Source: Candidatus Thermoflexus tengchongensis
Lineage (GTDB): Bacteria; Chloroflexota; Anaerolineae; Thermoflexales; Thermoflexaceae
Assembly: GCA_016842085.1 (NCBI GenBank)
Contig: JAEVEX010000042.1
Span: 1 to 64,000, forward strand
Direction: 5' to 3'
DNA length: 64,000 nucleotides
Shown: positions 1 through 64,000 of the stretch, piece after piece
How the letters are laid out: every line of letters begins with the position of its first letter
How positions within the stretch are numbered: position 1 is the stretch's first letter
Notes under the pieces: generated by a model
What the model saw: the letters and a program-made list of their open reading frames with translations, nothing else
Database searches by the model: none
Told to the model about the DNA's origin: nothing
Made by a program: the position numbers and the translations under genes

Positions 1-3000
1 CGTTAGGCATCCTGAGCGCTCTGTCTGGTGGTTTCAATCCCACGCTGGTTCGATTGAGGCAGCAGTTTTTTCATCCTCACGCCAGGACCTTGCCCAGTTT
101 CAATCCCACGCTGGTTCGATTGAGGCGCCCCAGGAGCGCCCGCGCGATCCCCTCGTCCAGATGTTTCAATCCCACGCTGGTTCGATTGAGGCTGGCCAGG
201 ACGACGGCCATCGGATCCCCCTCCGGGGTTTCAATCCCACGCTGGTTCGATTGAGGCCCCGGCCGGCCGGGCGGCTGTGGTTCGAGGTCTCGGAGTTTCA
301 ATCCCACGCTGGTTCGATTGAGGCCGATGAAGAGGGCGAGATAGTATACGCGTCCCGCCTGGTTTCAATCCCACGCTGGTTCGATTGAGGCACGATCAGG
401 ATGGCTGCCTTTTTGATCATGCCCTCGAGTTTCAATCCCACGCTGGTTCGATTGAGGCCTCAGCTTGAAACGATCCGTGTGGCTCAGCTCAACCGTTTCA
501 ATCCCACGCTGGTTCGATTGAGGCAAAGCCCCCCAGGGCTCCGGCTGGGGCTGGAGATTTCGTTTCAATCCCACGCTGGTTCGATTGAGGCCCCGCACAA
601 TCTGCGCGTAGCTCCAGATCTGTGAAGGTTTCAATCCCACGCTGGTTCGATTGAGGCAAGTTCGAGGAGGAATGATGCGCGACCCACGGAAGTGTTTCAA
701 TCCCACGCTGGTTCGATTGAGGCATGGCCATCCTCCAGCTGGCCGCCGCCGAGGGCCTGGTTTCAATCCCACGCTGGTTCGATTGAGGCGGAGGCCTGGA
801 ACGGGGAGGTCGCCCTGGAGCGGATCCGTTTCAATCCCACGCTGGTTCGATTGAGGCGCTCGAAGAACCGCCGGGCGCGGGATCTCCAGAGCCGTTTCAA
901 TCCCACGCTGGTTCGATTGAGGCGGGCGATGGGAAATTCCTCCCCGGTCGCCCGCATGGGTTTCAATCCCACGCTGGTTCGATTGAGGCGGTGGGGGAGA
1001 TCGCCCGCCAGCGCTTCCACGCCGTCGTTTCAATCCCACGCTGGTTCGATTGAGGCGCTATCGTCTGGACCCGGACCGGCCGGCCCCCTCCTTGTTTCAA
1101 TCCCACGCTGGTTCGATTGAGGCGTGCGCATCACCCGGGCCAGGTTCTGGGCCGTCAGCGGTTTCAATCCCACGCTGGTTCGATTGAGGCGAGAAGATCC
1201 GGCCGGGCCCGCAGGCCCTCGAGCTGTTTCAATCCCACGCTGGTTCGATTGAGGCCGCCCACCACCAGCGGGACGGCCCGGTGCTCCGGGGTTTCAATCC
1301 CACGCTGGTTCGATTGAGGCAGTCGCTCTCCCGGGCCGACCAGGTCTGGATCGCCCGTTTCAATCCCACGCTGGTTCGATTGAGGCGGTGATCACATTGG
1401 TGGTGCCGGACCGGATGTAGAGTTTCAATCCCACGCTGGTTCGATTGAGGCAAGGCGGTCCTCATAGAAATTCCCAATGTTTTTCCGGTTTCAATCCCAC
1501 GCTGGTTCGATTGAGGCCTCCCCTCATCTCATCGCCCCCGCCCACCGGATCCGGGTTTCAATCCCACGCTGGTTCGATTGAGGCCTCGTGGTCCAGCTCG
1601 CCGTGCTCCAGGAGGGCCCGTTTCAATCCCACGCTGGTTCGATTGAGGCCCGACCATCGCCCCGTAGACGGCCAGGCCGACCCAGAGTTTCAATCCCACG
1701 CTGGTTCGATTGAGGCGCATGGGGATCCTGGCCCTGCCGCGCTCCCGAGTCCGGGGTTTCAATCCCACGCTGGTTCGATTGAGGCTCCGCGCCGCATGCG
1801 CCGCCCCGCCGGACCTGCCCGCGTTTCAATCCCACGCTGGTTCGATTGAGGCCTGGCCCGACAGATTGAGCGGCGGGCAACCATCATGCGTTTCAATCCC
1901 ACGCTGGTTCGATTGAGGCCTTCCACGAGGCCGGGGCCCGGCTGGCCGTTTACGTCGTTTCAATCCCACGCTGGTTCGATTGAGGCCGCCCCGGCGGCGG
2001 CGGGGCCGATTTCTACCGGACGTGTTTCAATCCCACGCTGGTTCGATTGAGGCGGGATGGATCCACCATGGACAGCTTCTCCTTCTCCCGTTTCAATCCC
2101 ACGCTGGTTCGATTGAGGCCTTCTGGGTCCGGGCCAGCTGGCCCTGGCGGTGGCGCAGTTTCAATCCCACGCTGGTTCGATTGAGGCCTCGTCCGCGACC
2201 ACCAGCGCCCGCGGGGAGTCGGGTTTCAATCCCACGCTGGTTCGATTGAGGCCATCTCCCAGGTGCTTGCCGTTGCCCTGGACTATGTGGTTTCAATCCC
2301 ACGCTGGTTCGATTGAGGCAGCTTCACACAACATATTCATTACCCCCTTGTTTCCGTTTCAATCCCACGCTGGTTCGATTGAGGCCTACATCAACCCCGC
2401 GCGCGTTGATTATGTCGAGTTCGTTTCAATCCCACGCTGGTTCGATTGAGGCATTGCGAACCTGGGCCAGAAAGGAGCGGACGGCTATGGTTTCAATCCC
2501 ACGCTGGTTCGATTGAGGCGGCGATCCGGGCGAAGGGGGCCGACGCGGCGCTGGGTTTCAATCCCACGCTGGTTCGATTGAGGCGATGTCCATCGCGGCG
2601 CCCATCGCGATGGATCCCGCGTTTCAATCCCACGCTGGTTCGATTGAGGCCGCCGGGCTGGCCCTGGGGCTGATCCTCTTCGGCGCGTTTCAATCCCACG
2701 CTGGTTCGATTGAGGCCTGTGTTCCTCAACCCATCTCCGCGCTTCCTCTACGTGGTTTCAATCCCACGCTGGTTCGATTGAGGCTCGCCCTTCCCCGCTC
2801 GTGAGAAACCAGAAAACTGGGTTTCAATCCCACGCTGGTTCGATTGAGGCGATCGGCCGGCTGGCGGGCGCGCTGAAATCCCTGCGGTTTCAATCCCACG
2901 CTGGTTCGATTGAGGCGGTTTTGGGAGCGCCCCTTCCCCTGCGCCATCCAGCGGTTTCAATCCCACGCTGGTTCGATTGAGGCCCCGAACGGGCGATCGA

Positions 3001-5248
3001 AGCAATGGCGGAAGCTTATGGTTTCAATCCCACGCTGGTTCGATTGAGGCGGATGCGGATGATCACGCCGCCGCCGTCTTCCCGGACGTTTCAATCCCAC
3101 GCTGGTTCGATTGAGGCTTGCGTACAAGATCCATGCCCACAACCGCTGAAATCCGTTTCAATCCCACGCTGGTTCGATTGAGGCGCGCAGCTCCTTCAGA
3201 ACGCTTCGGTCGCCTTCGCCGGTTTCAATCCCACGCTGGTTCGATTGAGGCTGGGGACGGACGTGATCGCCCGGGATCCGGGGATACGTTTCAATCCCAC
3301 GCTGGTTCGATTGAGGCCCCCGACCGCGCCGCGGCGGAGGTTGCTATCCGCAGGTTTCAATCCCACGCTGGTTCGATTGAGGCTGCGCGGTCCCGCTGTC
3401 ACCATCACCGGTGACATGCGTTTCAATCCCACGCTGGTTCGATTGAGGCTCAATATCCCCACGTTGCGCACGGCCACGGATCTCTCGTTTCAATCCCACG
3501 CTGGTTCGATTGAGGCGGGCCATTGCGCGCCATGTCCGCTGATGGCGACTTTGTTTCAATCCCACGCTGGTTCGATTGAGGCCAGGATTTCGCCCCCCAC
3601 ACGGCCCCGCATGTCACGTTTCAATCCCACGCTGGTTCGATTGAGGCCTATCCCCAATAGCGCCCGCCGCCTCAATACCAAACAAGTTTCAATCCCACGC
3701 TGGTTCGATTGAGGCCCATTTTGACTTTCGCGGATCAAACACGAGTGTTTTCGTTTCAATCCCACGCTGGTTCGATTGAGGCCCACGGTATCTGTCTTCA
3801 TGAATACCACCCCATCCGGGGTTTCAATCCCACGCTGGTTCGATTGAGGCAGGTCACCCATCCGGAGGTCCTTTTGGAATACTATGTTTCAATCCCACGC
3901 TGGTTCGATTGAGGCGCTTCGAGAGTATCCGGCGCATTGGGGGCGTTTCGGTTTCAATCCCACGCTGGTTCGATTGAGGCCGCAATGAATCCGCCCTGCG
4001 CACACGCCTCATGCCTCGTTTCAATCCCACGCTGGTTCGATTGAGGCGCAGGATTTCGCCCCCCACACGGCCCCGCATGTCACGTTTCAATCCCACGCTG
4101 GTTCGATTGAGGCGCCCCCCAGGCCCGGGAGGACTTGAAAAACTTCGCCCTTTCAATCCCACGCTGGTTCGATTGAGGCCGTCTCTCAGATGGGTATGGC
4201 TTGTGGGGTCAGAGTTCTTTCAATCCCACGCTGGTTCGATTGAGGCCATTTTGACTTTCGCGGATCAAACACGAGTGTTTTCCTTTCAATCCCACGCTGG
4301 TTCGATTGAGGCCTATCCCCAATAGCGCCCGCCGCCTCAATACCAAACAACTTTCAATCCCACGCTGGTTCGATTGAGGCGAAGACATCACGAGTGAGCA
4401 TCTGCTCCACAGTCCGCTTTCAATCCCACGCTGGTTCGATTGAGGCCTACATTGGCGGCGCGTTCACGCTAATTGACGGCGTTCTTTCAATCCCACGCTG
4501 GTTCGATTGAGGCCAAGACGAACTCCTCCGCCGTCTCCCGCTCCTGGACGCTTTCAATCCCACGCTGGTTCGATTGAGGCTTTTCGAGGTGATCGGCGAG
4601 GAGGGGCTGGATCTCGCTTTCAATCCCACGCTGGTTCGATTGAGGCCCCAGCCCAATATGCGAAACCACCCCCAGATTCGAGAACTTTCAATCCCACGCT
4701 GGTTCGATTGAGGCGGATATTGAACTTGATGAACGCATTGCGATCCGTGAGCTTTCAATCCCACGCTGGTTCGATTGAGGCCCAATCCCCGTGCTCGAGC
4801 TTAGGTCGTCTCTCAGACTTTCAATCCCACGCTGGTTCGATTGAGGCGACTTGGAGTCGAAGGGCACCTCGCCCTCGTTCCCGACTTTCAATCCCACGCT
4901 GGTTCGATTGAGGCCACCGCCTTGAGCATGTCGGCAACCCCAAGCTGGCCCCTTTCAATCCCACGCTGGTTCGATTGAGGCTCCCTTCAACGCGTACTTT
5001 AAGAGATAGCCACGCACCCCTTTCAATCCCACGCTGGTTCGATTGAGGCGGGGTTGGGGTTGATATGATTGATCTCCTGGTAAGCTTTCAATCCCACGCT
5101 GGTTCGATTGAGGCCAAAAGTGGGGGACGAACATCGGACAGGTGTGGCGCGCTTTCAATCCCACGCTGGTTCGATTGAGGCTATCCAAATCCCAACCATC
5201 CCAGCCGCTTTCCTCCTCCTTTCAATCCCACGCTGGTTCGATTGAGGC
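1..5248 (-). CRISPR. Type III CRISPR array, 79 repeats, left end outside window
   Basis: A 30-bp repeat occurs 79 times from 31-60 to 5219-5248, separated by unique spacers of 35-38 bp; bases 1-30 are part of a further spacer, so the array continues to the left. On the plus strand the repeat starts GTTTCAATCC and ends GATTGAGGC. Its reverse complement ends ATTGAAAC, the usual 8-nt 5' handle of type I/III crRNAs, so the array is read on the minus strand and its leader lies to the right. Repeats 1-62 (31 to 4113) start with G on the plus strand. Repeats 63-79 (4150 to 5248) start with C, giving handle ATTGAAAG. No other repeat variation was noticed. Three spacers occur twice. Confidence 0.98.
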
Positions 5249-5560
5249 CCTGCGATTTCAGGGTATGAAAGGGAGAGAGAGGAGATCATGAATCCCTTGT
5301 AGGAATTTCGCCCTTAGATTACCATATTCGAGGAAATTTGTCAAGGGTCTGGAACGGGGGGCGGATAATGGAAGGGTGGGGGGTCCGCGGAAGTCTTTTC
5401 GGATGGATGGGAAAGAGGGGAGTTTGAGGGATTGAATGGGGAGGATTTGGGAGAGAGGACGAAGGGATGGGGAGGGAAATGGTATTTTTGAAAGGGGTCT
5501 TTTCGAATCCTTCCGTGGACCCCCGGTTGCCGGAAATTCCCGGGGGATCCGCGGAAGGTT
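5249..5560 (-). promoter_or_regulatory. CRISPR leader region
   Basis: This non-coding stretch borders the youngest repeat. Its plus strand is strongly purine-rich between about 5345 and 5490, and four G-runs at 5409-5411, 5417-5420, 5428-5430 and 5438-5441, with loops of 5, 7 and 7 bases, fit the G-quadruplex pattern. The array promoter lies inside it. Being a leader is inferred from repeat orientation and from the repeat variant confined to this end of the array. Confidence 0.75.
5316..5344 (-). promoter_or_regulatory. Promoter of the CRISPR array
   Basis: On the minus strand a perfect -35 box TTGACA (5344-5339) is followed after 17 bp by TAATCT (5321-5316). A TG dinucleotide one base upstream of the -10 box makes it an extended -10. 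Transcription would start near 5309, about 60 bases before the first repeat. Confidence 0.7.
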
Positions 5561-5634
5561 TTTAAGCGAAGATGACGCAATTCGCCCACCTGGGGCTCCT
5601 TTCGCGGGATCCACAGCAGGGGATTGTCTCAGCC

Positions 5635-5661
5635 GGAGGGCAGAGAGACCCTCTGCCCTCC
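5635..5661 (+). repeat. Perfect 11-bp inverted repeat upstream of the oxidoreductase
   Basis: GGAGGGCAGAG (5635-5645) is followed by a five-base loop and its exact reverse complement (5651-5661). It lies between the CRISPR leader and the FAD oxidoreductase start and has no U-run, so it is more likely a leader hairpin than a terminator. Apart from this hairpin and a ribosome-binding site, I see nothing in 5561-5798. Confidence 0.5.
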
Positions 5662-5798
5662 GATGGGCGCCTATCCCGAACATGGGCGATCTATCCGGCT
5701 TCCCGGCAGGGCCTTCACTGTGTATGCGTGAAGTTCCCGGGGTGTCTCAGAGAAGTCCGGGAGGCCTTCCCCCCGCATATCCATATCGGAGGTCCCCC

Positions 5799-6959
5799 AT
5801 GATCTGGCCTTCCACAGCGGATGTGGTGATCGCCGGGGGTGGGGTGATGGGCCTGAGCACGGCTTATCATCTCCTCAAGAAGTCCCCCGGCTTGCGAGTG
5901 GTCGTCCTGGAGAAGGGCCCTTTCTTCGGTTGCGGCTCGACCAGCAAGGCCGCCGGCGGGTTCCGCCATCAGTTCGCAACCGAAGTGAATATCCGCCTCT
6001 CGCTCCTCAGTGTCGAGATGATGGAACGTTTCTCGGAAGACCCCGGCGCCCCCCTCGCCATGCACTTCTGCGGCTACCTCTTCCTCCTCACCCGCAAGGA
6101 GGACGTGGCGGCGTTCCGCGCCCAGGTGGCACTGCAACGCCGCCTCGGCGTGCCCACCGAGTGGCTCGACGGTGAAGAGATCCGCCGCCGCCTGCCCATG
6201 ATGCGCCTGGAGGACGTCATCGCCGGCACCTTCTGCCCGCGCGATGGCCTGCTCAGCCCGATGGACCTGGTGAACGGCTATGCGTCCGGCGCCCGCCGCC
6301 TCGGCGGACACCTCTTCACAGATACGCCGGTGACCGGCGTCCGCACACGGGGCGGACGGATCGAGGCGGTCCTGACCCCCGCCGGCGAGATCGCCACGCC
6401 GATCCTGGTGAACGCCGCCGGCGCCTGGGCCGCTTCCATCGGACGGATGGTGGGGGTGGAGCTCCCCATCATTCCTTACCGGCGCCAGTATCTCGTCACC
6501 ACGCCCATCCCCGAGATCCCCCCCGATTTCCCTATGGTGATCGATTTCGCTCAAAGCCTCTACTTCCACCGGGAAGGGGAGGGGATCCTCACCGGCATGT
6601 CGAACCGGGCGGAGCCTCCCGGGTTCAACGAGCAGCTGGATCCGGAGTGGGAGCTGGTCCATATGGAAGCGGCCATCGCGCGGATGCCGCTGCTGGAGCG
6701 CGCGGGTGTGCGGGCGCGGGTGGTCGGCCTCTATGAGGTAACCCCGGATGCCCACCCGATCCTCGGGCGCGTTCCGGCGGTGGAAGGCTTTTATGTGGTG
6801 GCGGGCTTCAGCGGTCACGGGGTGATGCACGGCCCGATCGCCGGCCTGCTCATGGCCGAGGAGATCCTGGACGGCCAGGCCCATACGCTGGATATCGCGC
6901 CGCTCCGATGGGAGCGCTTCGCCCTCGCGGGTCGTTCCGCGGAATATAACGTGATTTGA
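5799..6959 (+). CDS. FAD-dependent oxidoreductase (DAO / sarcosine oxidase beta-like)
   Basis: This 386-aa protein should oxidise an amine or N-methyl amino acid with FAD. The N-terminus carries the Rossmann dinucleotide motif VVIAGGGVMGLSTAYHL, followed by an acidic residue in VVVLEKG and the FAD-contacting GSTSKAAGG. The C-terminal GFYVVAGFSGHGVMHGP is typical of the DAO fold of sarcosine oxidase beta and glycine oxidase. The start at 5799 is preceded by GGAGGT (5788-5793); the frame stays open upstream but without family similarity. It stands alone between the CRISPR leader and a palindromic repeat cluster, so the substrate cannot be deduced from neighbours. Confidence 0.85.
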   Translation: MIWPSTADVVIAGGGVMGLSTAYHLLKKSPGLRVVVLEKGPFFGCGSTSKAAGGFRHQFATEVNIRLSLLSVEMMERFSEDPGAPLAMHFCGYLFLLTRKEDVAAFRAQVALQRRLGVPTEWLDGEEIRRRLPMMRLEDVIAGTFCPRDGLLSPMDLVNGYASGARRLGGHLFTDTPVTGVRTRGGRIEAVLTPAGEIATPILVNAAGAWAASIGRMVGVELPIIPYRRQYLVTTPIPEIPPDFPMVIDFAQSLYFHREGEGILTGMSNRAEPPGFNEQLDPEWELVHMEAAIARMPLLERAGVRARVVGLYEVTPDAHPILGRVPAVEGFYVVAGFSGHGVMHGPIAGLLMAEEILDGQAHTLDIAPLRWERFALAGRSAEYNVI

Positions 6960-6964
6960 GGCGT

Positions 6965-7425
6965 GTCGAATGAATTCGACCTCGAGAGGCCTTCGGCCGA
7001 TGGCCGGCCTGCGCCGGCTGAAAAGCCTTTTCGCGTGGGCGCGGGCCGATGCCCGGCGTGGGGGGAGCGTCGAATGAATTCGACCTCGAGAGGCCTTCGG
7101 CCGATGGCCGGCCTGCGCCGGCCTGAACGCCTTTCGCGTTGGCGGAGGCCGATGCCCGGCGTGGGGGGAGTGTCGAATGAATTCGACCTCCAGGGCCTTC
7201 GGCCGGTGGCCGGCCTGCGCCGGCCTGAACGCCTTTCGCGTTGGCGAAGGCCGGCACCTGGCGCGAAGCGCCTCCGAGGACCGATTTCAATCGGGGCCAT
7301 CGGCCGACGCCGGGCGTGGGGGAGCGTCGAATGAATTCGACCTCGAGAGGCCTTCGGCCGATGGCCGGCCTGCGCCGGCCGAAAAGCCTTTTCGCGTGGG
7401 CACGGGCCGACGCGGGGTGCGAAGC
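6965..7425. repeat. Four-copy GC-rich palindromic repeat cluster
   Basis: Four related units begin at 6965, 7069, 7172 and 7326, each opening with the palindrome GTCGAATGAATTCGAC. This is followed by a segment with nested inverted repeats (AGGCCTTCGGCCGATGGCCG and similar) and GCCTTTTCGCG or GCCTTTCGCG. Spacing is 104, 103 and 154 bases, so the units are nearly tandem. The region has open frames on both strands, but the proteins are low-complexity translations of the repeat. It resembles REP-type intergenic elements and separates the oxidoreductase from the convergent metG. Confidence 0.85.
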
Positions 7426-7550
7426 GCCTGGTGGGGCCGATTTCCGATCGGCGCGAGGGGCAGAGGGATTTTTGTGCCGGCGAAGGCCGACACCTGGCGC
7501 GAAGCGCCTCACGAGGCCGATTTCCAATCGGCGTGACGGTCGGTCACGCC
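7281..7550. repeat. Second short hairpin family beside metG 3' end
   Basis: The hairpin CCGATTTCnnATCGG occurs at 7281-7294, 7437-7451 and 7517-7531, each preceded by a copy of GCGAAGCGCCT. A further 8-bp inverted repeat with arms GGCGTGAC (7530-7537) and GTCACGCC (7543-7550) spans the metG stop codon. None has a clear U-run. They may still act as transcript ends for metG, which reads into them. Confidence 0.6.
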
Positions 7551-9316
7551 GTCGGTTGTCCCAGGCGGGCTCGTTCTTCTTCCGCTCGCGCCTCGTCGAT
7601 TTTCTCAAACAGCGGGCGGATCTCCCCCAGGCGCTGGCCTGGCGGCAGCCGGCTGGGCTCCCAGCGGACCCGGGGATCGGCTTCGTAGGTGAGGGCGAGG
7701 TGCTCCCGCGTCCGCTCCGCCACGGGCCGGACGATCAGGCGCCCGACGAGATCCCCTTCATACCCCAGCATCTCATGGACCCGCTGGCTGGAGAAGGGGA
7801 GGAAGGGGGCGAACATCACTTTGAGGCTGTCGATCGCCCGCAGCGCCACGTAAATGGTCGTCCCGGCCCGGGTTCGATCCTCCCGGATCTCTTTCCAGGG
7901 CTCGCGTTCGTTGAGGTAGCGGTTCACCTCCGCGGCCAGCCCCATAACGGTCTCCAGGGCCTGCCGGAAGCGACAACCCTCGATCAGCCGCCCTACCGTC
8001 TCAAAGGACACATCGATCCGGGCCAGGATCTCGGCGTCCCGTGGCTCCATCAGGCCGGGCATGGGGACTTCGCCGTCGAAGTGGCGGGCGGCGAAGGTGA
8101 GGACGCGGTGGACCAGGTTCCCCCAGATGGAGAGGAGCTCTTCGTTGTTGTGGCGGATGAAATCGATCCAGCGGAACTCCGCGTCCTGGGTCTCCGGCAT
8201 GATCGCCGTCAGGTAATAGCGGAGGGCGTCCACCGCGTAACGCTCCGCCGCGTCCAGGGCCCAGACCGCCCAGTTGCGGCTGGTGGAGAATTTGTCCCCC
8301 TCCAGGTTCAGGAATTCGTTGGCCGGCACATCGTAGGGCAGGGTCAGGCGTTTGGAGGGATCCTCCTCATACAGCCGCTCGGTGCCGAGAAGCTGGGCGG
8401 GCCAGATGATGGTGTGGAAGGGGATGTTGTCCTTCCCGATAAAGTAGACGATTTTGGCCCCCGGATCATACCACCAGTCCTTCCAGGCCTCCGGATCTCC
8501 GGAGAGAGCGGCCCATTCGATGGTCGCCGAGAGATAACCGATGACGGCCTCGAACCACACATAAAGCACCTTGCCCTCAAACCCCTCCAGGGGAACCGGG
8601 ATTCCCCAATCCAGATCCCGGGTGATGGGGCGCGGCTGGAGCCCCTGCCGGATGTAGTTGAGGGTGAAGGTGAGCACATTGGGCCGCCAGTATCCTTTGT
8701 CGCGCAGATAGGCCAGGAGGGGCTCGGTGAAGGCGGGCAGGTTGAAGAAATAATGTTCGGTCTCCCGCAGCACCGGCACGCTCCCGTCGATCCGGCTGCG
8801 GGGGTGGATCAGCTGGGTGGCCTCCAGCAGCGTCCCGCAGCGTTCGCACTGATCCCCCCGGGCCCGCTCATAGCCGCAGATCGGGCACGTCCCCTCAATG
8901 TAGCGATCCGGAAGGAAGCGCCGGGAGACCTCCGAGTAGAACTGGCGCTGGGTTTGTTTGAAGAGATAGCCCTTCTCTAGGAGGCGCAGGAACATATCCT
9001 GGGCGACCCGGTGATGGTTCTCCGTGTCGGTGTGGGTGAAGAGATCGAAGGAGATGCCGTATTTCTGCCAGGTCTCCAGGAAGACCTGATGATAGCGCTC
9101 GAACAGCGCCCGCGGCGACACCCCCTCCCGATCCGCCTGGACGGTGATGGGGGTTCCATGGGAATCCGACCCGGAGACCATCAGGACCCGGTTGCCCTTC
9201 AGGCGGTGATAGCGGGCGAAGATGTCGGCCGGGAGATAGGCCCCGGCGATGTGCCCCAGATGCAAGGGGCCATTGGCGTAAGGCCACGCCACACAGACCA
9301 GCACCTTTTCCGCCAT
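7544..9316 (-). CDS. metG: Methionyl-tRNA synthetase
   Basis: This 590-aa cytoplasmic class I synthetase charges tRNA-Met with methionine. The HIGH motif appears as HLGH (residues 19-22) and the KMSKS loop as KFSTS near residue 342. A zinc knuckle, CPICGYERARGDQCERCG, lies near residues 140-158. There is no C-terminal tRNA-binding extension. The start follows AGGAGGTG. The upstream 300 bases hold a promoter, a short Met-containing leader peptide and a terminator, so expression is probably attenuated in response to Met-tRNA supply. It converges with the oxidoreductase across the palindromic repeats. Confidence 0.97.
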   Translation of the reverse strand: MAEKVLVCVAWPYANGPLHLGHIAGAYLPADIFARYHRLKGNRVLMVSGSDSHGTPITVQADREGVSPRALFERYHQVFLETWQKYGISFDLFTHTDTENHHRVAQDMFLRLLEKGYLFKQTQRQFYSEVSRRFLPDRYIEGTCPICGYERARGDQCERCGTLLEATQLIHPRSRIDGSVPVLRETEHYFFNLPAFTEPLLAYLRDKGYWRPNVLTFTLNYIRQGLQPRPITRDLDWGIPVPLEGFEGKVLYVWFEAVIGYLSATIEWAALSGDPEAWKDWWYDPGAKIVYFIGKDNIPFHTIIWPAQLLGTERLYEEDPSKRLTLPYDVPANEFLNLEGDKFSTSRNWAVWALDAAERYAVDALRYYLTAIMPETQDAEFRWIDFIRHNNEELLSIWGNLVHRVLTFAARHFDGEVPMPGLMEPRDAEILARIDVSFETVGRLIEGCRFRQALETVMGLAAEVNRYLNEREPWKEIREDRTRAGTTIYVALRAIDSLKVMFAPFLPFSSQRVHEMLGYEGDLVGRLIVRPVAERTREHLALTYEADPRVRWEPSRLPPGQRLGEIRPLFEKIDEARAEEERARLGQPTA

Positions 9317-9390
9317 CCGACACCTCCTGAGGGAATTCGAAAGCGCTCCGTCCGCTGAGGCAGGCCGCCCTCCATGAGCGCGTTTCCTCG

Positions 9391-9424
9391 TGATAAATAA
9401 AAACCGCCGGCCGAGGCCGGCGGT
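9391..9424 (-). terminator. Intrinsic terminator (attenuator) upstream of metG
   Basis: On the minus strand ACCGCCGGCC, two loop bases and GGCCGGCGGT form a perfect 10-bp stem (9424-9403), followed at once by TTTTTATTTAT. It lies between the leader peptide and the metG start, about 75 bases before the ATG, so it must be read through for metG to be expressed. Confidence 0.85.
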
Positions 9425-9460
9425 CAGCGGGCGAAAACAGACCCGCCCGTCGGGGGGGCC

Positions 9461-9526
9461 TCAGGCCCCCGACCGCGAAGCGAATCTCCTCATCATCAGA
9501 GGGGAAACGATCGGGGTGAAGGTCAT
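9461..9526 (-). CDS. metG leader peptide with tandem Met codons
   Basis: This 21-codon frame begins ATGACCTTC, ends at TGA (9463-9461), and is preceded by a strong GGAAGGAGGG site. Codons 11-12 are ATG ATG, giving the segment VSPLMMRRFASRS. It lies about 75 bases downstream of a promoter, and its last codons form the 5' arm of a stable GC hairpin (about 9477-9450). Upstream of the metG terminator, this is the arrangement expected for ribosome-mediated attenuation, where stalling at Met codons would alter folding. GCGGTC at 9476-9471 can pair with GACCGC at 9425-9420 inside the terminator stem. The function is inferred from arrangement only. Confidence 0.6.
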   Translation of the reverse strand: MTFTPIVSPLMMRRFASRSGA

Positions 9527-9610
9527 CGATCTGCCCTCCTTCCAGCCAGGGCGCTGTGGGATTCCCGCCTGGAAGTTACGCCGCTGGCCTCTTCCCGGGG
9601 CTTTTTAAGT

Positions 9611-9639
9611 ATTGTAATGAGATCGATAACGGGATGCAA
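9611..9639 (-). promoter_or_regulatory. Promoter of the metG leader transcript
   Basis: On the minus strand TTGCAT (9639-9634), a 17-bp spacer and TACAAT (9616-9611) form a sigma-70-type promoter. It fires into the leader peptide, attenuator and metG. It lies downstream of the glmU stop, so metG need not depend on glmU transcription. Confidence 0.6.
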
Positions 9640-9777
9640 CCGATGCGGTGAAACGGTGCACCGCACTCGGCCCGCGTATATTCCGGCTTGAGCTCCAGGG
9701 AGCCCGCCTGGCGGTCTTCTCCGATATGAACAATCCCCCGGGGGATTTCAGGGGTTGGGGGCCGGGCATCCATCCGT

Positions 9778-11148
9778 TCAAGGATCCAGGGATTCATCCC
9801 GGGGGGTGGAGGGGCGGGGGCGGGCTGGGACGCCGTAGACCAGGGTCTCCGGCGGCACATCCCGGGTCACCACGGACCCGGCGCCGGTTTTGGCCTTCCG
9901 CCCCACCCGCACCGGTGCCACCAGCATGGTGTCGCTGCCGATGAACGCCCCATCTTCGATGATCGTGGGATGCTTGCGCACCCCATCGTAATTGCAGGTG
10001 ACGGTCCCCGCGCCGATGTTCACATCCGCGCCGACCGTGGCATCCCCCAGGTAGCCGAAGTGATGCATCCGCGTCCGCGGGCCGACGACGCTGTTCTTGA
10101 TCTCCGCGAAATTCCCCACATGCACCTCTTCCGCCAGCCGGGTCCCTGGCCGTAGATGGGCGAAGGGCCCCACGTGGACGCGATCGGCCAGCACGGCACC
10201 TTCGACGACCGAGGCTTCCACCACGCAATCATCTCCGAGCACCGCGTCCCGCAGGATCGTGTTAGGCCCGATGCGACACCGGCGGCCGATCCGGGTTTCC
10301 CCCTCCAGATAGGTATCGGGGTAGATCACCGTGTCGGGCCCGATGCGCACCCCGGCTTCGATGTAAACCCGATCGGGGTCCAGGAGGGTGACGCCCTCCA
10401 GCATCCATCGGGTGTTGATCCGTCGACGCATGATCCGCTCGGCCTCCGCCAGCTGCACCCGGGTGTTGATCCCCAGCGCTTCGTCGGGATCTTCCAGGGC
10501 GACGGTCTCCACCTGCGCCCCCTCCGCGGCGGCGAGGGCCACCAGGTCGGTGAGATAGATCTCCCCCTTCGCCGGGCTGGGCTGCAGGCGGGCGAGGGCG
10601 GGCCAGAGCCACGGCTCGCGGATGACGTAAACGCCGACGTTGATCTCCGGGAGGCGCCGTTCCTCCAGGCCGGCCTCCGCCTCTTCCACGATCCGAAGCG
10701 CCCTCCCCTCCGGATCCCGAACCACCCGCCCGTAGCCCGTGGGGTCCGCTCGATGGGCGGTCAGGAAGGTCAGGGTCGCCCCGCGGGCCTGATGGGTTTC
10801 GATCAGCCGGCGGAAGGTCTCAGGGCGCACCAGGGGGAGATCCCCGTAGGTGATGAGGATATGGTCCACCTGTCCCCGCAGGATCGGCTCCGCCCAGCGG
10901 GCCGCATCGCCGGTGCCCCGGGGCTCGGGCTGGATCACGAATCGGGCCCCGGGCCCGGCGGCTTCCTGCACCACCGAAGCGTCCGGGCCGATCACCACGA
11001 CCGGCGGGATCGGGCATCCAGCCGCCCGCAGGGCCTCCAGGACGTGCCGGATCATCGGGCGGCCCGCCAGAGGGTGCACCACCTTCGGCCGCTCGGACTT
11101 AAACCGGGTGCTGCGCCCTGCAGTCAGAACGATCGCCGTCCAGGTCAT
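9778..11148 (-). CDS. glmU: Bifunctional UDP-GlcNAc pyrophosphorylase / GlcN-1-P acetyltransferase
   Basis: This 456-aa protein makes UDP-N-acetylglucosamine for peptidoglycan and other glycans. The N-terminal nucleotidyltransferase domain shows LTAGRSTRFKSERPK near residues 8-22, with T in place of the usual A after the first L. The C-terminal half is a left-handed beta-helix of hexapeptide repeats with GNFAEIKNS and CNYDG, the acetyltransferase core. Length matches GlmU. It lies 63 bases downstream of the LysM protein gene on the same strand, so the two are probably co-transcribed; a strong palindrome lies between them. Confidence 0.95.
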   Translation of the reverse strand: MTWTAIVLTAGRSTRFKSERPKVVHPLAGRPMIRHVLEALRAAGCPIPPVVVIGPDASVVQEAAGPGARFVIQPEPRGTGDAARWAEPILRGQVDHILITYGDLPLVRPETFRRLIETHQARGATLTFLTAHRADPTGYGRVVRDPEGRALRIVEEAEAGLEERRLPEINVGVYVIREPWLWPALARLQPSPAKGEIYLTDLVALAAAEGAQVETVALEDPDEALGINTRVQLAEAERIMRRRINTRWMLEGVTLLDPDRVYIEAGVRIGPDTVIYPDTYLEGETRIGRRCRIGPNTILRDAVLGDDCVVEASVVEGAVLADRVHVGPFAHLRPGTRLAEEVHVGNFAEIKNSVVGPRTRMHHFGYLGDATVGADVNIGAGTVTCNYDGVRKHPTIIEDGAFIGSDTMLVAPVRVGRKAKTGAGSVVTRDVPPETLVYGVPARPRPSTPRDESLDP

Positions 11149-11178
11149 ATCCTGCCCCCTTTCTTCCCCGTTCCCCGC

Positions 11179-11202
11179 AGGGCAACTGCTTGCAGTTGCC
11201 CT
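11179..11202. repeat. Perfect palindrome between LysM gene and glmU
   Basis: AGGGCAACTGC, a two-base loop and GCAGTTGCCCT form a perfect 11-bp stem. There is no U-run. It looks like a short dispersed palindromic element rather than a terminator and may modulate the amount of glmU transcript. Confidence 0.55.
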
Positions 11203-11211
11203 ACGGTAGTA

Positions 11212-12015
11212 TTAGCGCCCCCGGGCGCGCCGCTGCCCGACCTGATAGCCGATGAAGACGCCGGCCAGCAGCAATCCCAGGAATCCGGCGGCCATGAGCA
11301 AACCCTGTCCAAGCGCGGAGAGATCCGATCCTGCGGGCGCGGACGGCAGGCGGGTGGGGGATGGGGTGGGCGTGGCGAGCCCGGCGGAGGGCTGAAAGCC
11401 GAACAACAGGGTCGTTTCCGCGCCCCACGACAGCCAGATCTCCCGTCGGGCAGGCCCGGAAAGGGAATACCCGGTCGGGTTCTCCACCGCGAGCGCATAG
11501 TAGCCGGGCTCGAGATCCCGAACGCAGGTCGCCTGGCCGGCCTCCGAGATCATCATGGTTTTCCACCCGTGACCATCCACCAGATGGATCGGGATCCCGG
11601 CGATCCAGGGTTCTCCTTCCTCTTTTGTCTCATTCCCGTTCCGATCCTCGAAGGCGCCGGTGCACAGCGTTCCCGGGCGTCGCTCTGCCGGCGGCGGAGT
11701 CGGGGTTGAAGCGGGCGATTCGGGGCCTCGCTGGGGCGGCCGGATCAGAAGCTCCTGACCCACCACCAGCAAATCGGAATCCAGGCCATTGAGGGCTTTG
11801 ATCTCCTCGACCGTCGTTCCGTAAAGCAGGGCGAGCCCGAAGAGGGTGTCGCCTTCCTCCACCGTGTGGACGATGGAGCCATCGGGGCGGGGCGTGGCAG
11901 TGACCTGCGCCTGGGCCAGGGCTCGGGGCCCGGGCCCCGCGAGGCTCCCGATCGCCATGCCCATCAGGAGCAATCCCATTCCGCCTCCCAGCAGCCAGCC
12001 GCCGATTCTGCGCAT
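11212..12015 (-). CDS. Secreted LysM-domain envelope protein with C-terminal membrane anchor
   Basis: The 267-aa product has an N-terminal signal sequence (WLLGGGMGLLLMGMAIGSLA), then a LysM domain (VEEGDTLFGLALLYGTTVEE ... LLVVGQELLI) that should bind peptidoglycan. A Pro/Thr-rich linker leads to a beta-sandwich segment resembling Cna-B/SdrD-like domains (GAFEDRNGNETKEEGEPWIA ... LEPGYYALAVENP). A second transmembrane segment near the end (LLMAAGFLGLLLAGVFIGY) is followed by basic residues. It is probably anchored at the cell surface. The start follows GAGGATCC; a promoter lies at 12156-12184. The specific role is unknown. Confidence 0.75.
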   Translation of the reverse strand: MRRIGGWLLGGGMGLLLMGMAIGSLAGPGPRALAQAQVTATPRPDGSIVHTVEEGDTLFGLALLYGTTVEEIKALNGLDSDLLVVGQELLIRPPQRGPESPASTPTPPPAERRPGTLCTGAFEDRNGNETKEEGEPWIAGIPIHLVDGHGWKTMMISEAGQATCVRDLEPGYYALAVENPTGYSLSGPARREIWLSWGAETTLLFGFQPSAGLATPTPSPTRLPSAPAGSDLSALGQGLLMAAGFLGLLLAGVFIGYQVGQRRARGR

Positions 12016-12155
12016 GGATCCTCCTCTGAAGAAGAATGGAATAAGCGGTGTGATGAAATCTCGGGCCGGGCATGGACAGCGCTTCGTTCGACCCCGAGAG
12101 GGCTCTCATCGAATCCGGCGTCGGGATCTCCGCGTTTCCGGCCCCGACAGCAGGC

Positions 12156-12184
12156 ATTTTAGCAAACCCATGCCGGGAATTCAA
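12156..12184 (-). promoter_or_regulatory. Promoter of the LysM gene and glmU
   Basis: On the minus strand TTGAAT (12184-12179) and TAAAAT (12161-12156) are 17 bp apart. The untranslated leader to the ATG at 12015 would be about 134 bases. Nothing else recognisable was seen in the 332-base gap 12016-12347 between this divergent gene and ogt. Confidence 0.55.
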
Positions 12185-12347
12185 CGGGGCGGGAGCATGG
12201 GGCGCATCCATCGTTCACCGGACCGCTTCCGGCAGCTTGAGGAGTTGCGGGGAAGAGGGGAAAATTACGCCGGACGACGGCTTGCGGGGATTCTCAGAGC
12301 GCGATATCCCGGCCTGCAGGCCTTCCGGGTCGGTTCTGGAGGAACCC

Positions 12348-12851
12348 ATGCACTGGTCAATGGCGGAAGGGACCCCTCTCGGGACGGTGTGGGTGGTGGC
12401 GAGCGCCCGGGGAGTTCACCGGGTGATCTTCGGTGAAGACGGGGAGCGGGAGTGGGCCAGGGTGCGGGCGCTCTATCCGGAGATGGAGCGCCGGGAGGAT
12501 GGGCTGGCGACACAGGCCCTGGCTCAGATCCTGGAGTATCTGCGGGGGGTGCGTCGGGCGTTCACCGTGCCGCTGGACCCCGAGGGCACGCCGTTCCAGC
12601 GACGGGTCTGGATGGAGACGGCCCGCATCCCGTATGGGCAGACGATCACCTATCGGGAGCTGGCCCGGCGGATCGGACGGCCCGGAGCGGCCCGGGCGGT
12701 AGGCCAGGCCCTGGGGGCCAATCCGCTGCCCATCCTGATCCCCTGCCATCGGGTGATCGCCGCGGATGGCCGTCCGGGTGGCTATACCGGGGGAAGGCAT
12801 CTCAAGCGATGGCTGCTGCACCTGGAGGGAGCGCCGCTTGTCGTGGAATGA
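12348..12851 (+). CDS. ogt: Methylated-DNA-[protein]-cysteine S-methyltransferase
   Basis: This 167-aa suicide repair protein transfers alkyl groups from O6-alkylguanine to its own cysteine. The acceptor motif is IPCHRVI with Cys133, preceded by the helix-turn-helix segment RIPYGQTITYRELARRIG and the conserved ARAVGQALGANPLPI. The start at 12348 has CTGGAGGAA just upstream; the frame is open further 5' but lacks family similarity. Its 3' end overlaps the helicase start by 14 bases, suggesting a two-gene DNA-repair operon. Confidence 0.93.
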   Translation: MHWSMAEGTPLGTVWVVASARGVHRVIFGEDGEREWARVRALYPEMERREDGLATQALAQILEYLRGVRRAFTVPLDPEGTPFQRRVWMETARIPYGQTITYRELARRIGRPGAARAVGQALGANPLPILIPCHRVIAADGRPGGYTGGRHLKRWLLHLEGAPLVVE

Positions 12852-15396
12852 GGAGATCACGCCTCTGGCCGCCCTGTTGCAACGCTGGCGGCAGGACCCG
12901 GCGTTCCGCCGGCGGGTCGCGGCCTGGGCCCGGGCGCCGGCCCGGGAGGCGCAGTGGGCTCCTATCCCGGAGGACCTTCATCCCCGATGGCGGGAGGCGC
13001 TCCGGCAGGCGGGGTTTTCGATGCTCTACACCCATCAGGTCGAGGCCTATCGCGCGGCCCGCTCGGGCGCCCACGTGGCCCTGTTCACCGGCACGGCCTC
13101 GGGGAAGACGCTGGCCTTCCTGCTGCCGATCCTGCAGGCCCTCTGCGAGGATCCTCAGACCACCGCGCTTTTTATTTATCCCACCAAGGCGCTGGCCCAT
13201 GACCAGCTCGCGGTGCTCCGCGCCTGGCTCTCCGCCCTGAGGCTTCCGGCCGCCGCGCTCCCTTACGATGGCGACACGCCCGGGGAGGCTCGCCGGTTCG
13301 TCCGGGAGCGCGGACGCCTGCTTCTCACCAACCCGGATATGCTCCACCTGGGGATCCTCCCCCAGCATCCGCGCTGGGCGGCGTTTCTGAGCCATCTGCG
13401 CTTTGTGGTGATCGATGAGGCCCACGTCTATCGGGGCGTGTTCGGCAGCCACATGGTGAACGTGCTGCGACGGCTGCGACGTCTGGCTGCCGCTTACGGC
13501 GCCTCTCCCCAATTCCTCCTGGCCTCCGCGACCGTCGCCAACGGCCCCGAGCTGGCCGAAGGGCTGGTCGAGGGATCCGTCCGCATCATCGAGGAGGATG
13601 GGGCCCCTTATGGTGAGCGCCATTTCATCCTGTATCGCCCCCCGCTCCTCGACGCGGCCACCGGGCTGCGCCAGAGCGCCCTGACCGCCGCCGCTGGCCT
13701 GATCTGGACGCTCCTCGAGCATGGGATCCCCACCATCGCCTTCGCCCGCTCGCGCATGGCCGTCGAGCGCCTGCTCCGCATGGTGCGATCGGCCTGGGCG
13801 GAGCGGGGTGGGGATCCCGAGGAGGTCCACGGGTATCGCGGAGGATATCTCCCGGAGGAGCGTCGGGCCATTGAGAAGGGGTTGCGGGAAGGGCGGATCC
13901 GGGCCGTCATCGCGACCAGCGCCCTCGAACTGGGGATGGACATCGGAACCCTGGAGGCCTGTGTGATGGTGGGGTATCCGGGGACTATCGCCTCGGTTCG
14001 TCAGCAGGCGGGGCGGGCGGGCCGGCGAGCGCCCCTGAGCGTCGCCATCATGGTCCTCACAGCCACGCCCCTCGATGAGTATCTCGCAGGCCATCCGGAG
14101 TTCCTCTTCCGGAACCCGCCCGAGGCCGCCCGCTTCGATCCGGACAATCTGGCGATCCTGGCCGATCATCTGCGTTGCGCGGCGTTCGAGCGGCCCCTGG
14201 ATCCGGGCGAGCCCTTCGCCCGCACGCTGGACACGGGCTGGATCGTGGAGCGGCTGATCGCCGATGGGGAGCCGCTCTACCGGAACCCCACGGACGGGCG
14301 CGTTTATTTTGTGGCGGACCGCTATCCGGCGCAGGGAGTCAGTCTGCGGACCAGCACGGGGGATCGGGTGAAGATCCGGCTGGGTGCGGGGAAGGGCGGG
14401 CGGATCATCGGCGAGGTGGATCGCCCCTCGGCCCCCCGGCTGGTCCATCCCGGCGCGGTGTATCTGCACGAGGGCGCGGCCTACCGGATCGTTTCGGTGG
14501 ATTGGGAGCAGGGGGAAGCGATGGCGGAGCCCTTCGACGGGGATGAGATCACCGAGCCGATCGTGGAGGCGCGGTGGTATCTCGATGCGGAGCGGGCGCG
14601 CCGCACGGAGCCCTGGGGGATCGGCGCATGGGGCGAGGTGACGATCGTTCATCAGGTGGTGGGCTACCGGCGCCTGCGATGGCCGGGTGGGGAACTCCTG
14701 GGGTGGGCGGAAGTGGAAACCCCGGAGGAGATCCTTTCCACGACCGCCTGGTGGCTGACCATCGAGCTGGGGCTGGTGGAGCGTTTGAAGGAAGAGGGAA
14801 TTCAGATCGGCCCCCTCGATTACGGGCCGGAATGGGAAGCGATCCGCCGTCAGGTCCGGGCCCGGGATGGTTACCGCTGCCGGGTGTGTGGGGCTCCGGA
14901 GCCGCCGGGGCAGCGCCACGATGTCCATCATCTGCGGCCGCTGCGGACCTTCCGGGATCCAGCGGAGGCCTATGCCCTGGAGAACCTGATCACGGTCTGC
15001 CGGCGCTGCCACCGGCGTCTGGAACAGATGCTGGGGACGCGCAGTGCCCTCTCCGGCCTGGCCCATCTGCTCCATGGCCTCGCCCCGATCTTCCTGATGA
15101 GCGATCCAGCGGATCTCGGCCTCCTGGTGGACCCAGAGAGCCGGGAGGGAGGCGGCCCCACGGTCCTGCTGTATGAGGGCGTTCCCGGAGGCGTGGGGTT
15201 CGCTGCCCATCTCTGGGCCGTTCAGGAAGCCCTGCTGGAAGCGGCCCTGGAGGTGGTGAGGCGCTGCCCGTGCGAGCGGGGATGCCCGGCGTGTGTCGGA
15301 CCTCCGGGGGAGATGCCCGATCTGAAGGGGGAAACCCGCCGGCTGCTGGAATGCATCTTCGCGGCGGACGAGGCGGCGGCATCGAAGGTTCAATGA
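12838..15396 (+). CDS. MrfA/YprA-like DEAH helicase with internal HNH domain and DUF1998-type C-terminus
   Basis: This 852-aa superfamily 2 helicase has Walker A GTASGKT (85-91), DEAH (193-196), SAT in LLASATV, and motif VI in RQQAGRAGRR. The C-terminus has a Cys cluster, C810, C812, C816 and C819 (CPCERGCPAC), as in MrfA/DUF1998 helicases that act in mitomycin-type damage repair. Between them, residues about 675-728 form an HNH nuclease-like zinc finger with CxxC at 681/684, HH at 697-698, and ENLITVCRRCH with CxxC at 721/724. The chosen start is TTG at 12838, which has CTGGAGGGA upstream and overlaps ogt. An ATG at 12766 would overlap ogt by 86 bases. Confidence 0.82.
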   Translation: MSWNEEITPLAALLQRWRQDPAFRRRVAAWARAPAREAQWAPIPEDLHPRWREALRQAGFSMLYTHQVEAYRAARSGAHVALFTGTASGKTLAFLLPILQALCEDPQTTALFIYPTKALAHDQLAVLRAWLSALRLPAAALPYDGDTPGEARRFVRERGRLLLTNPDMLHLGILPQHPRWAAFLSHLRFVVIDEAHVYRGVFGSHMVNVLRRLRRLAAAYGASPQFLLASATVANGPELAEGLVEGSVRIIEEDGAPYGERHFILYRPPLLDAATGLRQSALTAAAGLIWTLLEHGIPTIAFARSRMAVERLLRMVRSAWAERGGDPEEVHGYRGGYLPEERRAIEKGLREGRIRAVIATSALELGMDIGTLEACVMVGYPGTIASVRQQAGRAGRRAPLSVAIMVLTATPLDEYLAGHPEFLFRNPPEAARFDPDNLAILADHLRCAAFERPLDPGEPFARTLDTGWIVERLIADGEPLYRNPTDGRVYFVADRYPAQGVSLRTSTGDRVKIRLGAGKGGRIIGEVDRPSAPRLVHPGAVYLHEGAAYRIVSVDWEQGEAMAEPFDGDEITEPIVEARWYLDAERARRTEPWGIGAWGEVTIVHQVVGYRRLRWPGGELLGWAEVETPEEILSTTAWWLTIELGLVERLKEEGIQIGPLDYGPEWEAIRRQVRARDGYRCRVCGAPEPPGQRHDVHHLRPLRTFRDPAEAYALENLITVCRRCHRRLEQMLGTRSALSGLAHLLHGLAPIFLMSDPADLGLLVDPESREGGGPTVLLYEGVPGGVGFAAHLWAVQEALLEAALEVVRRCPCERGCPACVGPPGEMPDLKGETRRLLECIFAADEAAASKVQ

Positions 15397-15436
15397 GAAG
15401 GGAAGGTCGAAGGTTCGGACCGGCGTTCGGGCGGCT

Positions 15437-16123
15437 TCATGGGGCCTGGGCCCCCAGGCTTTCCAGCCGGCTCACCCATTCATGAAAGTGAGGGCATTTC
15501 CCCCGGATCGTGGAGAGACCAATTCTGCTGGCGATAAGTGGTCCATGCAAGGCCTTACGATATCCGGGGAAACAGCGGAAAATGCGCGCCGCTGGATGCG
15601 TATCGGGCCCTTCATCGATCTCCTCAGGCTCCAGCCCCGAGACCTCGTCGATTAGCCGCTGGAGATCCCTTTCGCGCGTTCGGGGGAAGAGCGCGGCAAG
15701 CTGATTCGCAAGCTGATCCGGTTGGGAGAAAAGCAGGGCCTCAAACTCGTGAAGGGTCAGGAATGGAAGAAAGCGGGGATGGCCGATATCCTGAGCGAAG
15801 GCCTTCTCCAGGAAAGCAACCCGCCGATATGGGTCGCCGGCCGGGAGTCTGTCCCTCCCCGGGAAGTCGGACGGTAAACCGTAATAGTCCATCATGGTGG
15901 TGACGAGGGCTGCGCTTGTATCCTGCAACAGGCGAAGCACTTCTCGCCGTACCTGCCCGTAGGTGATCACGCCGCCTTTGAAGACATCCCCGGAGCGGGT
16001 GCGCCTGGTCCGGGCCAGGATGGGAAAGAGGTAGACGCCCTTTGGGTTGAGGTGAGGGCTCAGGACATCGCGTATGAAAGTTTCCTCGGTTTGCCCTTCC
16101 ACATAGATCAGCACCTTCTTCAT
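15437..16123 (-). CDS. DUF4276-type protein, possible Toprim-like nuclease partner of the ATPase
   Basis: The 228-aa product starts MKKVLIYVEGQTEETFI, a beta strand ending in an acidic VEGxTEE motif as in DUF4276 and the related RloB/OLD-type Toprim-like proteins. Further conserved-looking acidic segments are MMDYYGLP and LHEFEALLFS. Its ATG overlaps the stop of the upstream ATPase gene in an ATGA junction, so the two are translationally coupled. In many genomes such ATPase-DUF4276 pairs are suspected defence modules. The nuclease activity is inference. It converges with the helicase gene. Confidence 0.7.
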   Translation of the reverse strand: MKKVLIYVEGQTEETFIRDVLSPHLNPKGVYLFPILARTRRTRSGDVFKGGVITYGQVRREVLRLLQDTSAALVTTMMDYYGLPSDFPGRDRLPAGDPYRRVAFLEKAFAQDIGHPRFLPFLTLHEFEALLFSQPDQLANQLAALFPRTRERDLQRLIDEVSGLEPEEIDEGPDTHPAARIFRCFPGYRKALHGPLIASRIGLSTIRGKCPHFHEWVSRLESLGAQAP

Positions 16124-17238
16124 CGGGATGGCCGGCCTCCGATCAGGTTCTTCTCCCAGAGATCGCCCAGGCCGTAGTCTTCCAGCCACATGCGGATCTC
16201 CTCGGAGGAGAGGCGACGGATGAGCGAAATCCCATCCGTCCGGTCCACAACCAGGATATCTTCGGGGGAGAACTGGTTCACCAGCGTCACGGACTGGGTT
16301 GCGAGGACGATCTGAGTGTGCGCCGCGGCCGCCCGGATCATCTCGGCCAGGAGAACGAGCGCATACGGATGGAGGCCCAATTCCGGCTCATCCAGGATAA
16401 CGGTCGCCGGCAGGCGATCGGGCGGCTGGAGGAAGAGCGTGGCCAGACAGATGAACCGGAGCGTCCCGTCCGACAGGGAATGAGGTCCGAACAGCATATC
16501 AGACCCCCGCTCCTGCCATTCCAGTCGGATTTTGCCCGGATTCAGAGGGGAGGGGCGGAGGATGAAATCGCCGAAAAAGGGAGCCGCCATCCGGATGGTT
16601 TCCACGATGTTACGGTAGGAGTCCGGCTCGGTCTCCCGCAATAAATAAAGATAGGCCGCCAGGTTAGAGGCGTCCGGGCGCAGGAAGAGATTATCGTGGA
16701 TATCGCCCATTTGCTTGACCTTCGCCGAATCGCTTGTGTCGTGAAAGTGATAAAGCTGCCACGACTTCATGGCCTTCAGGACATAAGAGGCGACCGGATC
16801 CCGCCCTGCCCACTCTGGAAGGAGGCTTTCGGGATGGATGGAGGAGGAAGCCGTTCCCACATAGGGACGTTCATAACGTGCCCGGTTATGAAAGTAACAG
16901 GCCTCTTCGATGAAGACCAGCGTATCCTCGGCCGTGGGGATCCACGTGGCCGTGTAACCGTTCGCCAGGTCTGTGTCTGTGCGGAACCAGAACTCAACGT
17001 GCATCCTCTCGGTGACCTTCCGCCCATAATGCAAAATCTGGTTCGCCCCGCCGGCCTGAGCGACATAGATCTGCAGCCCCTGGTTGACTGCTCGATTCAT
17101 CATCTGAAATAGCTGAATGAAGTTGGATTTGCCGGATCCATTGGCGCCGATGAGCACATTGATCCGTTCCAGAGATAGATCCAGCTCCCGGAAAGATTTA
17201 AATCCCTGAACCACGATCCGCTCCAGCTCAAACGCCAT
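16120..17238 (-). CDS. AAA family ATPase (RecF/OLD-like), first gene of a two-gene cassette
   Basis: The 372-aa protein has an ABC-type ATPase fold: VVQGFKSFRELDLSLERINV, Walker A GANGSGKSN (31-39), signature-like FGPHSLSDGTLRF, and Walker B VILDEPELGLHP near residues 279-290, followed by the switch region IVLATQSVTLVNQF. This is the AAA_21/OLD-like group, found in Old, RloA, AbiL and Gabija-type systems. It lacks a C-terminal Toprim domain of its own; the overlapping downstream DUF4276 gene may supply that part. It diverges from polA across a 207-bp gap. Confidence 0.82.
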   Translation of the reverse strand: MAFELERIVVQGFKSFRELDLSLERINVLIGANGSGKSNFIQLFQMMNRAVNQGLQIYVAQAGGANQILHYGRKVTERMHVEFWFRTDTDLANGYTATWIPTAEDTLVFIEEACYFHNRARYERPYVGTASSSIHPESLLPEWAGRDPVASYVLKAMKSWQLYHFHDTSDSAKVKQMGDIHDNLFLRPDASNLAAYLYLLRETEPDSYRNIVETIRMAAPFFGDFILRPSPLNPGKIRLEWQERGSDMLFGPHSLSDGTLRFICLATLFLQPPDRLPATVILDEPELGLHPYALVLLAEMIRAAAAHTQIVLATQSVTLVNQFSPEDILVVDRTDGISLIRRLSSEEIRMWLEDYGLGDLWEKNLIGGRPSR

Positions 17239-17277
17239 AGTGGGCGCTCCATCGATCGAGGATTTTCTCTAACGGTC

Positions 17278-17283
17278 TATAAT
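17278..17283 (+). promoter_or_regulatory. Possible -10 box upstream of polA
   Basis: A perfect TATAAT lies 163 bases before the polA ATG, in the gap shared with the divergent ATPase gene. I cannot see a convincing -35 box at the right distance. Confidence 0.35.
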
Positions 17284-17445
17284 AACCGGTGGGGATGGGT
17301 TGGAGGAAATCCGGGCTGAACCGGTAAGGTGCGGTGGACTCCGGGCATGGCCCTCCCCTTCCGAAGCTTCGCTCGGCGGGATCGAAGGGGGGCGGACGGT
17401 TCGATGGGCCTCCGGGCCCGTCGGGTTTTCCACAAAGGAGGGGCG

Positions 17446-20277
17446 ATGGCTCCGCTAATGGTGCTGGTCGATGGACATTCCCTGGCCTACCGGGCCTATT
17501 ACGCCTTGCTCCGTCAGGGGTTCCAGACCCGCCGGGGGGAACCCACCCACGCGGTCTATGGCTTCACATCGATGCTCCTGAAGGTCTGGCGGGAGCACCG
17601 CCCGGATTACATGGCGGTGGCCTTCGATGTGGGGTGGACGTTCCGCCACGAGGCCTTCCGGGAATACAAGGCGACCCGGGCGGAGCGTCCCTCGGACTTC
17701 GACACCCAGATGGCCCGGATTCATCAGATCATCGACGCCTTCGCGATCCCCAAGCTGACCGCGGAGGGCTACGAAGCGGATGACGTGATCGGCACCGTGG
17801 CCCACCAGGCCCTCCAGCGCGGCATGGAGGTTCTGATCGTCACCGGCGACACGGACACGTTCCAGCTGATCCGGCCGGGCATCCGGGTGCTCACCTCCCG
17901 CCGCCACTTCGATGACATCGTGATCTACGATGTGGAAGCGATCCGCGAGCGCTACGGTCTGGAGCCCCACCAGCTGGTGGACCTCAAGGCCCTCACCGGG
18001 GATCCCAGCGACAATATCCCGGGGGTGCGGGGGATCGGGGAACGGACGGCCACGGAGCTGCTGAAGCGTTACGGATCCCTGGAGAACATCTACGCCCATC
18101 TGGAAGAGATCCAGCCGGAACGGATCCGCCGCCTGCTGGAGGCGGGGCGGGAGCAGGCGTTCCTGAGCAAGCAGCTGGTGCAGATCCGCGTCGATGTCCC
18201 CATCACGGTGGATTGGGAGGCCTGCCGGGTCGGGCGCTACAACCAGGAGGCGGTGCTGGCCCTCTTCCAGGAGCTGGAGTTCCGAAGCCTGATGAACCGG
18301 CTCCCCAACGGGACAGCCCCGCTGGGAGCCGCAGCGGCCGCTGCGGAGGCATCGGGGCCGGCCAGCCAGCCCACCCTCTTCCCGGAGCCGATGGGGCCGG
18401 CGGTGATCCAGCCCCTCGCCGTGCCGCCGCTGCGGACGGAGCATCTCCCTCGCCCGACCGCGGCGACGGTGATCACGGATGAGGCGGGGCTGGCCGCGCT
18501 CCGGGAGGCGCTGGAACGGGCGCCCCGCTTCGCTTTCGACGTGGAGACCGACGCCCTATCGCCGATGTCCGCCGGCCTGGTTGGGCTTTCCTTCGCTGTG
18601 GAGGAGGGCCGTGGCTATTACGTCCCGGTGGGCCATCGGGATGGATCCCCCCAGCTGCCCCTCCCCCGCGTCCTGGAGGCCCTGGGGCCTGTGCTGCGGG
18701 ATCCGGGGCGGCCGAAAGTCGGCCATCACGCCAAGTTCGACATGCTGGTCCTGGCCCGCCATGGGGTGGAGGTGGAGGGCCTGGCCTTCGACACGATGGT
18801 CGCCGAATGGGTGCTGAACCCGGCCGCCTATGGCCTCAGCCTCAAACATCTGGCCTGGCTCCGGCTCGGGGTGGAGATGACCACCATCGAGCAGCTGATC
18901 GGGAAGGGGAAGGGCCAGCGATCCTTCGCGGATGTCCCGGTCTCCGCCGCCGCTCCTTACGCCGCCGCCGATGCGGACCTCACCCTGCGCATCGCTCGCG
19001 TTCAGGAGGAGGAGCTTCGCCGTCAGGGATTGTGGAACCTCTTCACGGAGATCGAGATCCCCCTGATCCCCGTCCTGGTCCGGATGGAGCTGGCGGGCAT
19101 CATGATCGACGTTCCGCTCCTGCAACAGATGTCGAAGGAATTCGAGCGGCGGATCCAGATCCTGGCCCAGGAGATCTACCGGTGGGTGGGCTACGCCTTC
19201 AATCTGGATTCCCCCCGCCAGCTCTCGGATGCGCTGTTCGGGAAGCTCCAGCTGCCGACCGCCAGCGTCCCGCGGACCGGGACGGGGATGTATTCGACCT
19301 CGAGCGAGGTGCTGGAGAGCCTGCGGGGCGCTCATCCGGTGATCGATCTCATCCTGGAATACCGGCAGCTGGCCAAGCTGAAGAGCACGTATGTGGACGC
19401 GCTGCCCCGGATGATCCATCCGGCCACCGGCCGGATCCACCCCCTTTATCATCAGACGGGGACGGTGACGGGACGCATCTCGGCCAGCGATCCCAACATC
19501 CAGAACATCCCCATCCGCACGGAGCTGGGCAAGCAGATCCGCCGGGCCTTCATCGCCCCGCCCGGTTCGGTCCTCCTGTCGGCCGATTACTCCCAGATCG
19601 AGCTGCGCATCCTGGCCCACATCACAAAGGATCCCGGGCTGATCGCGGCCTTCCAGGCGGGGGAGGACATCCATCGGGCCACCGCGGCGAAGGCCTTCGG
19701 GATCCCCATCGAGCGGGTCACCGATGAGCAGCGGAACTTCGCCAAGCGGATCAACTACGGGTTGATCTATGGGATGAGCGCCCATGGCCTGGCGCAGCAG
19801 CTGGGGATCTCGCGGCGGGAGGCGGAGCGGTTCATCCAGCAATACTTCACCGCCTTCCCGCGGGTGAAGGCGTATATTGAAGCCATCAAAGCGCAGGTTG
19901 CTCGACAGGGGTATGTGGAGACCCTCCTGGGGCGGCGTCGTTACTTCCCGGAGCTGATGCCGGCCGGCCCGGGCCAGGCCCCCCGCCGGCTCCCCGAAGC
20001 GGTGCGTCGGAAGGCGGAGCGGGAGGCCATCAACGCGCCCATCCAGGGCAGCGCGGCGGACCTCATCAAGCTGGCCATGATCCGGATCGACCGGGCCATC
20101 CGGGAGCAGGGGCTGCGCGCCCGGATGATCATGCAGGTCCACGACGAGCTGGTCTTCGAGGTGCCGGAAGCGGAAGTGGAGGCGGTGCGGGCCCTGGTGG
20201 AAGATCGCATGCGCAACGCCTACCCCCTGGCGGTGCCCCTGGAGGTCGAGATCCATATTGGGCCTCACTGGTCGTAA
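17446..20277 (+). CDS. polA: DNA polymerase I with 5'-3' and 3'-5' exonuclease domains
   Basis: This 943-aa enzyme fills gaps in repair and Okazaki-fragment processing. Residues 1-290 are the flap/5' nuclease (LVDGHSLAYRAYYAL, GYEADDVIGT, GDPSDNIPGV). Residues about 350-540 are the proofreading domain, with Exo I DVETD (D365, E367), Exo II-like GHHAKFD and Exo III YAAADAD. The acidic residues are kept, so proofreading is probably active, unlike Taq polymerase. The polymerase domain has motif A DYSQIELRI (D714), motif B RNFAKRINYGLIYG and motif C QVHDELVFEV (D900). The start has AAAGGAGG upstream; a longer open frame lacks similarity. It is followed by the CRISPR effector operon. Confidence 0.97.
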   Translation: MAPLMVLVDGHSLAYRAYYALLRQGFQTRRGEPTHAVYGFTSMLLKVWREHRPDYMAVAFDVGWTFRHEAFREYKATRAERPSDFDTQMARIHQIIDAFAIPKLTAEGYEADDVIGTVAHQALQRGMEVLIVTGDTDTFQLIRPGIRVLTSRRHFDDIVIYDVEAIRERYGLEPHQLVDLKALTGDPSDNIPGVRGIGERTATELLKRYGSLENIYAHLEEIQPERIRRLLEAGREQAFLSKQLVQIRVDVPITVDWEACRVGRYNQEAVLALFQELEFRSLMNRLPNGTAPLGAAAAAAEASGPASQPTLFPEPMGPAVIQPLAVPPLRTEHLPRPTAATVITDEAGLAALREALERAPRFAFDVETDALSPMSAGLVGLSFAVEEGRGYYVPVGHRDGSPQLPLPRVLEALGPVLRDPGRPKVGHHAKFDMLVLARHGVEVEGLAFDTMVAEWVLNPAAYGLSLKHLAWLRLGVEMTTIEQLIGKGKGQRSFADVPVSAAAPYAAADADLTLRIARVQEEELRRQGLWNLFTEIEIPLIPVLVRMELAGIMIDVPLLQQMSKEFERRIQILAQEIYRWVGYAFNLDSPRQLSDALFGKLQLPTASVPRTGTGMYSTSSEVLESLRGAHPVIDLILEYRQLAKLKSTYVDALPRMIHPATGRIHPLYHQTGTVTGRISASDPNIQNIPIRTELGKQIRRAFIAPPGSVLLSADYSQIELRILAHITKDPGLIAAFQAGEDIHRATAAKAFGIPIERVTDEQRNFAKRINYGLIYGMSAHGLAQQLGISRREAERFIQQYFTAFPRVKAYIEAIKAQVARQGYVETLLGRRRYFPELMPAGPGQAPRRLPEAVRRKAEREAINAPIQGSAADLIKLAMIRIDRAIREQGLRARMIMQVHDELVFEVPEAEVEAVRALVEDRMRNAYPLAVPLEVEIHIGPHWS

Positions 20278-20347
20278 AGAGCCAGCGCTCCAAGGCGGTC
20301 GTGACATCGCGTGGGGGCCCTCGACAGCGAACCTCCTGGATCGCCCC

Positions 20348-20377
20348 TTGCCCGGATCGGTTCCGCGCCGGTATAAT
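20348..20377 (+). promoter_or_regulatory. Promoter of the type III-C operon
   Basis: TTGCCC (20348-20353) and TATAAT (20372-20377) are separated by 18 bp, followed after 35 bases by the cmr1 ATG with AAGGAGG upstream. No other convincing promoter was seen before 31335, so it may drive the whole operon. Confidence 0.6.
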
Positions 20378-20412
20378 GGGGATAACCGGGCGTTACGGGA
20401 AGGAGGAAACGG

Positions 20413-21732
20413 ATGACCCCCATGGCCTCCGTGGAGATCCACCTGAAGACGCTCACCCCCCTCTGGACCGGCGGCGTGGACGGCACCATGGACCGCATCC
20501 ACGAAACGGGCATCCTCGGCTCCCTGCGCTGGTGGTATGAGGCCATCGTGCGAGGGCTGGGGGGAAGCGCGTGTGATCCGAGTGAGCATACGTGCCCTGA
20601 TAAAGACAGGCGTTATTGCGATGCATGCGCTGTTTTTGGCGCTACAGGGTTAAAGCGCTCCTTTCGCCTGGAAGGGCCGGTGGGGTGGAATGATAGGCCA
20701 CAGAACAGACTGACTGTGAAGGTCAACGATAACCGCGGCTGGTATTTGGGGCGAGGGTGGATGGGTGCGGAGAAAATCCGCGTTGTGCCCCTGCGCTTAT
20801 CCTTTGAGGACGTGCAGAACACCCTGCTGTTGACCCTACGCTTGATCGAGTGCTGGGGCGGCTTGGGGCCGAAAACCCAGGTGGGGTATGGGGTTGTGAA
20901 ATTTATTCTCCCAAACGGCGAATTGAATGTTGAGGGGGCCATTCAGGCATTTCAAAGGCTCATAAATCGGTGTAATCGAAGAACGCTTTCCACCCACAAT
21001 CAGTGGCCTGCACTGAATGGTTTCTTCTTCGCCAAGGTGCAATTCACGCTCAACACCAACACAACGCCGGAACAGTGGATCCGAGAACGAGTTACCAACA
21101 ACATTGAGTCGAATGAGGAATTATCCTGGTATCTCAACGAGGCTGGTGATGCTCAGCGAAAGGCCGTATTGCCGTTATCGCCGATTGTCCGTTATCATCT
21201 GCGAACCCTGATTCGGCAAAACATTCAGCATAACGGTCACCCTAACGCGCCGGCCCGGTGGCAATTGATGGGCGTGTTGAGTGGATACTGGCATAGAGAG
21301 GACTATGGCAAAGTAGAAAAAACCAATAGAAAGTGGCAATGTCAACACTGCGGTCGTACATGGTCAAATCCTCCCTCGCAGTGGGTTGAGAAAATCGAAC
21401 GCAGAGGCTCGCTGATCCAAGTCTCCCATGCTTATTTGGTCAACGACGGTCAGTGGGAATTCCGCATCTGGGGATGGATTCCGGGTGAGTTGTCTGGCTC
21501 AGTCTCACGCGACGATGTATTTCAGCATCTGCGCCAATGGCTGGGCGTTCAGCAACAACGCCAGTGGCACCAACCCCAAAACGGCGCGCTGTGGTCTGCC
21601 CTCAACCTGACGCCCACGCAAGTGTGCTGGTTTGAGCGGCGAGATAACGAAAGAGGGGAAGATTACCTGAGAGCACTCCTGGAAGGTTGCGAACAAACCT
21701 CACACGGAGGCACGGGGAACACAGAGAATTAA
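20413..21732 (+). CDS. cmr1: Type III CRISPR RAMP protein Cmr1
   Basis: This 439-aa Cas7-family subunit is expected to bind the 3' end of the target RNA in a Cmr-type complex. The N-terminus is a clear Cmr1 match: LKTLTPLWTGG, ETGILGSLRWWYEAIVRGLG, then a Cys-rich loop ending YCDACAVFGATG. The Gly-rich loop GGLGPKTQVGYG and a second CxxC (WQCQHCGRTW) follow. The last residues (SHGGTGNTEN) are encoded by a palindromic element overlapping the stop, so the native C-terminus was probably altered. The body after about 20590 is clearly lower in GC than its neighbours. It is first in the operon. Confidence 0.88.
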   Translation: MTPMASVEIHLKTLTPLWTGGVDGTMDRIHETGILGSLRWWYEAIVRGLGGSACDPSEHTCPDKDRRYCDACAVFGATGLKRSFRLEGPVGWNDRPQNRLTVKVNDNRGWYLGRGWMGAEKIRVVPLRLSFEDVQNTLLLTLRLIECWGGLGPKTQVGYGVVKFILPNGELNVEGAIQAFQRLINRCNRRTLSTHNQWPALNGFFFAKVQFTLNTNTTPEQWIRERVTNNIESNEELSWYLNEAGDAQRKAVLPLSPIVRYHLRTLIRQNIQHNGHPNAPARWQLMGVLSGYWHREDYGKVEKTNRKWQCQHCGRTWSNPPSQWVEKIERRGSLIQVSHAYLVNDGQWEFRIWGWIPGELSGSVSRDDVFQHLRQWLGVQQQRQWHQPQNGALWSALNLTPTQVCWFERRDNERGEDYLRALLEGCEQTSHGGTGNTEN

Positions 21733-21760
21733 TCTCTGTGCTCTCTGTGCCTCTGTGTGA
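21700..21760 (+). repeat. Palindromic element 1 (CACGGAG...CTCTGTG type)
   Basis: TCACACGGAGGCACGGGGAA on the left and TCTCTGTGCC TCTGTGTGA on the right form a long imperfect inverted repeat around 21730, with most mismatches being G-U in RNA. It covers the cmr1 stop codon. Related elements occur at 29899 and 30464 in the same operon. They resemble the widely dispersed CACGGAG/CTCTGTG intergenic palindromes of bacteria. Confidence 0.8.
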
Positions 21761-21777
21761 ATTTTAGGCAAAGCGCC

Positions 21778-22245
21778 ATGAACGAACAGAACCTGCACCG
21801 GCTCGTTGAACATCTACAACAAATCCTGGGTGACCGCCTGGACGCGGTGGTGCTTTTCGGGTCCCGCGCCCGGGGCGAAGGCCGCGCCGACAGCGACTGG
21901 GACCTCCTCATTGTGGTGCGGGATCTGCCTCGCAGTCCACTCAAACGGTGGCGGTGGTTCCGACAGAAAGTTGAACCGCCGCTTCTGGATGTAGACATCC
22001 CGCTCAAAACGCCGGAAGAATGGTACGAGCATCTATCCTCCCTTACTTTAGACATCGCGCTGGATGGTGTTATCCTTTATGACGCACCATGGCGTATGCA
22101 CCGGTTCCTCGAAAAGATCAAGCGAGCGCTCAAAGAGGCCGGCCTGCAAAGGGAACGCGTTCAAGAAGGCTATCTGTGGCGGGACGTGGCTACCTCCGCA
22201 AAAGAAACCTGGTATAAACGCGTGCAGGGAGTCCTCGCGGAATGA
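21778..22245 (+). CDS. Minimal nucleotidyltransferase (MntA-like antitoxin)
   Basis: The 155-aa product has the polymerase-beta-type nucleotidyltransferase signature LFGSRARGEGRADSDWDLLI, with GS and SDxD intact. It is followed by the HEPN gene in an ATGA overlap, the classic MNT-HEPN toxin-antitoxin order. In characterised MntA/HepT pairs the MNT protein adds AMP to the HEPN RNase and silences it. The start at 21778 follows AGG nine bases upstream; a GTG at 21757 is possible. It lies just after the palindromic element that ends cmr1. Its composition is GC-rich, like the host. Confidence 0.85.
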   Translation: MNEQNLHRLVEHLQQILGDRLDAVVLFGSRARGEGRADSDWDLLIVVRDLPRSPLKRWRWFRQKVEPPLLDVDIPLKTPEEWYEHLSSLTLDIALDGVILYDAPWRMHRFLEKIKRALKEAGLQRERVQEGYLWRDVATSAKETWYKRVQGVLAE

Positions 22246-22685
22246 AGTCGCCGGTGATGTGCCGGCTGCAGCTGGCGCGCGGCTTTCTGGATGAAGCCGA
22301 ACAGGATGCTTCGCTGGGGCGTTGGCGTGCGTGTGTGGCGCATGCGCAACTGGCTATACAAAATGCCCTGAAGGCCGTGATCGCGTTGTTCGCGCCTGTG
22401 CCACGCACCCACACACCGGGACGCATCCTGCGGGTTATGCTGGAAAATGGCGACATCCCCGAAGCCTGGAAGGAGGAAATCCGGAGCCTGCTTGAATTGG
22501 CCCAGGGCCTGGATGCCGCCCAGGTCCATATCCAAACCGACTATGGTGACGAATTCCACGGCCTCACCCCGTGGGAACTCTTTGATGAAGACGATGCCCG
22601 CGAAGCCCTGAGTATTGCCCGCAGGGTCGTCGCCCACACGAAGGCCCTTATTCAAACCGTAGGAGGCACCGATGGCACAGAATGA
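22242..22685 (+). CDS. HEPN-domain protein (putative RNase toxin)
   Basis: The 147-aa alpha-helical protein has the HEPN core GRWRACVAHAQLAIQNALKA (the RxxxxH arrangement RACVAH) and a second conserved segment, RTHTPGRILRVML. HEPN proteins paired with an MNT gene act as ribonuclease toxins; that role is inferred here. The start overlaps the NTase stop by four bases. The 3' end overlaps the next cas gene (cmr6) by 14 bases, so this toxin is tied into the translation of the CRISPR operon. Confidence 0.8.
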   Translation: MKSPVMCRLQLARGFLDEAEQDASLGRWRACVAHAQLAIQNALKAVIALFAPVPRTHTPGRILRVMLENGDIPEAWKEEIRSLLELAQGLDAAQVHIQTDYGDEFHGLTPWELFDEDDAREALSIARRVVAHTKALIQTVGGTDGTE

Positions 22686-23751
22686 ACAAGATAAGAAGTT
22701 GGAGTTTTGGGCAAAATTTGACTTATATGATTTCCTGGAAAGACATTCCCAAAACGAAAATGGTGATCTATTAGATGCATGGGTAGAAAAAAGGGGAAAA
22801 TTGTTAAACTACCCTTGGGGTCAGATTACAGATAAATCTGCTCGCCAAATGTTGCTCGCTGCTGTTTTACTGTCCGATGCTAAAGTACAGTTCCAAGATT
22901 CTAGGGGCAGATCCCATACATCCGGGGCTCGTGATTATGCCCGTACAGGGGCTTTGCAGTATCATCGCCCTGGGGGATTATTCTATTGGTACTACGGAGT
23001 ATCATTTCCCAATCCCAATGGTCCATTTCAGGAACATTTAAGTCGTCAAATATCGGAATTTCTTCGTCCACTTCACCTGATACCCGATTTGAACTTAGAC
23101 CTCTCCCTCTTCCCGCCCGGCTCGTGGGCCGTGCAGCTCACCTTCACCCTGCGCAAGCCCTACCTCAGCAGGGACGATGTGGACTTCTACATCCTGGACA
23201 ACCCGGTGAAGAAGGAGTGGGTCTTCAAAGTGCCCTACGTGGCCCCCAGCCAGTGGAAGGGCGCGTTGCGCGCGGCGATGCGCCGCTTGCGAGGGTATAC
23301 TACATGGGCAGAAGAGGCCCAAGATGCCCAGATGGTTCGGCTTTTTGGCAATGTGAAAGGGGAAGAAGAGGAATTTGCTGCCGGTCGCCTGCACTTCTAC
23401 CCCACCTTCTTTGATCGCATCGGACTGGAGGTCATCAACCCCCACGACCGGGAAACAGGGGCCGGCACACTTCCCATTTACTTTGAGTGCGTGCCCGCGG
23501 GAACGGAGGGCACATTGACCCTGCTCTATATGCCGCTGGACAATGGCCCGGCTGACGAGGCAACCTGCAAAGCCGACCTGAAAGCCGTGGCCCAGGGGAT
23601 CCGTGCCATGCTCACGGTCTATGGCTTCGGGGCCAAGACGAGCAGCGGGTACGGGGTGGCGGAAGTGGAGAGAGATGCGAGCCGGGTGCAGGCCAATGGA
23701 ATAGCGGATGCTGAGCGGATATTCTGGGAGGCATGGGATGGAACCGTTTAA
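22672..23751 (+). CDS. cmr6: RAMP protein, Cmr6-like
   Basis: This 359-aa Cas7-like subunit is called Cmr6 from operon position (cmr1-cmr6-cas10-cmr4-cmr5-cmr3 is the order I recall for subtype III-C) and from RAMP features: VAPSQWKGALRAAMRRLRG, AGRLHFYPTFFDRI, INPHDRETGAGTLPIYFE, and the C-terminal Gly-rich loop VYGFGAKTSSGYGVAEVE. The Cmr6/Cmr4/Cmr1 paralogues are hard to separate by eye. The start follows GGAGG. The first ~135 codons (22690-23090) are AT-rich; composition then switches abruptly to GC-rich. It overlaps HEPN by 14 bases and the next gene by 14. Confidence 0.65.
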   Translation: MAQNEQDKKLEFWAKFDLYDFLERHSQNENGDLLDAWVEKRGKLLNYPWGQITDKSARQMLLAAVLLSDAKVQFQDSRGRSHTSGARDYARTGALQYHRPGGLFYWYYGVSFPNPNGPFQEHLSRQISEFLRPLHLIPDLNLDLSLFPPGSWAVQLTFTLRKPYLSRDDVDFYILDNPVKKEWVFKVPYVAPSQWKGALRAAMRRLRGYTTWAEEAQDAQMVRLFGNVKGEEEEFAAGRLHFYPTFFDRIGLEVINPHDRETGAGTLPIYFECVPAGTEGTLTLLYMPLDNGPADEATCKADLKAVAQGIRAMLTVYGFGAKTSSGYGVAEVERDASRVQANGIADAERIFWEAWDGTV

Positions 23752-23974
23752 ACCACCCCGGCACATCGTCTGGAGCACGGATAGGATAGACCTGAACGAC
23801 CCCGTCCAGCGCCGCTGGTACATCCGGCAGGTGCTCCTCCACGGACGTGCGGAGGACATCCGCACCCTGGACCTGGCCGAGGTCGCTGCGCTCCTGGACG
23901 AGCTGAACCTGCCCGAACCCGTCTACCGGCTGTGGCGGGCGTTTTTGGAGGGGAAGGGGTATGTTAGAGGGTAA
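23738..23974 (+). CDS. Small protein, likely antitoxin partner of the AbiEii-like NTase
   Basis: The 78-aa product (starts MEPFKPPRHIVWSTDRIDLN) resembles small DUF6922-type proteins commonly encoded directly before AbiEii-type nucleotidyltransferases: a WSTDRIDL motif, RRWYIRQVLLHG and two acidic helices. No DNA-binding motif is obvious. It overlaps cmr6 by 14 bases and the NTase gene by 14 bases, so all three should be translated together. The antitoxin role is an inference from pairing. Confidence 0.6.
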   Translation: MEPFKPPRHIVWSTDRIDLNDPVQRRWYIRQVLLHGRAEDIRTLDLAEVAALLDELNLPEPVYRLWRAFLEGKGYVRG

Positions 23975-24635
23975 AGGTATTCTTACCCCAGGTCAGCGAG
24001 CCATTTTATCCCTGCTGGGCCGCGTGCCGGATATCCCCTATTTCTACCTCACCGGCGGAACGGCCCTGGCGGAATTTTACCTTGGCCACCGTCGCTCCTT
24101 TGACCTGGATTTGTTCACCACGCAGGAAGTTTTAATCCGGCCTTTCTCCTTCGAGATAGAGCATCGTTTCCGGGAGCAGGGCTGGTCGGTTCAGGTCATC
24201 CGGCGTTTTTCCACATTTGTGGAAATGGTTGTCACCTTGGAAGGCGAAGACGTGCGGATAGACCTTGGCCTGGATAGCCCTTTTCGCTTTGCCTCACCGG
24301 AGCCCTCGGTTTACGGCGTGCCCGTCAACGATTTAGAAGACCTGAAGGCGGAAAAGGCCCTGGCCTACTATGGGCGTGCCGAGATGCGAGATGCCGTAGA
24401 TCTCTATTTCCTGCTTCGCCGGTTCCCTCCTGAAACGCTGATGGAACTGGCGGCCCAGAAAGATACGGGCTTTGACCGATACTGGTTTGCCGTCGCTCTC
24501 CAGAAGGCGGAAACATTTCCGGATGAATTGTCCCGGTGGCCGGTAGAAATGCTTCAGCCCTTTGACCCCAAAGACTTGAAGGCCCGGTTTTTAACCCTGG
24601 CCCGGGACATCATGAACTCCCTGATCGGAGGATGA
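23961..24635 (+). CDS. AbiEii/AbiGii-family nucleotidyltransferase (putative toxin)
   Basis: The 224-aa protein has the family signature YLTGGTALAEFYLGHRRS followed by FDLDLF (GG-x-DxD), then EMVVTLEGEDVRIDLGLDS and DLEDLKAEKALAYYGRAEMRDAVDLYFLL, the substrate-binding half. Characterised AbiEii toxins act as GTP- or CTP-dependent nucleotidyltransferases in abortive infection. Here it overlaps its small partner by 14 bases, and its stop lies three bases before the csx11 start, inside that gene's ribosome-binding region, so the pair is embedded in the CRISPR operon. Confidence 0.85.
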   Translation: MLEGKGILTPGQRAILSLLGRVPDIPYFYLTGGTALAEFYLGHRRSFDLDLFTTQEVLIRPFSFEIEHRFREQGWSVQVIRRFSTFVEMVVTLEGEDVRIDLGLDSPFRFASPEPSVYGVPVNDLEDLKAEKALAYYGRAEMRDAVDLYFLLRRFPPETLMELAAQKDTGFDRYWFAVALQKAETFPDELSRWPVEMLQPFDPKDLKARFLTLARDIMNSLIGG

Positions 24636-24637
24636 CC

Positions 24638-27600
24638 ATGCTGGACCTGCAGGACCTGGTCACACACCGCCAAGATCTTCTCCTGGCCGAAGTGGCGGCG
24701 TGGTTGCATGATGTGGGGAAATTGAGCCGAGAGTTTATAGAGCAACTTTCATCTTGGCATCACGAGTTGGTGCTGAGAAGACGGATACGAGAGATAGAAA
24801 AAGAGATAGGGAAGAACTTTAACGAAATTAGCAAGGACGAACTGCGAAATTGGATAGAGAAAAGATTTCAAATTTCAATACCAGCTGATAAAAGAGGACG
24901 GCCTTTTCCCAATCCTAAAGACCAAAATTTCCCTACAAGTTTGGATACGTATCTAAAAAGAAAACCAAGGAGTGGTGAAGAATCTCTCATAGACCAAATA
25001 AGAGAGTTCTTTCGAATTGCTTACCTTGAAAGGGAAATCGCGGGCAATTTCTTTATGGAAGACTTTTACAACTTCTGTGAAGAGCATCAATTTCAGATAT
25101 TAAACTGGCAAGCCAAGATTTCCGAAGTTATAGAGGGGCATGGTGACCCTTTAGATTCCCCAAATGCCCTTGTGAAGCTGTTAAAACCGCCTTCCTGTGA
25201 TGCAATAGATTCAGCCTTAGATAAGGGAATGGCTGAAAAGCGGCAGGAACTTGGCAACGCATTTATTGCCTCTGCATTTGGTTATGAACGCAAAATTGCA
25301 CTTGATAAATTACAAGATTTTCGTCTCCGGTTACCAGCGTCTTTGTCTAAATTGCGGATGTTGCTTCCCTATATTTTAGCAAAGGCTTTAGGTGAAACTC
25401 GTCGTTCGGCTAATGATGTTACTTTATCGGATCATTCTTCGTCAGTAGCAGCACTTTTCAAAAGTTTGCTCGCTCGGATTTTACTAACAGAGTCTCAAAT
25501 ACCGGATATTTCAAGGTTTATGGATTCGCAAAATAGGTGGGCTGAACGTGCATGGCGCCTTCTCTCCATCCGCACCGACGGCCTGGAGTATCTCCTTTCC
25601 GCGCCTTCCATCCCCGACCTTCTGGCCCGCAAAGATCTGCTCACCGACGCCTGGAACCGGGTGCAGAAGGTGCTGGAGGAAGAATATCCCCTGGGGCTGG
25701 AAGTGTATCGGGATGAAAACGGCCCCGTGTTCGTGGTGCCGGACCTGGATAATCTGCTGGGTTTGTCCAACAGCGCTGATAACAATAAGACCCTGCGGGA
25801 ATACATCATAGAAGCCTTCCGCCAGGGCACTGTTAAAAGCGACCCATGCCTGGCCATAGATGGCGAAATCGTTCCCCGCTTCAAGGTGGATCAGCGTCCC
25901 TGGAAAGGACAACCCGCCCCACAGGAGCTCCCACCTATCGGTGAGCATCTACGAGAGAAGCCCGTCTGGCGATCTGATCCTGAAGCCATTGCTCAGTGGT
26001 GGTGTAACCTGCCCCGACCTGAAGAAATCTGCACGGTCTGTGGCCTGCGCCCCCAGGGGCCGGGGCAGAAGGCCAAAGACCGTAAGATGTGCGATATCTG
26101 CGAGGAACGCCGCGATGACCGGGCGAAAGCCTGGGCTAAGGGAGCCTCTCTATCACCACAAGACCGCTTCAAGCAAGGTAAACCGGATACCATCTGGCTG
26201 GACGAGGTGGCCGATAAAAATGGCCGCCTGGCTCTTATCGTGGGCACCTTTGATTTGACCCACTGGCTGAACGGCACCCTGGTTCGTTCCCTGGCCGTGC
26301 GAACGCCGAACAACCAGAACGGCCACACGGAAGAAAACGGCCACACGGAAGAAAAAGTGGCTAAAAATCCCTCTTTTGCCCGCCTGCGGCGCATCTGGGA
26401 AACCACCCGCCGCTTCTGGCAGGACGTCGCGCCTACCGATGCGCCACCGGAAGAACTCATAACCTTCTGCCAGAACCACAACCTGAACCTGCAAGACCTC
26501 TGGGAAGGCCCCCTAAGCCTTGAGGAATCTCTGGCCGGGCGGGCCATTGGGGAAAAACGTTCCCGTCTGTTCCTCAAAGGCACGTTGGTGAGCGGCGACC
26601 TTGGCCCCTTCCACGCCTACGAGATGATGGTTCAGGGCCGCAAGGTGGCCGTGCTTTGGGTGCCGCCGGGAGGGGAGGAGGTGAAAGACATTCCGGAGAA
26701 GTATCGCGGTGGCTTCTGGGTTATTGAAAACCTGGACTATCTCAAAACGCGCTTTGGCAGGGGTTTCCGAGAAGTTCTGGGCGAGGAGAAGACTTACGAA
26801 ATCTATGAGCCTTCGGAATACGGACGTCCAGGCAGGGCCGCCGCGCAATTTGTGGTGGAAGAGCAAAGGGAGGGCCCTCACTATGTGCCCCTCATCCCTA
26901 TTCTCGCCGAACCCCGCACCTTTATGGCCTTAGTGCCCGCGGACAAGGCTGTGGATGTGGTGCGGGCCATCAAGACCAAATACGAGCGGGAAATGGGCAA
27001 AGTCCGCAATCGCCTGCCCCTGCACCTGGGCATCGTCTTCGCCGACGCCCACCAGCCCCTGCGCACGGTTCTGGATGCGGGGCGGCGGATGATACAGCAA
27101 AAGGCTTCTCCGTCACAGTGGCAAGTCTATACAGTGAAAACTTTCGGTAATCTGAGCACCTCAGCTGCTCAGAAAGGCATGCGTGCCTTGCGTCTACTCA
27201 AGCGTAAAGATTTGCTGGAAGAACAACCCCAACAATTTGCGATAGTCCATTGCATAGTTCTGGAAAGCAAGACGGATGGCTTCTGCCGTAGAATTACTTG
27301 GTACGTCCCGGCCGTCATGGGCGACGGCCAAACGAAGGATAACTGGTATCCGTACGCCTTTCTTACTCAGGATGGCAAGCAGGACGGCAAGCCAACGGAC
27401 CGTAATCTTTACTATCAGGCGCCTAATCCCTTCAATCCGGATTCCAATGGCCATCCTCAACCCGGCTGGCTTGTCCACGCAGGCGAACTCCAGCGCGGCG
27501 ACGTCATCTACTTCACCCCCGCGACCCTGGACTTTATCTGGCTGGACCGCGGCGGCCGGCGCTTTGAGATCGCCTACGACGACCAGGGCCGACGTCATGG

Positions 27601-27964
27601 CACCCTGCGCTGGCCTTACTTGCTGGATGAACTGGATGACCTGGTGGAATGCTGGGAACTCCTGGCCGGGAAAGAGGATGGACAGGGCAAAATTCGCCGC
27701 CTGAGCAGCCGGCAACTCCACATCGTGCGTGACCTCATTGAGGGCAAACGCGCAGAATGGTTTGAGAACCCCCTTGACTCGGTGAATAGCGAAACTTTCC
27801 GCTGCTTCTGCGAATCCGTGTTGCGGAATGCCGAATGGCAGACCAAACCAGGGGAGACCGAATTGAAACGCCTCACCCACTGGGCCGTCACTGGCCTGCT
27901 GGCCGATGCCGTGGAACTTTTCTACCATATCCTGAAACAGCGGCCTGCAGGCGAGGAGGAATGA
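24638..27964 (+). CDS. csx11: Csx11, Cas10-family large subunit of a type III-C-like complex
   Basis: This 1108-aa protein is the large subunit. The N-terminal HD nuclease motif is AAWLHDVGKLS (H24-D25), expected to cut single-stranded DNA. A zinc finger of CxxC pairs lies at CTVCGLRPQ ... MCDICEERRDDR, near residues 465-490. A first palm-like strand reads GRLALIVGTFDLTHWLNGTL. In the second palm, at HLGIVFADAHQPLRTVLD, no GGDD is present, so cyclic oligoadenylate synthesis is unlikely. Divergent, cyclase-dead Cas10 is the hallmark of subtype III-C. Start 24638 has GGAGG six bases upstream; ATG 24632 is too close to it. Codons about 30-305 are AT-rich and the rest GC-rich. Confidence 0.75.
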   Translation: MLDLQDLVTHRQDLLLAEVAAWLHDVGKLSREFIEQLSSWHHELVLRRRIREIEKEIGKNFNEISKDELRNWIEKRFQISIPADKRGRPFPNPKDQNFPTSLDTYLKRKPRSGEESLIDQIREFFRIAYLEREIAGNFFMEDFYNFCEEHQFQILNWQAKISEVIEGHGDPLDSPNALVKLLKPPSCDAIDSALDKGMAEKRQELGNAFIASAFGYERKIALDKLQDFRLRLPASLSKLRMLLPYILAKALGETRRSANDVTLSDHSSSVAALFKSLLARILLTESQIPDISRFMDSQNRWAERAWRLLSIRTDGLEYLLSAPSIPDLLARKDLLTDAWNRVQKVLEEEYPLGLEVYRDENGPVFVVPDLDNLLGLSNSADNNKTLREYIIEAFRQGTVKSDPCLAIDGEIVPRFKVDQRPWKGQPAPQELPPIGEHLREKPVWRSDPEAIAQWWCNLPRPEEICTVCGLRPQGPGQKAKDRKMCDICEERRDDRAKAWAKGASLSPQDRFKQGKPDTIWLDEVADKNGRLALIVGTFDLTHWLNGTLVRSLAVRTPNNQNGHTEENGHTEEKVAKNPSFARLRRIWETTRRFWQDVAPTDAPPEELITFCQNHNLNLQDLWEGPLSLEESLAGRAIGEKRSRLFLKGTLVSGDLGPFHAYEMMVQGRKVAVLWVPPGGEEVKDIPEKYRGGFWVIENLDYLKTRFGRGFREVLGEEKTYEIYEPSEYGRPGRAAAQFVVEEQREGPHYVPLIPILAEPRTFMALVPADKAVDVVRAIKTKYEREMGKVRNRLPLHLGIVFADAHQPLRTVLDAGRRMIQQKASPSQWQVYTVKTFGNLSTSAAQKGMRALRLLKRKDLLEEQPQQFAIVHCIVLESKTDGFCRRITWYVPAVMGDGQTKDNWYPYAFLTQDGKQDGKPTDRNLYYQAPNPFNPDSNGHPQPGWLVHAGELQRGDVIYFTPATLDFIWLDRGGRRFEIAYDDQGRRHGTLRWPYLLDELDDLVECWELLAGKEDGQGKIRRLSSRQLHIVRDLIEGKRAEWFENPLDSVNSETFRCFCESVLRNAEWQTKPGETELKRLTHWAVTGLLADAVELFYHILKQRPAGEEE

Positions 27965-27967
27965 CGC

Positions 27968-28189
27968 ATGATCCGCGATCCGGAATTCTGGCGACGCTGG
28001 GAAGCGCAGTGGCAGCGCACCACCCCCGCCGATCCCGAGGCCAACCTGCGGATCTTCTGGACCCTGCTGGAGATGGCCCGGGCCGCCGGTGCGTGGCCTC
28101 CCACCGACCCCCTGGAAGGCCTGGAACACGACCTGGCACTGGCCCGGAGGATCAACGCCGATGTCCAACCTCCTGACCCGGCTCGCTGA
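27968..28189 (+). CDS. 73-aa protein paired with a nucleotidyltransferase
   Basis: This small hydrophilic protein begins MIRDPEFWRRWEAQWQ and has a second segment, TDPLEGLEHDLALARRIN. I do not recognise a named domain, but similar short WRRWE-type proteins are often encoded directly before AbiEii-like NTases in Chloroflexota, which is consistent with an antitoxin or adaptor role. It starts three bases after the csx11 stop and overlaps the NTase start by 29 bases. Confidence 0.6.
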   Translation: MIRDPEFWRRWEAQWQRTTPADPEANLRIFWTLLEMARAAGAWPPTDPLEGLEHDLALARRINADVQPPDPAR

Positions 28190-28724
28190 GGCCCTTGACC
28201 GGAAGGGCCTTCCGTATATGGTCATCGGGGGACAGGCTGTGTTGATGTATGGCGAGCCCCGGCTGACCCGGGATATCGACATCATCCTGGGGGTAACACC
28301 GGATGCCCTGCCCCGGGTCCTGGAAGTGGCTTCGGAAGTGGGGTTGCACATCCTGGTGGATGCTCCCGGGGATTTCGCCCGGCGCACCTGGGTGCTGCCG
28401 ACCCTGCATCCCGAAAGCGGGCTGCGGGTGGACTTCATCTTCTCGTGGACCCCTTATGAACGACAGGCGCTGGAACGGGCTCGCACGTTCCATATTGAAG
28501 GCTCTCCCGTCCGCTTTGCCGCGCCGGAGGATGTGATCATCCACAAGATCCTGGCCGGGCGACCCCGGGACCTGGAGGATGTGCGGAGCATTCTGCGCAA
28601 GCAGAAGGTCGATGCAGGCTATATCCGTTCCTGGCTGCACCAGTTCGAGTCGGTTTTGGGAAACCCACTGGTATCCGTATTTGACGAAATCCTGCAGGAG
28701 GAGGTGTCCGATGGCAAGCCATGA
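28161..28724 (+). CDS. AbiEii-like nucleotidyltransferase, third NTase in the operon
   Basis: The 187-aa product has GLPYMVIGGQAVLMYGEPR then LTRDIDIILG, the GG-x-DxD active site of AbiEii/DUF6036-type nucleotidyltransferases. A later conserved helix, PEDVIIHKILAGRPRDLEDV, supplies the Lys and acidic residues typical of the family. The start at 28161 has CGGAGG upstream and overlaps the 73-aa gene. Its 3' end overlaps cmr4 by 14 bases. Whether it is a toxin or an NTase antitoxin cannot be told from sequence. Confidence 0.8.
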   Translation: MSNLLTRLAEALDRKGLPYMVIGGQAVLMYGEPRLTRDIDIILGVTPDALPRVLEVASEVGLHILVDAPGDFARRTWVLPTLHPESGLRVDFIFSWTPYERQALERARTFHIEGSPVRFAAPEDVIIHKILAGRPRDLEDVRSILRKQKVDAGYIRSWLHQFESVLGNPLVSVFDEILQEEVSDGKP

Positions 28725-29940
28725 CCCCAAAACATACCGTTTCTTCCTGATGACCATAGACCCCGTGCATGTGGGCACGGGCGGCGCCCGCCTGGGCCGG
28801 GTGGATAACCCCATCGTCCGGGAACCGGGGACGAACCTGCCCAAGATCCCCGGCACCAGCCTGCACGGCGTGATTCGGGCCTATGCCGCGCACCGCTACG
28901 GCAAGCCCCGATGCGCAGGCCAGGGCCAGCCCGGCCAGGGCAAAGAAGGCCACTGCGCCCGGCCTACCTGCCCCATCTGCTACACCTTCGGCTACGCGCG
29001 GGACCAGAGTGGCGGTCACGCGGGGGTGGTCGCCATATCCGATGCCCGCATCCTCCTCTTCCCCGTCTACTCCATGGTCGGGCCGGTGTGGGTCAGTACG
29101 GTGAATATCCTGAAAACCGTTGGAATAGACGTCAAGCAAAATGGTCAACCCGTAACAGGGGATGGCCCGTTTGCTACGTTTTCACGAGAACAACCGCTGA
29201 ATTTGGGCTGGCTTATGATTGAAACGCCCACTGAGGCGAGCTTGGAAGGGATACCTCAACAATGGCAAAATGAATCCTGGTGGCAAACCCTTAGAAACCG
29301 AATTGTTCTGGTCTCGGACAAACTCTTTTCCCAGATTGTGAACAGCAACCTGGAAGTGCGCACCTCCGTGGCCATCAACCCCGAAACGGGCGCGGCCGAG
29401 GAAGGCGCCCTCTTCACCTATGAGGCCATCCCCCGCGCCACCATCCTCTGGATGGACGTGGTGGTGAGTGATTATCGGGGGGCGTTTCCGTCCAGCAACA
29501 AAGTTACGAGCTGGGAAAAACAAATTCCTGATGACCTGCGAATGGATTTGCCTGACGAATTCCCCTCTGATAAAAACCGCGAAATTGCACAAGTCTTGAC
29601 CGTCTTAAGAGAGGCCGGATTCAGGCTTCCAGATTCCATCCCCGGAGAAGAAAATAGGCGTAAGGCTTTTTGGCAAGCTTTTAGAGCTTCCCTTAGCGGA
29701 TTGCTCCAGGATGCCCAATGTTATACCCAAAGTAGCCTTTCGTGGAGCGAAGCCCTGCAGGTGCTTCAGTCAGGCCTTGAATGGGCCGAGCATCTGGGCG
29801 TGGGCGGGATGGGCACCCGCGGGTTCGGGCGCATTCGCGAACTTGCCTGGTGTAAGGTGAAAGATGATAGCCCCCTGGGGGACCCTTGCCAAAAGGATAC
29901 ACACGGAGACACGGAGAGCACGGAGCATACTGAGGGGTAA
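28711..29940 (+). CDS. cmr4: RAMP backbone protein Cmr4 (Cas7-type, target RNA cleavage)
   Basis: This 409-aa protein matches the Cmr4 N-terminus: TIDPVHVGTG, GRVDNPIVREPGT, KIPGTSLHGVIRAYAA. Asp32 in VDNPIVRE corresponds to the conserved Asp of Cmr4 that cleaves target RNA every six bases, so RNase activity is probably kept. A Cys-rich insertion, CARPTCPICYTFGYA, and the C-terminal Gly-rich GVGGMGTRGFGRI follow. It is longer than typical Cmr4 (about 300 aa). The last residues (THGDTESTEHTEG) come from a palindromic element. AT-rich patches at about 29100-29335 and 29480-29740 alternate with GC-rich parts. Confidence 0.8.
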   Translation: MASHDPKTYRFFLMTIDPVHVGTGGARLGRVDNPIVREPGTNLPKIPGTSLHGVIRAYAAHRYGKPRCAGQGQPGQGKEGHCARPTCPICYTFGYARDQSGGHAGVVAISDARILLFPVYSMVGPVWVSTVNILKTVGIDVKQNGQPVTGDGPFATFSREQPLNLGWLMIETPTEASLEGIPQQWQNESWWQTLRNRIVLVSDKLFSQIVNSNLEVRTSVAINPETGAAEEGALFTYEAIPRATILWMDVVVSDYRGAFPSSNKVTSWEKQIPDDLRMDLPDEFPSDKNREIAQVLTVLREAGFRLPDSIPGEENRRKAFWQAFRASLSGLLQDAQCYTQSSLSWSEALQVLQSGLEWAEHLGVGGMGTRGFGRIRELAWCKVKDDSPLGDPCQKDTHGDTESTEHTEG

Positions 29941-29970
29941 ATCCCTGTGTTCTCTGTGCCTCCTGTGTGA
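29899..29970 (+). repeat. Palindromic element 2 at the cmr4 3' end
   Basis: ACACACGGAGACACGGAGAG on the left and TTCTCTGTGCCTCCTGTGTG on the right form an imperfect inverted repeat around the cmr4 stop codon (29938-29940). It matches elements 1 and 3. It supplies the last 13 or so codons of cmr4 and lies just before the cmr5 ribosome-binding site. Confidence 0.8.
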
Positions 29971-29989
29971 AACTAATCGGAGGTGAACC

Positions 29990-30460
29990 ATGAGCACGGT
30001 GAAAACCCTGGACTATCTCGCAGCCAAAACCGCGCGGGAGATGGTGGAAATGGCTACAAAACCATCAAATGAGGGAGGGCTCGGTACTGCGGCAAAAGAT
30101 TTGGAAAACCTCATCACCAAAGCCCTGGGCGTTCTTCAATCTCAGGGCGTATATGCTTTGTTCCTCTATCTCTATAGCCAAAGCGGCACAGATAAACCCA
30201 TCAAAAAGGGGGCCGCACTTATAGTGGAAAAATTATGGAACGCATTAGGAGAAGAACCTGCAAGCCATTTGCGCATTTTGAACAACGGACACAAACTCCA
30301 GGGTTGGAACAAGGCCTTGCAGCAAAAAAATCGTGTCCTCGCGGACGTGACCGAGCACATCACCGCCAACCTGGACACCCTCCTCCTCGTCCGGGATCTG
30401 TACGAACAGACCCTCATCTACGCCCGTTACCACGCCAAGGCCCTGCAGGAGAAGGAGTAA
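29990..30460 (+). CDS. cmr5: Small subunit Cmr5 (Cas11)
   Basis: This 156-aa all-helical protein begins STVKTLDYLAAKTAREMVE and continues with the helix AALIVEKLWNALGEE and a long C-terminal helix ending in lysine and glutamate residues. Size, helical character and position between cmr4 and the Cas5-type gene fit Cmr5, which forms the inner filament of the complex. ATCGGAGGTGAACC gives a strong ribosome-binding site. The middle part (about 30055-30330) is AT-rich relative to the rest. Confidence 0.75.
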   Translation: MSTVKTLDYLAAKTAREMVEMATKPSNEGGLGTAAKDLENLITKALGVLQSQGVYALFLYLYSQSGTDKPIKKGAALIVEKLWNALGEEPASHLRILNNGHKLQGWNKALQQKNRVLADVTEHITANLDTLLLVRDLYEQTLIYARYHAKALQEKE

Positions 30461-30463
30461 TCG

Positions 30464-30522
30464 CCCACGGAGACACGGAGAACACCGAGATGGGGCTCCG
30501 TGCTCTCTGTGGCTCCGTGTGA
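30464..30522 (+). repeat. Palindromic element 3 between cmr5 and cmr3
   Basis: CCCACGGAGACACGGAGAAC on the left and CCGTGCTCTCTGTGGCTCCG on the right form an imperfect inverted repeat centred near 30493, starting three bases after the cmr5 stop. It is the third member of the CACGGAG/CTCTGTG family in this operon. Confidence 0.8.
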
Positions 30523-30543
30523 GAATCAGATGGGGAGGCACAT

Positions 30544-31335
30544 ATGGCCTGGACCCTCTATCGCCTGGTCTTCCGCCTGGAAAGCCCGCTGCACATCGGC
30601 TGGCGCAAGGTGGGGAATCTGATGCAGACCCGCCCATATGTCCCGGGGAAGGTGCTCTGGGCCGCCCTCACCGCCGGCATCACCAGAGACCTGGGTCACG
30701 GAGCCGACGGGCAGAAATACAAGGGAATCGGCCAGGCGGTGCAGGAAAATTTCCGCTTCGGCTACCTCTGGCCCTCGGTGGACGGGCAAACGCCGTATTT
30801 CCCCTGGGAGCACGACGATTTTGATTACCGCCTGCTGGGCAGTTACGCCGGCACTGCCCAGGACCCCGATCGCGAGGCGGCGGAGGAGGGAAGCCTCCAC
30901 GAAACGGAATTTATCGCCCCCATTACCCGCGATGGCCGGCCGGTTTATCTCATAGGGGACCTGTGGGTGCGGAATGGACTCCCCCATGAACTCCAGAACT
31001 GGCAGAAAGCGCTGGGAAAGGTCCAGCTGGGCGGCGAGCGGACTTACGGTTGGGGCCGGGTGCGGCTGGAGCGGCTGGAGCAGCTGGGGCAGCTGAAGGA
31101 GGTGGTGATCAGGCTGGAGAAAAATTCCCCTCTCACCGCCCACGCGTGGGCTGCAGGGGAGGGGGCCGTCCTGAATGTGATCGGCCCGGTGGAGCCGCTG
31201 GTGGGCTGGGAAATGAATGAGGAGGGCCGTTTCGTCCTCAGCCAGGCGGTGATCAGCTGGGCTCCTGGATCTCGTGTCCAGGATGGCTTGGAACTGGTTG
31301 TCGGAGACTATGGGATTCTGAAAAAAGGCCCATAA
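30544..31335 (+). CDS. cmr3: Cas5-type RAMP protein, Cmr3-like
   Basis: The 263-aa last gene of the operon has RAMP features: LYRLVFRLESPLHIGWRK, the helix VPGKVLWAALTAGITRDLG, and the Gly-rich loop VQLGGERTYGWGRVRLERL. It is assigned to the Cas5 (Cmr3) group, which would bind the 5' handle ATTGAAAC/G of the crRNA, from its terminal position after cmr5. It is shorter than typical Cmr3 (about 300-350 aa), so an alternative is another single-RRM RAMP. Composition is uniformly GC-rich. Confidence 0.6.
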   Translation: MAWTLYRLVFRLESPLHIGWRKVGNLMQTRPYVPGKVLWAALTAGITRDLGHGADGQKYKGIGQAVQENFRFGYLWPSVDGQTPYFPWEHDDFDYRLLGSYAGTAQDPDREAAEEGSLHETEFIAPITRDGRPVYLIGDLWVRNGLPHELQNWQKALGKVQLGGERTYGWGRVRLERLEQLGQLKEVVIRLEKNSPLTAHAWAAGEGAVLNVIGPVEPLVGWEMNEEGRFVLSQAVISWAPGSRVQDGLELVVGDYGILKKGP

Positions 31336-31398
31336 GGCGTCAGGCCGCCCCGCGCTGCCCCAGAGCCCATACTCGGGGCATGCCGCTGCCGGGCGCCC

Positions 31399-32268
31399 TC
31401 ACAGGTCCCGCCGTTCGAATTGATAGGCGGCCAGGGCGAGGAGGAGAACGATGTAAAAGAGCGCGTAAAGGATCATCCGGTCGCTGGGGATGGTGGTGGC
31501 GGTGAAGGGGTTCGGGCCCATGAGCCGGGCGAGGGGGCTTTGAAGCTCATACGCCGCCCGCCGCCAGATGGCTTCGGCGGGCATGAGCAGCGAGGCGAGG
31601 ATCCCCAGATCCACCACCGTGGCCTGCCCGACGAGGCCTCCCACCTGTTCCGCCCATCCCCCAATGAAGGCCACCCCATACAGGCCCAGCCCCAGGGCCC
31701 CGGTCGCCAGGGTCGAGAATCGGGTCCCGGCCCACAGGGAGAGGGAAAGCGGGATCATGGCCTCCAGCTCCAGAAGGGCCAGCCCCCGCGCCCAGCCCCG
31801 GGGGGCCCATCCGGTGATCAGGGCCGTGATCCCGATCACTCCTCCGGCCAGCCAGATCCCATACAGCAGCAACCACACCGCATGCCCGGCCCCTTTCCCG
31901 ATCAGGATCTGCCAGCGGGCGATCGGTCGGGCAGCCACCGCCTGGATAACCCCCGAGGCGATCTCCCCCGCGATCGTATCGGCGGTTCCGACCACCGCGG
32001 CCATCACAATGAGGAAGTTCGCCACATACAGGGCCGCCAGCATGAAAAAACCGACGATCTCCTCCCGCATCCGGGGGTCTGGGGGACCGAAGCGGGTGAG
32101 CTCGCGGTGGATCAGAAACAGGGCGAGGCCGAAGAGGGCCAGGAAGGCGGTGCCCAGCCCGAAGGCGGCCAGCACCAGCCGCCGCCGCAGCGCTTCCCGA
32201 AAGGTGAGCCCTGCGATCCATCCGATCGGGAAGAGAGCTTCAGCGATCCGGGGATAAAGGGAGCTCAT
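31399..32268 (-). CDS. ABC-2 type transporter permease
   Basis: The 289-aa membrane protein has about six hydrophobic segments, including VLAAFGLGTAFLALFGLAL, FLIVMAAVVGTADTIAGE, LLLYGIWLAGGVIGITALI and MILYALFYIVLLLALAAY. IAGEIASGVIQAVAARPIARWQIL is the typical ABC-2 permease cytoplasmic segment. No ATPase gene adjoins it in this window, so its partner and cargo are unknown. The start at 32268 has GGAGGGGGAG upstream; ATG 32301 is an in-frame alternative that would overlap rsmG. The C-terminal gene of the selA-rsmG-permease run. Confidence 0.8.
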   Translation of the reverse strand: MSSLYPRIAEALFPIGWIAGLTFREALRRRLVLAAFGLGTAFLALFGLALFLIHRELTRFGPPDPRMREEIVGFFMLAALYVANFLIVMAAVVGTADTIAGEIASGVIQAVAARPIARWQILIGKGAGHAVWLLLYGIWLAGGVIGITALITGWAPRGWARGLALLELEAMIPLSLSLWAGTRFSTLATGALGLGLYGVAFIGGWAEQVGGLVGQATVVDLGILASLLMPAEAIWRRAAYELQSPLARLMGPNPFTATTIPSDRMILYALFYIVLLLALAAYQFERRDL

Positions 32269-32297
32269 GTTCTCCCCCTCCGCTTCGAGCCGCGGGA

Positions 32298-33059
32298 TCA
32301 TCGCAATGGTCGTTTCTCGGGCATCCCCGGCCGGCGGGGATAGGCAGCCGGCGTCGGCGCGATTTTCTCGAAGACCAGAAGGGTGCGGGGAGAAAGATGC
32401 GGCGGCCACGCCAGATCCCGCCGCTCCCGGAGCCGCCCGCCCAGCCGCTCCAGTGCCCCCCGGGCGACCTCGATTTCCTCTTCGATCTCTGCCCCCTTCA
32501 TCGCCACCGCCGCTCCTCCGACCCGAACGAGCGGAAGCAGATATTCCAGAAGAACCGGGAGATCGGCGACGGCCCGGGCGATGGCATAGTCGTAGCGCTC
32601 CCGATGCATCGGGTCCTGTCCGACTTCCTCGGCCCGCCGGGCGAGGATCCTCACCCCTTCCAGCCCGAGGGCGTGAACCACCGCTTCCAGAAAACGGGCC
32701 TTCTTCCCCACGGACTCGATCAGGGAGACCTCGAGGGTGGGCCAGGCGAGCTTCAGAACCAGGCCGGGGAACCCGGCGCCGGTCCCTACATCCGCCAGCC
32801 GGCGCGCCGGCCACTGCCCGGGCGCGGGCGGCCATCCGGGCTCCCGGAGAACGCCCAGGGCGGTCAGGGAGTCGACGAAATGCCGGGCGGCCATGGCCCC
32901 GGGCTCGATGATGGCCGTGAGGTTGATCCGCTCGTTCCACTCCTGCACCATGTGAGCATAGCGGACCATGGCCTCCTGCGCCGGCTCCGGGAGGTCCCAC
33001 CCCAGCCAGGCGATGCCTTCCCGCAGGATCTGCAGGAAAACCTGCTCGAAGTCCTCCAT
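32298..33059 (-). CDS. rsmG: 16S rRNA (guanine-527-N7)-methyltransferase
   Basis: The 253-aa SAM-dependent enzyme methylates G527 of 16S rRNA. Motifs are WNERINLTAI, the RsmG-specific HFVDSL, SAM-binding ADVGTGAGFPGLVLK, LIESVGKKARFLEAV, and SRA-like YDYAIARAVADLPVLLEY. It carries a C-terminal basic tail. The start chosen is ATG 33059, six bases after the selA stop; GTG a few codons earlier is possible. Confidence 0.95.
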   Translation of the reverse strand: MEDFEQVFLQILREGIAWLGWDLPEPAQEAMVRYAHMVQEWNERINLTAIIEPGAMAARHFVDSLTALGVLREPGWPPAPGQWPARRLADVGTGAGFPGLVLKLAWPTLEVSLIESVGKKARFLEAVVHALGLEGVRILARRAEEVGQDPMHRERYDYAIARAVADLPVLLEYLLPLVRVGGAAVAMKGAEIEEEIEVARGALERLGGRLRERRDLAWPPHLSPRTLLVFEKIAPTPAAYPRRPGMPEKRPLR

Positions 33060-33064
33060 CGCCT

Positions 33065-34450
33065 TCACGATCCCGCCGCCCCTGCCCGAAGCCACGCCTG
33101 GCGGATCCCTTCGAGGAGCTGGTCTTCCTGATCCGGAAGCACGGTGCGCAGATCGAACCAGACCGCCTCCTCCTGAACCCGGGCGATGACCGGTGGATCG
33201 GCCTGGCGCAGGATGGCCATCATCGCCCCGGGATCCACCGGCCGCAGCACCAGGGCGACGCTGGGGAGGGTCTCGCCGGGGAGGCTGCCGCCGCCGATCG
33301 TCGAGCGGGTGGGCCGCGCTTCCGCCGGGATCCCATCGGCACGCAGGCGCGCCGTTAGATCCTGCGCCCGCGCCTCCAGCTCAGGGAGGGAAACGGCGAT
33401 CATCCGCCAGACCGGGATCTCCCGGGTGGCCTCGCCTTTGAGGTAATGGATGAGCGTGGCGCTCAACGCCGCCAGCGTGAGCTTATCAGGCCGCAGGGCC
33501 CGCATCAGCGGATGCCGCCGCATCCGGGCGAGGAGTTCCGCCTTTCCCACGATGATCCCGGCCTGGGGGCCGCCCAGGAGCTTGTCTCCGCTGAAGCACA
33601 CCACCGCCGCGCCGGCCTGGATGCTCTCCTGCACCATCGGTTCGTGGGCCAGGCCGAAGGCCGCCGTGTCCAGGAGCGCCCCGCTTCCCAGATCGTCCAT
33701 CACCGGGATCCCGTAGCGCTCCCCCAGCGCCACCAGTTCCGTCAGGGGGACTTCGGACACGAAGCCGATCATGCGGAAATTGCTGTGGTGGGCGCGGAGG
33801 ATCAGAGCGATGTCCTCCCCCCGCGTAAGGGGCTCCTCATAATCCCTCAGATGGGTCCGGTTCGTGGTGCCGACCTCGACGAGGCGCGCGCCGCTCTGGG
33901 CCATCACCTCCGGGATGCGGAATCCGCCGCCGATCTCGATGAGCTGGCCCCGGGAGATCAGCACCCCGCGACCCCGGGCCAGAGTGGTCAGGGCGAGGAG
34001 CACTGCGGCGGCGTTGTTATTGACCACCAGGGCGGCCTCGGCCCCGGTCAGCCGGCGCAGGAGGTCCTCCACGGCTGCCTGTCGTTCCCCCCGCTCGCCG
34101 GTCTCCAGGTCGAACTCCAGATCGCTGTAAGCGGCTGCGGCGTGGATGGCTTCGAGGGCGGCGCGGGAAAGGGGCGCGCGGCCCAGATTCGTGTGCAGGA
34201 TCACGCCGGTGGCGTTGATGACGGGACGGGGGCGGGGGGTGTGCCAGCGGGCCAGCCGGGCCGCGGCCTGCTCCAGCAGCCCCGCCTCCGAAGGCGCGGG
34301 CTCGCCCTGTTGAACCCGCGCCCGGGCTTCCATCAGGACCTCCCGGAGCGCCTCGACCACCGCATCATGGCCGAAAGCCGACAGGAGCGACGCGGCGCCC
34401 TCAGCCTTCAACAGGCGATCCACACTCGGTAATGCTCGACGCGGATCCAT
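33065..34450 (-). CDS. selA: L-seryl-tRNA(Sec) selenium transferase
   Basis: This 461-aa PLP enzyme converts Ser-tRNA(Sec) to Sec-tRNA(Sec). The N-terminal LPSVDRLL, VINATGVILHTNLGRAPLS, VVNNNAAAVLL and VEVGTTNRTHLRDYE are family hallmarks; the PLP lysine is K290 in CFSGDKLLGGPQAG. Its presence implies that the organism decodes UGA as selenocysteine in some genes, yet selB, selD and selC are not in this window. The start follows GAGGGATCG. Downstream lie rsmG and the ABC permease. Confidence 0.95.
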   Translation of the reverse strand: MDPRRALPSVDRLLKAEGAASLLSAFGHDAVVEALREVLMEARARVQQGEPAPSEAGLLEQAAARLARWHTPRPRPVINATGVILHTNLGRAPLSRAALEAIHAAAAYSDLEFDLETGERGERQAAVEDLLRRLTGAEAALVVNNNAAAVLLALTTLARGRGVLISRGQLIEIGGGFRIPEVMAQSGARLVEVGTTNRTHLRDYEEPLTRGEDIALILRAHHSNFRMIGFVSEVPLTELVALGERYGIPVMDDLGSGALLDTAAFGLAHEPMVQESIQAGAAVVCFSGDKLLGGPQAGIIVGKAELLARMRRHPLMRALRPDKLTLAALSATLIHYLKGEATREIPVWRMIAVSLPELEARAQDLTARLRADGIPAEARPTRSTIGGGSLPGETLPSVALVLRPVDPGAMMAILRQADPPVIARVQEEAVWFDLRTVLPDQEDQLLEGIRQAWLRAGAAGS

Positions 34451-34540
34451 CGATCCCTCGCACAGGCGCTTCCCTTCGCCTGGGATTCTATCATCGCTTG
34501 AAAAGCCCTGCCTGCACTGGCGAATTCGTTGCGCTCTATT

Positions 34541-34546
34541 TATAAT
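34541..34546 (+). promoter_or_regulatory. Possible -10 box for the HNH gene
   Basis: A perfect TATAAT lies 124 bases before the HNH ATG, in the gap divergent to selA. No good -35 box is visible. Confidence 0.35.
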
Positions 34547-34670
34547 GAGGTGGGACGTCATGAATCCGAAAGTCGTGGACCTCCGTGCTGGAGGCTTCTG
34601 GGGCTGGCGGGGTATCTTCAGGATCCTGCCTGGTCCCGAGTGTCGAAATGCTTTCCGGAAGGGTTCTGTC

Positions 34671-35210
34671 ATGGAGGCTTCAAGGAGGTTCGAATTCCCA
34701 TCTATTCTTCAAGCGCCGGTGTTGGTGCTGAACGCCAACTTCGAGCCTCTGAACGTCTGTTCTCTCCGCCGGGCGATCGCCCTCGTGCTGGACGGGAAAG
34801 CGGAGATCCTGGAGAACGGCCGGGGCGAGGTGCGAACCCCTTCCCGGGTTTTTCCCTGTCCTTCCGTGATCCGTCTGCGCTATGTGGTGCGGCGGCCACC
34901 CCGCCGGTTGCGTCTGACCAAGCGGGAAATCCTGAGGCGGGATCAGTATACCTGTCAATATTGCGGCCGTTCCTCCCCCCATTTAACGGTGGATCATGTG
35001 ATCCCGCGCCATCGGGGCGGGAAGCATACGTGGGAGAATCTGGTGGCGGCCTGTCCGGCGTGTAATCGCCGCAAGGGAAACCGCACGCCGGCCGAAGCCC
35101 ATATGACGCTGTTGCGCCAGCCTTTCGAGCCGATCCCCACCATCCGGTATCTTTTCAGCGCCTACCTGCGGGAATACTCGGAGTGGCGGAAATATCTGGA
35201 GGGATGGTGA
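34671..35210 (+). CDS. HNH endonuclease family protein
   Basis: The 179-aa product has an N-terminal segment typical of chromosomal HNH proteins of Actinobacteria and Chloroflexota ([20 protein letters not shown]). The HNH domain follows: [51 protein letters not shown], with two CxxC pairs and the catalytic DH in VDHVIP. The catalytic residues are intact. These stand-alone HNH genes are widely conserved and not obviously mobile; their biological role is poorly known. Twelve bases separate it from the DUF2905 gene. Confidence 0.85.
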
Positions 35211-35221
35211 GGAGGATCGAA

Positions 35222-35449
35222 ATGCCGTTCCAGGAGTTCGGGCGCTGGTTCATCCTGATCGGGTTGTTCTTCCTGGCCTTCGGCCTGATCTTCATGCTGG
35301 TCGGCCGGGTGCCGGGCCTCGGCCGCCTGCCCGGGGACATCCTGATCCAGAAAGGGAACTTTGTGTTCTTCTTCCCGCTGGCCACTTCGATTCTGCTCAG
35401 TCTGCTGCTCACCCTGGTGTTGAACGTGGTGTTCCGGCTCTGGCGGTAG
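35222..35449 (+). CDS. DUF2905 family two-helix membrane protein
   Basis: The 75-aa protein has two transmembrane helices ([19 protein letters not shown] and [19 protein letters not shown]) joined by the signature [16 protein letters not shown], which defines DUF2905. Function is unknown. A GAGGAGGATCG site precedes the ATG. It probably shares a transcript with the HNH gene. Confidence 0.9.
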
Positions 35450-35646
35450 CTCCACCGCAGCTCGACGTTGCCCGGCGGGGGTTCGCCCGCGGGTTCTGGC
35501 TCATGGGCTTTCGGCGGAAAAGAGGGCGTGGCCTGGCAGGACCCCCAGGAGCAGCCGTCTCGCAGGCCTCGCCCGGAAGCCAGCATGATTTTGAGGGGAG
35601 AAGGGCCAGGGGCGGTGGTGGCGCCATCTCTGGGATGGAGGCTGCC

Positions 35647-37062
35647 ATGGAGGCGTTCCGAATCGAGCGGGATTCCTTAGGGGAAGTGCGGGTCCCGGCC
35701 CACGCCCTCTGGGGGGCTCAGACCCAGCGAGCGATTGAAAACTTCCCGATCAGCGGGATCCGATTCCACCGGGATTTCATCCGCGCCCTGGGCCTGATCA
35801 AGTATTGCGCCGCGAAGGTCAACCGGGATCTGGGCCTGCTGGATGAGCGGCGCGCCAGCGCGATCATGCAGGCGGCGCGGGAGGTCATCGAGGGGAAACT
35901 GGACGATCACTTCCCGCTGGATATCTTCCAGACGGGGTCGGGAACCTCAACGAATATGAACGCAAACGAGGTGATCGCCAACCGGGCCATCCAGATCCTG
36001 GGCGGCGCGATCGGCTCTAAGGAGATCCACCCCAACGATCATGTGAACCTGGGCCAGTCCTCCAACGATGTGATCCCGGCGGCTATCCATATCTCCGCCT
36101 ATCTGGCGGTGCACGAGCGTCTGCTCCCGGCCCTGCGTCATCTTCACGAAGTGCTCCTCGATAAGGCTCGCGAGTTCGACGATATCGTGAAGACCGGCCG
36201 GACCCACCTGATGGATGCCATGCCGGTGCGCCTGGGCCAGGAGTTCTCTGGCTATGCCAGCCAGGTCGAACATGGGATCCGCCGGATCGAGTCGGCGCTG
36301 CCGCATCTGGCGGAACTGGCCCTGGGAGGGACGGCGGTGGGCACCGGGATCAACACCCATCCGGAGTTCGGCCGGCGGATCGCGGCGGCCCTGAGCGAGG
36401 AGACCGGGCTGCCGTTCCGGGAGGCAGAGAATCACTTCGAGGCCCAGGCGGCGCAGGACGCGGCGGTGGAGCTGAGCGGCCAGCTGAAGACGGTCGCGGT
36501 TTCGCTGTATAAGATCGCCAACGATCTGCGCTGGATGAACTCCGGCCCGCAGGCCGGCCTGGCCGAGATCCGGCTCCCCGCTTTGCAGCCCGGGTCCTCC
36601 ATTATGCCGGGTAAGATTAACCCGGTGATCCCTGAGGCGGTGATGATGGTCTGCATGCAGGTGATGGGCAACGACGTGGTGATCAACATGGCCGGCGCCT
36701 CGGGGAACTTCGAGCTGAACGTGGCGCTGCCGGTGATCGCCCATAATCTCCTCCAGTCCATCCATATCCTGGCGAGCGCAGCGACCGTCCTGGCCGACAA
36801 GTGCATCTGCGGTATTGTGCCCAACCGCGAGCACATGGAGACGCTGGTCCACAAGAACGCGATCCTGGCCACCGCCCTCACGCCTTACATCGGCTACGAC
36901 CGGGCCGCGGAGGTGGTGAAGAAAGCGATGGCCGAGAACCGGACCATCCGCGAGGTGGTCCTGGAGATGGGCCTCCTGACCGCGGAGAAGCTGGACGAGG
37001 TCCTGGATGTGCGGAAGATGACGGAAGGCGGCTTCGTGGCCGGGATGGCCGGGGGCGGATGA
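35647..37062 (+). CDS. fumC: Class II fumarate hydratase
   Basis: The 471-aa iron-independent fumarase interconverts fumarate and malate in the TCA cycle. Signatures are [13 protein letters not shown], the catalytic-loop sequence [23 protein letters not shown] and [11 protein letters not shown]. Length matches FumC. The start at ATG 35647 has GGAGG upstream; an in-frame ATG lies at 35635. It is followed by an 11-bp stem hairpin at 37138-37170. Its partner step, succinate dehydrogenase, is encoded 3 kb downstream on the other strand. Confidence 0.96.
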
Positions 37063-37137
37063 TCCTCCGGTGGGGATAGGGCTCCTGTTGATGGGGCGAA
37101 AGGTTGTTCTCCGGCTTCTGGGGAGCGCAGGCGTTCC

Positions 37138-37170
37138 GGATTGGGGGCTGCTGAAGGCGGCCCCCAATCC
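37138..37170 (+). terminator. Hairpin after fumC
   Basis: GGATTGGGGGC (37138-37148) pairs perfectly with GCCCCCAATCC (37160-37170) around the loop TGCTGAAGGCG. A weak T-containing stretch follows. Its core resembles the hairpin at 55919-55956, so it may also be a dispersed element. The rest of the 317-base gap 37063-37379 holds only the AGGGAGGAAG site before the methyltransferase. Confidence 0.5.
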
Positions 37171-37379
37171 TGTTCTATGCTCCCAGCCTGGAGGGCCGAT
37201 GGTGCATCATATGGGTAATGGAGGATGTCCCGCCTGCATCCCAGGCGCCCACAGAAGCCCGGGTGGATTTGAGTCCGGACGGGCTGGTCCTTATGATTTC
37301 CCTCGAGCGGGTTCCGGGACGGAGAGCCTCCGAACCCGGGTGAGGGCCATTTGAATCCTTTGAGGGAGGAAGTTCATCG

Positions 37380-38207
37380 ATGGGGGAGCGCGGTTTGCGA
37401 GTGATCCGGGAGTTCCAGAGCTATTACGATGATCTGAACGGCGTGCGGCGGGCGATTGCGCATCGGATCCCTGTCGTCCCCGGCCAGCGATGGCTGGATA
37501 TCGGGACGGGGGATGGATGGTTCGCGCTGGAAATCGAGCAGGTGCTGGCTCCACGGGTGGTGGTTGGGATCGATCTGGCGCGGTGTGAGGTCGAGCTGGC
37601 CCGTCAACACGCCCGGGATTCCAGCTCCCGGCTCAGCACCTTTGTCCAGATGGACGCTTATCGCCTGGGTTTCCCGAGCGGTATCTTCGATGGGGTGGGA
37701 ACCTTCCTGGCGCTCCAGGACATCTGCCTGGATCTGCCGAGCATGTATCGTCTGTTTGGGGAGATCAACCGGGTGCTGAGGCCGGGCGGATGGTTTGTCC
37801 TGGCAACCACCACGCCGGAGGATGCGGAGACCCCCTCGCAGAAGCTGGCCCTGGAGATCTATCAGTATATTCGAGCCGGCTTCTTCACCAAGACCGAGAT
37901 CCGGGAAGCCCTGGAGCGCATGGGGTTCCAGGTGGAGCATCTGGAATTTTATCCCACCGGGGTGAACCTGGATCCGGAGGAAGCGAAAGCGTTCATTCAG
38001 TTTGAGTGCGACTGGCTGGAACGGGCCTATGGGTGGCGGAACAAGCCGGACTGGCGAATGGTCTGGGCTCGTTTTGAGCCGCGCATCCGGGCGCTGGGGG
38101 GGCTGGAGGTGGACGCCAAAGTGACCTTTTTCCTGGCGCGTAAAGTGCGTATGGCAAATCCTGTATCCGAGTTCATCGTGGAGCTCTCCCAGGAGGTTCC
38201 CGCGTGA
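37380..38207 (+). CDS. Class I SAM-dependent methyltransferase
   Basis: The 275-aa protein has SAM motif I WLDIGTGDGWFALEIEQVL, the acidic end of strand 2 in VVGIDLARCEVELA, and motif III EINRVLRPGGWFVLATTTP. This is a UbiE/Methyltransf_11-like fold of unknown substrate. Its last codons overlap the glycosyltransferase start (GTGA junction), so the two may modify the same small molecule or glycolipid. Confidence 0.82.
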   Translation: MGERGLRVIREFQSYYDDLNGVRRAIAHRIPVVPGQRWLDIGTGDGWFALEIEQVLAPRVVVGIDLARCEVELARQHARDSSSRLSTFVQMDAYRLGFPSGIFDGVGTFLALQDICLDLPSMYRLFGEINRVLRPGGWFVLATTTPEDAETPSQKLALEIYQYIRAGFFTKTEIREALERMGFQVEHLEFYPTGVNLDPEEAKAFIQFECDWLERAYGWRNKPDWRMVWARFEPRIRALGGLEVDAKVTFFLARKVRMANPVSEFIVELSQEVPA

Positions 38208-39514
38208 AGGGCGGTTTCACTCCCGTGCGTCGGGTGGCGATGATCAGCGTTCATACATGCCCCCTGGCGACCCTGGGGGGCAAAGACACCGGGGGGATGA
38301 ACGTCTACGTCCGCGAACTGACCCGGGAACTGACCCGTCGGGGCATCGCCGTGGATGTCTTCACCCGATCCCAGAACCCGCATCTTCCCCATATCGTCCA
38401 TGAGCTGGGGCCCGGAGGGCGCGTGATCCACGTTCCGGCCGGTCCGGAAGCCCCGATCGAAAAACATCGGATCCTCCCGTATCTGCCGGAATTCGTTGAA
38501 TGGGTTCGGCGTTTCGCGGAGCGGGAGGGTCTGACCTACGATGTGATCCATAGCCATTACTGGCTCTCCGGTCTGGTGGCGCTTGACCTGCGGCCGGTGT
38601 GGCGGGCCCCGGTGATCCAGATGTTTCACACGCTGGGCCAGATGAAGAACCGCGTCGCGCGGCGGGCGGAGGAGCGGGAGCCTCCCTCGCGTCTCGAAGC
38701 CGAGCGGCGGCTGGTTCGCGAGGCGGATCACCTGGTGGCGGCCACGCCGCTGGAGAAAGCCCAGCTCTCGTGGCTATACGGCGCCACTCCATCCCATATC
38801 ACGGTCATCCCTCCAGGGGTGGACGTCCAGCGGTTCCGCCCCATCCCCAAGATGGAGGCCCGGCGGATCCTGGGGTTCCCCCCGGAGCGGCGTTATGTGT
38901 TGTTCGTCGGACGGATCGAGCCCCTGAAAGGCCTGGAAACCCTGATGCGGGCGGTCGCCATCCTGGCTCAGGAGTGTCCGACCTGGACCCGGGATTTTGC
39001 GGTGGTGGTAATCGGAGGCGATCCGGATGCGACAGCGGATGCGGAGATGCAACGCCTGCAGCAGCTCCGGGAGGAGCTGGGGATCACCGATCTGATCGCC
39101 TTCCTGGGGGCCAAAGCGCAGGAAACGCTCCCTTACTACTATAACGCCGCCGATGTGGTGGTCATGCCCTCGGATTACGAATCCTTCGGGCTGGTGGCGC
39201 TGGAAGCCATGGCCTGCGGCACGCCGGTCATCGCTTCGGATGTGGGGGGATTGCTGTATCTGGTCCACGATGGGGAAACCGGCCTGCGGGTGCCCCGGCG
39301 TCAACCCATCGCTCTGGCACGGGCGCTGGATCGGCTTCTGCGGGATGAGGAGCTGCGACGACGGTTAGGGGAGAACGCCCGCCGCTGGGCTCAGGGATTC
39401 GCATGGCCGATCATCGCAGACCGCATTCTGAATCTTTACGCTGAAGTCCTGAAAGTTTATCGGAGCCGCTCCAGGCGCACAGTCTGTTATGGGCGCTGGA
39501 GCGCGAGGTTGTAA
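38204..39514 (+). CDS. GT4-family glycosyltransferase (MshA / sucrose-phosphate-synthase-like)
   Basis: This 436-aa GT-B glycosyltransferase has the N-terminal acceptor loop TLGGKDTGGMNVYVRELTREL, typical of MshA and sucrose-type GT4 enzymes. IHSHYWLSGLVAL, FVGRIEPLKGLETLM and the donor-binding PSDYESFGLVALEAMACGTP with the E-x7-E pattern follow. The start is GTG at 38204 with AGGAGG upstream, overlapping the methyltransferase stop. The sugar donor and acceptor cannot be fixed from sequence. Confidence 0.87.
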   Translation: MKGGFTPVRRVAMISVHTCPLATLGGKDTGGMNVYVRELTRELTRRGIAVDVFTRSQNPHLPHIVHELGPGGRVIHVPAGPEAPIEKHRILPYLPEFVEWVRRFAEREGLTYDVIHSHYWLSGLVALDLRPVWRAPVIQMFHTLGQMKNRVARRAEEREPPSRLEAERRLVREADHLVAATPLEKAQLSWLYGATPSHITVIPPGVDVQRFRPIPKMEARRILGFPPERRYVLFVGRIEPLKGLETLMRAVAILAQECPTWTRDFAVVVIGGDPDATADAEMQRLQQLREELGITDLIAFLGAKAQETLPYYYNAADVVVMPSDYESFGLVALEAMACGTPVIASDVGGLLYLVHDGETGLRVPRRQPIALARALDRLLRDEELRRRLGENARRWAQGFAWPIIADRILNLYAEVLKVYRSRSRRTVCYGRWSARL

Positions 39515-39565
39515 AATGCCCGAGCCCCACGGGTTTCCACATCTTAATGCGCCGGAGGAAGAAGG

Positions 39566-39991
39566 ATGAGTCTGATCGTGCCCCCTGAGGTTCACTGGTT
39601 CTACGCGGAGAAGCGCCCCAGCGCGGGCGCGATTGCGGAGCAGCTCCGCCAGAGCCTCTGGTTTGTGCGCCTGCAGGAGGCATGGGTATCTCCGGAAGAT
39701 CCGACCCGGAAAGAGCCACCTTTCCGCTATCGGGGCTACTGGCGGGAGCGGACCTTCGAGATCGAATTCGAACCCCGGCGCTATGTGATCCTTCGGGCGG
39801 CCGAGGATCTTCCGAAGGTCGTTGAGGCGTTGCAGCGCTCCCTGGGTGTCGGGCCGGCTTTCTTTTATGTGGACGAGGAAAACCGGGTGGTCTATGAATG
39901 GCGCTGGGGAGACCGGGAGGCTCGATGGCGGGAGCTCCAGGGGATCCCCCGCTATCAGCGGCTGCGCCGTCTGGACCGTCGCGGCTCGTAG
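39566..39991 (+). CDS. Conserved hypothetical protein
   Basis: The 141-aa product begins SLIVPPEVHWFYAEKRP and has no signal peptide or membrane segment; aromatic and arginine-rich strands (RYRGYWRERTFEIEFEPRRY, YVDEENRVVYEWRW) suggest a small alpha/beta domain. No known family is recognised. AGGAGGAAGGATG-like spacing marks the start. It converges with sdhB across a strong hairpin. Confidence 0.7.
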   Translation: MSLIVPPEVHWFYAEKRPSAGAIAEQLRQSLWFVRLQEAWVSPEDPTRKEPPFRYRGYWRERTFEIEFEPRRYVILRAAEDLPKVVEALQRSLGVGPAFFYVDEENRVVYEWRWGDREARWRELQGIPRYQRLRRLDRRGS

Positions 39992-40021
39992 ACGGGCGAG
40001 GTGGAGTTCTTCGGAGGCAGT

Positions 40022-40060
40022 GGGGCTGGGCCGGCGCTACAGGATGGCCGGCCCAGCCCC
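40022..40060. terminator. Bidirectional hairpin between the hypothetical gene and sdhB
   Basis: GGGGCTGGGCCGGC (40022-40035) pairs perfectly with GCCGGCCCAGCCCC (40047-40060), giving a 14-bp stem between convergent genes. No long U-run is seen on either side. Confidence 0.55.
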
Positions 40061-40065
40061 CATCC

Positions 40066-40779
40066 TCAGGACAGACGTCCGGTGAGGATGGCCAGCTTGA
40101 CCTCCTCGATCGCCCGGGTGATGTTGATCCCCCGCGGGCACGCCTCTACGCAGTTGAAAATGGTGCGGCAGCGCCAGACCCCGAACCATTCGTTGAGGAC
40201 CCGCAACCGTTCCGCGGCCCCCTGATCCCGGCTGTCGAAGATGAAGCGATGGGCCTGGACGATGGCGGCCGGCCCGATATATTCGCCGTTGGCCCAGAAG
40301 GAGGGGCAGGAAGTGGTGCACGCCGCGCAGAGGATGCATTTGGTGGTGTCATCGTAGCGCTCGCGCTCCTCCGGCGTTTGCAGTCGCTCCCGCTCCGGCG
40401 GGGGATCGTTGTTGATCAGGTAGGGCATGATCATCCGGTATTTGGCGAAGAAAGGCTCCATGTCGACGACCAGATCCTTGATCACCGGGAGGCCGGGGAG
40501 GGGCTGGACGGTGATCACGCCCCGCCCTTCCTCCACGGCCTCGCGGACCAGGATCTTGCAGGCCAGGCGGTTGCGGCCGTTGATGCGCATCGCGTCGGAG
40601 CCGCAGATGCCGTGGGCACACGAGCGGCGCAGGGTGAGCGTGCCATCCACATACCACTTGACGTAGTGGAGGGCATCCAGCACGCGATCCACCGGCTCGG
40701 CCTCGACTTCGTATTCCCCCCACCACGGCTTGCGGTCCTTCTCCGGGTTGAACCGCTGGATGCGCAATCGCACCTTCAT
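40066..40779 (-). CDS. sdhB: Succinate dehydrogenase iron-sulfur subunit
   Basis: The 237-aa subunit carries electrons from FAD to quinone. It has the [2Fe-2S] cluster motif SCAHGICGSDAM with a later Cys in NRLAC, and the [4Fe-4S]/[3Fe-4S] motifs CILCAACTTSCP and CVEACPRGIN. It starts with a good GGAGG site. Its ATG overlaps the stop of a nucleotidyltransferase gene that separates it from sdhA. It is a TCA cycle / complex II component at the inner face of the membrane. Confidence 0.95.
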   Translation of the reverse strand: MKVRLRIQRFNPEKDRKPWWGEYEVEAEPVDRVLDALHYVKWYVDGTLTLRRSCAHGICGSDAMRINGRNRLACKILVREAVEEGRGVITVQPLPGLPVIKDLVVDMEPFFAKYRMIMPYLINNDPPPERERLQTPEERERYDDTTKCILCAACTTSCPSFWANGEYIGPAAIVQAHRFIFDSRDQGAAERLRVLNEWFGVWRCRTIFNCVEACPRGINITRAIEEVKLAILTGRLS

Positions 40780-41240
40780 GGCGTATCCTCCGATGCGGGC
40801 TGGGTTCGAGCGGAAACCGACCAGGTCCATCCTCGTGGGGTGCGCCGGAATCCCATGGCGCGGGCGGTTTCGCGGGCCGCCTCGACGAGCGCCCGGCCCC
40901 GCCCCTCGCGTTCCTCCAGCAGGCATCCCTCCAGCATGATCTCCAGATAAAACGGCTCGCCCTCCCGGACCTGCCGCCACACCTTCTCCCAGGTCTCCAC
41001 CAGGATGTGGAAGTTCCCACGGGCCCGTCGATCCACTTCCCCATAGGGCACCGGCCGGGAGAACAGGACCAGCAGGCCCACATCGCTGGTATCCAGATAG
41101 TCGCCCCGCGCCAGCGAACCGAACAGGAAGACGGCCTCCGGCTCCAGTTCCCTCAGGCGGTCCAGAAAGGCGCGGATGTCATGGGCCTGGGGGCTGTTCT
41201 CCCAGGTTTTGCTGCACGAACCCCACGATCCGCCCGGCAT
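40776..41240 (-). CDS. Nucleotidyltransferase with altered active site
   Basis: The frame of about 154 aa carries FLFGSLARGDYLDTSDVGLL. The GS motif is present, but the expected second catalytic Asp of SDxD is Gly (SDVG, codon GGC). Such proteins pair with HEPN genes as antitoxins; this one follows a HEPN gene broken by a stop codon. The start is uncertain: ATG 41240 lies well inside the HEPN gene. Its stop overlaps the sdhB start in an ATGA junction, so it is built into the sdh operon. It is probably catalytically dead. Confidence 0.65.
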   Translation of the reverse strand: MPGGSWGSCSKTWENSPQAHDIRAFLDRLRELEPEAVFLFGSLARGDYLDTSDVGLLVLFSRPVPYGEVDRRARGNFHILVETWEKVWRQVREGEPFYLEIMLEGCLLEEREGRGRALVEAARETARAMGFRRTPRGWTWSVSARTQPASEDTP

Positions 41241-41586
41241 GTTCCACACACCGCTGGGCGATTTTCCGATCATCGTATTGAGCCGGATAGCCCTCAGCGA
41301 AGTGGTTCGGATAACGCGAGCCCATATCATGCAGGTCCAGCTCCCGGGCTGCCTCGAACAGCCCTTCAGGGATGGGCAGCTTTTGCGAGAGCTCCTCGAG
41401 CATAGCGACCAGGCGGTGTCCTCGATACTCTCGATGATGGAAACGAAGCAGCGCCTTCAAACCCTTCTCGGCCGCCGGATGGGCCTGGAAGGCTGCTCAC
41501 CCGTAGAAGCCTCCCTCCAGCATCGAGCGGGCCGCCTGCAGGTCGCGCAACCCCTGGGCCAGCCAGTCCTGGTGACGGGAGGGCAT
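41179..41586 (-). pseudogene. HEPN-domain gene interrupted by an in-frame TGA
   Basis: Reading from ATG 41586 (overlapping the sdhA stop) gives a HEPN start, SRHQDWLAQGLRDLQAARSM, then TGA at 41499-41497 (codon 30). The same frame continues with AAFQAHPAAEKGLKALLRFH, the conserved HEPN helix, and SRYPNHFAEGYPAQYDD to a stop at 41179. In relatives the stop position is normally Trp in a YxWAxFQAxQAAEKALKAL motif, so a TGG to TGA change is likely. Translation could restart at ATG 41460. This gene plus the NTase form a decayed toxin-antitoxin pair. Confidence 0.75.
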
Positions 41587-43361
41587 CAATACTTCCGCTC
41601 CTTCGGCGGCCATTTGGTGATGACCACCGGTTTGTAAGCGAAAGTCACCTTGCCGTCCTGGCGCCAGATCAGGGTATGCTTGAGCCAGTTCTCATCGTCC
41701 CGCTTCGGATAGTCCTCCCGATAGTGAGCGCCCCGGCTCTCGGTGCGGTTCAGGGCGCTGAAGGCGGTGGCCTCCGCCACATCCAGCAGGAACCCCAGCT
41801 CGATGGCCTCCAGCAGGTCGGTGTTGAAGCGATAGCCCCTGTCATCGATGCGGATGTGGCGGTAGCGTTCCTGCAGCTCCCGGATCTTCTCGATGGCCGT
41901 CTCCAGGCCGCTGGCCTCGCGGAACACGCTCACATAGGTCTGCATGGTCTCCTGCAGCTCGTTCCGGATGAGGGGGACGCGCTCCTCGCCGGTCCCGTTG
42001 CGGATGCGTTCCACCATCTCGACGGTATAAGCCTCCGGTTCCGGCGGGAGGGGGGCGAAATCGGCCTGCTGGCAGTATTCCGCCATATGACGGCCGGCTC
42101 GCCGGCCGAAGACCACCAGATCCACCAGGGAGTTGGTTCCCAGGCGGTTCGCCCCGTGCACGGAGACGCAGGCAACCTCCCCCGCCGCGTAAAGGCCAGG
42201 GACCGGTGTGTTCTTCTCGTCGCGGATCACACGCCCATCCACATCGGTGGGGATGCCGCCCATCGCGTAGTGGGCGGTGGGCTGGATGGGCACTGGCTCG
42301 CGCATGGGGTCGATCCCCAGGTAGACGCGGACGAACTCGATGATGTCCGGGAGCTTGTGCTCCAGGTATTCCGCCGTGACCTCCCGGCCGCCCGGGGCGC
42401 TCTTGAAACGGTTGATGGTCTCCGGCCGCATGTCCAGATAGACATAATCCTTCCCGCCGATGCCGCGGCCCTCCCGGATCTCCATATAAATGGCCCGGGA
42501 GATCACGTCCCGGCTGGCCAGATCCTTCAGCGTGGGGGCGTAGCGCTCCATGAAGCGCTCGCCCTTATCGTTGATCAGCACCGCCCCTTCGCCCCGGGCC
42601 GCTTCGCTGAGCAGTATCCCCAGCTTGTAGATGCCGGTGGGGTGGAACTGGAAGAACTCCATATCCTCCAGAGGAAGCCCCCGCCGCCACACGATGGCCA
42701 TCCCGTCGCCGGTGAGGGAGTGAGCGTTCGAGGTGACCTTGTAGATCCGCCCGGCGCCGCCCGTGGCGAAAAGCACCGCCTTGCTGTGGAAGACGTGGAT
42801 GTCCCCGGTTGCGATCTCGATGGCCACCACCCCCCGGACCACCCCGTCCTCCAGGATCAGGTCGGTGACGAAGAACTCGTCGAAAAAGTTGACGTTGTGC
42901 TTGATGCACTGCTGGTAGAGGGTCTGGAGGATCATATGGCCGGTGCGGTCGGCGGAGTGGCAGGCCCGCATGACCGGCGCCTCGCCGAAGTTGCGGGTGT
43001 GCCCCCCGAACCGGCGCTGGGCGATCTTGCCGTCGGGGGTGCGGTCGAAAGGCAGGCCCATGTGCTCCAGCTCGATGATCGCCTCGATGGACTCATAGGC
43101 CAGGATCTCGGCAGCGTCCTGATCCACCAGCCAGTCTCCACCCTTCACCGTGTCATAGGCATACCACTCCGGCCGGTCCTCCTCCATATTCCCCAGGGGC
43201 GCGGCGATGCCCCCCTGGGCCGTCCCGGTGTGGGAACGGGTGGGGTAGAGCTTGCTGAGGACCGCTGTTTTCACCCGTTTCGAGGCGTAGAGGGCGGCCA
43301 TGAGACCGGCGCCCCCTGCGCCCACCACCACCGCATCGAACTGATGCCGATGGACGTTCAT
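41586..43361 (-). CDS. sdhA: Succinate dehydrogenase flavoprotein subunit
   Basis: The 591-aa catalytic subunit oxidises succinate to fumarate. It has the FAD-binding [17 protein letters not shown], the covalent-FAD His region [11 protein letters not shown], substrate-site HPTGIY and [15 protein letters not shown]-like [15 protein letters not shown], and the C-terminal [18 protein letters not shown]. The start follows GGGAGGAG. It lies downstream of sdhC, sdhD and an inserted aspartic-protease gene. Confidence 0.96.
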
Positions 43362-43422
43362 CGCAGGACTCCTCCCGATCATCGCGAGCTGTCCAGATGT
43401 CGAGGCGGAAAGCCTCCGCACT

Positions 43423-43776
43423 CTATACCAGCAGCATCCGCATGGGCTGGAGGGTTCGGGTGAAGGGATTCAACACCAGCCCCAGGATCTCCAGGGTCAC
43501 AACTCCCAGAACCGCCTCATCGCCCGGCTCACCCAGGATTACAGGAGTATGGCCATCCCCCTGGGGGAGGGCGATATGGCATTCGGAGATGTTGCGCTGA
43601 ATCGTGGTGCCATCGGCCAGGACAAACGTAGCAGACCGCCTGGGCTTCAGTTCGATGGCCTGCCAGACCTCATAGGGAAGCAGGGTACAGGTCATTCCGC
43701 TGTCGACGAGAAAGCGGACAACCGCCTGTTTCCCGGTTGGGCCTGTCACCGTGCCTTCGATGCAGGTCAATCCCAT
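43423..43776 (-). CDS. Retropepsin-like aspartic protease family protein
   Basis: The 117-aa protein has the clan AA motif [15 protein letters not shown], where DSG matches the D-[ST]-G catalytic triplet, followed by the flap-like [15 protein letters not shown] and a late [14 protein letters not shown]. Members are single-domain and act as dimers; targets are unknown. It sits 13 bases after sdhD and 61 bases before sdhA, on the same strand, so it is probably part of the sdh transcript. Confidence 0.8.
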
Positions 43777-43789
43777 AAGCCCGGCCCCC

Positions 43790-44215
43790 TTATCCAGGCG
43801 GAGGACACCCCGCGGGCAGTGCGGCGACCCGCACGCCGCCGATCAGCGCGATGGTCCCGATCACGATGACCAGAGCCCCTCCGATGAAGGCGACCCCCTT
43901 CAGCGCCTGATTCCAGCCCGGATGGTGCACATAGTCATCGATCACATGGCGCAGGCCGTTCAGGCCGTGGATGTAGGCCAGGAAGAGCAGCAGGGCATCA
44001 TACACGCGCCACCAGAAGAGCACGTTCCACCGATAATACACGAAGCAGGCGTTGATATCATGCACGTTGTTGATGATATGCATGATCGCCAGATGGCCGA
44101 AGGCCAGAGGGATCAGCAGCACACCCGAGACCCGCATGAAAGCCCAGAGCCAGACCTCCAGGCGGGGACGGATGGCGGGCACCGTGCGCGGGGCGACTTT
44201 CGGAATGGCCGCCAT
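43790..44215 (-). CDS. sdhD: Succinate dehydrogenase membrane anchor subunit
   Basis: The 141-aa protein has three transmembrane helices (VSGVLLIPLAFGHLAIMHII, YDALLLFLAYIHGLNGL, GALVIVIGTIALIGGV), with the haem/quinone His in LAFGHLAIMH and YIHGLNGLRHVIDDY. It pairs with SdhC four bases upstream to anchor complex II. Confidence 0.85.
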   Translation of the reverse strand: MAAIPKVAPRTVPAIRPRLEVWLWAFMRVSGVLLIPLAFGHLAIMHIINNVHDINACFVYYRWNVLFWWRVYDALLLFLAYIHGLNGLRHVIDDYVHHPGWNQALKGVAFIGGALVIVIGTIALIGGVRVAALPAGCPPPG

Positions 44216-44218
44216 GGT

Positions 44219-44704
44219 TCACCTCCCCAGGATGCCTTTCTGGAGGATCGTGTTGCCCATAATGAAGAAGGTGGGGATGTAGAGGGCAAGGAAGGCGACG
44301 ACCGTCCACAGGATCAGACGAGCCTGGATCTCCGCCGCCCACAGGCGGGGGCGGAAATCACTGATGGTGATGCGCAGCCCGTTGAGGCCATGCCAGAGCA
44401 CGCAGCCCACCAGGATCAGCTCGCCGAGGCCGAAGAGGGGATGACGATACAGGGCGATGGCATGCTCATACCAGGTGGGAGCGAAGTAGACCAGGGCGGT
44501 GTCCAGAATGTGAATGGTGAGGAAGAGGAGGGTTCCCAGCCCCGCCACCCGGTTGGCCACCCAGGCCCACTGGTGGATCCGACCGCGATATTGGGGGATC
44601 TCCTGGAGCACCCGTCCCAATCCGGCCCCGGGGGTCCAGGCCCATTCCAGGGCCCGCCATCGCTTCCGCGCCTCCTCCGGGAGGACCACCTCTGAACCAG
44701 CCAT
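44219..44704 (-). CDS. sdhC: Succinate dehydrogenase cytochrome b subunit
   Basis: The 161-aa subunit has membrane segments around VAGLGTLLFLTIHILDTALV, LGELILVGCVLWHGLNGLR and LWTVVAFLALYIPTFFIMG. Histidines in TIHILD and WHGLNGLRI are candidate haem b ligands. It is the first gene of sdhCD-(protease)-A-(HEPN/NTase)-B, with AAAGGAG before the ATG and a promoter at 44736-44763. Confidence 0.88.
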   Translation of the reverse strand: MAGSEVVLPEEARKRWRALEWAWTPGAGLGRVLQEIPQYRGRIHQWAWVANRVAGLGTLLFLTIHILDTALVYFAPTWYEHAIALYRHPLFGLGELILVGCVLWHGLNGLRITISDFRPRLWAAEIQARLILWTVVAFLALYIPTFFIMGNTILQKGILGR

Positions 44705-44735
44705 GGCAGGCTCCTTTGGGAAAGTTTTCACTTGA

Positions 44736-44763
44736 ATTATAAATCCAACGGAGGCTGCTGCAA
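44736..44763 (-). promoter_or_regulatory. Promoter of the sdh operon
   Basis: On the minus strand TTGCAG (44763-44758), a 16-bp spacer and TATAAT (44741-44736) precede sdhC by about 32 bases. Confidence 0.55.
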
Positions 44764-44903
44764 TTTGAGGGGATCCTCTTCCCGACCTTCCGGCGTCATC
44801 GGAAAGGGGCCTCCCGCCTTCCCGATTTCATTATGGCCAATGGGGGTGCCTTCGGTATCCCCGCCATCGCAGGGTTTCCCGGGAAAGGCCAATCGCGTAA
44901 TTC

Positions 44904-46370
44904 TTATGAAGCGGAGGCCCGGCGGGCCTCCAGGGCCTCCCGAACCAGTTCGTTCACCCGCTGGGGATCCGCCTGGCCGCGGGTGGCGCGCATGACCTGT
45001 CCGACGAACCACTTCAACACGCCTTCCTTCCCCCGCAGGTAGCTCTCCACCTCTTTGGGGTTCGCCTCGATGACCTGAAGGACGATCTCCCGGAGGGCTT
45101 CCACATCCCGGATCTGGGCCAGACCCCTGGCCTCCACGATGCGGCGGGGCGCCTCTCCCGTCTCGAAGGCCTCGCGAAGGACCAGTTTGCCGGTGTTCAT
45201 GTTGATCTCGCCCCGCTGGACCATGCGGATCAGTTCCACCAGCGACTCAGGGGGCACCTGCACATCCTGGATCTCCCGGTTGGCTTCGTTCATAAGCCGG
45301 AACAGCTCCCCGGTGATCCAGGCGGCCAGGGTTCGGGGCTCCACGGCCGGCTCTCCCTGGCGGGCCAGCATCACGGCGCGTTCGAAATAATCGGCGACCC
45401 GATGATCTTCCGTCAGCAGGGCGGCCTCATACCGGGTGAGGCCGTAAACCTGCTCGAAGCGGGCCAGCCGGGCCCGGGGCAGCTCCGGCAGCATGGCACG
45501 GATCTCCTCCACCCACTCCCGGGAGATCACCAGGGGCGGGATGTCCGGCTCCGGGAAGTAGCGATAATCGTGGGCGTGCTCTTTCCCCCGCTGGGGAACC
45601 GTTACCCCCCGCGCTTCGTCCCAGCCCATGGTCTCCTGTTCCACCCGGCCGCCGGAGCGGACGATCTCGATCTGCCGTCGGATCTCATATTCCACGGCCC
45701 GCACCAGGGCCCGGAAGCTGTTGAGGTTCTTGATCTCGGTGCGGGTGCCCAATCGGGTCTCCCCTTTCGGGCGCACCGAGACGTTCGCCTCGAAACGGAT
45801 CACGCCCTTTTCCATATCCCCCGAGTTCACCCCGAGGTAGCGGAGCAGTGTGCGCAGGGCGATGGCGAAGGCTTTCACTTCCTCCACGGAGTGCATATCC
45901 GGTTCGGTGACGATCTCCATCAGGGGAACCCCGGCGCGGTTGAAGTCAACCAGCGTAACCCCGCCGATATGGATCAGCTTTCCGGTGTCCTCTTCGATAT
46001 GAACACGGCGGATACGCACCCGCCGGGGCCCATCCGGCGTGTCGATCTCCAGATAACCGTTCCGGCACAGGGGGTAGTCATACATGGAGCGCTGGTATTC
46101 GGAAGGCAGATCCGGGTAGAAGTAATTCTTCCGGTAAAAGAGGCTGTATTCCGCGATCTCGCAATTCAGGGCCAGGCCGGTGAGGATCGTCCATTCGATC
46201 GCCCGCCGGTTGGGAACGGGGAGCGTCCCGGGCATCCCGGCGCACACCGGGCACACGTAGCGGTTGGGCTCGGCGGTGGTGCTATCCACCACCGGGCATG
46301 CGCAGAACATCTTGGATCGGGTCTGGAGCTCGGCGTGGATCTCCAGGCCGATGACAGGCTCGAACTCCAC
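44904..46370 (-). CDS. gatB: Aspartyl/glutamyl-tRNA(Asn/Gln) amidotransferase subunit B
   Basis: The 488-aa subunit activates and amidates mischarged Glu-tRNA(Gln) or Asp-tRNA(Asn) within GatCAB. Signatures are [19 protein letters not shown], a zinc-type set CACP ... [32 protein letters not shown], and the C-terminal YqeY-like domain ending in [17 protein letters not shown]. gatA and gatC are not nearby. It diverges from a lipoprotein gene. Confidence 0.96.
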
Positions 46371-46520
46371 CGGGCACCTCCTGAATCGGGAATCGGGTGG
46401 GGCATGCGCAGCTGGGATCGAAAGGGGAGAGCGAGCGTTCTTCCCCTCCTCAGGGCCTTTCAGGCCGTGGGAGGGGGAAAATCCCTCCGGATGGAAACCC
46501 GCTGCGCCGCTCTCACAAAA

Positions 46521-46558
46521 ATTATAGATGGAAGAACCCGGGGATGTTTAGCTAAAAT
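46521..46558. promoter_or_regulatory. Divergent -10 boxes between gatB and the lipoprotein gene
   Basis: A minus-strand TATAAT (46526-46521) faces gatB and a plus-strand TAAAAT (46553-46558) faces the lipoprotein gene. Good -35 boxes are not visible for either. The short AT-rich island stands out in GC-rich surroundings. Confidence 0.4.
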
Positions 46559-46589
46559 AATAGAAACAGGGAAGGCGCAGGGTTGTGGA

Positions 46590-47852
46590 ATGGGTAGGGG
46601 TTTGGGGAAGTGGATGCTTCTGATTCTGGGCGTGCTTCTGGTGGCCTGCGCACCCCCTCCCGGCTTCCAGCTCCCGGATGATCCTCTGGCTCGCATCCTG
46701 GGCAGGCGGGTTGGGCGAGTGATCATCGTGGGGGTCGATGGGAATCTGTATCTGACAGACCAGAGCGGTTTGCGGCAACAGGCGCTTACGGAGGATGCCG
46801 GCCCAGCAGCCCAGGGTCGTCGCACGTATCGGCTCCCCGCCTGGTCTCCCGATGGACGTCGCCTGGCGGTTTTCGAGGTCTTCAGTGGGGAGATCACGCG
46901 GATGCGGGTGATCGGCATGGACCTCTCCGCCGGACGCCCTCCCCTCCGCCAGGTGTGGGGGGAGTGGGAGGGGGAAGAGCCGGCTGTACTGAGCTGGCTG
47001 GATCCCCATTCCCTCGCCGTCCTGAGCCGGAAGGACACACGCTCTATGGTTTACGCTTTGCGACTTCTGGATCCAGAGGGAGGACGCGAAACGCTTCTGG
47101 CTCAGGGCAGCCCGCTCTTCTTCAGCTGGAACGCCGCCCGGAGGACGCTGGCCTGGCATCGGGAGGGACGATATCTGGAGATCCGCGGGCTGGACGAAGG
47201 GGAAGCACGGCAACGGTCGGATCACACCGCCGCTTTCAACGCGCCGGCCTGGTCGCCCGATGGCCGGTGGCTGGCCTGGGCGGAACAGGAAGGGTCTGCC
47301 AGCGCGCTTCGAGTGGAGGAGACCAGCGATCAGGTGACCCGCACCGTTCTGACCTTCACCGGAGGGATCGCTTTCACATGGTCTCCGTCGGGCCGTTACC
47401 TGGCTCTGATCACCGATCCCACGACGACCCTCCCGCGCATCGGCCCGCTGGATCTTTATGATGTGGAAACGGATACGCTGACCCGCCTGGATGACCAGTC
47501 CAACCTGGCGCTGTTCTGGTCCCATGATGGCCGGAAGCTGGCCGCTTTTCGTCTTCTGGAGGTGGATCCAGCCTCCGGCCAGGTTCTGCTTCAGGCGCGG
47601 ATTTACGACCTGCCCGGGAAGACGGGAAGGGATCTGGCGGCCTTCATCCCCACCCGCTCCTTCCTGGAGGTCATGGCCTTTTTCGATGTATTCCAGCTAT
47701 CGGCTTCGCTATGGTCTCCCGACGATCGTTTCCTTCTGATCTCGGCGATGGAGCCGGAGGGGGAGGCGGGGGTTTATGCGCTCCATGTCTCGGGCTGGCT
47801 GGAGCCTCGCCGGCTGGGAGATGGCGTGCTCGCCTTCTGGTCCCCACGCTAA
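46590..47852 (+). CDS. Lipoprotein with WD40/TolB-like beta-propeller
   Basis: The 420-aa protein begins MGRGLGKWMLLILGVLLVAC: a signal peptide ending in a lipobox with Cys20, so it should be a lipid-anchored surface protein. Repeated blades carry PDGRRLAVFE, SPDGRWLAWAE, SPSGRYLALITD and SHDGRKLAAF motifs, typical of TolB/WD40 propellers. No enzymatic motif is seen. The upstream open frame before 46590 is antisense to gatB and is not coding. Confidence 0.82.
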   Translation: MGRGLGKWMLLILGVLLVACAPPPGFQLPDDPLARILGRRVGRVIIVGVDGNLYLTDQSGLRQQALTEDAGPAAQGRRTYRLPAWSPDGRRLAVFEVFSGEITRMRVIGMDLSAGRPPLRQVWGEWEGEEPAVLSWLDPHSLAVLSRKDTRSMVYALRLLDPEGGRETLLAQGSPLFFSWNAARRTLAWHREGRYLEIRGLDEGEARQRSDHTAAFNAPAWSPDGRWLAWAEQEGSASALRVEETSDQVTRTVLTFTGGIAFTWSPSGRYLALITDPTTTLPRIGPLDLYDVETDTLTRLDDQSNLALFWSHDGRKLAAFRLLEVDPASGQVLLQARIYDLPGKTGRDLAAFIPTRSFLEVMAFFDVFQLSASLWSPDDRFLLISAMEPEGEAGVYALHVSGWLEPRRLGDGVLAFWSPR

Positions 47853-47947
47853 CACGACAACCGCCCCCCGGAATTCGAGCCAGCGGTGGATGCCCGGGGA
47901 GTCATGGCCAGGAGTTGTAGCCCGCTGAGCCCCTTCTCGCACACCCG

Positions 47948-49675
47948 CTAACGGGGCGATGAGGAGGCGGAAGCGGGCGCAGAGGCGGGGACGGGGATCA
48001 GCGGGCCGGCGCGGGCGGATTCGATGATGGCGATCACCTCGTTCCCGGATAGATCGTGACGCTCCAGCAGAGCCTGGGCGACGGCTTCCACTTCGCTGGC
48101 GTGCTCCCGCAGCAGCCGTTCCACTTTCTCCTCGCACTCCGCCCAGAAGCGTTCGATGATCTCCTGGTAGCGTTCAGGCTCATCGGGCCTCATGGGGTGA
48201 AAGCCGAAGTAGCCCAGGTCCAGCAGCGTCAGGATCCGCTGGCGGACATGCTGGAAATCCGCTCCGGCGCCGGTCCAGTATTCCCCCATAAAGATCTTTG
48301 TGGCCACGTGGCCCGCTAACGAGACCATGATCTCCGCAACCAGACGCCGCAGGGGGACGGTGTAGAGCTCCTGCTTGGGGGCGCTGTGGACGTATCCCAG
48401 CGCGCCGGGCATATTCGTGCGGCGGATCAGTGAGGCGCGGATGATCCGCTCATCCGGCAGCAGGTAATACTGGGCCACGGCGTGGCCGGCCTCGTGATAG
48501 GCCACCTGACGGCGCTGGAGGGGATCCATCTCCGCGATCGGGTTCTCCAGGCCCATGGCCTGCTCCTGGAGGGCCAGCTCGATATCCCGCTGGGTGATGT
48601 AATCCCGCCCGTTGAACAGGGCGATGCGCACCGCGTCTTTGGTGATGGCGGCCATGATCTTGGCCGGGGTCGCCCAGGCGGTGTCCGCCACCAGGGACTC
48701 GATGTCGATGTTCGGATCATGCTTGACCTTCGAGAGATAGCCCTTGATGATTTCCCGACGACCTGCCCGATCCGGCAGATCCACGTAAATGATGCGATCG
48801 AATCGCCCCGGCCGCACCAGGGCCGGGTCCAGGGCGTCCGGGCGGTTGGTCGCGCCCATGAACAGCACATGCCAGCTGCGGGGCGGGGGGCGTTTCCCCA
48901 GAAGCCGATAGATCCGCCCCTTGATGCGCTCCCAGCGGGTGAGCTGGGTGATGCCATCCATTTCATACAGAAGACGGGTCAGGGCTCCGGTGCCCCCCCA
49001 TCCGAACCAGCCCAGAGGGCCGGCGCGCTCGCCGCCCAGCACGCCACCGCGGCTGGCGCCCACCGCGTCGATTTCGTCGATGTAGGCGATGCAGGCTCCA
49101 TATTCCCGGGCGAGCTTACGGGCTTTTCCAACGAACCACATCATCTTGAGGACATCCACTCCCCAGAACATCGAGCGGAAGCTCGATCCCTCAATGGAGA
49201 TGAAGGGGATGCCTGCCTCGCCGGCGATGGCCTTGGCCAGCATGGTTTTCCCGGTCCCCGGCGGCCCGGCCAGCAGGATGCCGTTGATGAACTGCCCGCC
49301 CATTTTCACGAACTGTTCCCGGTTGGAGAGCAGATCGATCCACTGGCGGACCAGGCGCACCAGGTTTTCCTGTCCCCAGTAATCCGCCAGCGTGACCTGT
49401 TTGGGATCGCCGGGTTTGATCACCTCCACCCGGCTGCGGGACATGAACCAGAAGATCGCCACGAACTGGATGATGACGAAGGTGATGGCGAAGAGGAGCT
49501 GGAGGGCGAAGCGCAACAGCAGGATCAGCGCGTTCAGGACGACCGGTTCGATGTAGGCCCAGTATCCCAGCCCTCCCAGGCCGACGATCAAAATCCCTCG
49601 ACGCCACCCGCTGTGCCAGCCTCGCGCCAGCATCCGCCGCACACGGGAACGCAGGGGCCGTCGGGAGCTTCCCAT
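47948..49675 (-). CDS. FtsH-family membrane AAA+ zinc metalloprotease
   Basis: The 575-aa protein has two N-terminal hydrophobic segments (27-50 and 55-78) with almost no periplasmic loop, unlike standard FtsH. AAA+ motifs are Walker A GPPGTGKT (137-144), Walker [10 protein letters not shown] and [20 protein letters not shown]. The protease motif is [13 protein letters not shown] near residue 394. A glycine-rich insertion ([17 protein letters not shown]) lies inside the AAA domain. The short N-terminus suggests an FtsH paralogue for membrane quality control rather than the main FtsH. A 42-codon gene precedes it. Confidence 0.85.
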
Positions 49676-49699
49676 CACCGCCTCCTTTCCGCTGGGCCA

Positions 49700-49828
49700 T
49701 CACCGGCGATCCGAAGAGGGGCGTGAGGGATCGATCGGAGGGCGACTTCGAGGAGCGCCGGACGGGATGCTTCCCGCGCGGATCGCCCGGGCGACGGCCT
49801 CGCCTTTCCATATCCGGAGTTGCGCCAT
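49700..49828 (-). CDS. Small 42-aa basic protein upstream of the FtsH-like gene
   Basis: The frame starts with ATG 49828 behind a strong CAGGAGGAG site, encodes MAQLRIWKGEAVARAIRAG followed by a Pro/Ser/Arg-rich tail, and ends 24 bases before the FtsH-like ATG. No family is recognised. The good start signal and the position support translation, but low complexity leaves it uncertain. Confidence 0.4.
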   Translation of the reverse strand: MAQLRIWKGEAVARAIRAGSIPSGAPRSRPPIDPSRPSSDRR

Positions 49829-50045
49829 GGATCTCCTCCTGGGGGCCGGCCTGGCCTTAGAGAAAGGCTTCCCCCATCGGAGCCCAACGGCGCAGACCAT
49901 TGGGTTTTCTTTATTTTAGCGCACCATGGGGAGAACAGGCCCCTTCACGGTGGATCGTGTGGGGTTTTTCCATGCAGGAAGGGGAAGTCTGAGGCCTCCC
50001 GGATAGGGGCCGAACCGAAATATGTGCGGACAGGACCGCGGGTGT

Positions 50046-51164
50046 TCACCCGCGTATGGAGAACTCCAGGCGATGGATCCGCACACTCTGGACGAGGCCG
50101 ATGCCCAGACATAGAGAAAGGAGGGCGCTCCCCCCGTAGCTGATGAAGGGCAGGGGAAGGCCGGCGACCGGCATCAGTCCCACGTTCATTCCGATATTGA
50201 CCAGCGCCTGGAAGGCGATCCAGGTGCCCACCCCTACAGCGATCAACCGGCCATAGGTGTCCTCGGCCCTCCAGGCGATCTGGAAAACCCGCCCGAGGAT
50301 CCAGAGGTAAAGGGCCAGGACACTCAGTGCCCCCACCAGACCGAACTCTCCGGCCATGACAGCGAAGATGAAGTCCGTATGGCGCACCCGAAGGAACCCC
50401 CATACATTCTGGGGGCTCTGTCCCCATCCGGACCCCCACAGGCCTCCGCTGCCGATGGTGATCAGCGCCTGCGTGAGATTATAGGCCGTGTTGGGATCGG
50501 GCTGGAGGCCCAGGAAATGCAGGAGGCGTCCGCGCATATAGGGTAGCATGATCGTCCAGGCCCCGAGGGCGAGGGGGGCGCTCATCAGGCCGATGGTGAA
50601 AAGATGGCGAAGGCGGATCCCCCATACGAAGAGCATGGCAGTGCCGATCGCCAGGATCACCACGGCTGTGCTCAAATTGGGTTGCAGGAAGATCAGCGTG
50701 GCCGGCAGGAGCAGGTAGATGAAGGCCAGCAGCGCGGTGCGAAAGGAATCGATTTTCTCATCGCGATCAGCCAGGAAGCGGCCCAGGCTGAGGATCAGGA
50801 GGGGTTTCGCCAGCTCCGCAGGCTGAATGTTAAAGGAGGCGATCTCCAGCCAGCGGCGGACCGGGGCGATCTGGCTGCGGCCGGCGATGAGGGCCAGCAT
50901 CAGCAGGATCAGAACGGTTACGTAGAGGATGCGGTGAAAGGCTCCCCAGATCCGGTAGTTCACGGAGGAGGTCAGGAAGATCAGTGCGATCCCGATCAGG
51001 CCATAGAGGGCCTGCCGGCGGGGCGTATCCGCCAGATCCGGCGAGCGCAACACCGCGCTGGCGATCACGATGACGCCGAGGCCGGTCAGCGCCATCACTC
51101 CCAGCAATAATCCGCCGTCGAAACGGCGCCATTCCCTGAGCTGCCCCTGGAGCCGCCGGATCAT
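50046..51164 (-). CDS. rodA: RodA/FtsW/SpoVE-family SEDS protein
   Basis: The 372-aa membrane protein has about ten transmembrane helices, with SEDS motifs IQPAELAKPLLIL, FLQPNLSTAVVI, GSGWGQSPQNV, RHTDFIFAVMAGEFGLVG and GLPLPFISYGGSALLS. These polymerise peptidoglycan glycan strands from lipid II. Adjacent to minE with a four-base overlap, it suggests coupling of Min-directed division placement with wall growth; RodA is preferred to FtsW only from the N-terminal style. Confidence 0.88.
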   Translation of the reverse strand: MIRRLQGQLREWRRFDGGLLLGVMALTGLGVIVIASAVLRSPDLADTPRRQALYGLIGIALIFLTSSVNYRIWGAFHRILYVTVLILLMLALIAGRSQIAPVRRWLEIASFNIQPAELAKPLLILSLGRFLADRDEKIDSFRTALLAFIYLLLPATLIFLQPNLSTAVVILAIGTAMLFVWGIRLRHLFTIGLMSAPLALGAWTIMLPYMRGRLLHFLGLQPDPNTAYNLTQALITIGSGGLWGSGWGQSPQNVWGFLRVRHTDFIFAVMAGEFGLVGALSVLALYLWILGRVFQIAWRAEDTYGRLIAVGVGTWIAFQALVNIGMNVGLMPVAGLPLPFISYGGSALLSLCLGIGLVQSVRIHRLEFSIRG

Positions 51165-51418
51165 GATCGGCCATGCCGGTTCCCGAGAGGGATATCCGCC
51201 ACGAGCCGGCATTCCCGCGCGTCCTGGGTGACCGTGACCCGCACCTCTTCGGCGATGATCGGGACGTGGCGGGAAAGGACGGCGATGATTTCATCCTTGA
51301 TAACTTCCAGCAACCCGGGGGAGAGGTCGCTGCGGTCGTGCACCAGGATGACCTGAAGGCGCTGTTTCGCGGTCTCCCGGGGCGATGGTTGCCCCCGCAA
51401 TCGATCCAGCCAGCTCAT
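51161..51418 (-). CDS. minE: Cell division topological specificity factor MinE
   Basis: The 85-aa protein has the MinD-stimulating N-terminal segment (TAKQRLQVILVHDR) and the C-terminal dimerisation domain (LLEVIKDEIIAVLSRHV, VTVTQDARECRLVADIP). It overlaps minD by four bases and rodA by four. Confidence 0.93.
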   Translation of the reverse strand: MSWLDRLRGQPSPRETAKQRLQVILVHDRSDLSPGLLEVIKDEIIAVLSRHVPIIAEEVRVTVTQDARECRLVADIPLGNRHGRS

Positions 51419-52221
51419 CGGCCACCTCCGCTGCGAACCAGCCGGCGCAACCAGCCCAGAACCCCCTGGCCGTCCTCCGAGAGGAAGAGGGGAACCGTTT
51501 CGCCCATCAGACGCCGGGCGATGGCCCGGAAGGCCTGCCCCGCCGGTGACCGCTCCTCCAGCACCACCGGAGTGCCCCGGTTGGTCGCCACGATCACCTG
51601 CTCGTCCTCCGGGATGACCCCCAGCAGCTCGATCGCCAGGATCTCCAGAACATCGGAGGTATCCAGCATGTCCCCCCGGCGGACCATATCGGGCTTCAGG
51701 CGGTTGACGATCAGCTTGGGGGTAGGCTTCCCCATCGCCTCCACCAGCCCGACGACCCGATCCGCATCGCGAACGGCCGCGACCTCCGGATTGGTGACCA
51801 GGAGGATGAGATCGGCGGGGGCCAGGGCGGTTCGGAATCCCTCCTCGATGCCTGCTGCAGAGTCGATGAGGATGTAGTCGAACTCCGGGCGCAGCTCCTC
51901 GCAGATGCGGACCATATCCTCGGGCTTCACGGCGGATTTGTCGCGGCTCTGGGCGGCCGGCATGAGGTAGAGGTCGGGGACCCGTTTATCGCGAATGAGG
52001 GCCTGGCGGGTGCGGCAGCGCCCTTCGACGACATGCACGATGTCGTAAACGATACGGTTCTCCAGGCCCAGGACCACATCCAGATTTCTCAAGCCGATGT
52101 CCGCATCGATACACACCACCTTCTTCCCGGCCATGGCCAGGGCCATCCCCACGTTCGCGGTCACCGTGGTTTTGCCCACCCCGCCTTTGCCGGAGGTCAC
52201 CGTAATCACCTGCGCGCCCAT
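51415..52221 (-). CDS. minD: Septum site-determining ATPase MinD
   Basis: The 268-aa deviant Walker A ATPase has GKGGVGKT at 11-18, CIDADIGLRNLDVVLGLENR and the C-terminal amphipathic membrane-targeting helix (GVLGWLRRLVRSGG). With MinC and MinE it sets the division site in rod-shaped cells. Middle gene of minC-minD-minE-rodA. Confidence 0.97.
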   Translation of the reverse strand: MGAQVITVTSGKGGVGKTTVTANVGMALAMAGKKVVCIDADIGLRNLDVVLGLENRIVYDIVHVVEGRCRTRQALIRDKRVPDLYLMPAAQSRDKSAVKPEDMVRICEELRPEFDYILIDSAAGIEEGFRTALAPADLILLVTNPEVAAVRDADRVVGLVEAMGKPTPKLIVNRLKPDMVRRGDMLDTSDVLEILAIELLGVIPEDEQVIVATNRGTPVVLEERSPAGQAFRAIARRLMGETVPLFLSEDGQGVLGWLRRLVRSGGGR

Positions 52222-52295
52222 TGCGATCCTCCTTTAGGGAAAAGCCAGGCAGCCTGCATCCGGAAGATCCGCTTCTCCTGAAGGTTATACCGGCA

Positions 52296-52997
52296 TCAGC
52301 CCAGAAGACGCCCCAGCCATTGTTCCCATCGGGAGAGGGGGCGCCACGGTTCGACGACGATCTGCCCGTTCTGAACCCTCGCCTGTTCGGGGATCGGCCG
52401 GCGATGTTCCTCTGGGGAGCGCGCGATATAGCGCCCGATGCGGAGCTGGATCGGGCGGAGTTCCAGGGCGTAGACGACTGCTTCATCATCCCCTTCACAG
52501 CCCGCATGGGCGGTGCCCAGCAAACGTCCCCACACGATAATATCGCCCGTGGCGGCGATCTCCGCTCCGGGGTGGATGTCCCCGATCACACAGAGATGAC
52601 CTTCCACCTGCAGGTAATGGCCTGCCCGCAGGGTTCGATGGATCACCCAGGCGGGTTCCAGGGGAAGCTCCCGGGTTTCAGGGGCCCGCTCCAGTGCCGG
52701 GGATGGTTGCAATGGAAGGCCCAATCGTCGCACCAGCGCCTGGGTCACCGGGTGATCGGCCAGCACCCCGGTGAGCGAGAGGCCGAAGCGGTTCAGGAGG
52801 GCCAGCAGATTCAACAGATCGGCCTCTTCCAGGATCCGATCCCCCAGAACGAGAACGGCCCGGCCCCCTGAGAAGAAACCCGGGTTCGCTGCCAGACGGG
52901 CCTCCAGAGCGCTCAGCGCCTCCGGCCAGGGCTCCGGGCCGAAAGAAAACCATAGTGCATCGCCGATCCCTTTGATGGCAACGGGCTCTCTGGACAT
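52296..52997 (-). CDS. minC: Septum site-determining protein MinC
   Basis: The 233-aa FtsZ inhibitor has an N-terminal domain (AIKGIGDALWFSFG) and the C-terminal right-handed beta-helix with TLRAGHYLQVEGHLCVIGDI, GAEIAATGDIIVWGRLLGTAHAG and ALELRPIQLRIG. The start is uncertain: ATG 52997 is chosen, while GTG 53030 is also possible; neither has a clear Shine-Dalgarno. 74 bases separate it from minD. Confidence 0.92.
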   Translation of the reverse strand: MSREPVAIKGIGDALWFSFGPEPWPEALSALEARLAANPGFFSGGRAVLVLGDRILEEADLLNLLALLNRFGLSLTGVLADHPVTQALVRRLGLPLQPSPALERAPETRELPLEPAWVIHRTLRAGHYLQVEGHLCVIGDIHPGAEIAATGDIIVWGRLLGTAHAGCEGDDEAVVYALELRPIQLRIGRYIARSPEEHRRPIPEQARVQNGQIVVEPWRPLSRWEQWLGRLLG

Positions 52998-53071
52998 CGC
53001 CGCCCCATGCGCAGTGATCGTTTTCTCCACAATTCGAAGGACTGTGGAGAAGGAATCAGCTGGCGGATTGA

Positions 53072-53100
53072 GTTATAGTGCAAATTGATTTAAAAAGCAA
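53072..53100 (-). promoter_or_regulatory. Promoter of the min operon
   Basis: On the minus strand TTGCTT (53100-53095), a 17-bp spacer and TATAAC (53077-53072) precede minC by about 75 bases. Confidence 0.6.
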
Positions 53101-53255
53101 GTTTCATCTGGGGATTGCAACCCGTGATGCGAGCTCGAAGGGTTTGAAGATGAGAGATCTCCTGGAGGTTTGGGGCCAGGGGGACGAGGGCAAGCGGCCC
53201 ATGAGAAAAAGCCCCTTCATCTTGCTGCTTCAAGCTCAACCGCGCCGATCCCGGA

Positions 53256-53261
53256 TATAAT
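53256..53261 (+). promoter_or_regulatory. Possible -10 box of the aminotransferase gene
   Basis: A perfect TATAAT lies 58 bases before the aminotransferase ATG; no good -35 box is visible. Confidence 0.4.
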
Positions 53262-53313
53262 TGAGGGAGGCAGGCCCCGATTGGACTTCATCCCCCTTCT
53301 GGAGAGAATGGCA

Positions 53314-54474
53314 ATGCGCAACTTTATCGCCCAGCGCGTCGCTTCCATTCCACCTTCCGGGATCCGCCGCTTCTTCGATATCGCGGCGACGATGAAGGAT
53401 GTGATCAGTCTGAGCATCGGTGAGCCCGATTTCGTCACCCCCGAGCCGATCCTCCGCGCTGGCGTGGACTCGTTGTTGCGCGGGGAGACCCACTACACCA
53501 GTAATTCCGGGCTGATGGAACTGCGGGAAGCCCTTGCGGAGCATCTCGATCGCCTCTACGGCGTCTCTTACGATCCGGAGTCGGAGCTCCTGATCACCGT
53601 GGGGGTATCCGAGGCCCTCTACCTCGCCGTCAATGCCATCCTGGATCCGGGGGATGAGGTGATCATCCCTCAGCCCTGCTTTGTCTCGTATGCGCCGGAG
53701 GTCACCCTGGCCGGCGGCGTGCCGGTCACTTTCGCCACGCGGGCTGAGGAGGACTTTCAGGTTAATCCCGCCGATATTGAGGCTCGCATTACTCCGCGCA
53801 CCAAAGCGATTCTGATCGGCTATCCCAACAACCCGACCGGGGCGGTGATGCCGCGGGAAAAGCTCGCCGCTATCGCCGCCCTGGCGGAGAAATACGACCT
53901 CCTGGTGATCTCGGATGAGATCTATGACCGCCTGGTTTACGATGGAGCCCATACCTGTTTCGCATCGCTTCCCGGAGCACGGGAGCGCACTATCCTGCTG
54001 GGGGGCTTTTCAAAAGACTACGCCATGACGGGCTGGCGCATTGGCTACGCAGCGGCTCCGAAGGAGATCCTGGCGGCGATGCGCAAAATCCACCAGTATA
54101 CGATCATGTCCGCCCCCACCCCCTCCCAGTATGCGGCCCTGGCCGCCCTCCGGATCGGGGAGGAGTATGTGGAGCAGATGCGCCAGGAATACGATCGACG
54201 CCGGCGGTTGATCGTGAAAGGGCTCAATGAGCTGGGCCTGACGTGTTTCGAGCCGAAGGGCGCCTTCTATGCCTTCCCCTCCATCTCCCGCACGGGCATG
54301 AGCGATGAGGAGTTCAGCGAGCGCCTGCTGATGGAAGAGAAGGTCGCCGTGGTGCCGGGCAGTGCGTTCGGCCTGGGAGGCGCGGGGCATGTGCGCTGCT
54401 CCTATGCAACCGCTTACGAAAAAATCGAAGAGGCCCTGGAGCGGATCGCCCGCTTTATGAAGCGCTACGGTTGA
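53314..54474 (+). CDS. Class I/II PLP-dependent aminotransferase
   Basis: The 386-aa fold-type I enzyme has SLSIGEPDFVTPEPI, YTSNSGLMELREALAEHL, GYPNNPTGAVM, SDEIYDRLVYDG, PLP lysine K234 in GGFSKDYAMTGWRIGY, and VRCSYATAYEKIEEAL. It belongs to the aspartate/alanine-type group; the exact substrate is not clear. The start may be ATG 53308 or 53314; the latter has better spacing from GGAG. Confidence 0.9.
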   Translation: MRNFIAQRVASIPPSGIRRFFDIAATMKDVISLSIGEPDFVTPEPILRAGVDSLLRGETHYTSNSGLMELREALAEHLDRLYGVSYDPESELLITVGVSEALYLAVNAILDPGDEVIIPQPCFVSYAPEVTLAGGVPVTFATRAEEDFQVNPADIEARITPRTKAILIGYPNNPTGAVMPREKLAAIAALAEKYDLLVISDEIYDRLVYDGAHTCFASLPGARERTILLGGFSKDYAMTGWRIGYAAAPKEILAAMRKIHQYTIMSAPTPSQYAALAALRIGEEYVEQMRQEYDRRRRLIVKGLNELGLTCFEPKGAFYAFPSISRTGMSDEEFSERLLMEEKVAVVPGSAFGLGGAGHVRCSYATAYEKIEEALERIARFMKRYG

Positions 54475-54623
54475 GCCAGGTCGGTTCCTGCGTCCGTCAG
54501 CTCCCGAAATCGATGAGTGTTACACGGCGGGCCTCGTCCTGAGGGCTCTGAGGCCAGGATCCCTCTCGGATGGAGGCCCGGTTGGGCAAGTTCTGATCCC
54601 GCTGGCAGGCGAGGAAGGCCTCC

Positions 54624-55841
54624 ATGCGCGTCGTGATCCTGGGAGGGGCTGGAAAGATCGGCCGGCTGATCGCCCGCGACCTGGTGGAAGGGCCGGATCC
54701 GGCCGGGGAGGTGGTCATCGCGGATGTGGATGAGGCGGCGGCCCTTCAGGTCGCCCGGGGGCTCGGATCCGGGGTCAGGGCGGCGTTCTGTGATCTCCAG
54801 GATGTGAGCCGGACCGCCCGTCTGTTGTATGGGGCCGATGTGTGCGTCAACGCCGCGCAGTATGACTTCAATCTCCAGGCCATGCAGGCCTGCCTGGAGG
54901 CCGGTGTCCCCTATCTGGATCTGGGGGGGCTGTTTCATATGACCCGCCGCCAGCTCGCCCTGGATGAGGAATTTCGTTCCCGGGGGCTTCTGGCGATCCT
55001 GGGGATAGGGTCCTGCCCGGGCCTCTCCAACGTGCAGGCCGCCTACCTGGTCTCCCAGCTGGATCGTGTCGAGCGTTTGCGGATTTACAATGGCAGCCTC
55101 CCGTCGGGAGAAGAGGAATTCGCATGGGGCTATTCCATCTCGACCATTCTCGATGAGATCACCATGCGTCCCGTGGTGTTCGAGGAGGGATCCTTTGTGG
55201 AGAAGGATCCTCTTTCCGGCGAGGAGTTCTATCTCTTCCGGGAGCCTGTCGGATGGCAGAAGGTTCATCTCTCCCTGCATTCGGAGGTGGCTACCCTGCC
55301 CCTGACCTACGGGGAAAAGGGGTTGCGGGAATGCTTTTTTAAGATCACCTTCTTCGGTTTGGGGGAGGAGGCCGTTCGTCGTTTGAAGTTCCTGGCGGAT
55401 CTGGGATTGGCCGATCGGGAGCCCATCGAGGTCCCCGCTGCAGGAGAGGAGGGGCCCTCCCGGGTTCGGGTGCGCCCACGGGATGTGCTGGCGGAGGTCC
55501 TGCGACGCCGTCCGGCGGCACAGGAAGCTTCTCGCTCCGGCTATAAAGACGTCGCCACCGAGGCATGGGGATGGCGAGGTGGGAAACCGGTGCGCTTGCG
55601 CGTGGACACGGTGGCAGGCCCCAATCCCCGTTTTGAGGGCAGCGGAGGGACCATGATGGTGGCCGTCCCGGCCGCCGAGGTCGCTCGCTGGATCGCTCGG
55701 GGCGAGATCCCCCAGCGCGGCGTGTTTCCACCGGAACAGGTGGTGGAGCCCATGCGGCTCTTCCGGGCCCTCGCTCATCGTGGCGCATGGACGGAACGCA
55801 TCGTGGTGGAACCGGTGGAGATAACCGGGGCGGCCGCTTAA
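54624..55841 (+). CDS. Saccharopine dehydrogenase family NAD(P)-binding protein
   Basis: The 405-aa protein has the N-terminal Rossmann motif VVILGGAGKIGRLIARDL, YGADVCVNAAQYDFNLQ and YLDLGGLFHMTRRQ, as in saccharopine and lysine-6-dehydrogenases. GIGSCPGLSNVQAAYLV is the conserved catalytic-domain entry. The preceding aminotransferase, on the same strand with a 149-base gap, would fit an amino-acid catabolism pair, but the substrate is not known. Confidence 0.85.
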   Translation: MRVVILGGAGKIGRLIARDLVEGPDPAGEVVIADVDEAAALQVARGLGSGVRAAFCDLQDVSRTARLLYGADVCVNAAQYDFNLQAMQACLEAGVPYLDLGGLFHMTRRQLALDEEFRSRGLLAILGIGSCPGLSNVQAAYLVSQLDRVERLRIYNGSLPSGEEEFAWGYSISTILDEITMRPVVFEEGSFVEKDPLSGEEFYLFREPVGWQKVHLSLHSEVATLPLTYGEKGLRECFFKITFFGLGEEAVRRLKFLADLGLADREPIEVPAAGEEGPSRVRVRPRDVLAEVLRRRPAAQEASRSGYKDVATEAWGWRGGKPVRLRVDTVAGPNPRFEGSGGTMMVAVPAAEVARWIARGEIPQRGVFPPEQVVEPMRLFRALAHRGAWTERIVVEPVEITGAAA

Positions 55842-55918
55842 CCCTGCCACCGCATTGGGCGGGAATGACAGCGCCGGTCTTCTCCGGACGGCGTTTGGGC
55901 CAGGGGTCTCCCTTCGTT

Positions 55919-55956
55919 GGGGCCGGGCTGCCGCCGAAGGCGGCCCGCCCGGCCCC
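55919..55956 (+). terminator. Hairpin after the saccharopine-dehydrogenase-like gene
   Basis: GGGGCCGGGC (55919-55928) pairs with GCCCGGCCCC (55947-55956), with an inner GCCGCC/GGCGGC stem. It lies between convergent genes. The core resembles that of the hairpin at 37138-37170. Confidence 0.5.
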
Positions 55957-56098
55957 ACAGGCCCTTCAGAGGCAGGATCGGTGAACAGGGGTTGGCTTTT
56001 CCGTGCTCGCCCTCCGCCCTGGGGGAAGCATATCCAGCAGAGAGGGTGGGAACGCCACGCCAGGCCCCGGCGGGTGGCCTGTTTCTCCTTCAGAGGAA

Positions 56099-56347
56099 TC
56101 ACCATTCATCTTCATCTTCTTCGTCTTCCTCTTCCTCCAGTGCGAATTCCTCCTCCCATTCTTCCTCTTCGTCGAGGCCCAGCTCCTCTTCTTCCTCCAG
56201 GACCTCTTCCTCTTCCTCCCACTCCTCTTCTTCGGCCTGGGTATAGGTCAGGCAGCCCATTTCCGGATCCAGCTCGATTTCATCGGCCGTGCACATGCCG
56301 GCCTCCAGATAAACACAATCGACATAATGGCATCGAATGCGCGGCAT
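56099..56347 (-). CDS. Small Cys-rich protein with a highly acidic tail (DUF1540-like)
   Basis: The 82-aa protein starts MPRIRCHYVDCVYLEAGMC, and its four Cys residues at 6, 11, 19 and 32 resemble DUF1540-type metal-binding domains (CxxxxC...C...C). From residue 39 it is almost entirely Glu, with a few Trp, Leu and Asp. The acidic tail may bind metal or a basic partner. Function is unknown. Confidence 0.7.
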   Translation of the reverse strand: MPRIRCHYVDCVYLEAGMCTADEIELDPEMGCLTYTQAEEEEWEEEEEVLEEEEELGLDEEEEWEEEFALEEEEDEEDEDEW

Positions 56348-56497
56348 AGGCTCCTCCTCATCCGGTAGATTTCGGATCAGGTCTGATTCGGTGATCAGGC
56401 GCTCGTCCGTTCCAGCGGAGGGCTTTTGGGGCCAGGCCGCCCCCCGACGTGTTGTTTCATCCCCTCTCCATCTCGGAGCCCAGCGGCGGATGTCCGA

Positions 56498-56950
56498 TCA
56501 AATGAATGTCTGATAGAAGCGAAATCCACACACCCCCAGCAGCAGGGTGATGAGGATCGCCGAGGTCACGCACCAGCTGCACCACGCGTGAAGGACGAAC
56601 GCCTCAATGGCGGTGAGATACATGGAGAAAAGCCAGCCTCCCAGGGCGATGGCGAAAGAGAGCGCAACGGTCCACATCCGGAGGGAGGCATGGCTTCCCC
56701 AGAACGGAAAGGCGAGGGCAGCGAGAACCAGATACGCCCCCAGCCCCCAGGCAGCCACCGGGATTCCCAGCAGCTCCGCATAGGGGCTGTTGTTCACCAC
56801 ATCACAGCCCCGGAACCCGATGCAGATCAGGCCCTCTCCGCGGATCTTGCTCCACGTGAGATATCCGGCGACCCCTGCCCCGGCCAGGGCCAGGGCCAGC
56901 TGGAGGAGGGAGAGCGTATCCTTTTGCGCCGTTGCGACGCGCGGTGCCAT
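56498..56950 (-). CDS. Vitamin K epoxide reductase (VKOR) family protein
   Basis: The 150-aa membrane protein with four helices oxidises a quinone to regenerate disulfide carriers. It has the active-site HAWCSWC (C124, C127) and the loop pair C43/C49 in ICIGFRGCDVVNNSPYAE. The gene follows dsbA by 22 bases; in bacteria VKOR re-oxidises DsbA, replacing DsbB. Confidence 0.93.
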   Translation of the reverse strand: MAPRVATAQKDTLSLLQLALALAGAGVAGYLTWSKIRGEGLICIGFRGCDVVNNSPYAELLGIPVAAWGLGAYLVLAALAFPFWGSHASLRMWTVALSFAIALGGWLFSMYLTAIEAFVLHAWCSWCVTSAILITLLLGVCGFRFYQTFI

Positions 56951-56972
56951 CAGGTCCTCCGCCGGATCAAAT

Positions 56973-57668
56973 CTACTGACCCTGTTGCAGCAGGGTGTCG
57001 ATATAGGTCTCGTAGAACGTCACATCGTAGAGCCCTTCGATCTTCTCGCCGTTGATGAAGATGGTGGGCGTGGCCCGCACCCCTCGCTGGCGGCCGGCGT
57101 CGGCGGCGCTGCGAACGAAATCCCGATATTTCCCGGAAAGCAGACAGTTCTCAAAGGCCCCTCGATCCAGCCCCACCCGGGTCGCAAAGCCGATGAGCCG
57201 ATCATCGGAGAACCAGCCCAGGTTCTCCCCGCGCTGGTTGGCGAACACCATGTGCTCATATTCCCAGAACTTCCCCTGTTCCGCCGCGCAGGCCGCGGCC
57301 TCCGCCGCACGGAACGACTCCGGCCCCAGGAAGGGGAAATACCGGAAAATATAATATACCTTCCCGGCTTTCACATACTTCTCATCCAGGCGCGGCGCCA
57401 CCTCCCGGGTGTAACGGGCGCATACCGGGCACTGGAAGTCCGAATATTCCTCGATGACAATCCTGGCCTCGGGATTCCCCTTGTAGGGATAGCCGTCCGG
57501 CGTCAAACCTGTCGGATAGTCGACCGCACCGACGGTCGCCGCCGGTCGGCTGGTCCATAGCTGATATCCGATGAGGGCCACGACCCCAAGGATCACCACG
57601 ATGATGAGCAATGCGAGCAGCTGGGGTGGGGGAGAAGCACGGGTGGCTTTCGGGCTCCGTTTGCTCAT
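56973..57668 (-). CDS. DsbA-like membrane-anchored thiol oxidoreductase
   Basis: The 231-aa protein has an N-terminal transmembrane anchor (LLALLIIVVILGVVALIGY) and a thioredoxin-fold domain with EYSDFQCPVCARYTREV (C80, C83) and cis-Pro in RATPTIFING. It introduces disulfides into exported proteins. Its ATG overlaps the moeA stop by four bases, and VKOR follows, making a moeA-dsbA-vkor transcript likely. Confidence 0.92.
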   Translation of the reverse strand: MSKRSPKATRASPPPQLLALLIIVVILGVVALIGYQLWTSRPAATVGAVDYPTGLTPDGYPYKGNPEARIVIEEYSDFQCPVCARYTREVAPRLDEKYVKAGKVYYIFRYFPFLGPESFRAAEAAACAAEQGKFWEYEHMVFANQRGENLGWFSDDRLIGFATRVGLDRGAFENCLLSGKYRDFVRSAADAGRQRGVRATPTIFINGEKIEGLYDVTFYETYIDTLLQQGQ

Positions 57669-58972
57669 AAAGCCCTCCCCATGGCCGTGGATGGAAGGAT
57701 CTCCGGTGCGTCGATCAGGTCCTGTAAATCGACCCAGACTTCGGCCATGATCGTTGCGCCGGCCGGAAGCGCCCGGATGCCCTCCGGAAGGATCACCAGG
57801 CCGTTCGCCCGGGCCATGGCGCTCAGGATATGGGAACCCTGAAGCCCGCTCAAACGGGCCTGGAACTGGCCGTCCTCATAAACGATCCGTGCCCGGAAAT
57901 AGGTCTCACGCCCGTCGCTGGAGACCGGCTCGGCCAGGCGCACCGGGATACGCGGGCGCTCCCAGCGGGGATAGCCGCCCATCCGGCGCAGAACGGGGCG
58001 GACGAACTGATCGAAGGTGATCATGGCGGAGACCGGGTTGCCTGGCAGCCCGAAGAAAGGAACCCCTCGATAGTGACCGAAGGCAAAAGGCTTGCCGGGA
58101 CGGATGCGGACTTTCCAGAGGCGGATCTCGCCATGGCGCCCCACCACTTCCTTCACCCAATCGTAAACGCCTACAGAAGCCCCCGCTGAGGAGACGATCA
58201 GATCCGGATGGTGCGCAACGGCCTCGTCCAGCAACCGTTGCAGATCCTCCGGGTCATCCCGGGCGATCCCCAGCACAACGGGCTCCGCTCCCGCCTCCAG
58301 GGCCTGGGCGGCCAGGGCCGTCCGGTTCGTTTCATAGATGCAACCTGGGGGAAGCGGCCGGCCGGGCTCGATTAGCTCATCGCCGATCGCCAGCACGGCC
58401 ATGCGCGGACGGCGATGGACCGGGATTTCGAAACGGCCCAGGGCGGCCAGCAGGGCCAGAGCCCCGGGCGTGAGCACCGTGCCCGGCTCCAGCGCGATGG
58501 TTCCTCGAGCCACATCCTCTCCGGCCGGGCGAACGAACTCGCCGGGTTGAACGGCCCGGAAGACGGCGATCATCGGTGGAAGCGGACGGCCGGGACCCCC
58601 GGGATCATCGGTGTCCTCCACCGGGATCACCGCGTCCGCGCCGGAAGGGAGCGGCGCCCCGGTCGCAATCCGCACCGCCGTTCCCGGTTCGATCGCCCCG
58701 GGGAACGGATGACCCGCGGCCGTCTCCCCCAGCACCCGAAGGCGGATGGGATGTTCCCGATGAGCCCCCCGGGTGTCCACCGCGCGCACCGCGTAGCCAT
58801 CCATAGCGGAGTTGGGGAACGGAGGAAGGTCATGCTCGGCCCGGATCGCTTCGGCCAGAACCCGCCCCAGGGCCTTCGGCAATACAACGGATTCTGGAGG
58901 AAGAGGCCGAAATTCCTCCAGGATCATCCGGCGGGCTTCATCCACCTGCACCCATTCCTGAACAGCGGCCAT
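57665..58972 (-). CDS. moeA: Molybdopterin molybdenumtransferase
   Basis: The 435-aa enzyme inserts molybdenum into molybdopterin. Motifs are PPFPNSAMDGYAVRA, GTAVRIATGAPLPSGADAV, the MoCF-domain IGDELIEPG, VSSAGASVGVYDWV and FFGLPGNPVSAM. The start is at ATG 58972, with CTGGAGG eight bases before; the longer frame lacks similarity. Confidence 0.95.
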   Translation of the reverse strand: MAAVQEWVQVDEARRMILEEFRPLPPESVVLPKALGRVLAEAIRAEHDLPPFPNSAMDGYAVRAVDTRGAHREHPIRLRVLGETAAGHPFPGAIEPGTAVRIATGAPLPSGADAVIPVEDTDDPGGPGRPLPPMIAVFRAVQPGEFVRPAGEDVARGTIALEPGTVLTPGALALLAALGRFEIPVHRRPRMAVLAIGDELIEPGRPLPPGCIYETNRTALAAQALEAGAEPVVLGIARDDPEDLQRLLDEAVAHHPDLIVSSAGASVGVYDWVKEVVGRHGEIRLWKVRIRPGKPFAFGHYRGVPFFGLPGNPVSAMITFDQFVRPVLRRMGGYPRWERPRIPVRLAEPVSSDGRETYFRARIVYEDGQFQARLSGLQGSHILSAMARANGLVILPEGIRALPAGATIMAEVWVDLQDLIDAPEILPSTAMGRAL

Positions 58973-59194
58973 CGAACTCGCCTCCAGGCGTTCCCGGGCC
59001 GGTTCCCAGCGATCCCGAGGCAGAAACATCGGAGAAAACGCTCCGCGGTTGCCCTGATCCAGGGCCGATCGGGTGAATCCCCGGAAAGGATCCGCGACGC
59101 TGAGGGCTGCTCATCCCCGGCGTGCCGGATTTAGTGTAACGAGGGAGGAAAGGCCTGTCAACTATCCGTGGGATGATCGGGCGGACCCGGCCCC

Positions 59195-60199
59195 CTAACC
59201 GATTTTGGCATCTGGATCCACATCGAGATCCAGGGATGCGAAGCGACCGGCCCGGGCATGCAGCGCGGCCGCCGCGCCGATCATCGCCGCGTTGTCCGTG
59301 CAGAGCCACGGGGGTGGAACATAAACCGGAACCGGGGCGCGGCGGGCCATCTCTTCCCGGAGCTGGCGGTTGGCGGAGACGCCGCCGGAGATCAGGATGG
59401 CCTGGGCTTCATAATGGCGCAGGGCCTCCAGGGTTTTCGTAACCAGCTGCTCAATGACCGCTGCCTGGAAGGAAGCGGCCAGATCCGCCACCGGAAGCGG
59501 TTGCCCTCCGAACCGCTCCACGATCCGAAGGACCGCGGTTTTCAGCCCGCTGAAGCTGAACCAGAGGGGATGATCCACCCGGGGAAGCGCCGGAAAGGGA
59601 AACGCCCGCGGATCGCCTTGCTGGGCCATGCGCTCGATGGCTGGCCCGCCCGGGAACCCCAGGCCCAGGAGGCGCGCCACTTTATCGAAGGCCTCCCCGG
59701 CGGCGTCATCGATGGTCCAGCCCACCCGACGGTGATCCAGGAGATCCCGCACCCAGATCAGCTCCGTGTGGCCGCCGGAGACGATGAGCGCCAGGAAAGG
59801 GAAGGGGAGATCCCCGGTGGGGTTTCCTTCGACCCGAAGCCGATGGGCGTAAAGATGACCTTCCAGGTGATTGACGGCGATCAGGGGCTTGTGGCGGGCG
59901 AAGGCCAGGGCCTTGGCGAAGCTCACCCCCACGACCAGAGAACCGGGCAACCCCGGTCCGTAGGTCACCGCAATGGCATCGATGGCCTCCCATGGGAGGC
60001 CGGCCTGGGCCATGGCCTCCCGGGTCACCGGCACGATGGCTTCCACATGCATCCGGGCCGCGATCTCCGGGAAAATGCCGCCGTATTTCGCGTGAAAGGC
60101 CGCCTGAGAAGCCACCACGTGGCTGAGCAGGATGCGGCCGTCTTCCACCACCGCGGCCGCCGTTTCATCGCAGGATGTCTCAATGGCCAGAATCCGCAT
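59195..60199 (-). CDS. tsaD: tRNA N6-threonylcarbamoyladenosine transferase subunit TsaD
   Basis: The 334-aa ASKHA-fold enzyme transfers threonylcarbamoyl to A37 of ANN-decoding tRNAs. ILAIETSCDETAAAVV, the metal-binding HLEGHLYAH (H111, H115), LIVSGGHTELI, GEAFDKVARLLGLGFPGGP and LISGGVSANRQLRE are diagnostic. The start ATG 60199 has TGGAGGG upstream; ATG 60217 is alternative. Confidence 0.97.
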   Translation of the reverse strand: MRILAIETSCDETAAAVVEDGRILLSHVVASQAAFHAKYGGIFPEIAARMHVEAIVPVTREAMAQAGLPWEAIDAIAVTYGPGLPGSLVVGVSFAKALAFARHKPLIAVNHLEGHLYAHRLRVEGNPTGDLPFPFLALIVSGGHTELIWVRDLLDHRRVGWTIDDAAGEAFDKVARLLGLGFPGGPAIERMAQQGDPRAFPFPALPRVDHPLWFSFSGLKTAVLRIVERFGGQPLPVADLAASFQAAVIEQLVTKTLEALRHYEAQAILISGGVSANRQLREEMARRAPVPVYVPPPWLCTDNAAMIGAAAALHARAGRFASLDLDVDPDAKIG

Positions 60200-60393
60200 C
60201 GGTCGAGATCCCTCCATGTGAGCGGTCCGCCACGGGTAGAGCGATCAAAGGCTTCCCCGGACTTCCCGGGCATTCCACAGCTGGATGAAAGGACTTCAGC
60301 AGGGCGGGATGCCTTTGGGGCCTGCCTGGCTCCCGGGCGTTCTCTCTTTCCCTCTCCGTGGGGTGGACCAGGGGAGAGGGAAGGGAGGACCGG

Positions 60394-60924
60394 TCAGGAG
60401 TTCACCGGTTTCCAGACCGCCTCTCCCGGTGGCTCTCCCGGGCTCGCCTCCACTGTAAATTCTGCCACCTGGCCACCGGTGATGCGCACCAGATCGGCGA
60501 AAGAAATGGGGAACAGGGCGTTGCGGGCGCCCGCTGCTGCCCAGAGGGTTTCATAACGGGCGAGCGAGGCATCGATCCAGACCTCCAGGGGCATCGCATG
60601 CGCCACAGGAGGCACCCCGCCGACCTCATAGCCGGTCACCCGCAACACCGTTTCGGGATCCGCGATCCGGATGCGTTTGCGGGAGATCCCCCACAGGGCG
60701 GCCAGGAGGCGCTGGTCCGCTTTTCGATCCCCGGCCACCAGCACCAGCCGGGGATCCTCCCCTGCGATGAACAGCAGCGACTTGACGATCGCTCCCAGCG
60801 GGCATCCCACCGCCGCTGCCGCCTCCACAGCGGTTGCGGTGCTTTGATCCAGAATCCGCACCGGGGTTCCGGGAAGATGCTGTTCCAGGAACGTTTGCAC
60901 ATCCTGAGGGCCACGGGCGGACAT
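60394..60924 (-). CDS. YbaK/EbsC-type aminoacyl-tRNA deacylase
   Basis: The 176-aa single-domain protein has VGCPLGAIVKSLLFIAG, with the catalytic Lys of the YbaK family, then GDRKADQRLLA, GYEVGGVPPVAHA and TGGQVAEFTVE. It hydrolyses mischarged tRNA (typically Cys- or Ala-tRNA(Pro)). It starts after CAGGAGGACATCC. Confidence 0.9.
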   Translation of the reverse strand: MSARGPQDVQTFLEQHLPGTPVRILDQSTATAVEAAAAVGCPLGAIVKSLLFIAGEDPRLVLVAGDRKADQRLLAALWGISRKRIRIADPETVLRVTGYEVGGVPPVAHAMPLEVWIDASLARYETLWAAAGARNALFPISFADLVRITGGQVAEFTVEASPGEPPGEAVWKPVNS

Positions 60925-61133
60925 GGATGTCCTCCTGGAGCACGGAATGTCCCTGTCGCAGGTCCGGGCCGCTGCTCCGCTATTCTAACGCAACTTGCAA
61001 CCCGCGCATCCGGATTCAGAGCGGCCGGCGATCCATGTCGTCGTCCTGGGCCGGCCTCCACTCGAAAATCCCAGGAGGAGGCCCGCCTTGGCTTCTGTGG
61101 GCGTCAAATATGGAAGGGCCATCGATCGTGTCC

Positions 61134-61162
61134 TTGACGAGCCTTTCGGCCTTTTATAGAAT
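61134..61162 (+). promoter_or_regulatory. Promoter upstream of two small genes
   Basis: TTGACG (61134-61139), a 17-bp spacer and TAGAAT (61157-61162) form a good sigma-70-type promoter, 52 bases before the 31-codon gene at 61215. Confidence 0.6.
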
Positions 61163-61214
61163 CCCCCCGGTTTCGTCAACCGGAATCTGGACAATGTGGA
61201 ATTCGGAGGGAAAG

Positions 61215-61310
61215 ATGGACGATCGGGCTCCGGACGGGGTGTGGATCGTGTTCCTGACCCTCTTTCCGGGCTGGCTATCGAGTATTCTGAAATCAAGAGG
61301 CCTCCCATGA
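61215..61310 (+). CDS. 31-aa hydrophobic small protein
   Basis: A GGAGGG site is followed five bases later by ATG; the frame encodes MDDRAPDGVWIVFLTLFPGW and ends LSSILKSRGLP. The core is hydrophobic and could associate with the membrane. Its stop overlaps the ATG of the next gene (ATGA), so it is translationally coupled to it. No family is recognised. It could be either a leader peptide or a functional micro-protein. Confidence 0.5.
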   Translation: MDDRAPDGVWIVFLTLFPGWLSSILKSRGLP

Positions 61311-61729
61311 GCTCCCCGAAACATCCGATGGAAGAAGCCAGCGAGGCCCGGGCGGTTCAGCGCTCGGGCGTCCGTCTGGAATCCCTGATCGCAAATGAGG
61401 CGATTTGCGAGAGCGTTGCGGTCTCTCATTTAGCGGCCAATCGGATCCAGGCTCAACGCTCCGCGTTCTGGATCGCTCGCGGCGTGCAGATGGAGTTCCG
61501 GCAGAGCGCGGTCGGTCTGGCCGCCTCCCGGGAGGCGACGCTGAGGGAAAGCCAGGCAGGGGCGGTGTGCGCGCGGATCGTCCGAATCGAAGGGGGGCGG
61601 GCGGGTTTCATCCTGGCTCATACCATAGAGGGGAAACCGGAGGGGGTCCTGGCCTCCTGGATCGGGTTGCTGATCGGGTTGATCCTGGGTATGCTTTTAG
61701 GCTGGCAACTCCGGCGATTCCATCGCTGA
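61307..61729 (+). CDS. Hypothetical protein with C-terminal membrane anchor
   Basis: The 140-aa product has a hydrophilic body with repeated strand-turn segments (RSAFWIARGVQMEFRQSAVG, RESQAGAVCARIVRIEGG) and a C-terminal transmembrane segment, SWIGLLIGLILGMLLGWQL, followed by basic residues, as in tail-anchored proteins. No family is recognised. It overlaps the 31-aa gene. Confidence 0.7.
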   Translation: MSSPKHPMEEASEARAVQRSGVRLESLIANEAICESVAVSHLAANRIQAQRSAFWIARGVQMEFRQSAVGLAASREATLRESQAGAVCARIVRIEGGRAGFILAHTIEGKPEGVLASWIGLLIGLILGMLLGWQLRRFHR

Positions 61730-61910
61730 TTCCCAGCAGGGGTTTTCGGAGGCTGGGGATCCGCGGAAGCGGCGAGGCTGGCCCTTCCGGTTCTTTCCCC
61801 CTCCCCGTCGCTCAAAGGGTCACTGAGGGAGGGGGAGGTCATCCCGTCTCCATAGAATTCACGTTCAACGGTGTAAGCCCGATCTATTCCATCTGGCGAG
61901 AGGTGGAACC

Positions 61911-62561
61911 ATGGCGGAGCTGGTGTTAAACGCGAAGCCGCGGACGGTAACGGGAAAGCAGGTGAAAGCCCTCCGCCGCCAGGGGTGGATCCCGGCGGTG
62001 CTTTACGGCCGGCACATCCAGCCGATGACCATCCAGGTGGAAGGCAAGGAGCTTCAGCGGATCCTGGCCCAGGCTCGCGGTGGCACCCGTCTGATCACCC
62101 TCCACGTGGATGGCGAGACCCACCTGGCCCTGATCCGGGAGGTGCAGCGGGAGCCGATCCACCGGGAGATCCTCCACGTCGATTTCCAGGCGGTGGAAAT
62201 GACCGAGAAGATCCGTGTGGAGGTCCCCGTGGTGTTTGTGGGGGCTTCCCCCGCGGTGGAGCGCGGGGAGGGCATCCTGGTGCATGGGCTCACCCATGTG
62301 GAGATCGAGTGTCTCCCGAAGGATCTCATCGAGGCCATCACAGTGGATCTGAGCCGTCTGGATCGTGTGGACGCGGCGATCTATGTGCGGGATCTCCAGG
62401 TGCCTCCCGGGGTCACGGTGGTGAGCGATCCGGATGAGCTGATCGCCCTGGTGACGGCGCCGGCCGCGGAGGTTCTGGAAGAAGCGGCGCTGCCGGCTGA
62501 AGCTCCTGAAGTGGAAGTCATCGGCCGTGGGAAGAAGGAGGAGGAAGAGGAAGAAGAATGA
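61911..62561 (+). CDS. rplY: 50S ribosomal protein L25 / general stress protein Ctc
   Basis: The 216-aa protein has the L25 domain (LNAKPRTVTGKQVKALRRQG, IPAVLYGRHIQPMTI) binding 5S rRNA, followed by the TL5/Ctc C-terminal domain (HVDFQAVEMTEKIRVEVPV, VHGLTHVEIECLPKDL) and a Glu-rich tail. The two-domain form is the Ctc type of thermophiles and Gram-positives. The start follows AGAGGTGG. Confidence 0.95.
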   Translation: MAELVLNAKPRTVTGKQVKALRRQGWIPAVLYGRHIQPMTIQVEGKELQRILAQARGGTRLITLHVDGETHLALIREVQREPIHREILHVDFQAVEMTEKIRVEVPVVFVGASPAVERGEGILVHGLTHVEIECLPKDLIEAITVDLSRLDRVDAAIYVRDLQVPPGVTVVSDPDELIALVTAPAAEVLEEAALPAEAPEVEVIGRGKKEEEEEEE

Positions 62562-62670
62562 AGGCGCCTTTCCCGGTGCGCTCCCAGCAGGGATGAGCCA
62601 AAACACGCGAAAGCAGGCGGCTCCTCCCCCTACGGCTCTCCGGATCATGGGGAAAGGTGGCCGGGATTTC

Positions 62671-62709
62671 CCGGGCTGCGGGGAGCGATCCCGATGCCCC
62701 GCAGCCCGG
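62671..62709. terminator. Hairpin between rplY and the convergent amidohydrolase
   Basis: CCGGGCTGCGGGG (62671-62683) pairs with CCCCGCAGCCCGG (62697-62709), a 13-bp stem between convergent genes. No long U-run follows on either strand. Confidence 0.5.
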
Positions 62710-62729
62710 AAACCCTCTATGGGGCCGCT

Positions 62730-64000
62730 TCATTCTCCCCGCACCATACGTCGTGCGATCTGATTGTGCCGCTCGATCAGACGTCCCTCTTCCACCGTAA
62801 GCAGCACGCCATCCTCGATGATCGTCTTCCCCTGGACAACCACGAGGTCTGCCGGACGGGGGTGGCAGAACACCAGGGCGGCCATCGGATCATGGAGGGC
62901 CCCCGCGTAATCCAGGCGATCCAGCCGCCATGCGGCGAAATCCGCCGCCTTCCCGGGGGATAGCTGCCCGATATCGTCCCGCCCCAGGACCGCGGCGCCG
63001 CCCCGGGTGGCCAGCCAGAGGGCTTCCTCCGCTGTGAGGGCATCGGGCCGTTCCAGGGCGACCCGCTGGAGGAGCATGGCCTGCCGCGCCTCTGCCAGCA
63101 TGTGGGAAGCATCATTGCTGGCGCTGCCATCCACCCCCAGCCCTACCTTCACCCCCTGGTCCAGCATGGCGCGGATCGGAGCGATGCCGGAGGCCAGGCG
63201 CATGTTGGAGCTGGGACAATGGGCGACCCCAGCGCCCGTCCGGGCCAGGAAGGCGATCTCTTCCCGGTTGACGTGCACCATGTGCGCAAACCACACATCC
63301 GGACCCTCCCAGCCCAGCTCCATCGCATAAGCCACTGGCCGCCGGCCAAAGCGCGCCAGACAATACTCCTCTTCGTCCCGGGTCTCCGCCAGGTGGGTAT
63401 GGAGCATCACGCCATACTGGCGGGCCATGGCCGCCGCCTCCCGCATGAGATCGGGAGTGACGGAGAAGGGGGAACACGGGGCCAGGGCTACCCGACACAT
63501 CGCGTAAGGCCGGGGGTCGTGATAGGTTTCGATGACCCGCTGCATGTCCTTCAGGATGGCGTCCTCCTCTTCCACCACCGTATCCGGCGGAAGGCCGCCT
63601 TTCGATTCGCCCAGGGACATGGCGCCGCGGGTGGCATGAAACCGGATCCCGATCTCCTGAGCGGCCCGGATCTCATCGTCGAGCCGCGCGCCGTTCGGGA
63701 AGAGATACAGGTGGTCGCTGGTGGTCGTGCATCCGGAGTGCAGGAGCTCGGCCATTCCCACCAGGGCGCTGATATAAACCGCCTCCGCGTCCATACGCGC
63801 CCAGATGGGATACAGGGTGCGCAGCCAGTCGAACAATTTCGCGTTCTGAGCGATCACCCGGGTGAGGGTCTGGTAGAGGTGATGATGGGTGTTCACCAGG
63901 CCCGGGATCACCACCATGCCGCGGGCGTCGATCACCCGATCCGCCTCCGGGGGAAGCGTCGCGGTGGGACCCACCTGCTCGATGACGCCATCCCGGGCGA
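62730..64000 (-). CDS. Amidohydrolase (8-oxoguanine deaminase / AtzB-like), 5' end outside window
   Basis: The visible 423 or so codons include the metal-binding VVIPGLVNTHHHLYQTL, the second His site LHTHLAETRDEEEY, VWFAHMVHVNREEI, HCPSSNMRLASGIAPI and the Asp of GLGVDGSASNDASHM, as in TIM-barrel deaminases such as 8-oxoguanine deaminase and hydroxyatrazine ethylaminohydrolase. The frame continues past 63974 (RDGVIEQVGPT) to the window edge, so the first few tens of residues are missing. Confidence 0.88.
   Translation of the reverse strand, partial: ARDGVIEQVGPTATLPPEADRVIDARGMVVIPGLVNTHHHLYQTLTRVIAQNAKLFDWLRTLYPIWARMDAEAVYISALVGMAELLHSGCTTTSDHLYLFPNGARLDDEIRAAQEIGIRFHATRGAMSLGESKGGLPPDTVVEEEDAILKDMQRVIETYHDPRPYAMCRVALAPCSPFSVTPDLMREAAAMARQYGVMLHTHLAETRDEEEYCLARFGRRPVAYAMELGWEGPDVWFAHMVHVNREEIAFLARTGAGVAHCPSSNMRLASGIAPIRAMLDQGVKVGLGVDGSASNDASHMLAEARQAMLLQRVALERPDALTAEEALWLATRGGAAVLGRDDIGQLSPGKAADFAAWRLDRLDYAGALHDPMAALVFCHPRPADLVVVQGKTIIEDGVLLTVEEGRLIERHNQIARRMVRGE

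Follow-up and report, generated by a model that had tools for sequence, protein, structure and literature searches.

A probable methionine leader-peptide attenuator upstream of metG in Thermoflexus and other Anaerolineae

The window analysed here is the whole stretch of 64,000 nt from the hot-spring bacterium Candidatus Thermoflexus tengchongensis (phylum Chloroflexota; contig JAEVEX010000042.1, positions 1 to 64,000). Between glmU and metG, the original prediction, made from the letters alone, had placed a promoter, a ribosome-binding site, a short reading frame with adjacent Met codons 11 and 12, a hairpin over the stop codon and a terminator, and had read the whole as a probable Met leader-peptide attenuator of metG. 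Each of these elements is confirmed to the base and lies on the minus strand, in the 5' to 3' order promoter, Shine-Dalgarno site, 21-codon ORF, stop-codon hairpin, terminator and metG. The features are the following:

11148-9778, minus strand: glmU, encoding GlmU (NCBIfam match over the cut-off)
9611-9639, minus strand: promoter, TTGCAT (9639-9634), 17-nt spacer and TACAAT (9616-9611), read directly, downstream of glmU
9535-9540, minus strand: Shine-Dalgarno site AGGAGG of the leader peptide, with the ATG 8 nt further on, read directly
9461-9526, minus strand: leader peptide ORF of 21 codons, MTFTPIVSPLMMRRFASRSGA and stop
9491-9496, minus strand: tandem Met codons 11-12, ATGATG, presumed regulatory from the conservation of Met
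9480-9486, minus strand: segment 1, +7 to +13 from the last Met codon, pairing with segment 2
9471-9476, minus strand: segment 2, GCGGTC, at +17 to +22 relative to the last Met codon, the antiterminator strand
9449-9473, minus strand: GC-rich hairpin GTCGGGGGCC-TGA-GGCCCCCCCGAC, whose loop holds the stop codon
9420-9425, minus strand: segment 3, GACCGC, which opens the 5' arm of the terminator and pairs with segment 2
9395-9425, minus strand: intrinsic terminator GACCGCCGGCCTCGGCCGGCGGTT followed by TTTATTT, comprising segments 3 and 4 (stem 9425-9402, U-tract to 9395)
9328-9323, minus strand: Shine-Dalgarno site AGGAGG of metG itself
7544-9316, minus strand: metG, methionine--tRNA ligase, the presumed controlled gene (NCBIfam NF001100 at 597.6 bits and TIGR00398, both over the cut-off)

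The -35 hexamer of the promoter is weak, with 3/6 consensus positions, and the promoter falls below the threshold of a consensus scan; the hexamers and their spacing are identical in a second Thermoflexus genome (G008), and counterparts occur as TTGCAT-18-TAGAAT in G007 and TTGCGC-18-TAGAAT in G002. The terminator stem, which had been described as a perfect 10-bp stem, does contain 10 bp, one of them a G-U end pair, so that it is not strictly perfect. Just downstream of metG, at 6963-7540 of the window, the list of open reading frames contains a repeat unit encoding 'SNEFDLERPSADGRPAPAEKPFRVG...' in several frames.

A DNA search recovered the leader from eight of nine Thermoflexus genomes, in one copy each and always upstream of metG, a second match in G004 being weak (24 bases, E 0.007). 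The original prediction had named the comparison of relatives as its check and a lack of conservation of the peptide or its tandem Met codons as evidence against it; adjacent Met codons are kept in 7/8 leaders, the exception, G002, having M.P.I.M instead. In its N-terminal part the peptide is freely variable; most leaders end in MM-RR followed by RSGA and the stop codon, the Arg codons alternating between AGG-AGA and CGA-AGA. The terminator is kept in all eight leaders and the stop-codon hairpin, which may act as a pause hairpin or as a competitor of the antiterminator, is nearly invariant across the genus. In G005 (Candidatus Thermoflexus sinensis; L010 / L235), a stretch of additional DNA, some 300 nt long and in part palindromic, separates the terminator from metG, a point against the attenuator reading; the leader is intact.

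Beyond the genus, the metG upstream regions of about 155 distinct Anaerolineae genomes were sampled. Many contain a short ORF with MMM, MM, MPMRMP, MVMP or MAMR that usually ends 19-40 nt before a terminator; such Met-run leaders, whose sequences are unrelated, stand before metG throughout the class, spanning more than a dozen family-level groups. For counting, an unselected set of 62 non-redundant, terminator-bearing Anaerolineae metG leaders was used, and an ORF was scored when it contained MM or MxM and ended 10-70 nt before the terminator, a criterion under which G002 (M.P.I.M) is negative. Such an ORF was found in 50 of the 62, against a mean of 1.5 and a maximum of 5 in 100 dinucleotide shuffles, and the equivalent count for other amino acids gave nothing comparable in these leaders, Arg coming next with 35 against 18 expected. 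The automatic choice of ORF was imperfect, with L043 and L069 looking spurious; L069 was omitted from the scans of Met-offset complementarity and of ribosome position described below, and both were omitted from the test of the segment 1:2 hairpin. In the rest of the phylum, about 58 metG upstream regions yielded few candidates only, the clearest (G444 and G423) belonging to one family.

A separate group of eight Anaerolineae metG loci (L021, L027, L034, L035, L036, L037, L146 and L167) has no Met-run leader and carries instead the conserved peptide motif (Y)RQASA(A/V)(K/T)GxM(G/R)G, followed in most of them by a G-rich hairpin. Codon differences among these loci lie mainly at third positions, which is why the peptide itself seems to be conserved. 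A degenerate form of the pattern gave seven matches in 396 genomes of the class, all upstream of metG, and a reversed-pattern control gave none; no Rfam match was obtained in the six loci of this group that were scanned. The motif is possibly an arrest peptide.

The alternative pairing put forward for the window, 9476-9471 with 9425-9420, is exact (GCGGTC:GACCGC), and class-wide the same segment covaries with the terminator arm. When the 45 nt that begin 9 nt after the first base of the final Met codon were paired with terminator 5' arms, a leader's own arm was preferred to those of other leaders (z -5.7, 0/2000 permutations as good), the leaders sharing one phylogeny and not being independent, so that permutation counts are not strict probabilities. 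Complementarity to the own arm is concentrated at window starts of +17 to +22 relative to the last Met codon, each of these offsets beating all 300 permutations. Counted from the first base of the codon in the A site, the leading edge of a ribosome lies about 12 nt downstream, and the peak at +17 to +22 falls immediately beyond what a ribosome stalled at the last Met would cover. Segments 1 (about +7 to +14) and 2 form a hairpin of their own: across the class, the combinations native to a leader fold more stably than permuted combinations (z -3.5, 1/5000). In the window, a ribosome stalled at Met12 would cover segment 1.

Compensatory changes had also been proposed as a check; class-wide, covariation is seen for the segment 1:2 hairpin and for the antiterminator, the support from folding being uneven within Thermoflexus. 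In one subgroup the segment 1:2 stem has a CGUG loop and several compensatory changes, as in ACTCGC/GCGAGT (L068) and CCCGC/GCGGG (L044). In Thermoflexus itself this hairpin is weak, at 0 to -3.8 kcal/mol, and the antiterminator of G007 reads GCAGTC, with one pair broken. The MMM/PW subgroup (for example L094, L068, L044) has, in addition, a conserved CCGTGG three codons past the last Met that complements CCACGG or CTCACGG located a few nt upstream of the terminator, a third pairing with moderate permutation support (z -2.8).

Folding was then related to ribosome position, with the leading edge set at the 12 nt given above, by a scan of transcripts cut at the terminator loop, in which the free energy needed to hold the terminator 5' arm single-stranded, before the 3' arm is made, was computed. 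Over 50 leaders this cost averaged 6.9 kcal/mol when the last Met codon occupied the A site and 7.5 and 7.1 kcal/mol at +1 and +2, respectively, against 3.0 kcal/mol at the stop codon and 4.9 kcal/mol without a ribosome (last Met versus stop codon, Wilcoxon p 2e-5 over the 50 leaders). The difference between Met and stop positions was 3.84 for the own arm and 1.87 +/- 0.30 for permuted arms. The window leader gave 8.5 kcal/mol at each of Met11 and Met12, against 1.7 at the stop codon. Among seven Thermoflexus leaders, Met stalling was clearly favoured in three (G000, G003 and G004) and not in the remaining four (G008, G002, G005 and G007). In complete transcripts the terminator is always the thermodynamic winner, and its probability has no discriminating power; the switch therefore has to be kinetic. 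Since the stop-codon hairpin competes for GCGGTC in most Thermoflexus and is a possible pause signal, kinetic tuning of the switch by the genus is conceivable.

Several of the features by which ribosome-mediated attenuators are recognized occur together, and they make up the four-segment architecture of such elements, with methionine as the amino acid to be sensed: an ORF with its own ribosome-binding site, conserved cognate codons, a terminator and, on the class-wide evidence, a 2:3 antiterminator at the stall distance and a 1:2 hairpin. The conservation, the enrichment in Met and the own-arm pairing support the reading that had been proposed, and we infer with considerable confidence that the element is a ribosome-mediated transcription attenuator which senses the charging of elongator tRNA-Met and controls metG. 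The presumed course of events, tentative as to the exact folding pathway in Thermoflexus, would be the following. Transcription would start behind glmU and a ribosome would translate the leader. With ample Met-tRNA, it would reach the stop codon and cover segments 1 and 2, so that the terminator (3:4) would form and transcription would end before metG, which amounts to premature termination in vivo. When Met-tRNA is short, ribosome occupancy of the leader would change, the ribosome stalling when its A site reaches Met11 or Met12, with its leading edge some 12 nt downstream; segment 1 would be masked, and segment 2 would be available for pairing with the 5' arm of the terminator. With segments 2 and 3 paired there would be no terminator, and metG would be transcribed, that is, starvation would induce readthrough.

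It has also to be considered that the ribosome might respond not to slow decoding of Met but to a sequence-specific arrest peptide, or to the conserved Arg codons, as the persistence of MMRR and of the RSGA ending in Thermoflexus and the mild enrichment in Arg could suggest. Across the class, however, the peptides have little in common beyond the Met run and the distance from it to the pairing segment, and the Arg and Pro codons downstream coincide with GC-rich pairing segments, which makes this explanation improbable.

Control of metG by a T-box, a SAM riboswitch or another ligand- or tRNA-binding RNA, with the ORF being incidental, would have precedents within the same genome. The covariance model of the T-box (RF00230) gave seven matches there (L001-L007), all below the Rfam cut-off, which lie before trpS, valS, alaX, pheS, trpE, thrS and at what we take, from reading its sequence, to be an aminotransferase locus; that of the SAM-I riboswitch (RF00162) gave three sites (L230-L232), two of them above the cut-off, with matches at genes that we presume, again by reading, to be a metB/metC-like gene and an archaeal-type metK. 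None of these matches is at metG. Moreover, no Rfam family reaches its gathering score in the window, in agreement with the earlier statement that no T-box consensus was found, and in 20 related loci scanned with Rfam, a tRNA was the only match. At relaxed thresholds the window returned sRNA matches only, which were at chance level and driven by the terminator hairpin, and they were discarded. The leader sequence is variable, and what is retained is the Met codons, their spacing and the own-arm pairing; control by a binding RNA is thus very unlikely. That the terminator merely ends transcription of glmU, which does lie upstream on the same strand, and that the small ORF arose by chance, is hardly credible, as the terminator stands about 350 nt beyond the glmU stop codon and follows a conserved promoter, the number of Met-run ORFs before the terminator far exceeds chance expectation, and in other genera the upstream neighbour varies (those genes being judged by reading their C-terminal sequences) while the order leader, terminator, metG is constant.

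Ribosome-mediated attenuation by Met codons, as favoured here, raises a difficulty of its own, since the start codon of the leader also needs Met-tRNA and severe starvation should therefore block translation of the leader. It is conceivable, though we regard it as rather doubtful, that the leader reads elongator Met-tRNA against initiator fMet-tRNA, metG being switched on by a moderate shortage, through stalling at the Met codons, and off by a severe one, through failure to initiate the leader, which would give a bell-shaped response.

Among known systems, PheM is the leader peptide of pheST in gamma-proteobacteria. The metG leader resembles it in placing a peptide with cognate codons and a terminator before a synthetase gene, and differs from it in sensing, as proposed, Met instead of Phe, in lying outside the Proteobacteria and in being unrelated in sequence. 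The leader-peptide attenuator of pheST has been described or predicted, and classical attenuators have been predicted by comparative genomics for trpS and leuS of Streptomyces (PMC1262725). The latter are likewise attenuators before synthetase genes that were predicted by comparison of genomes, and they differ in concerning Trp and Leu in few species. For methionine operons in Actinobacteria, no conserved RNA structure was reported (PMC1262725). In bacilli, according to another survey, histidine leader peptides precede hisS paralogues, which extends leader-peptide control of synthetases outside Proteobacteria and Actinobacteria, for His and in Firmicutes; metG and Chloroflexi are both unmentioned in the main text of that survey (PMC2965389). 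T-boxes are similar in being sensors of tRNA charging before synthetase genes, and are used for other synthetases in the same genome; unlike the metG leader, they bind tRNA directly and need no ORF. In the literature covered, mostly non-subscription journals, no Met leader peptide, metG attenuator or Chloroflexota leader-peptide attenuator was found; an earlier prediction is possible, and a methionine leader-peptide switch seems to be previously undescribed.

On these data, methionine would join the amino acids that leader-peptide attenuation senses, and the Chloroflexota would, as far as found, be newly included, in one of their major classes. A single genome would then use three RNA strategies, with metG under a leader peptide, other synthetases under T-boxes and genes of methionine metabolism under SAM-I riboswitches. 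The leaders, dozens in number and diverged, keep Met codons and antiterminator a fixed distance apart and constitute a natural data set for the geometry of the ribosome footprint and for the evolution of attenuators. The system also poses the puzzle of Met codons that report starvation in a leader whose own start needs Met-tRNA; the bell-shaped response, if true, would be unlike that of the Trp, His or Phe leaders.

Follow-up and report, generated by a model that had tools for sequence, protein, structure and literature searches.

How three toxin-antitoxin-like gene pairs came to lie between the subunit genes of a single CRISPR-Cas operon, and what they may do there, is the question raised by the window analyzed here, a stretch of 64,000 nucleotides from Candidatus Thermoflexus tengchongensis.

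A type III-C operon with three nested gene pairs

Profile matches identify positions 20413–31335 as a type III-C operon in which cmr1, cmr6, csx11, cmr4, cmr5 and cmr3 follow one another on one strand. The III-C identity proposed in the initial annotation is borne out by matches to Csx11/Cas10c and to Cmr1, Cmr3, Cmr4, Cmr5 and Cmr6, and the gene order, strand and coordinates given there were all correct on recheck. The three pairs that it placed between subunits (MNT–HEPN, small protein–AbiEii and small protein–nucleotidyltransferase) were likewise seen in the gene calls and family assignments; they are encoded on the cas strand with short overlaps.

31–5248, + strand: CRISPR array, repeat GTTTCAATCCCACGCTGGTTCGATTGAGGC, 62 exact copies plus one-base variants
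20348–20377, + strand: promoter-like site TTGCCC-18-TATAAT, 35 nt upstream of cmr1 (consensus match only)
20413–21732, + strand: cmr1 (TIGR01894, 3.6e-15)
21703–21757, + strand: near-perfect long hairpin with a CACGGAG-type palindrome, cmr1/MNT junction (-42 kcal/mol, z -10.8)
21757–22245, + strand: MNT, MntA-like minimal nucleotidyltransferase, antitoxin candidate (PF01909, 7e-8; alternative ATG at 21778)
22242–22685, + strand: HEPN, TT1696-like, candidate toxin or substrate-binding partner (PF05168, 1.2e-15)
22672–23751, + strand: cmr6 (PADLOC Cmr6, 2.9e-80)
23738–23974, + strand: small partner of AbiEii, 78 aa, antitoxin candidate, 5' of AbiEii in the close relatives examined (a longer ORF starts at 23708)
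23961–24635, + strand: AbiEii-family nucleotidyltransferase, toxin candidate (PF08843, 1.4e-15)
24632–27964, + strand: csx11, III-C Cas10-like large subunit (TIGR02682, 1.4e-124; Cas10c, 4e-193)
27968–28189, + strand: small73, 73-aa partner of the third nucleotidyltransferase, antitoxin candidate, near MenA1 in size and adjoining the nucleotidyltransferase in free-standing loci
28161–28724, + strand: DUF6036/DUF2204 nucleotidyltransferase, MenT1-like, toxin candidate (PF19502, 1e-9)
28711–29940, + strand: cmr4 (TIGR02580, 1.6e-35)
29900–29969, + strand: hairpin, cmr4/cmr5 junction (-38.8 kcal/mol, z -5.6)
29990–30460, + strand: cmr5 (PADLOC Cmr5, 5e-37)
30466–30519, + strand: hairpin, cmr5/cmr3 junction (-32.7 kcal/mol, z -4.3)
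30544–31335, + strand: cmr3 (PADLOC Cmr3, 6e-79)

The overlaps of HEPN with cmr6 (22672–22685) and of the third nucleotidyltransferase with cmr4 (28711–28724) measured 14 nt each, as initially annotated, and the small partner of AbiEii overlaps AbiEii by 14 nt. The further 14-base overlap claimed between cmr6 and this small gene holds if the latter begins at ATG 23738 rather than with the longer ORF, a start backed by the homologue in locus L111. AbiEii had been described as ending 3 bases before csx11, a spacing that was not recovered: the two genes overlap by 4 nt with the first ATG of csx11 (24632), or AbiEii ends 2 nt upstream of the second. The description of the modules as GC-rich like the host held only in part, as their GC content (0.55–0.69) mostly matches that of the cas genes (0.52–0.63) and the flanking host genes are higher (0.67–0.69). 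Terminator-like sites in the operon region showed no excess over shuffled expectation, and three of the five genome matches to the cmr1/MNT hairpin pattern lie within the III-C operon.

The window thus resembles type III-C CRISPR-Cas loci in its six core genes, its CRISPR array and a Csx11 lacking GGDD, and differs in the three two-gene nucleotidyltransferase modules between subunits; no description of III-C loci with nested toxin-antitoxin modules was found in open papers. Window Csx11 scores 417 bits against TIGR02682 (cut-off 249) and contains the HD motif, and in the motif alignment EPRT stands where GGDD would be. Among the III-C Csx11 homologues whose palm region could be read, none had the GGDD cyclase motif. 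This agrees with a published survey that reports neither cyclase sites nor known effectors for type III-C (PMC11229360). Whether HD-motif loss in Csx11 goes with the presence of modules was also considered, and by eye no pattern was apparent.

Composition of the three pairs

The first pair comprises the same two genes as the type VII HEPN/MNT (HepT/MntA) toxin-antitoxin system. Its MNT has an intact motif (GSRARG...SDWDL; GSx10DxD present, GSRARGEGRADSDWD) and the protein matches the MNT antitoxin PDB 7ae2 (0.002). Unlike in the type VII system, the HEPN protein belongs to the PF05168/TT1696-like group and RX4HXY is not conserved: RACVAH (RACVAHAQ) does not fit RX4HXY, and most close relatives have asparagine in place of its histidine. 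The HEPN model (pLDDT 82) has 1ufb, of the TT1696 type, as its best fold, which together with the missing conservation of RX4HXY makes RNase toxicity of this protein doubtful. The intact catalytic motifs initially attributed to the modules were therefore confirmed for all three nucleotidyltransferases and not for HEPN.

The AbiEii protein (GGTAL...SFDLDLF) and the third nucleotidyltransferase (GGQAV...RDIDI) both match PF08843. The latter resembles the MenT1 structures PDB 8an4/8an5 (1.6e-7; aligned to 8an4), and MenT1 is a tRNA-modifying enzyme that the 68-aa MenA1 inhibits (PMC10435456). As in AbiE and MenAT1, systems that couple a nucleotidyltransferase toxin to a small or an HTH antitoxin, each nucleotidyltransferase has intact motifs and a small gene ahead of it; in contrast to AbiE, window AbiEii has no AbiEi-type partner, and in contrast to both systems, neither small partner protein has detectable similarity to any known antitoxin in sequence and profile comparison. 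The small upstream gene is conserved ahead of the AbiEii and MenT1-like nucleotidyltransferases in the relatives examined, and in free-standing pairs of both families the same small partner comes first. An AlphaFold model of AbiEii from its single sequence reached a pLDDT of 46 and was discarded.

Recurrence of nested modules in III-C loci

The initial annotation had called for a search of related III-C loci for pairs at the same junctions, and had named their absence there, along with a lack of toxicity, as pointing to chance insertion. We surveyed ∼60 III-C loci of the same bacterial phylum, counting modules or remnants per junction, and the outcome was the opposite of such an absence: 20 of them carried two-gene modules of toxin- or Abi-like type between their cas genes, intact or as remnants; the genes lying between III-C cas genes were solely such modules. 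Occupied junctions were mainly cmr1|cmr6 (12/46), cmr6|csx11 (7/48) and csx11|cmr4 (5/52); cmr5|cmr3 was used once (1/49) and cmr4|cmr5 never (0/48). Locus L111, from a different family, carries nearly the full set, namely the module order of the window minus a lost third nucleotidyltransferase, with 54–70% identity to the window in the modules and 45–59% in the cas genes. L040, the nearest cas relative of the window, has no modules. The modules are real genes on the cas strand with overlapping frames, are old, being as diverged as the cas genes, and have been recruited repeatedly at few junctions. About two thirds of the III-C loci have no nested module, so the effector complex does not depend on any of them.

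These observations rule out chance insertion, in line with the earlier view that the arrangement is more than accidental. Besides recurrence at the same junctions and the L111 locus, the probability of finding at least three modules in 11 kb is ∼1.5e-4 at a generous 35 nucleotidyltransferase modules per genome, with strand and junction not yet required; the genome has 19 PF01909 matches in 3.89 Mb.

In five loci the antitoxin-like partner is kept and the toxin lost, with no case of the reverse, leaving orphan small73 in L111, L112 and L107 and orphan MNT2 in L049 and L050. Members of each of the three window families are also found as free-standing genes, outside CRISPR loci, indicating that the modules are exchangeable; in the AbiEii tree, the two nested copies are not clearly united apart from free-standing copies. 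In 40 further type III loci from this class, no member of these module families was nested (Fisher p 1e-5 for III-C versus other type III, kinship uncorrected). The non-III-C type III operons that were sampled have no such modules, which occur in the subtype whose Csx11 lacks the cyclase motif.

A further module, an ATPase–Toprim pair, sits at cmr1|cmr6 of related III-C operons and was found only inside III-C loci, with no free copies in 191 genomes. It resembles PARIS (AriA ATPase and AriB Toprim) in that an AAA_21 ATPase, whose best PADLOC match is AriA (∼1e-19), is followed by a protein with Toprim-type E..DxD residues; it differs from PARIS in that this second protein matches no AriB profile and in its location at III-C cmr1|cmr6. 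A plasmid search with the Toprim-like protein gave no match.

Guard, passenger or effector

Recurrence of the pairs in the same slots across the phylum suggests a built-in addiction or self-shutdown arm. We tentatively favor a model in which the III-C operon took up exchangeable toxin-antitoxin or Abi modules that serve as a guard or as a back-up cassette for translation shutdown. In this model, the first gene of each pair (MNT, the 78-aa or the 73-aa protein) would neutralize the second (HEPN, AbiEii or the MenT1-like nucleotidyltransferase), whose product may cut or modify RNA, with tRNA the likeliest target, and so block translation. As the antitoxins would be carried on the same transcript as the Cas subunits, the toxins would be set free if the operon were lost or silenced, by deletion or phage takeover. 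Such release would make the operon hard to lose and could shut down the whole cell, a response that cyclic oligoadenylate cannot provide in III-C. Weighing against this model are the many III-C loci without modules, the capacity of free-standing modules for selfish persistence, the doubtful RNase toxicity of HEPN and the AbiEii tree.

The modules would then constitute a protein-based counterpart of CreTA, the type VIII toxin-antitoxin system of CRISPR loci, which they resemble as toxin-antitoxin-like elements in a CRISPR-Cas locus that could guard the operon. CreTA, however, pairs a toxic RNA with a CRISPR-like guide RNA derived from ectopic repeats, whereas the window pairs encode proteins. 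An RNA antitoxin of the CreTA kind was rejected for the window, with no degenerate repeat off the array (best match 18/30 against a null mean of 18.4).

Less probably, the modules are selfish passengers, mobile toxin-antitoxin elements common in thermophiles that insert into operons of many kinds and persist as they are hard to lose, with III-C operons as tolerant hosts that gain nothing from them. Their free-standing relatives, the many III-C loci without modules and the decaying module pieces in L049, L140 and L184 are consistent with this explanation, as is the mobility of MNT–HEPN, one copy of which lies within a lysine-biosynthesis operon in Thermus HB8 and is missing there in HB27 (PMC2701414). 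Passengers, however, would leave unexplained why no such modules were seen in other type III operons from this class, why inserts are nearly confined to the cmr1–csx11–cmr4 part with reading frames and subunit overlaps kept, and why the ATPase–Toprim pair is found only within III-C loci.

The repeated recruitment of mostly translation-targeting modules, together with the III-C-only ATPase–Toprim pair, also provides candidates for a replacement of cyclic-oligoadenylate signaling. More speculatively, the modules, as interchangeable units for translation shutdown (MNT–HEPN, AbiEii, MenT1-like nucleotidyltransferase and ATPase–Toprim) might form a signal-free III-C effector arm, freed or activated upon complex engagement or expression failure. 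Both this possibility and the CRISPR-guard model are testable with ordinary constructs. In another reading, which we regard as improbable, the modules are working effectors that the Csx11 complex directly frees or activates (nucleotidyltransferase, HEPN or Toprim) on target-RNA recognition, in place of cyclic-oligoadenylate signaling. The missing cyclase motif, the lack of known effectors in the subtype, the co-encoding of modules with subunits and the restriction of the ATPase–Toprim pair to III-C argue for such a role; against it, unrelated modules share the same slot, most loci are empty, no common receptor domain was seen among the modules, and small partners and free-standing copies suit plain toxin-antitoxin pairs.

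Finally, the small proteins and nucleotidyltransferases are very unlikely to be structural or regulatory Cas accessories, such as complex-assembly helpers, instead of toxins, for although orphan small73 and MNT2 are kept in operons without their partners and the HEPN family is similar to HEPN proteins that bind substrates, members of these families also occur away from CRISPR loci, and the compact plasmid loci of Anabaena and Sphaerospermopsis consist of the six cas genes only.

Nested pairs of the window operon

The + strand of the window carries a full III-C operon, in which six cas genes hold three nested pairs and the widest spacing between neighbouring genes is 83 nt. Coordinates and profile searches, which back each family, agree with the gene order claimed by the initial annotation (cmr1, pair, cmr6, pair, csx11, pair, cmr4, cmr5, cmr3).

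CRISPR array and operon genes of the window (ps, profile search)
31-5248: CRISPR array
20413-21732, +: cmr1 (ps)
21757-22245, +: MNT (ps)
22242-22685, +: HEPN (ps)
22672-23751, +: cmr6 (ps)
23738-23974, +: 78-aa gene, precedes AbiEii
23961-24635, +: AbiEii (ps)
24632-27964, +: csx11 (ps)
27968-28189, +: 73-aa gene (small73), precedes third NTase
28161-28724, +: third NTase (ps)
28711-29940, +: cmr4 (ps)
29990-30460, +: cmr5 (ps)
30544-31335, +: cmr3 (ps)

As the window genome has 19 PF01909 NTase matches in 3.89 Mb, three NTase pairs within one 11-kb operon are far from chance. The modules had been described as GC-rich like the host, with intact catalytic motifs; their GC (0.55-0.69) mostly tracks that of the cas genes (0.52-0.63), flanking helicase and DNA polymerase genes being at 0.67-0.69, and the motif claim stands for the NTases and fails for the HEPN, which is of another kind than HepT and whose RX4H is unconserved. 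Its predicted structure (pLDDT 82) is closest to TT1696 and archaeal HEPN proteins, which we take to be the COG2250 group. Within the genus (class sample), csx11 is absent from six of eight other genomes and divergent in the remaining two, suggesting that operon and modules were probably acquired together.

Recurrence in related III-C loci

csx11 was found in 22/400 phylum and 38/396 class genomes sampled, and its flanking DNA was retrieved and annotated with profiles made from the window genes. Comparison of ~60 III-C loci, many truncated by contig ends, bore out recurrence, which the initial annotation had proposed to check for NTase pairs: nested modules or remnants occupy shared junctions in 20 of them (hand count from locus maps), and genes of any other type were not seen between their cas genes.

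Junction occupancy in III-C loci
cmr1/cmr6: 12/46 (10 ATPase-Toprim, 2 MNT-HEPN)
cmr6/csx11: 7/48 (5 MNT/HEPN, 2 small-AbiEii)
csx11/cmr4: 5/52 (small73 with or without NTase)
cmr4/cmr5: 0/48
cmr5/cmr3: 1/49 (HEPN-MNT)

Compact insert-free loci in Aminicenantes (L040) and on cyanobacterial plasmids indicate that the six-gene plan is probably ancestral. In a Thermus plasmid III-C locus, IS elements separate annotated cas genes, and a III-C remnant (L184, 8947-10363) comprises MNT, MNT2, HEPN2 and a 78-aa N-terminal csx11 fragment.

Using the same profiles on 40 non-III-C type III loci of the class, we found MNT, ATPase-Toprim, AbiEii or third NTase between cas genes in none (20/60 versus 0/40, p 1e-5; 20/60 versus 2/40, p 1e-3; kinship among loci ignored in both). 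Pfam searches with 63 ORFs left unassigned in these control operons returned mainly Cmr3, Cmr5, Csm2 and RAMP proteins, together with two NACHT proteins and one HEPN, which adjoins a partial cmr1 at the edge of its operon. NACHT/STAND NTPase genes lie between cas genes of two non-III-C type III operons (L234, 7156-9072; L235, 7303-9381).

Possible module exchange and junction hairpins

L111, from another family of the same class, reads cmr1-MNT-HEPN-cmr6-small-AbiEii-csx11-small73-cmr4-cmr5-cmr3. Its identities to the window, 54.5% (MNT), 59.3% (HEPN), 70.1% (78-aa), 66.5% (AbiEii) and 65.7% (small73) versus 45-59% for cas proteins, indicate that modules are retained as strictly as cas genes. 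The cas tree places the window as sister of module-free L040, and L111 as sister of L041, whereas the HEPN tree makes sisters of the window and L111; there has thus been module loss, exchange, or both. Nested HEPNs form at least three subfamilies with six state changes in the HEPN tree, and recruitment was thus repeated. At cmr6/csx11, several loci hold variously decayed pieces of a four-gene MNT-HEPN-MNT-HEPN block, also present in L178 outside any recognised III-C locus. That the modules are selfish passengers seems somewhat unlikely.

Long CACGGAG-type hairpins lie at three window junctions.
21703-21757: cmr1/MNT, z -10.8
29900-29969: cmr4/cmr5, z -5.6
30466-30519: cmr5/cmr3, z -4.3

Their core pattern occurs five times in the whole genome, three of them in this operon. 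Such elements also lie at or near cas junctions in L111 (15370) and L112 (11448, 11737, 12951), in the latter where the third NTase is missing; the 540 kb surrounding III-C operons contain one more, and control loci (630 kb) contain none. They may be sites of cassette exchange or transcript processing.

Possible roles in III-C operons

The modules are exchangeable TA/Abi-like pairs, selected or tolerated in III-C operons. A guard or back-up shutdown role, in which operon loss would free the toxins, is the reading we tentatively favour over all three rivals. AbiEii follows the 78-aa gene in those close relatives that were examined, mostly at non-CRISPR loci; free-standing copies of the third NTase come after the 73-aa gene. 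The third NTase aligns to MenT1 (8an4, 1.6e-7), a toxin which modifies tRNA and which the 68-aa MenA1 keeps in check (PMC10435456). Five III-C operons (L111, L112, L107, L049, L050) keep a presumed antitoxin without toxin, degraded in L107, and none keeps an intact toxin without its antitoxin (L094 is truncated by a contig end); in these small numbers, antitoxins would appear to outlast toxins, the direction expected of TA pairs.

Wherever the palm region of Csx11 could be read, GGDD was absent; some of the sequences retain the HD motif and others have lost it (LHM/LHN). According to PMC11229360, III-C loci lack cyclase sites, in keeping with an absence of known effectors, and PMC12669027 likewise lists III-C as inactivated. 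Direct III-C effector function of the modules is improbable, and a Cas accessory function very doubtful. At least three more Cas10-like genes (L229, L230, L231; contigs C47, C80, C71) are present in the window genome and could supply signal in trans.

The strongest candidate for an accessory specific to III-C is the Toprim-like protein of an ATPase (AAA_21, AriA-like)-Toprim module, which occupies cmr1/cmr6 in ten III-C operons (L042, 6627-8718; L047, L048, L049, L052, L063, L100, L109, L113, L114). The nested protein has invariant E..TE and DxD residues, and its profile matches 2/191 genomes, both within a III-C operon (few III-C genomes in the sample).

A separate AAA_21 ATPase-DUF4276 pair (15437-17238, - strand; PADLOC match HEC-01A/B) lies 3.2 kb upstream of the window cmr1, with a close homologue immediately after cmr3 in L048; that genome (G238) has two different III-C operons (L048/L055) in tandem, with a HEC-01-like pair in between.
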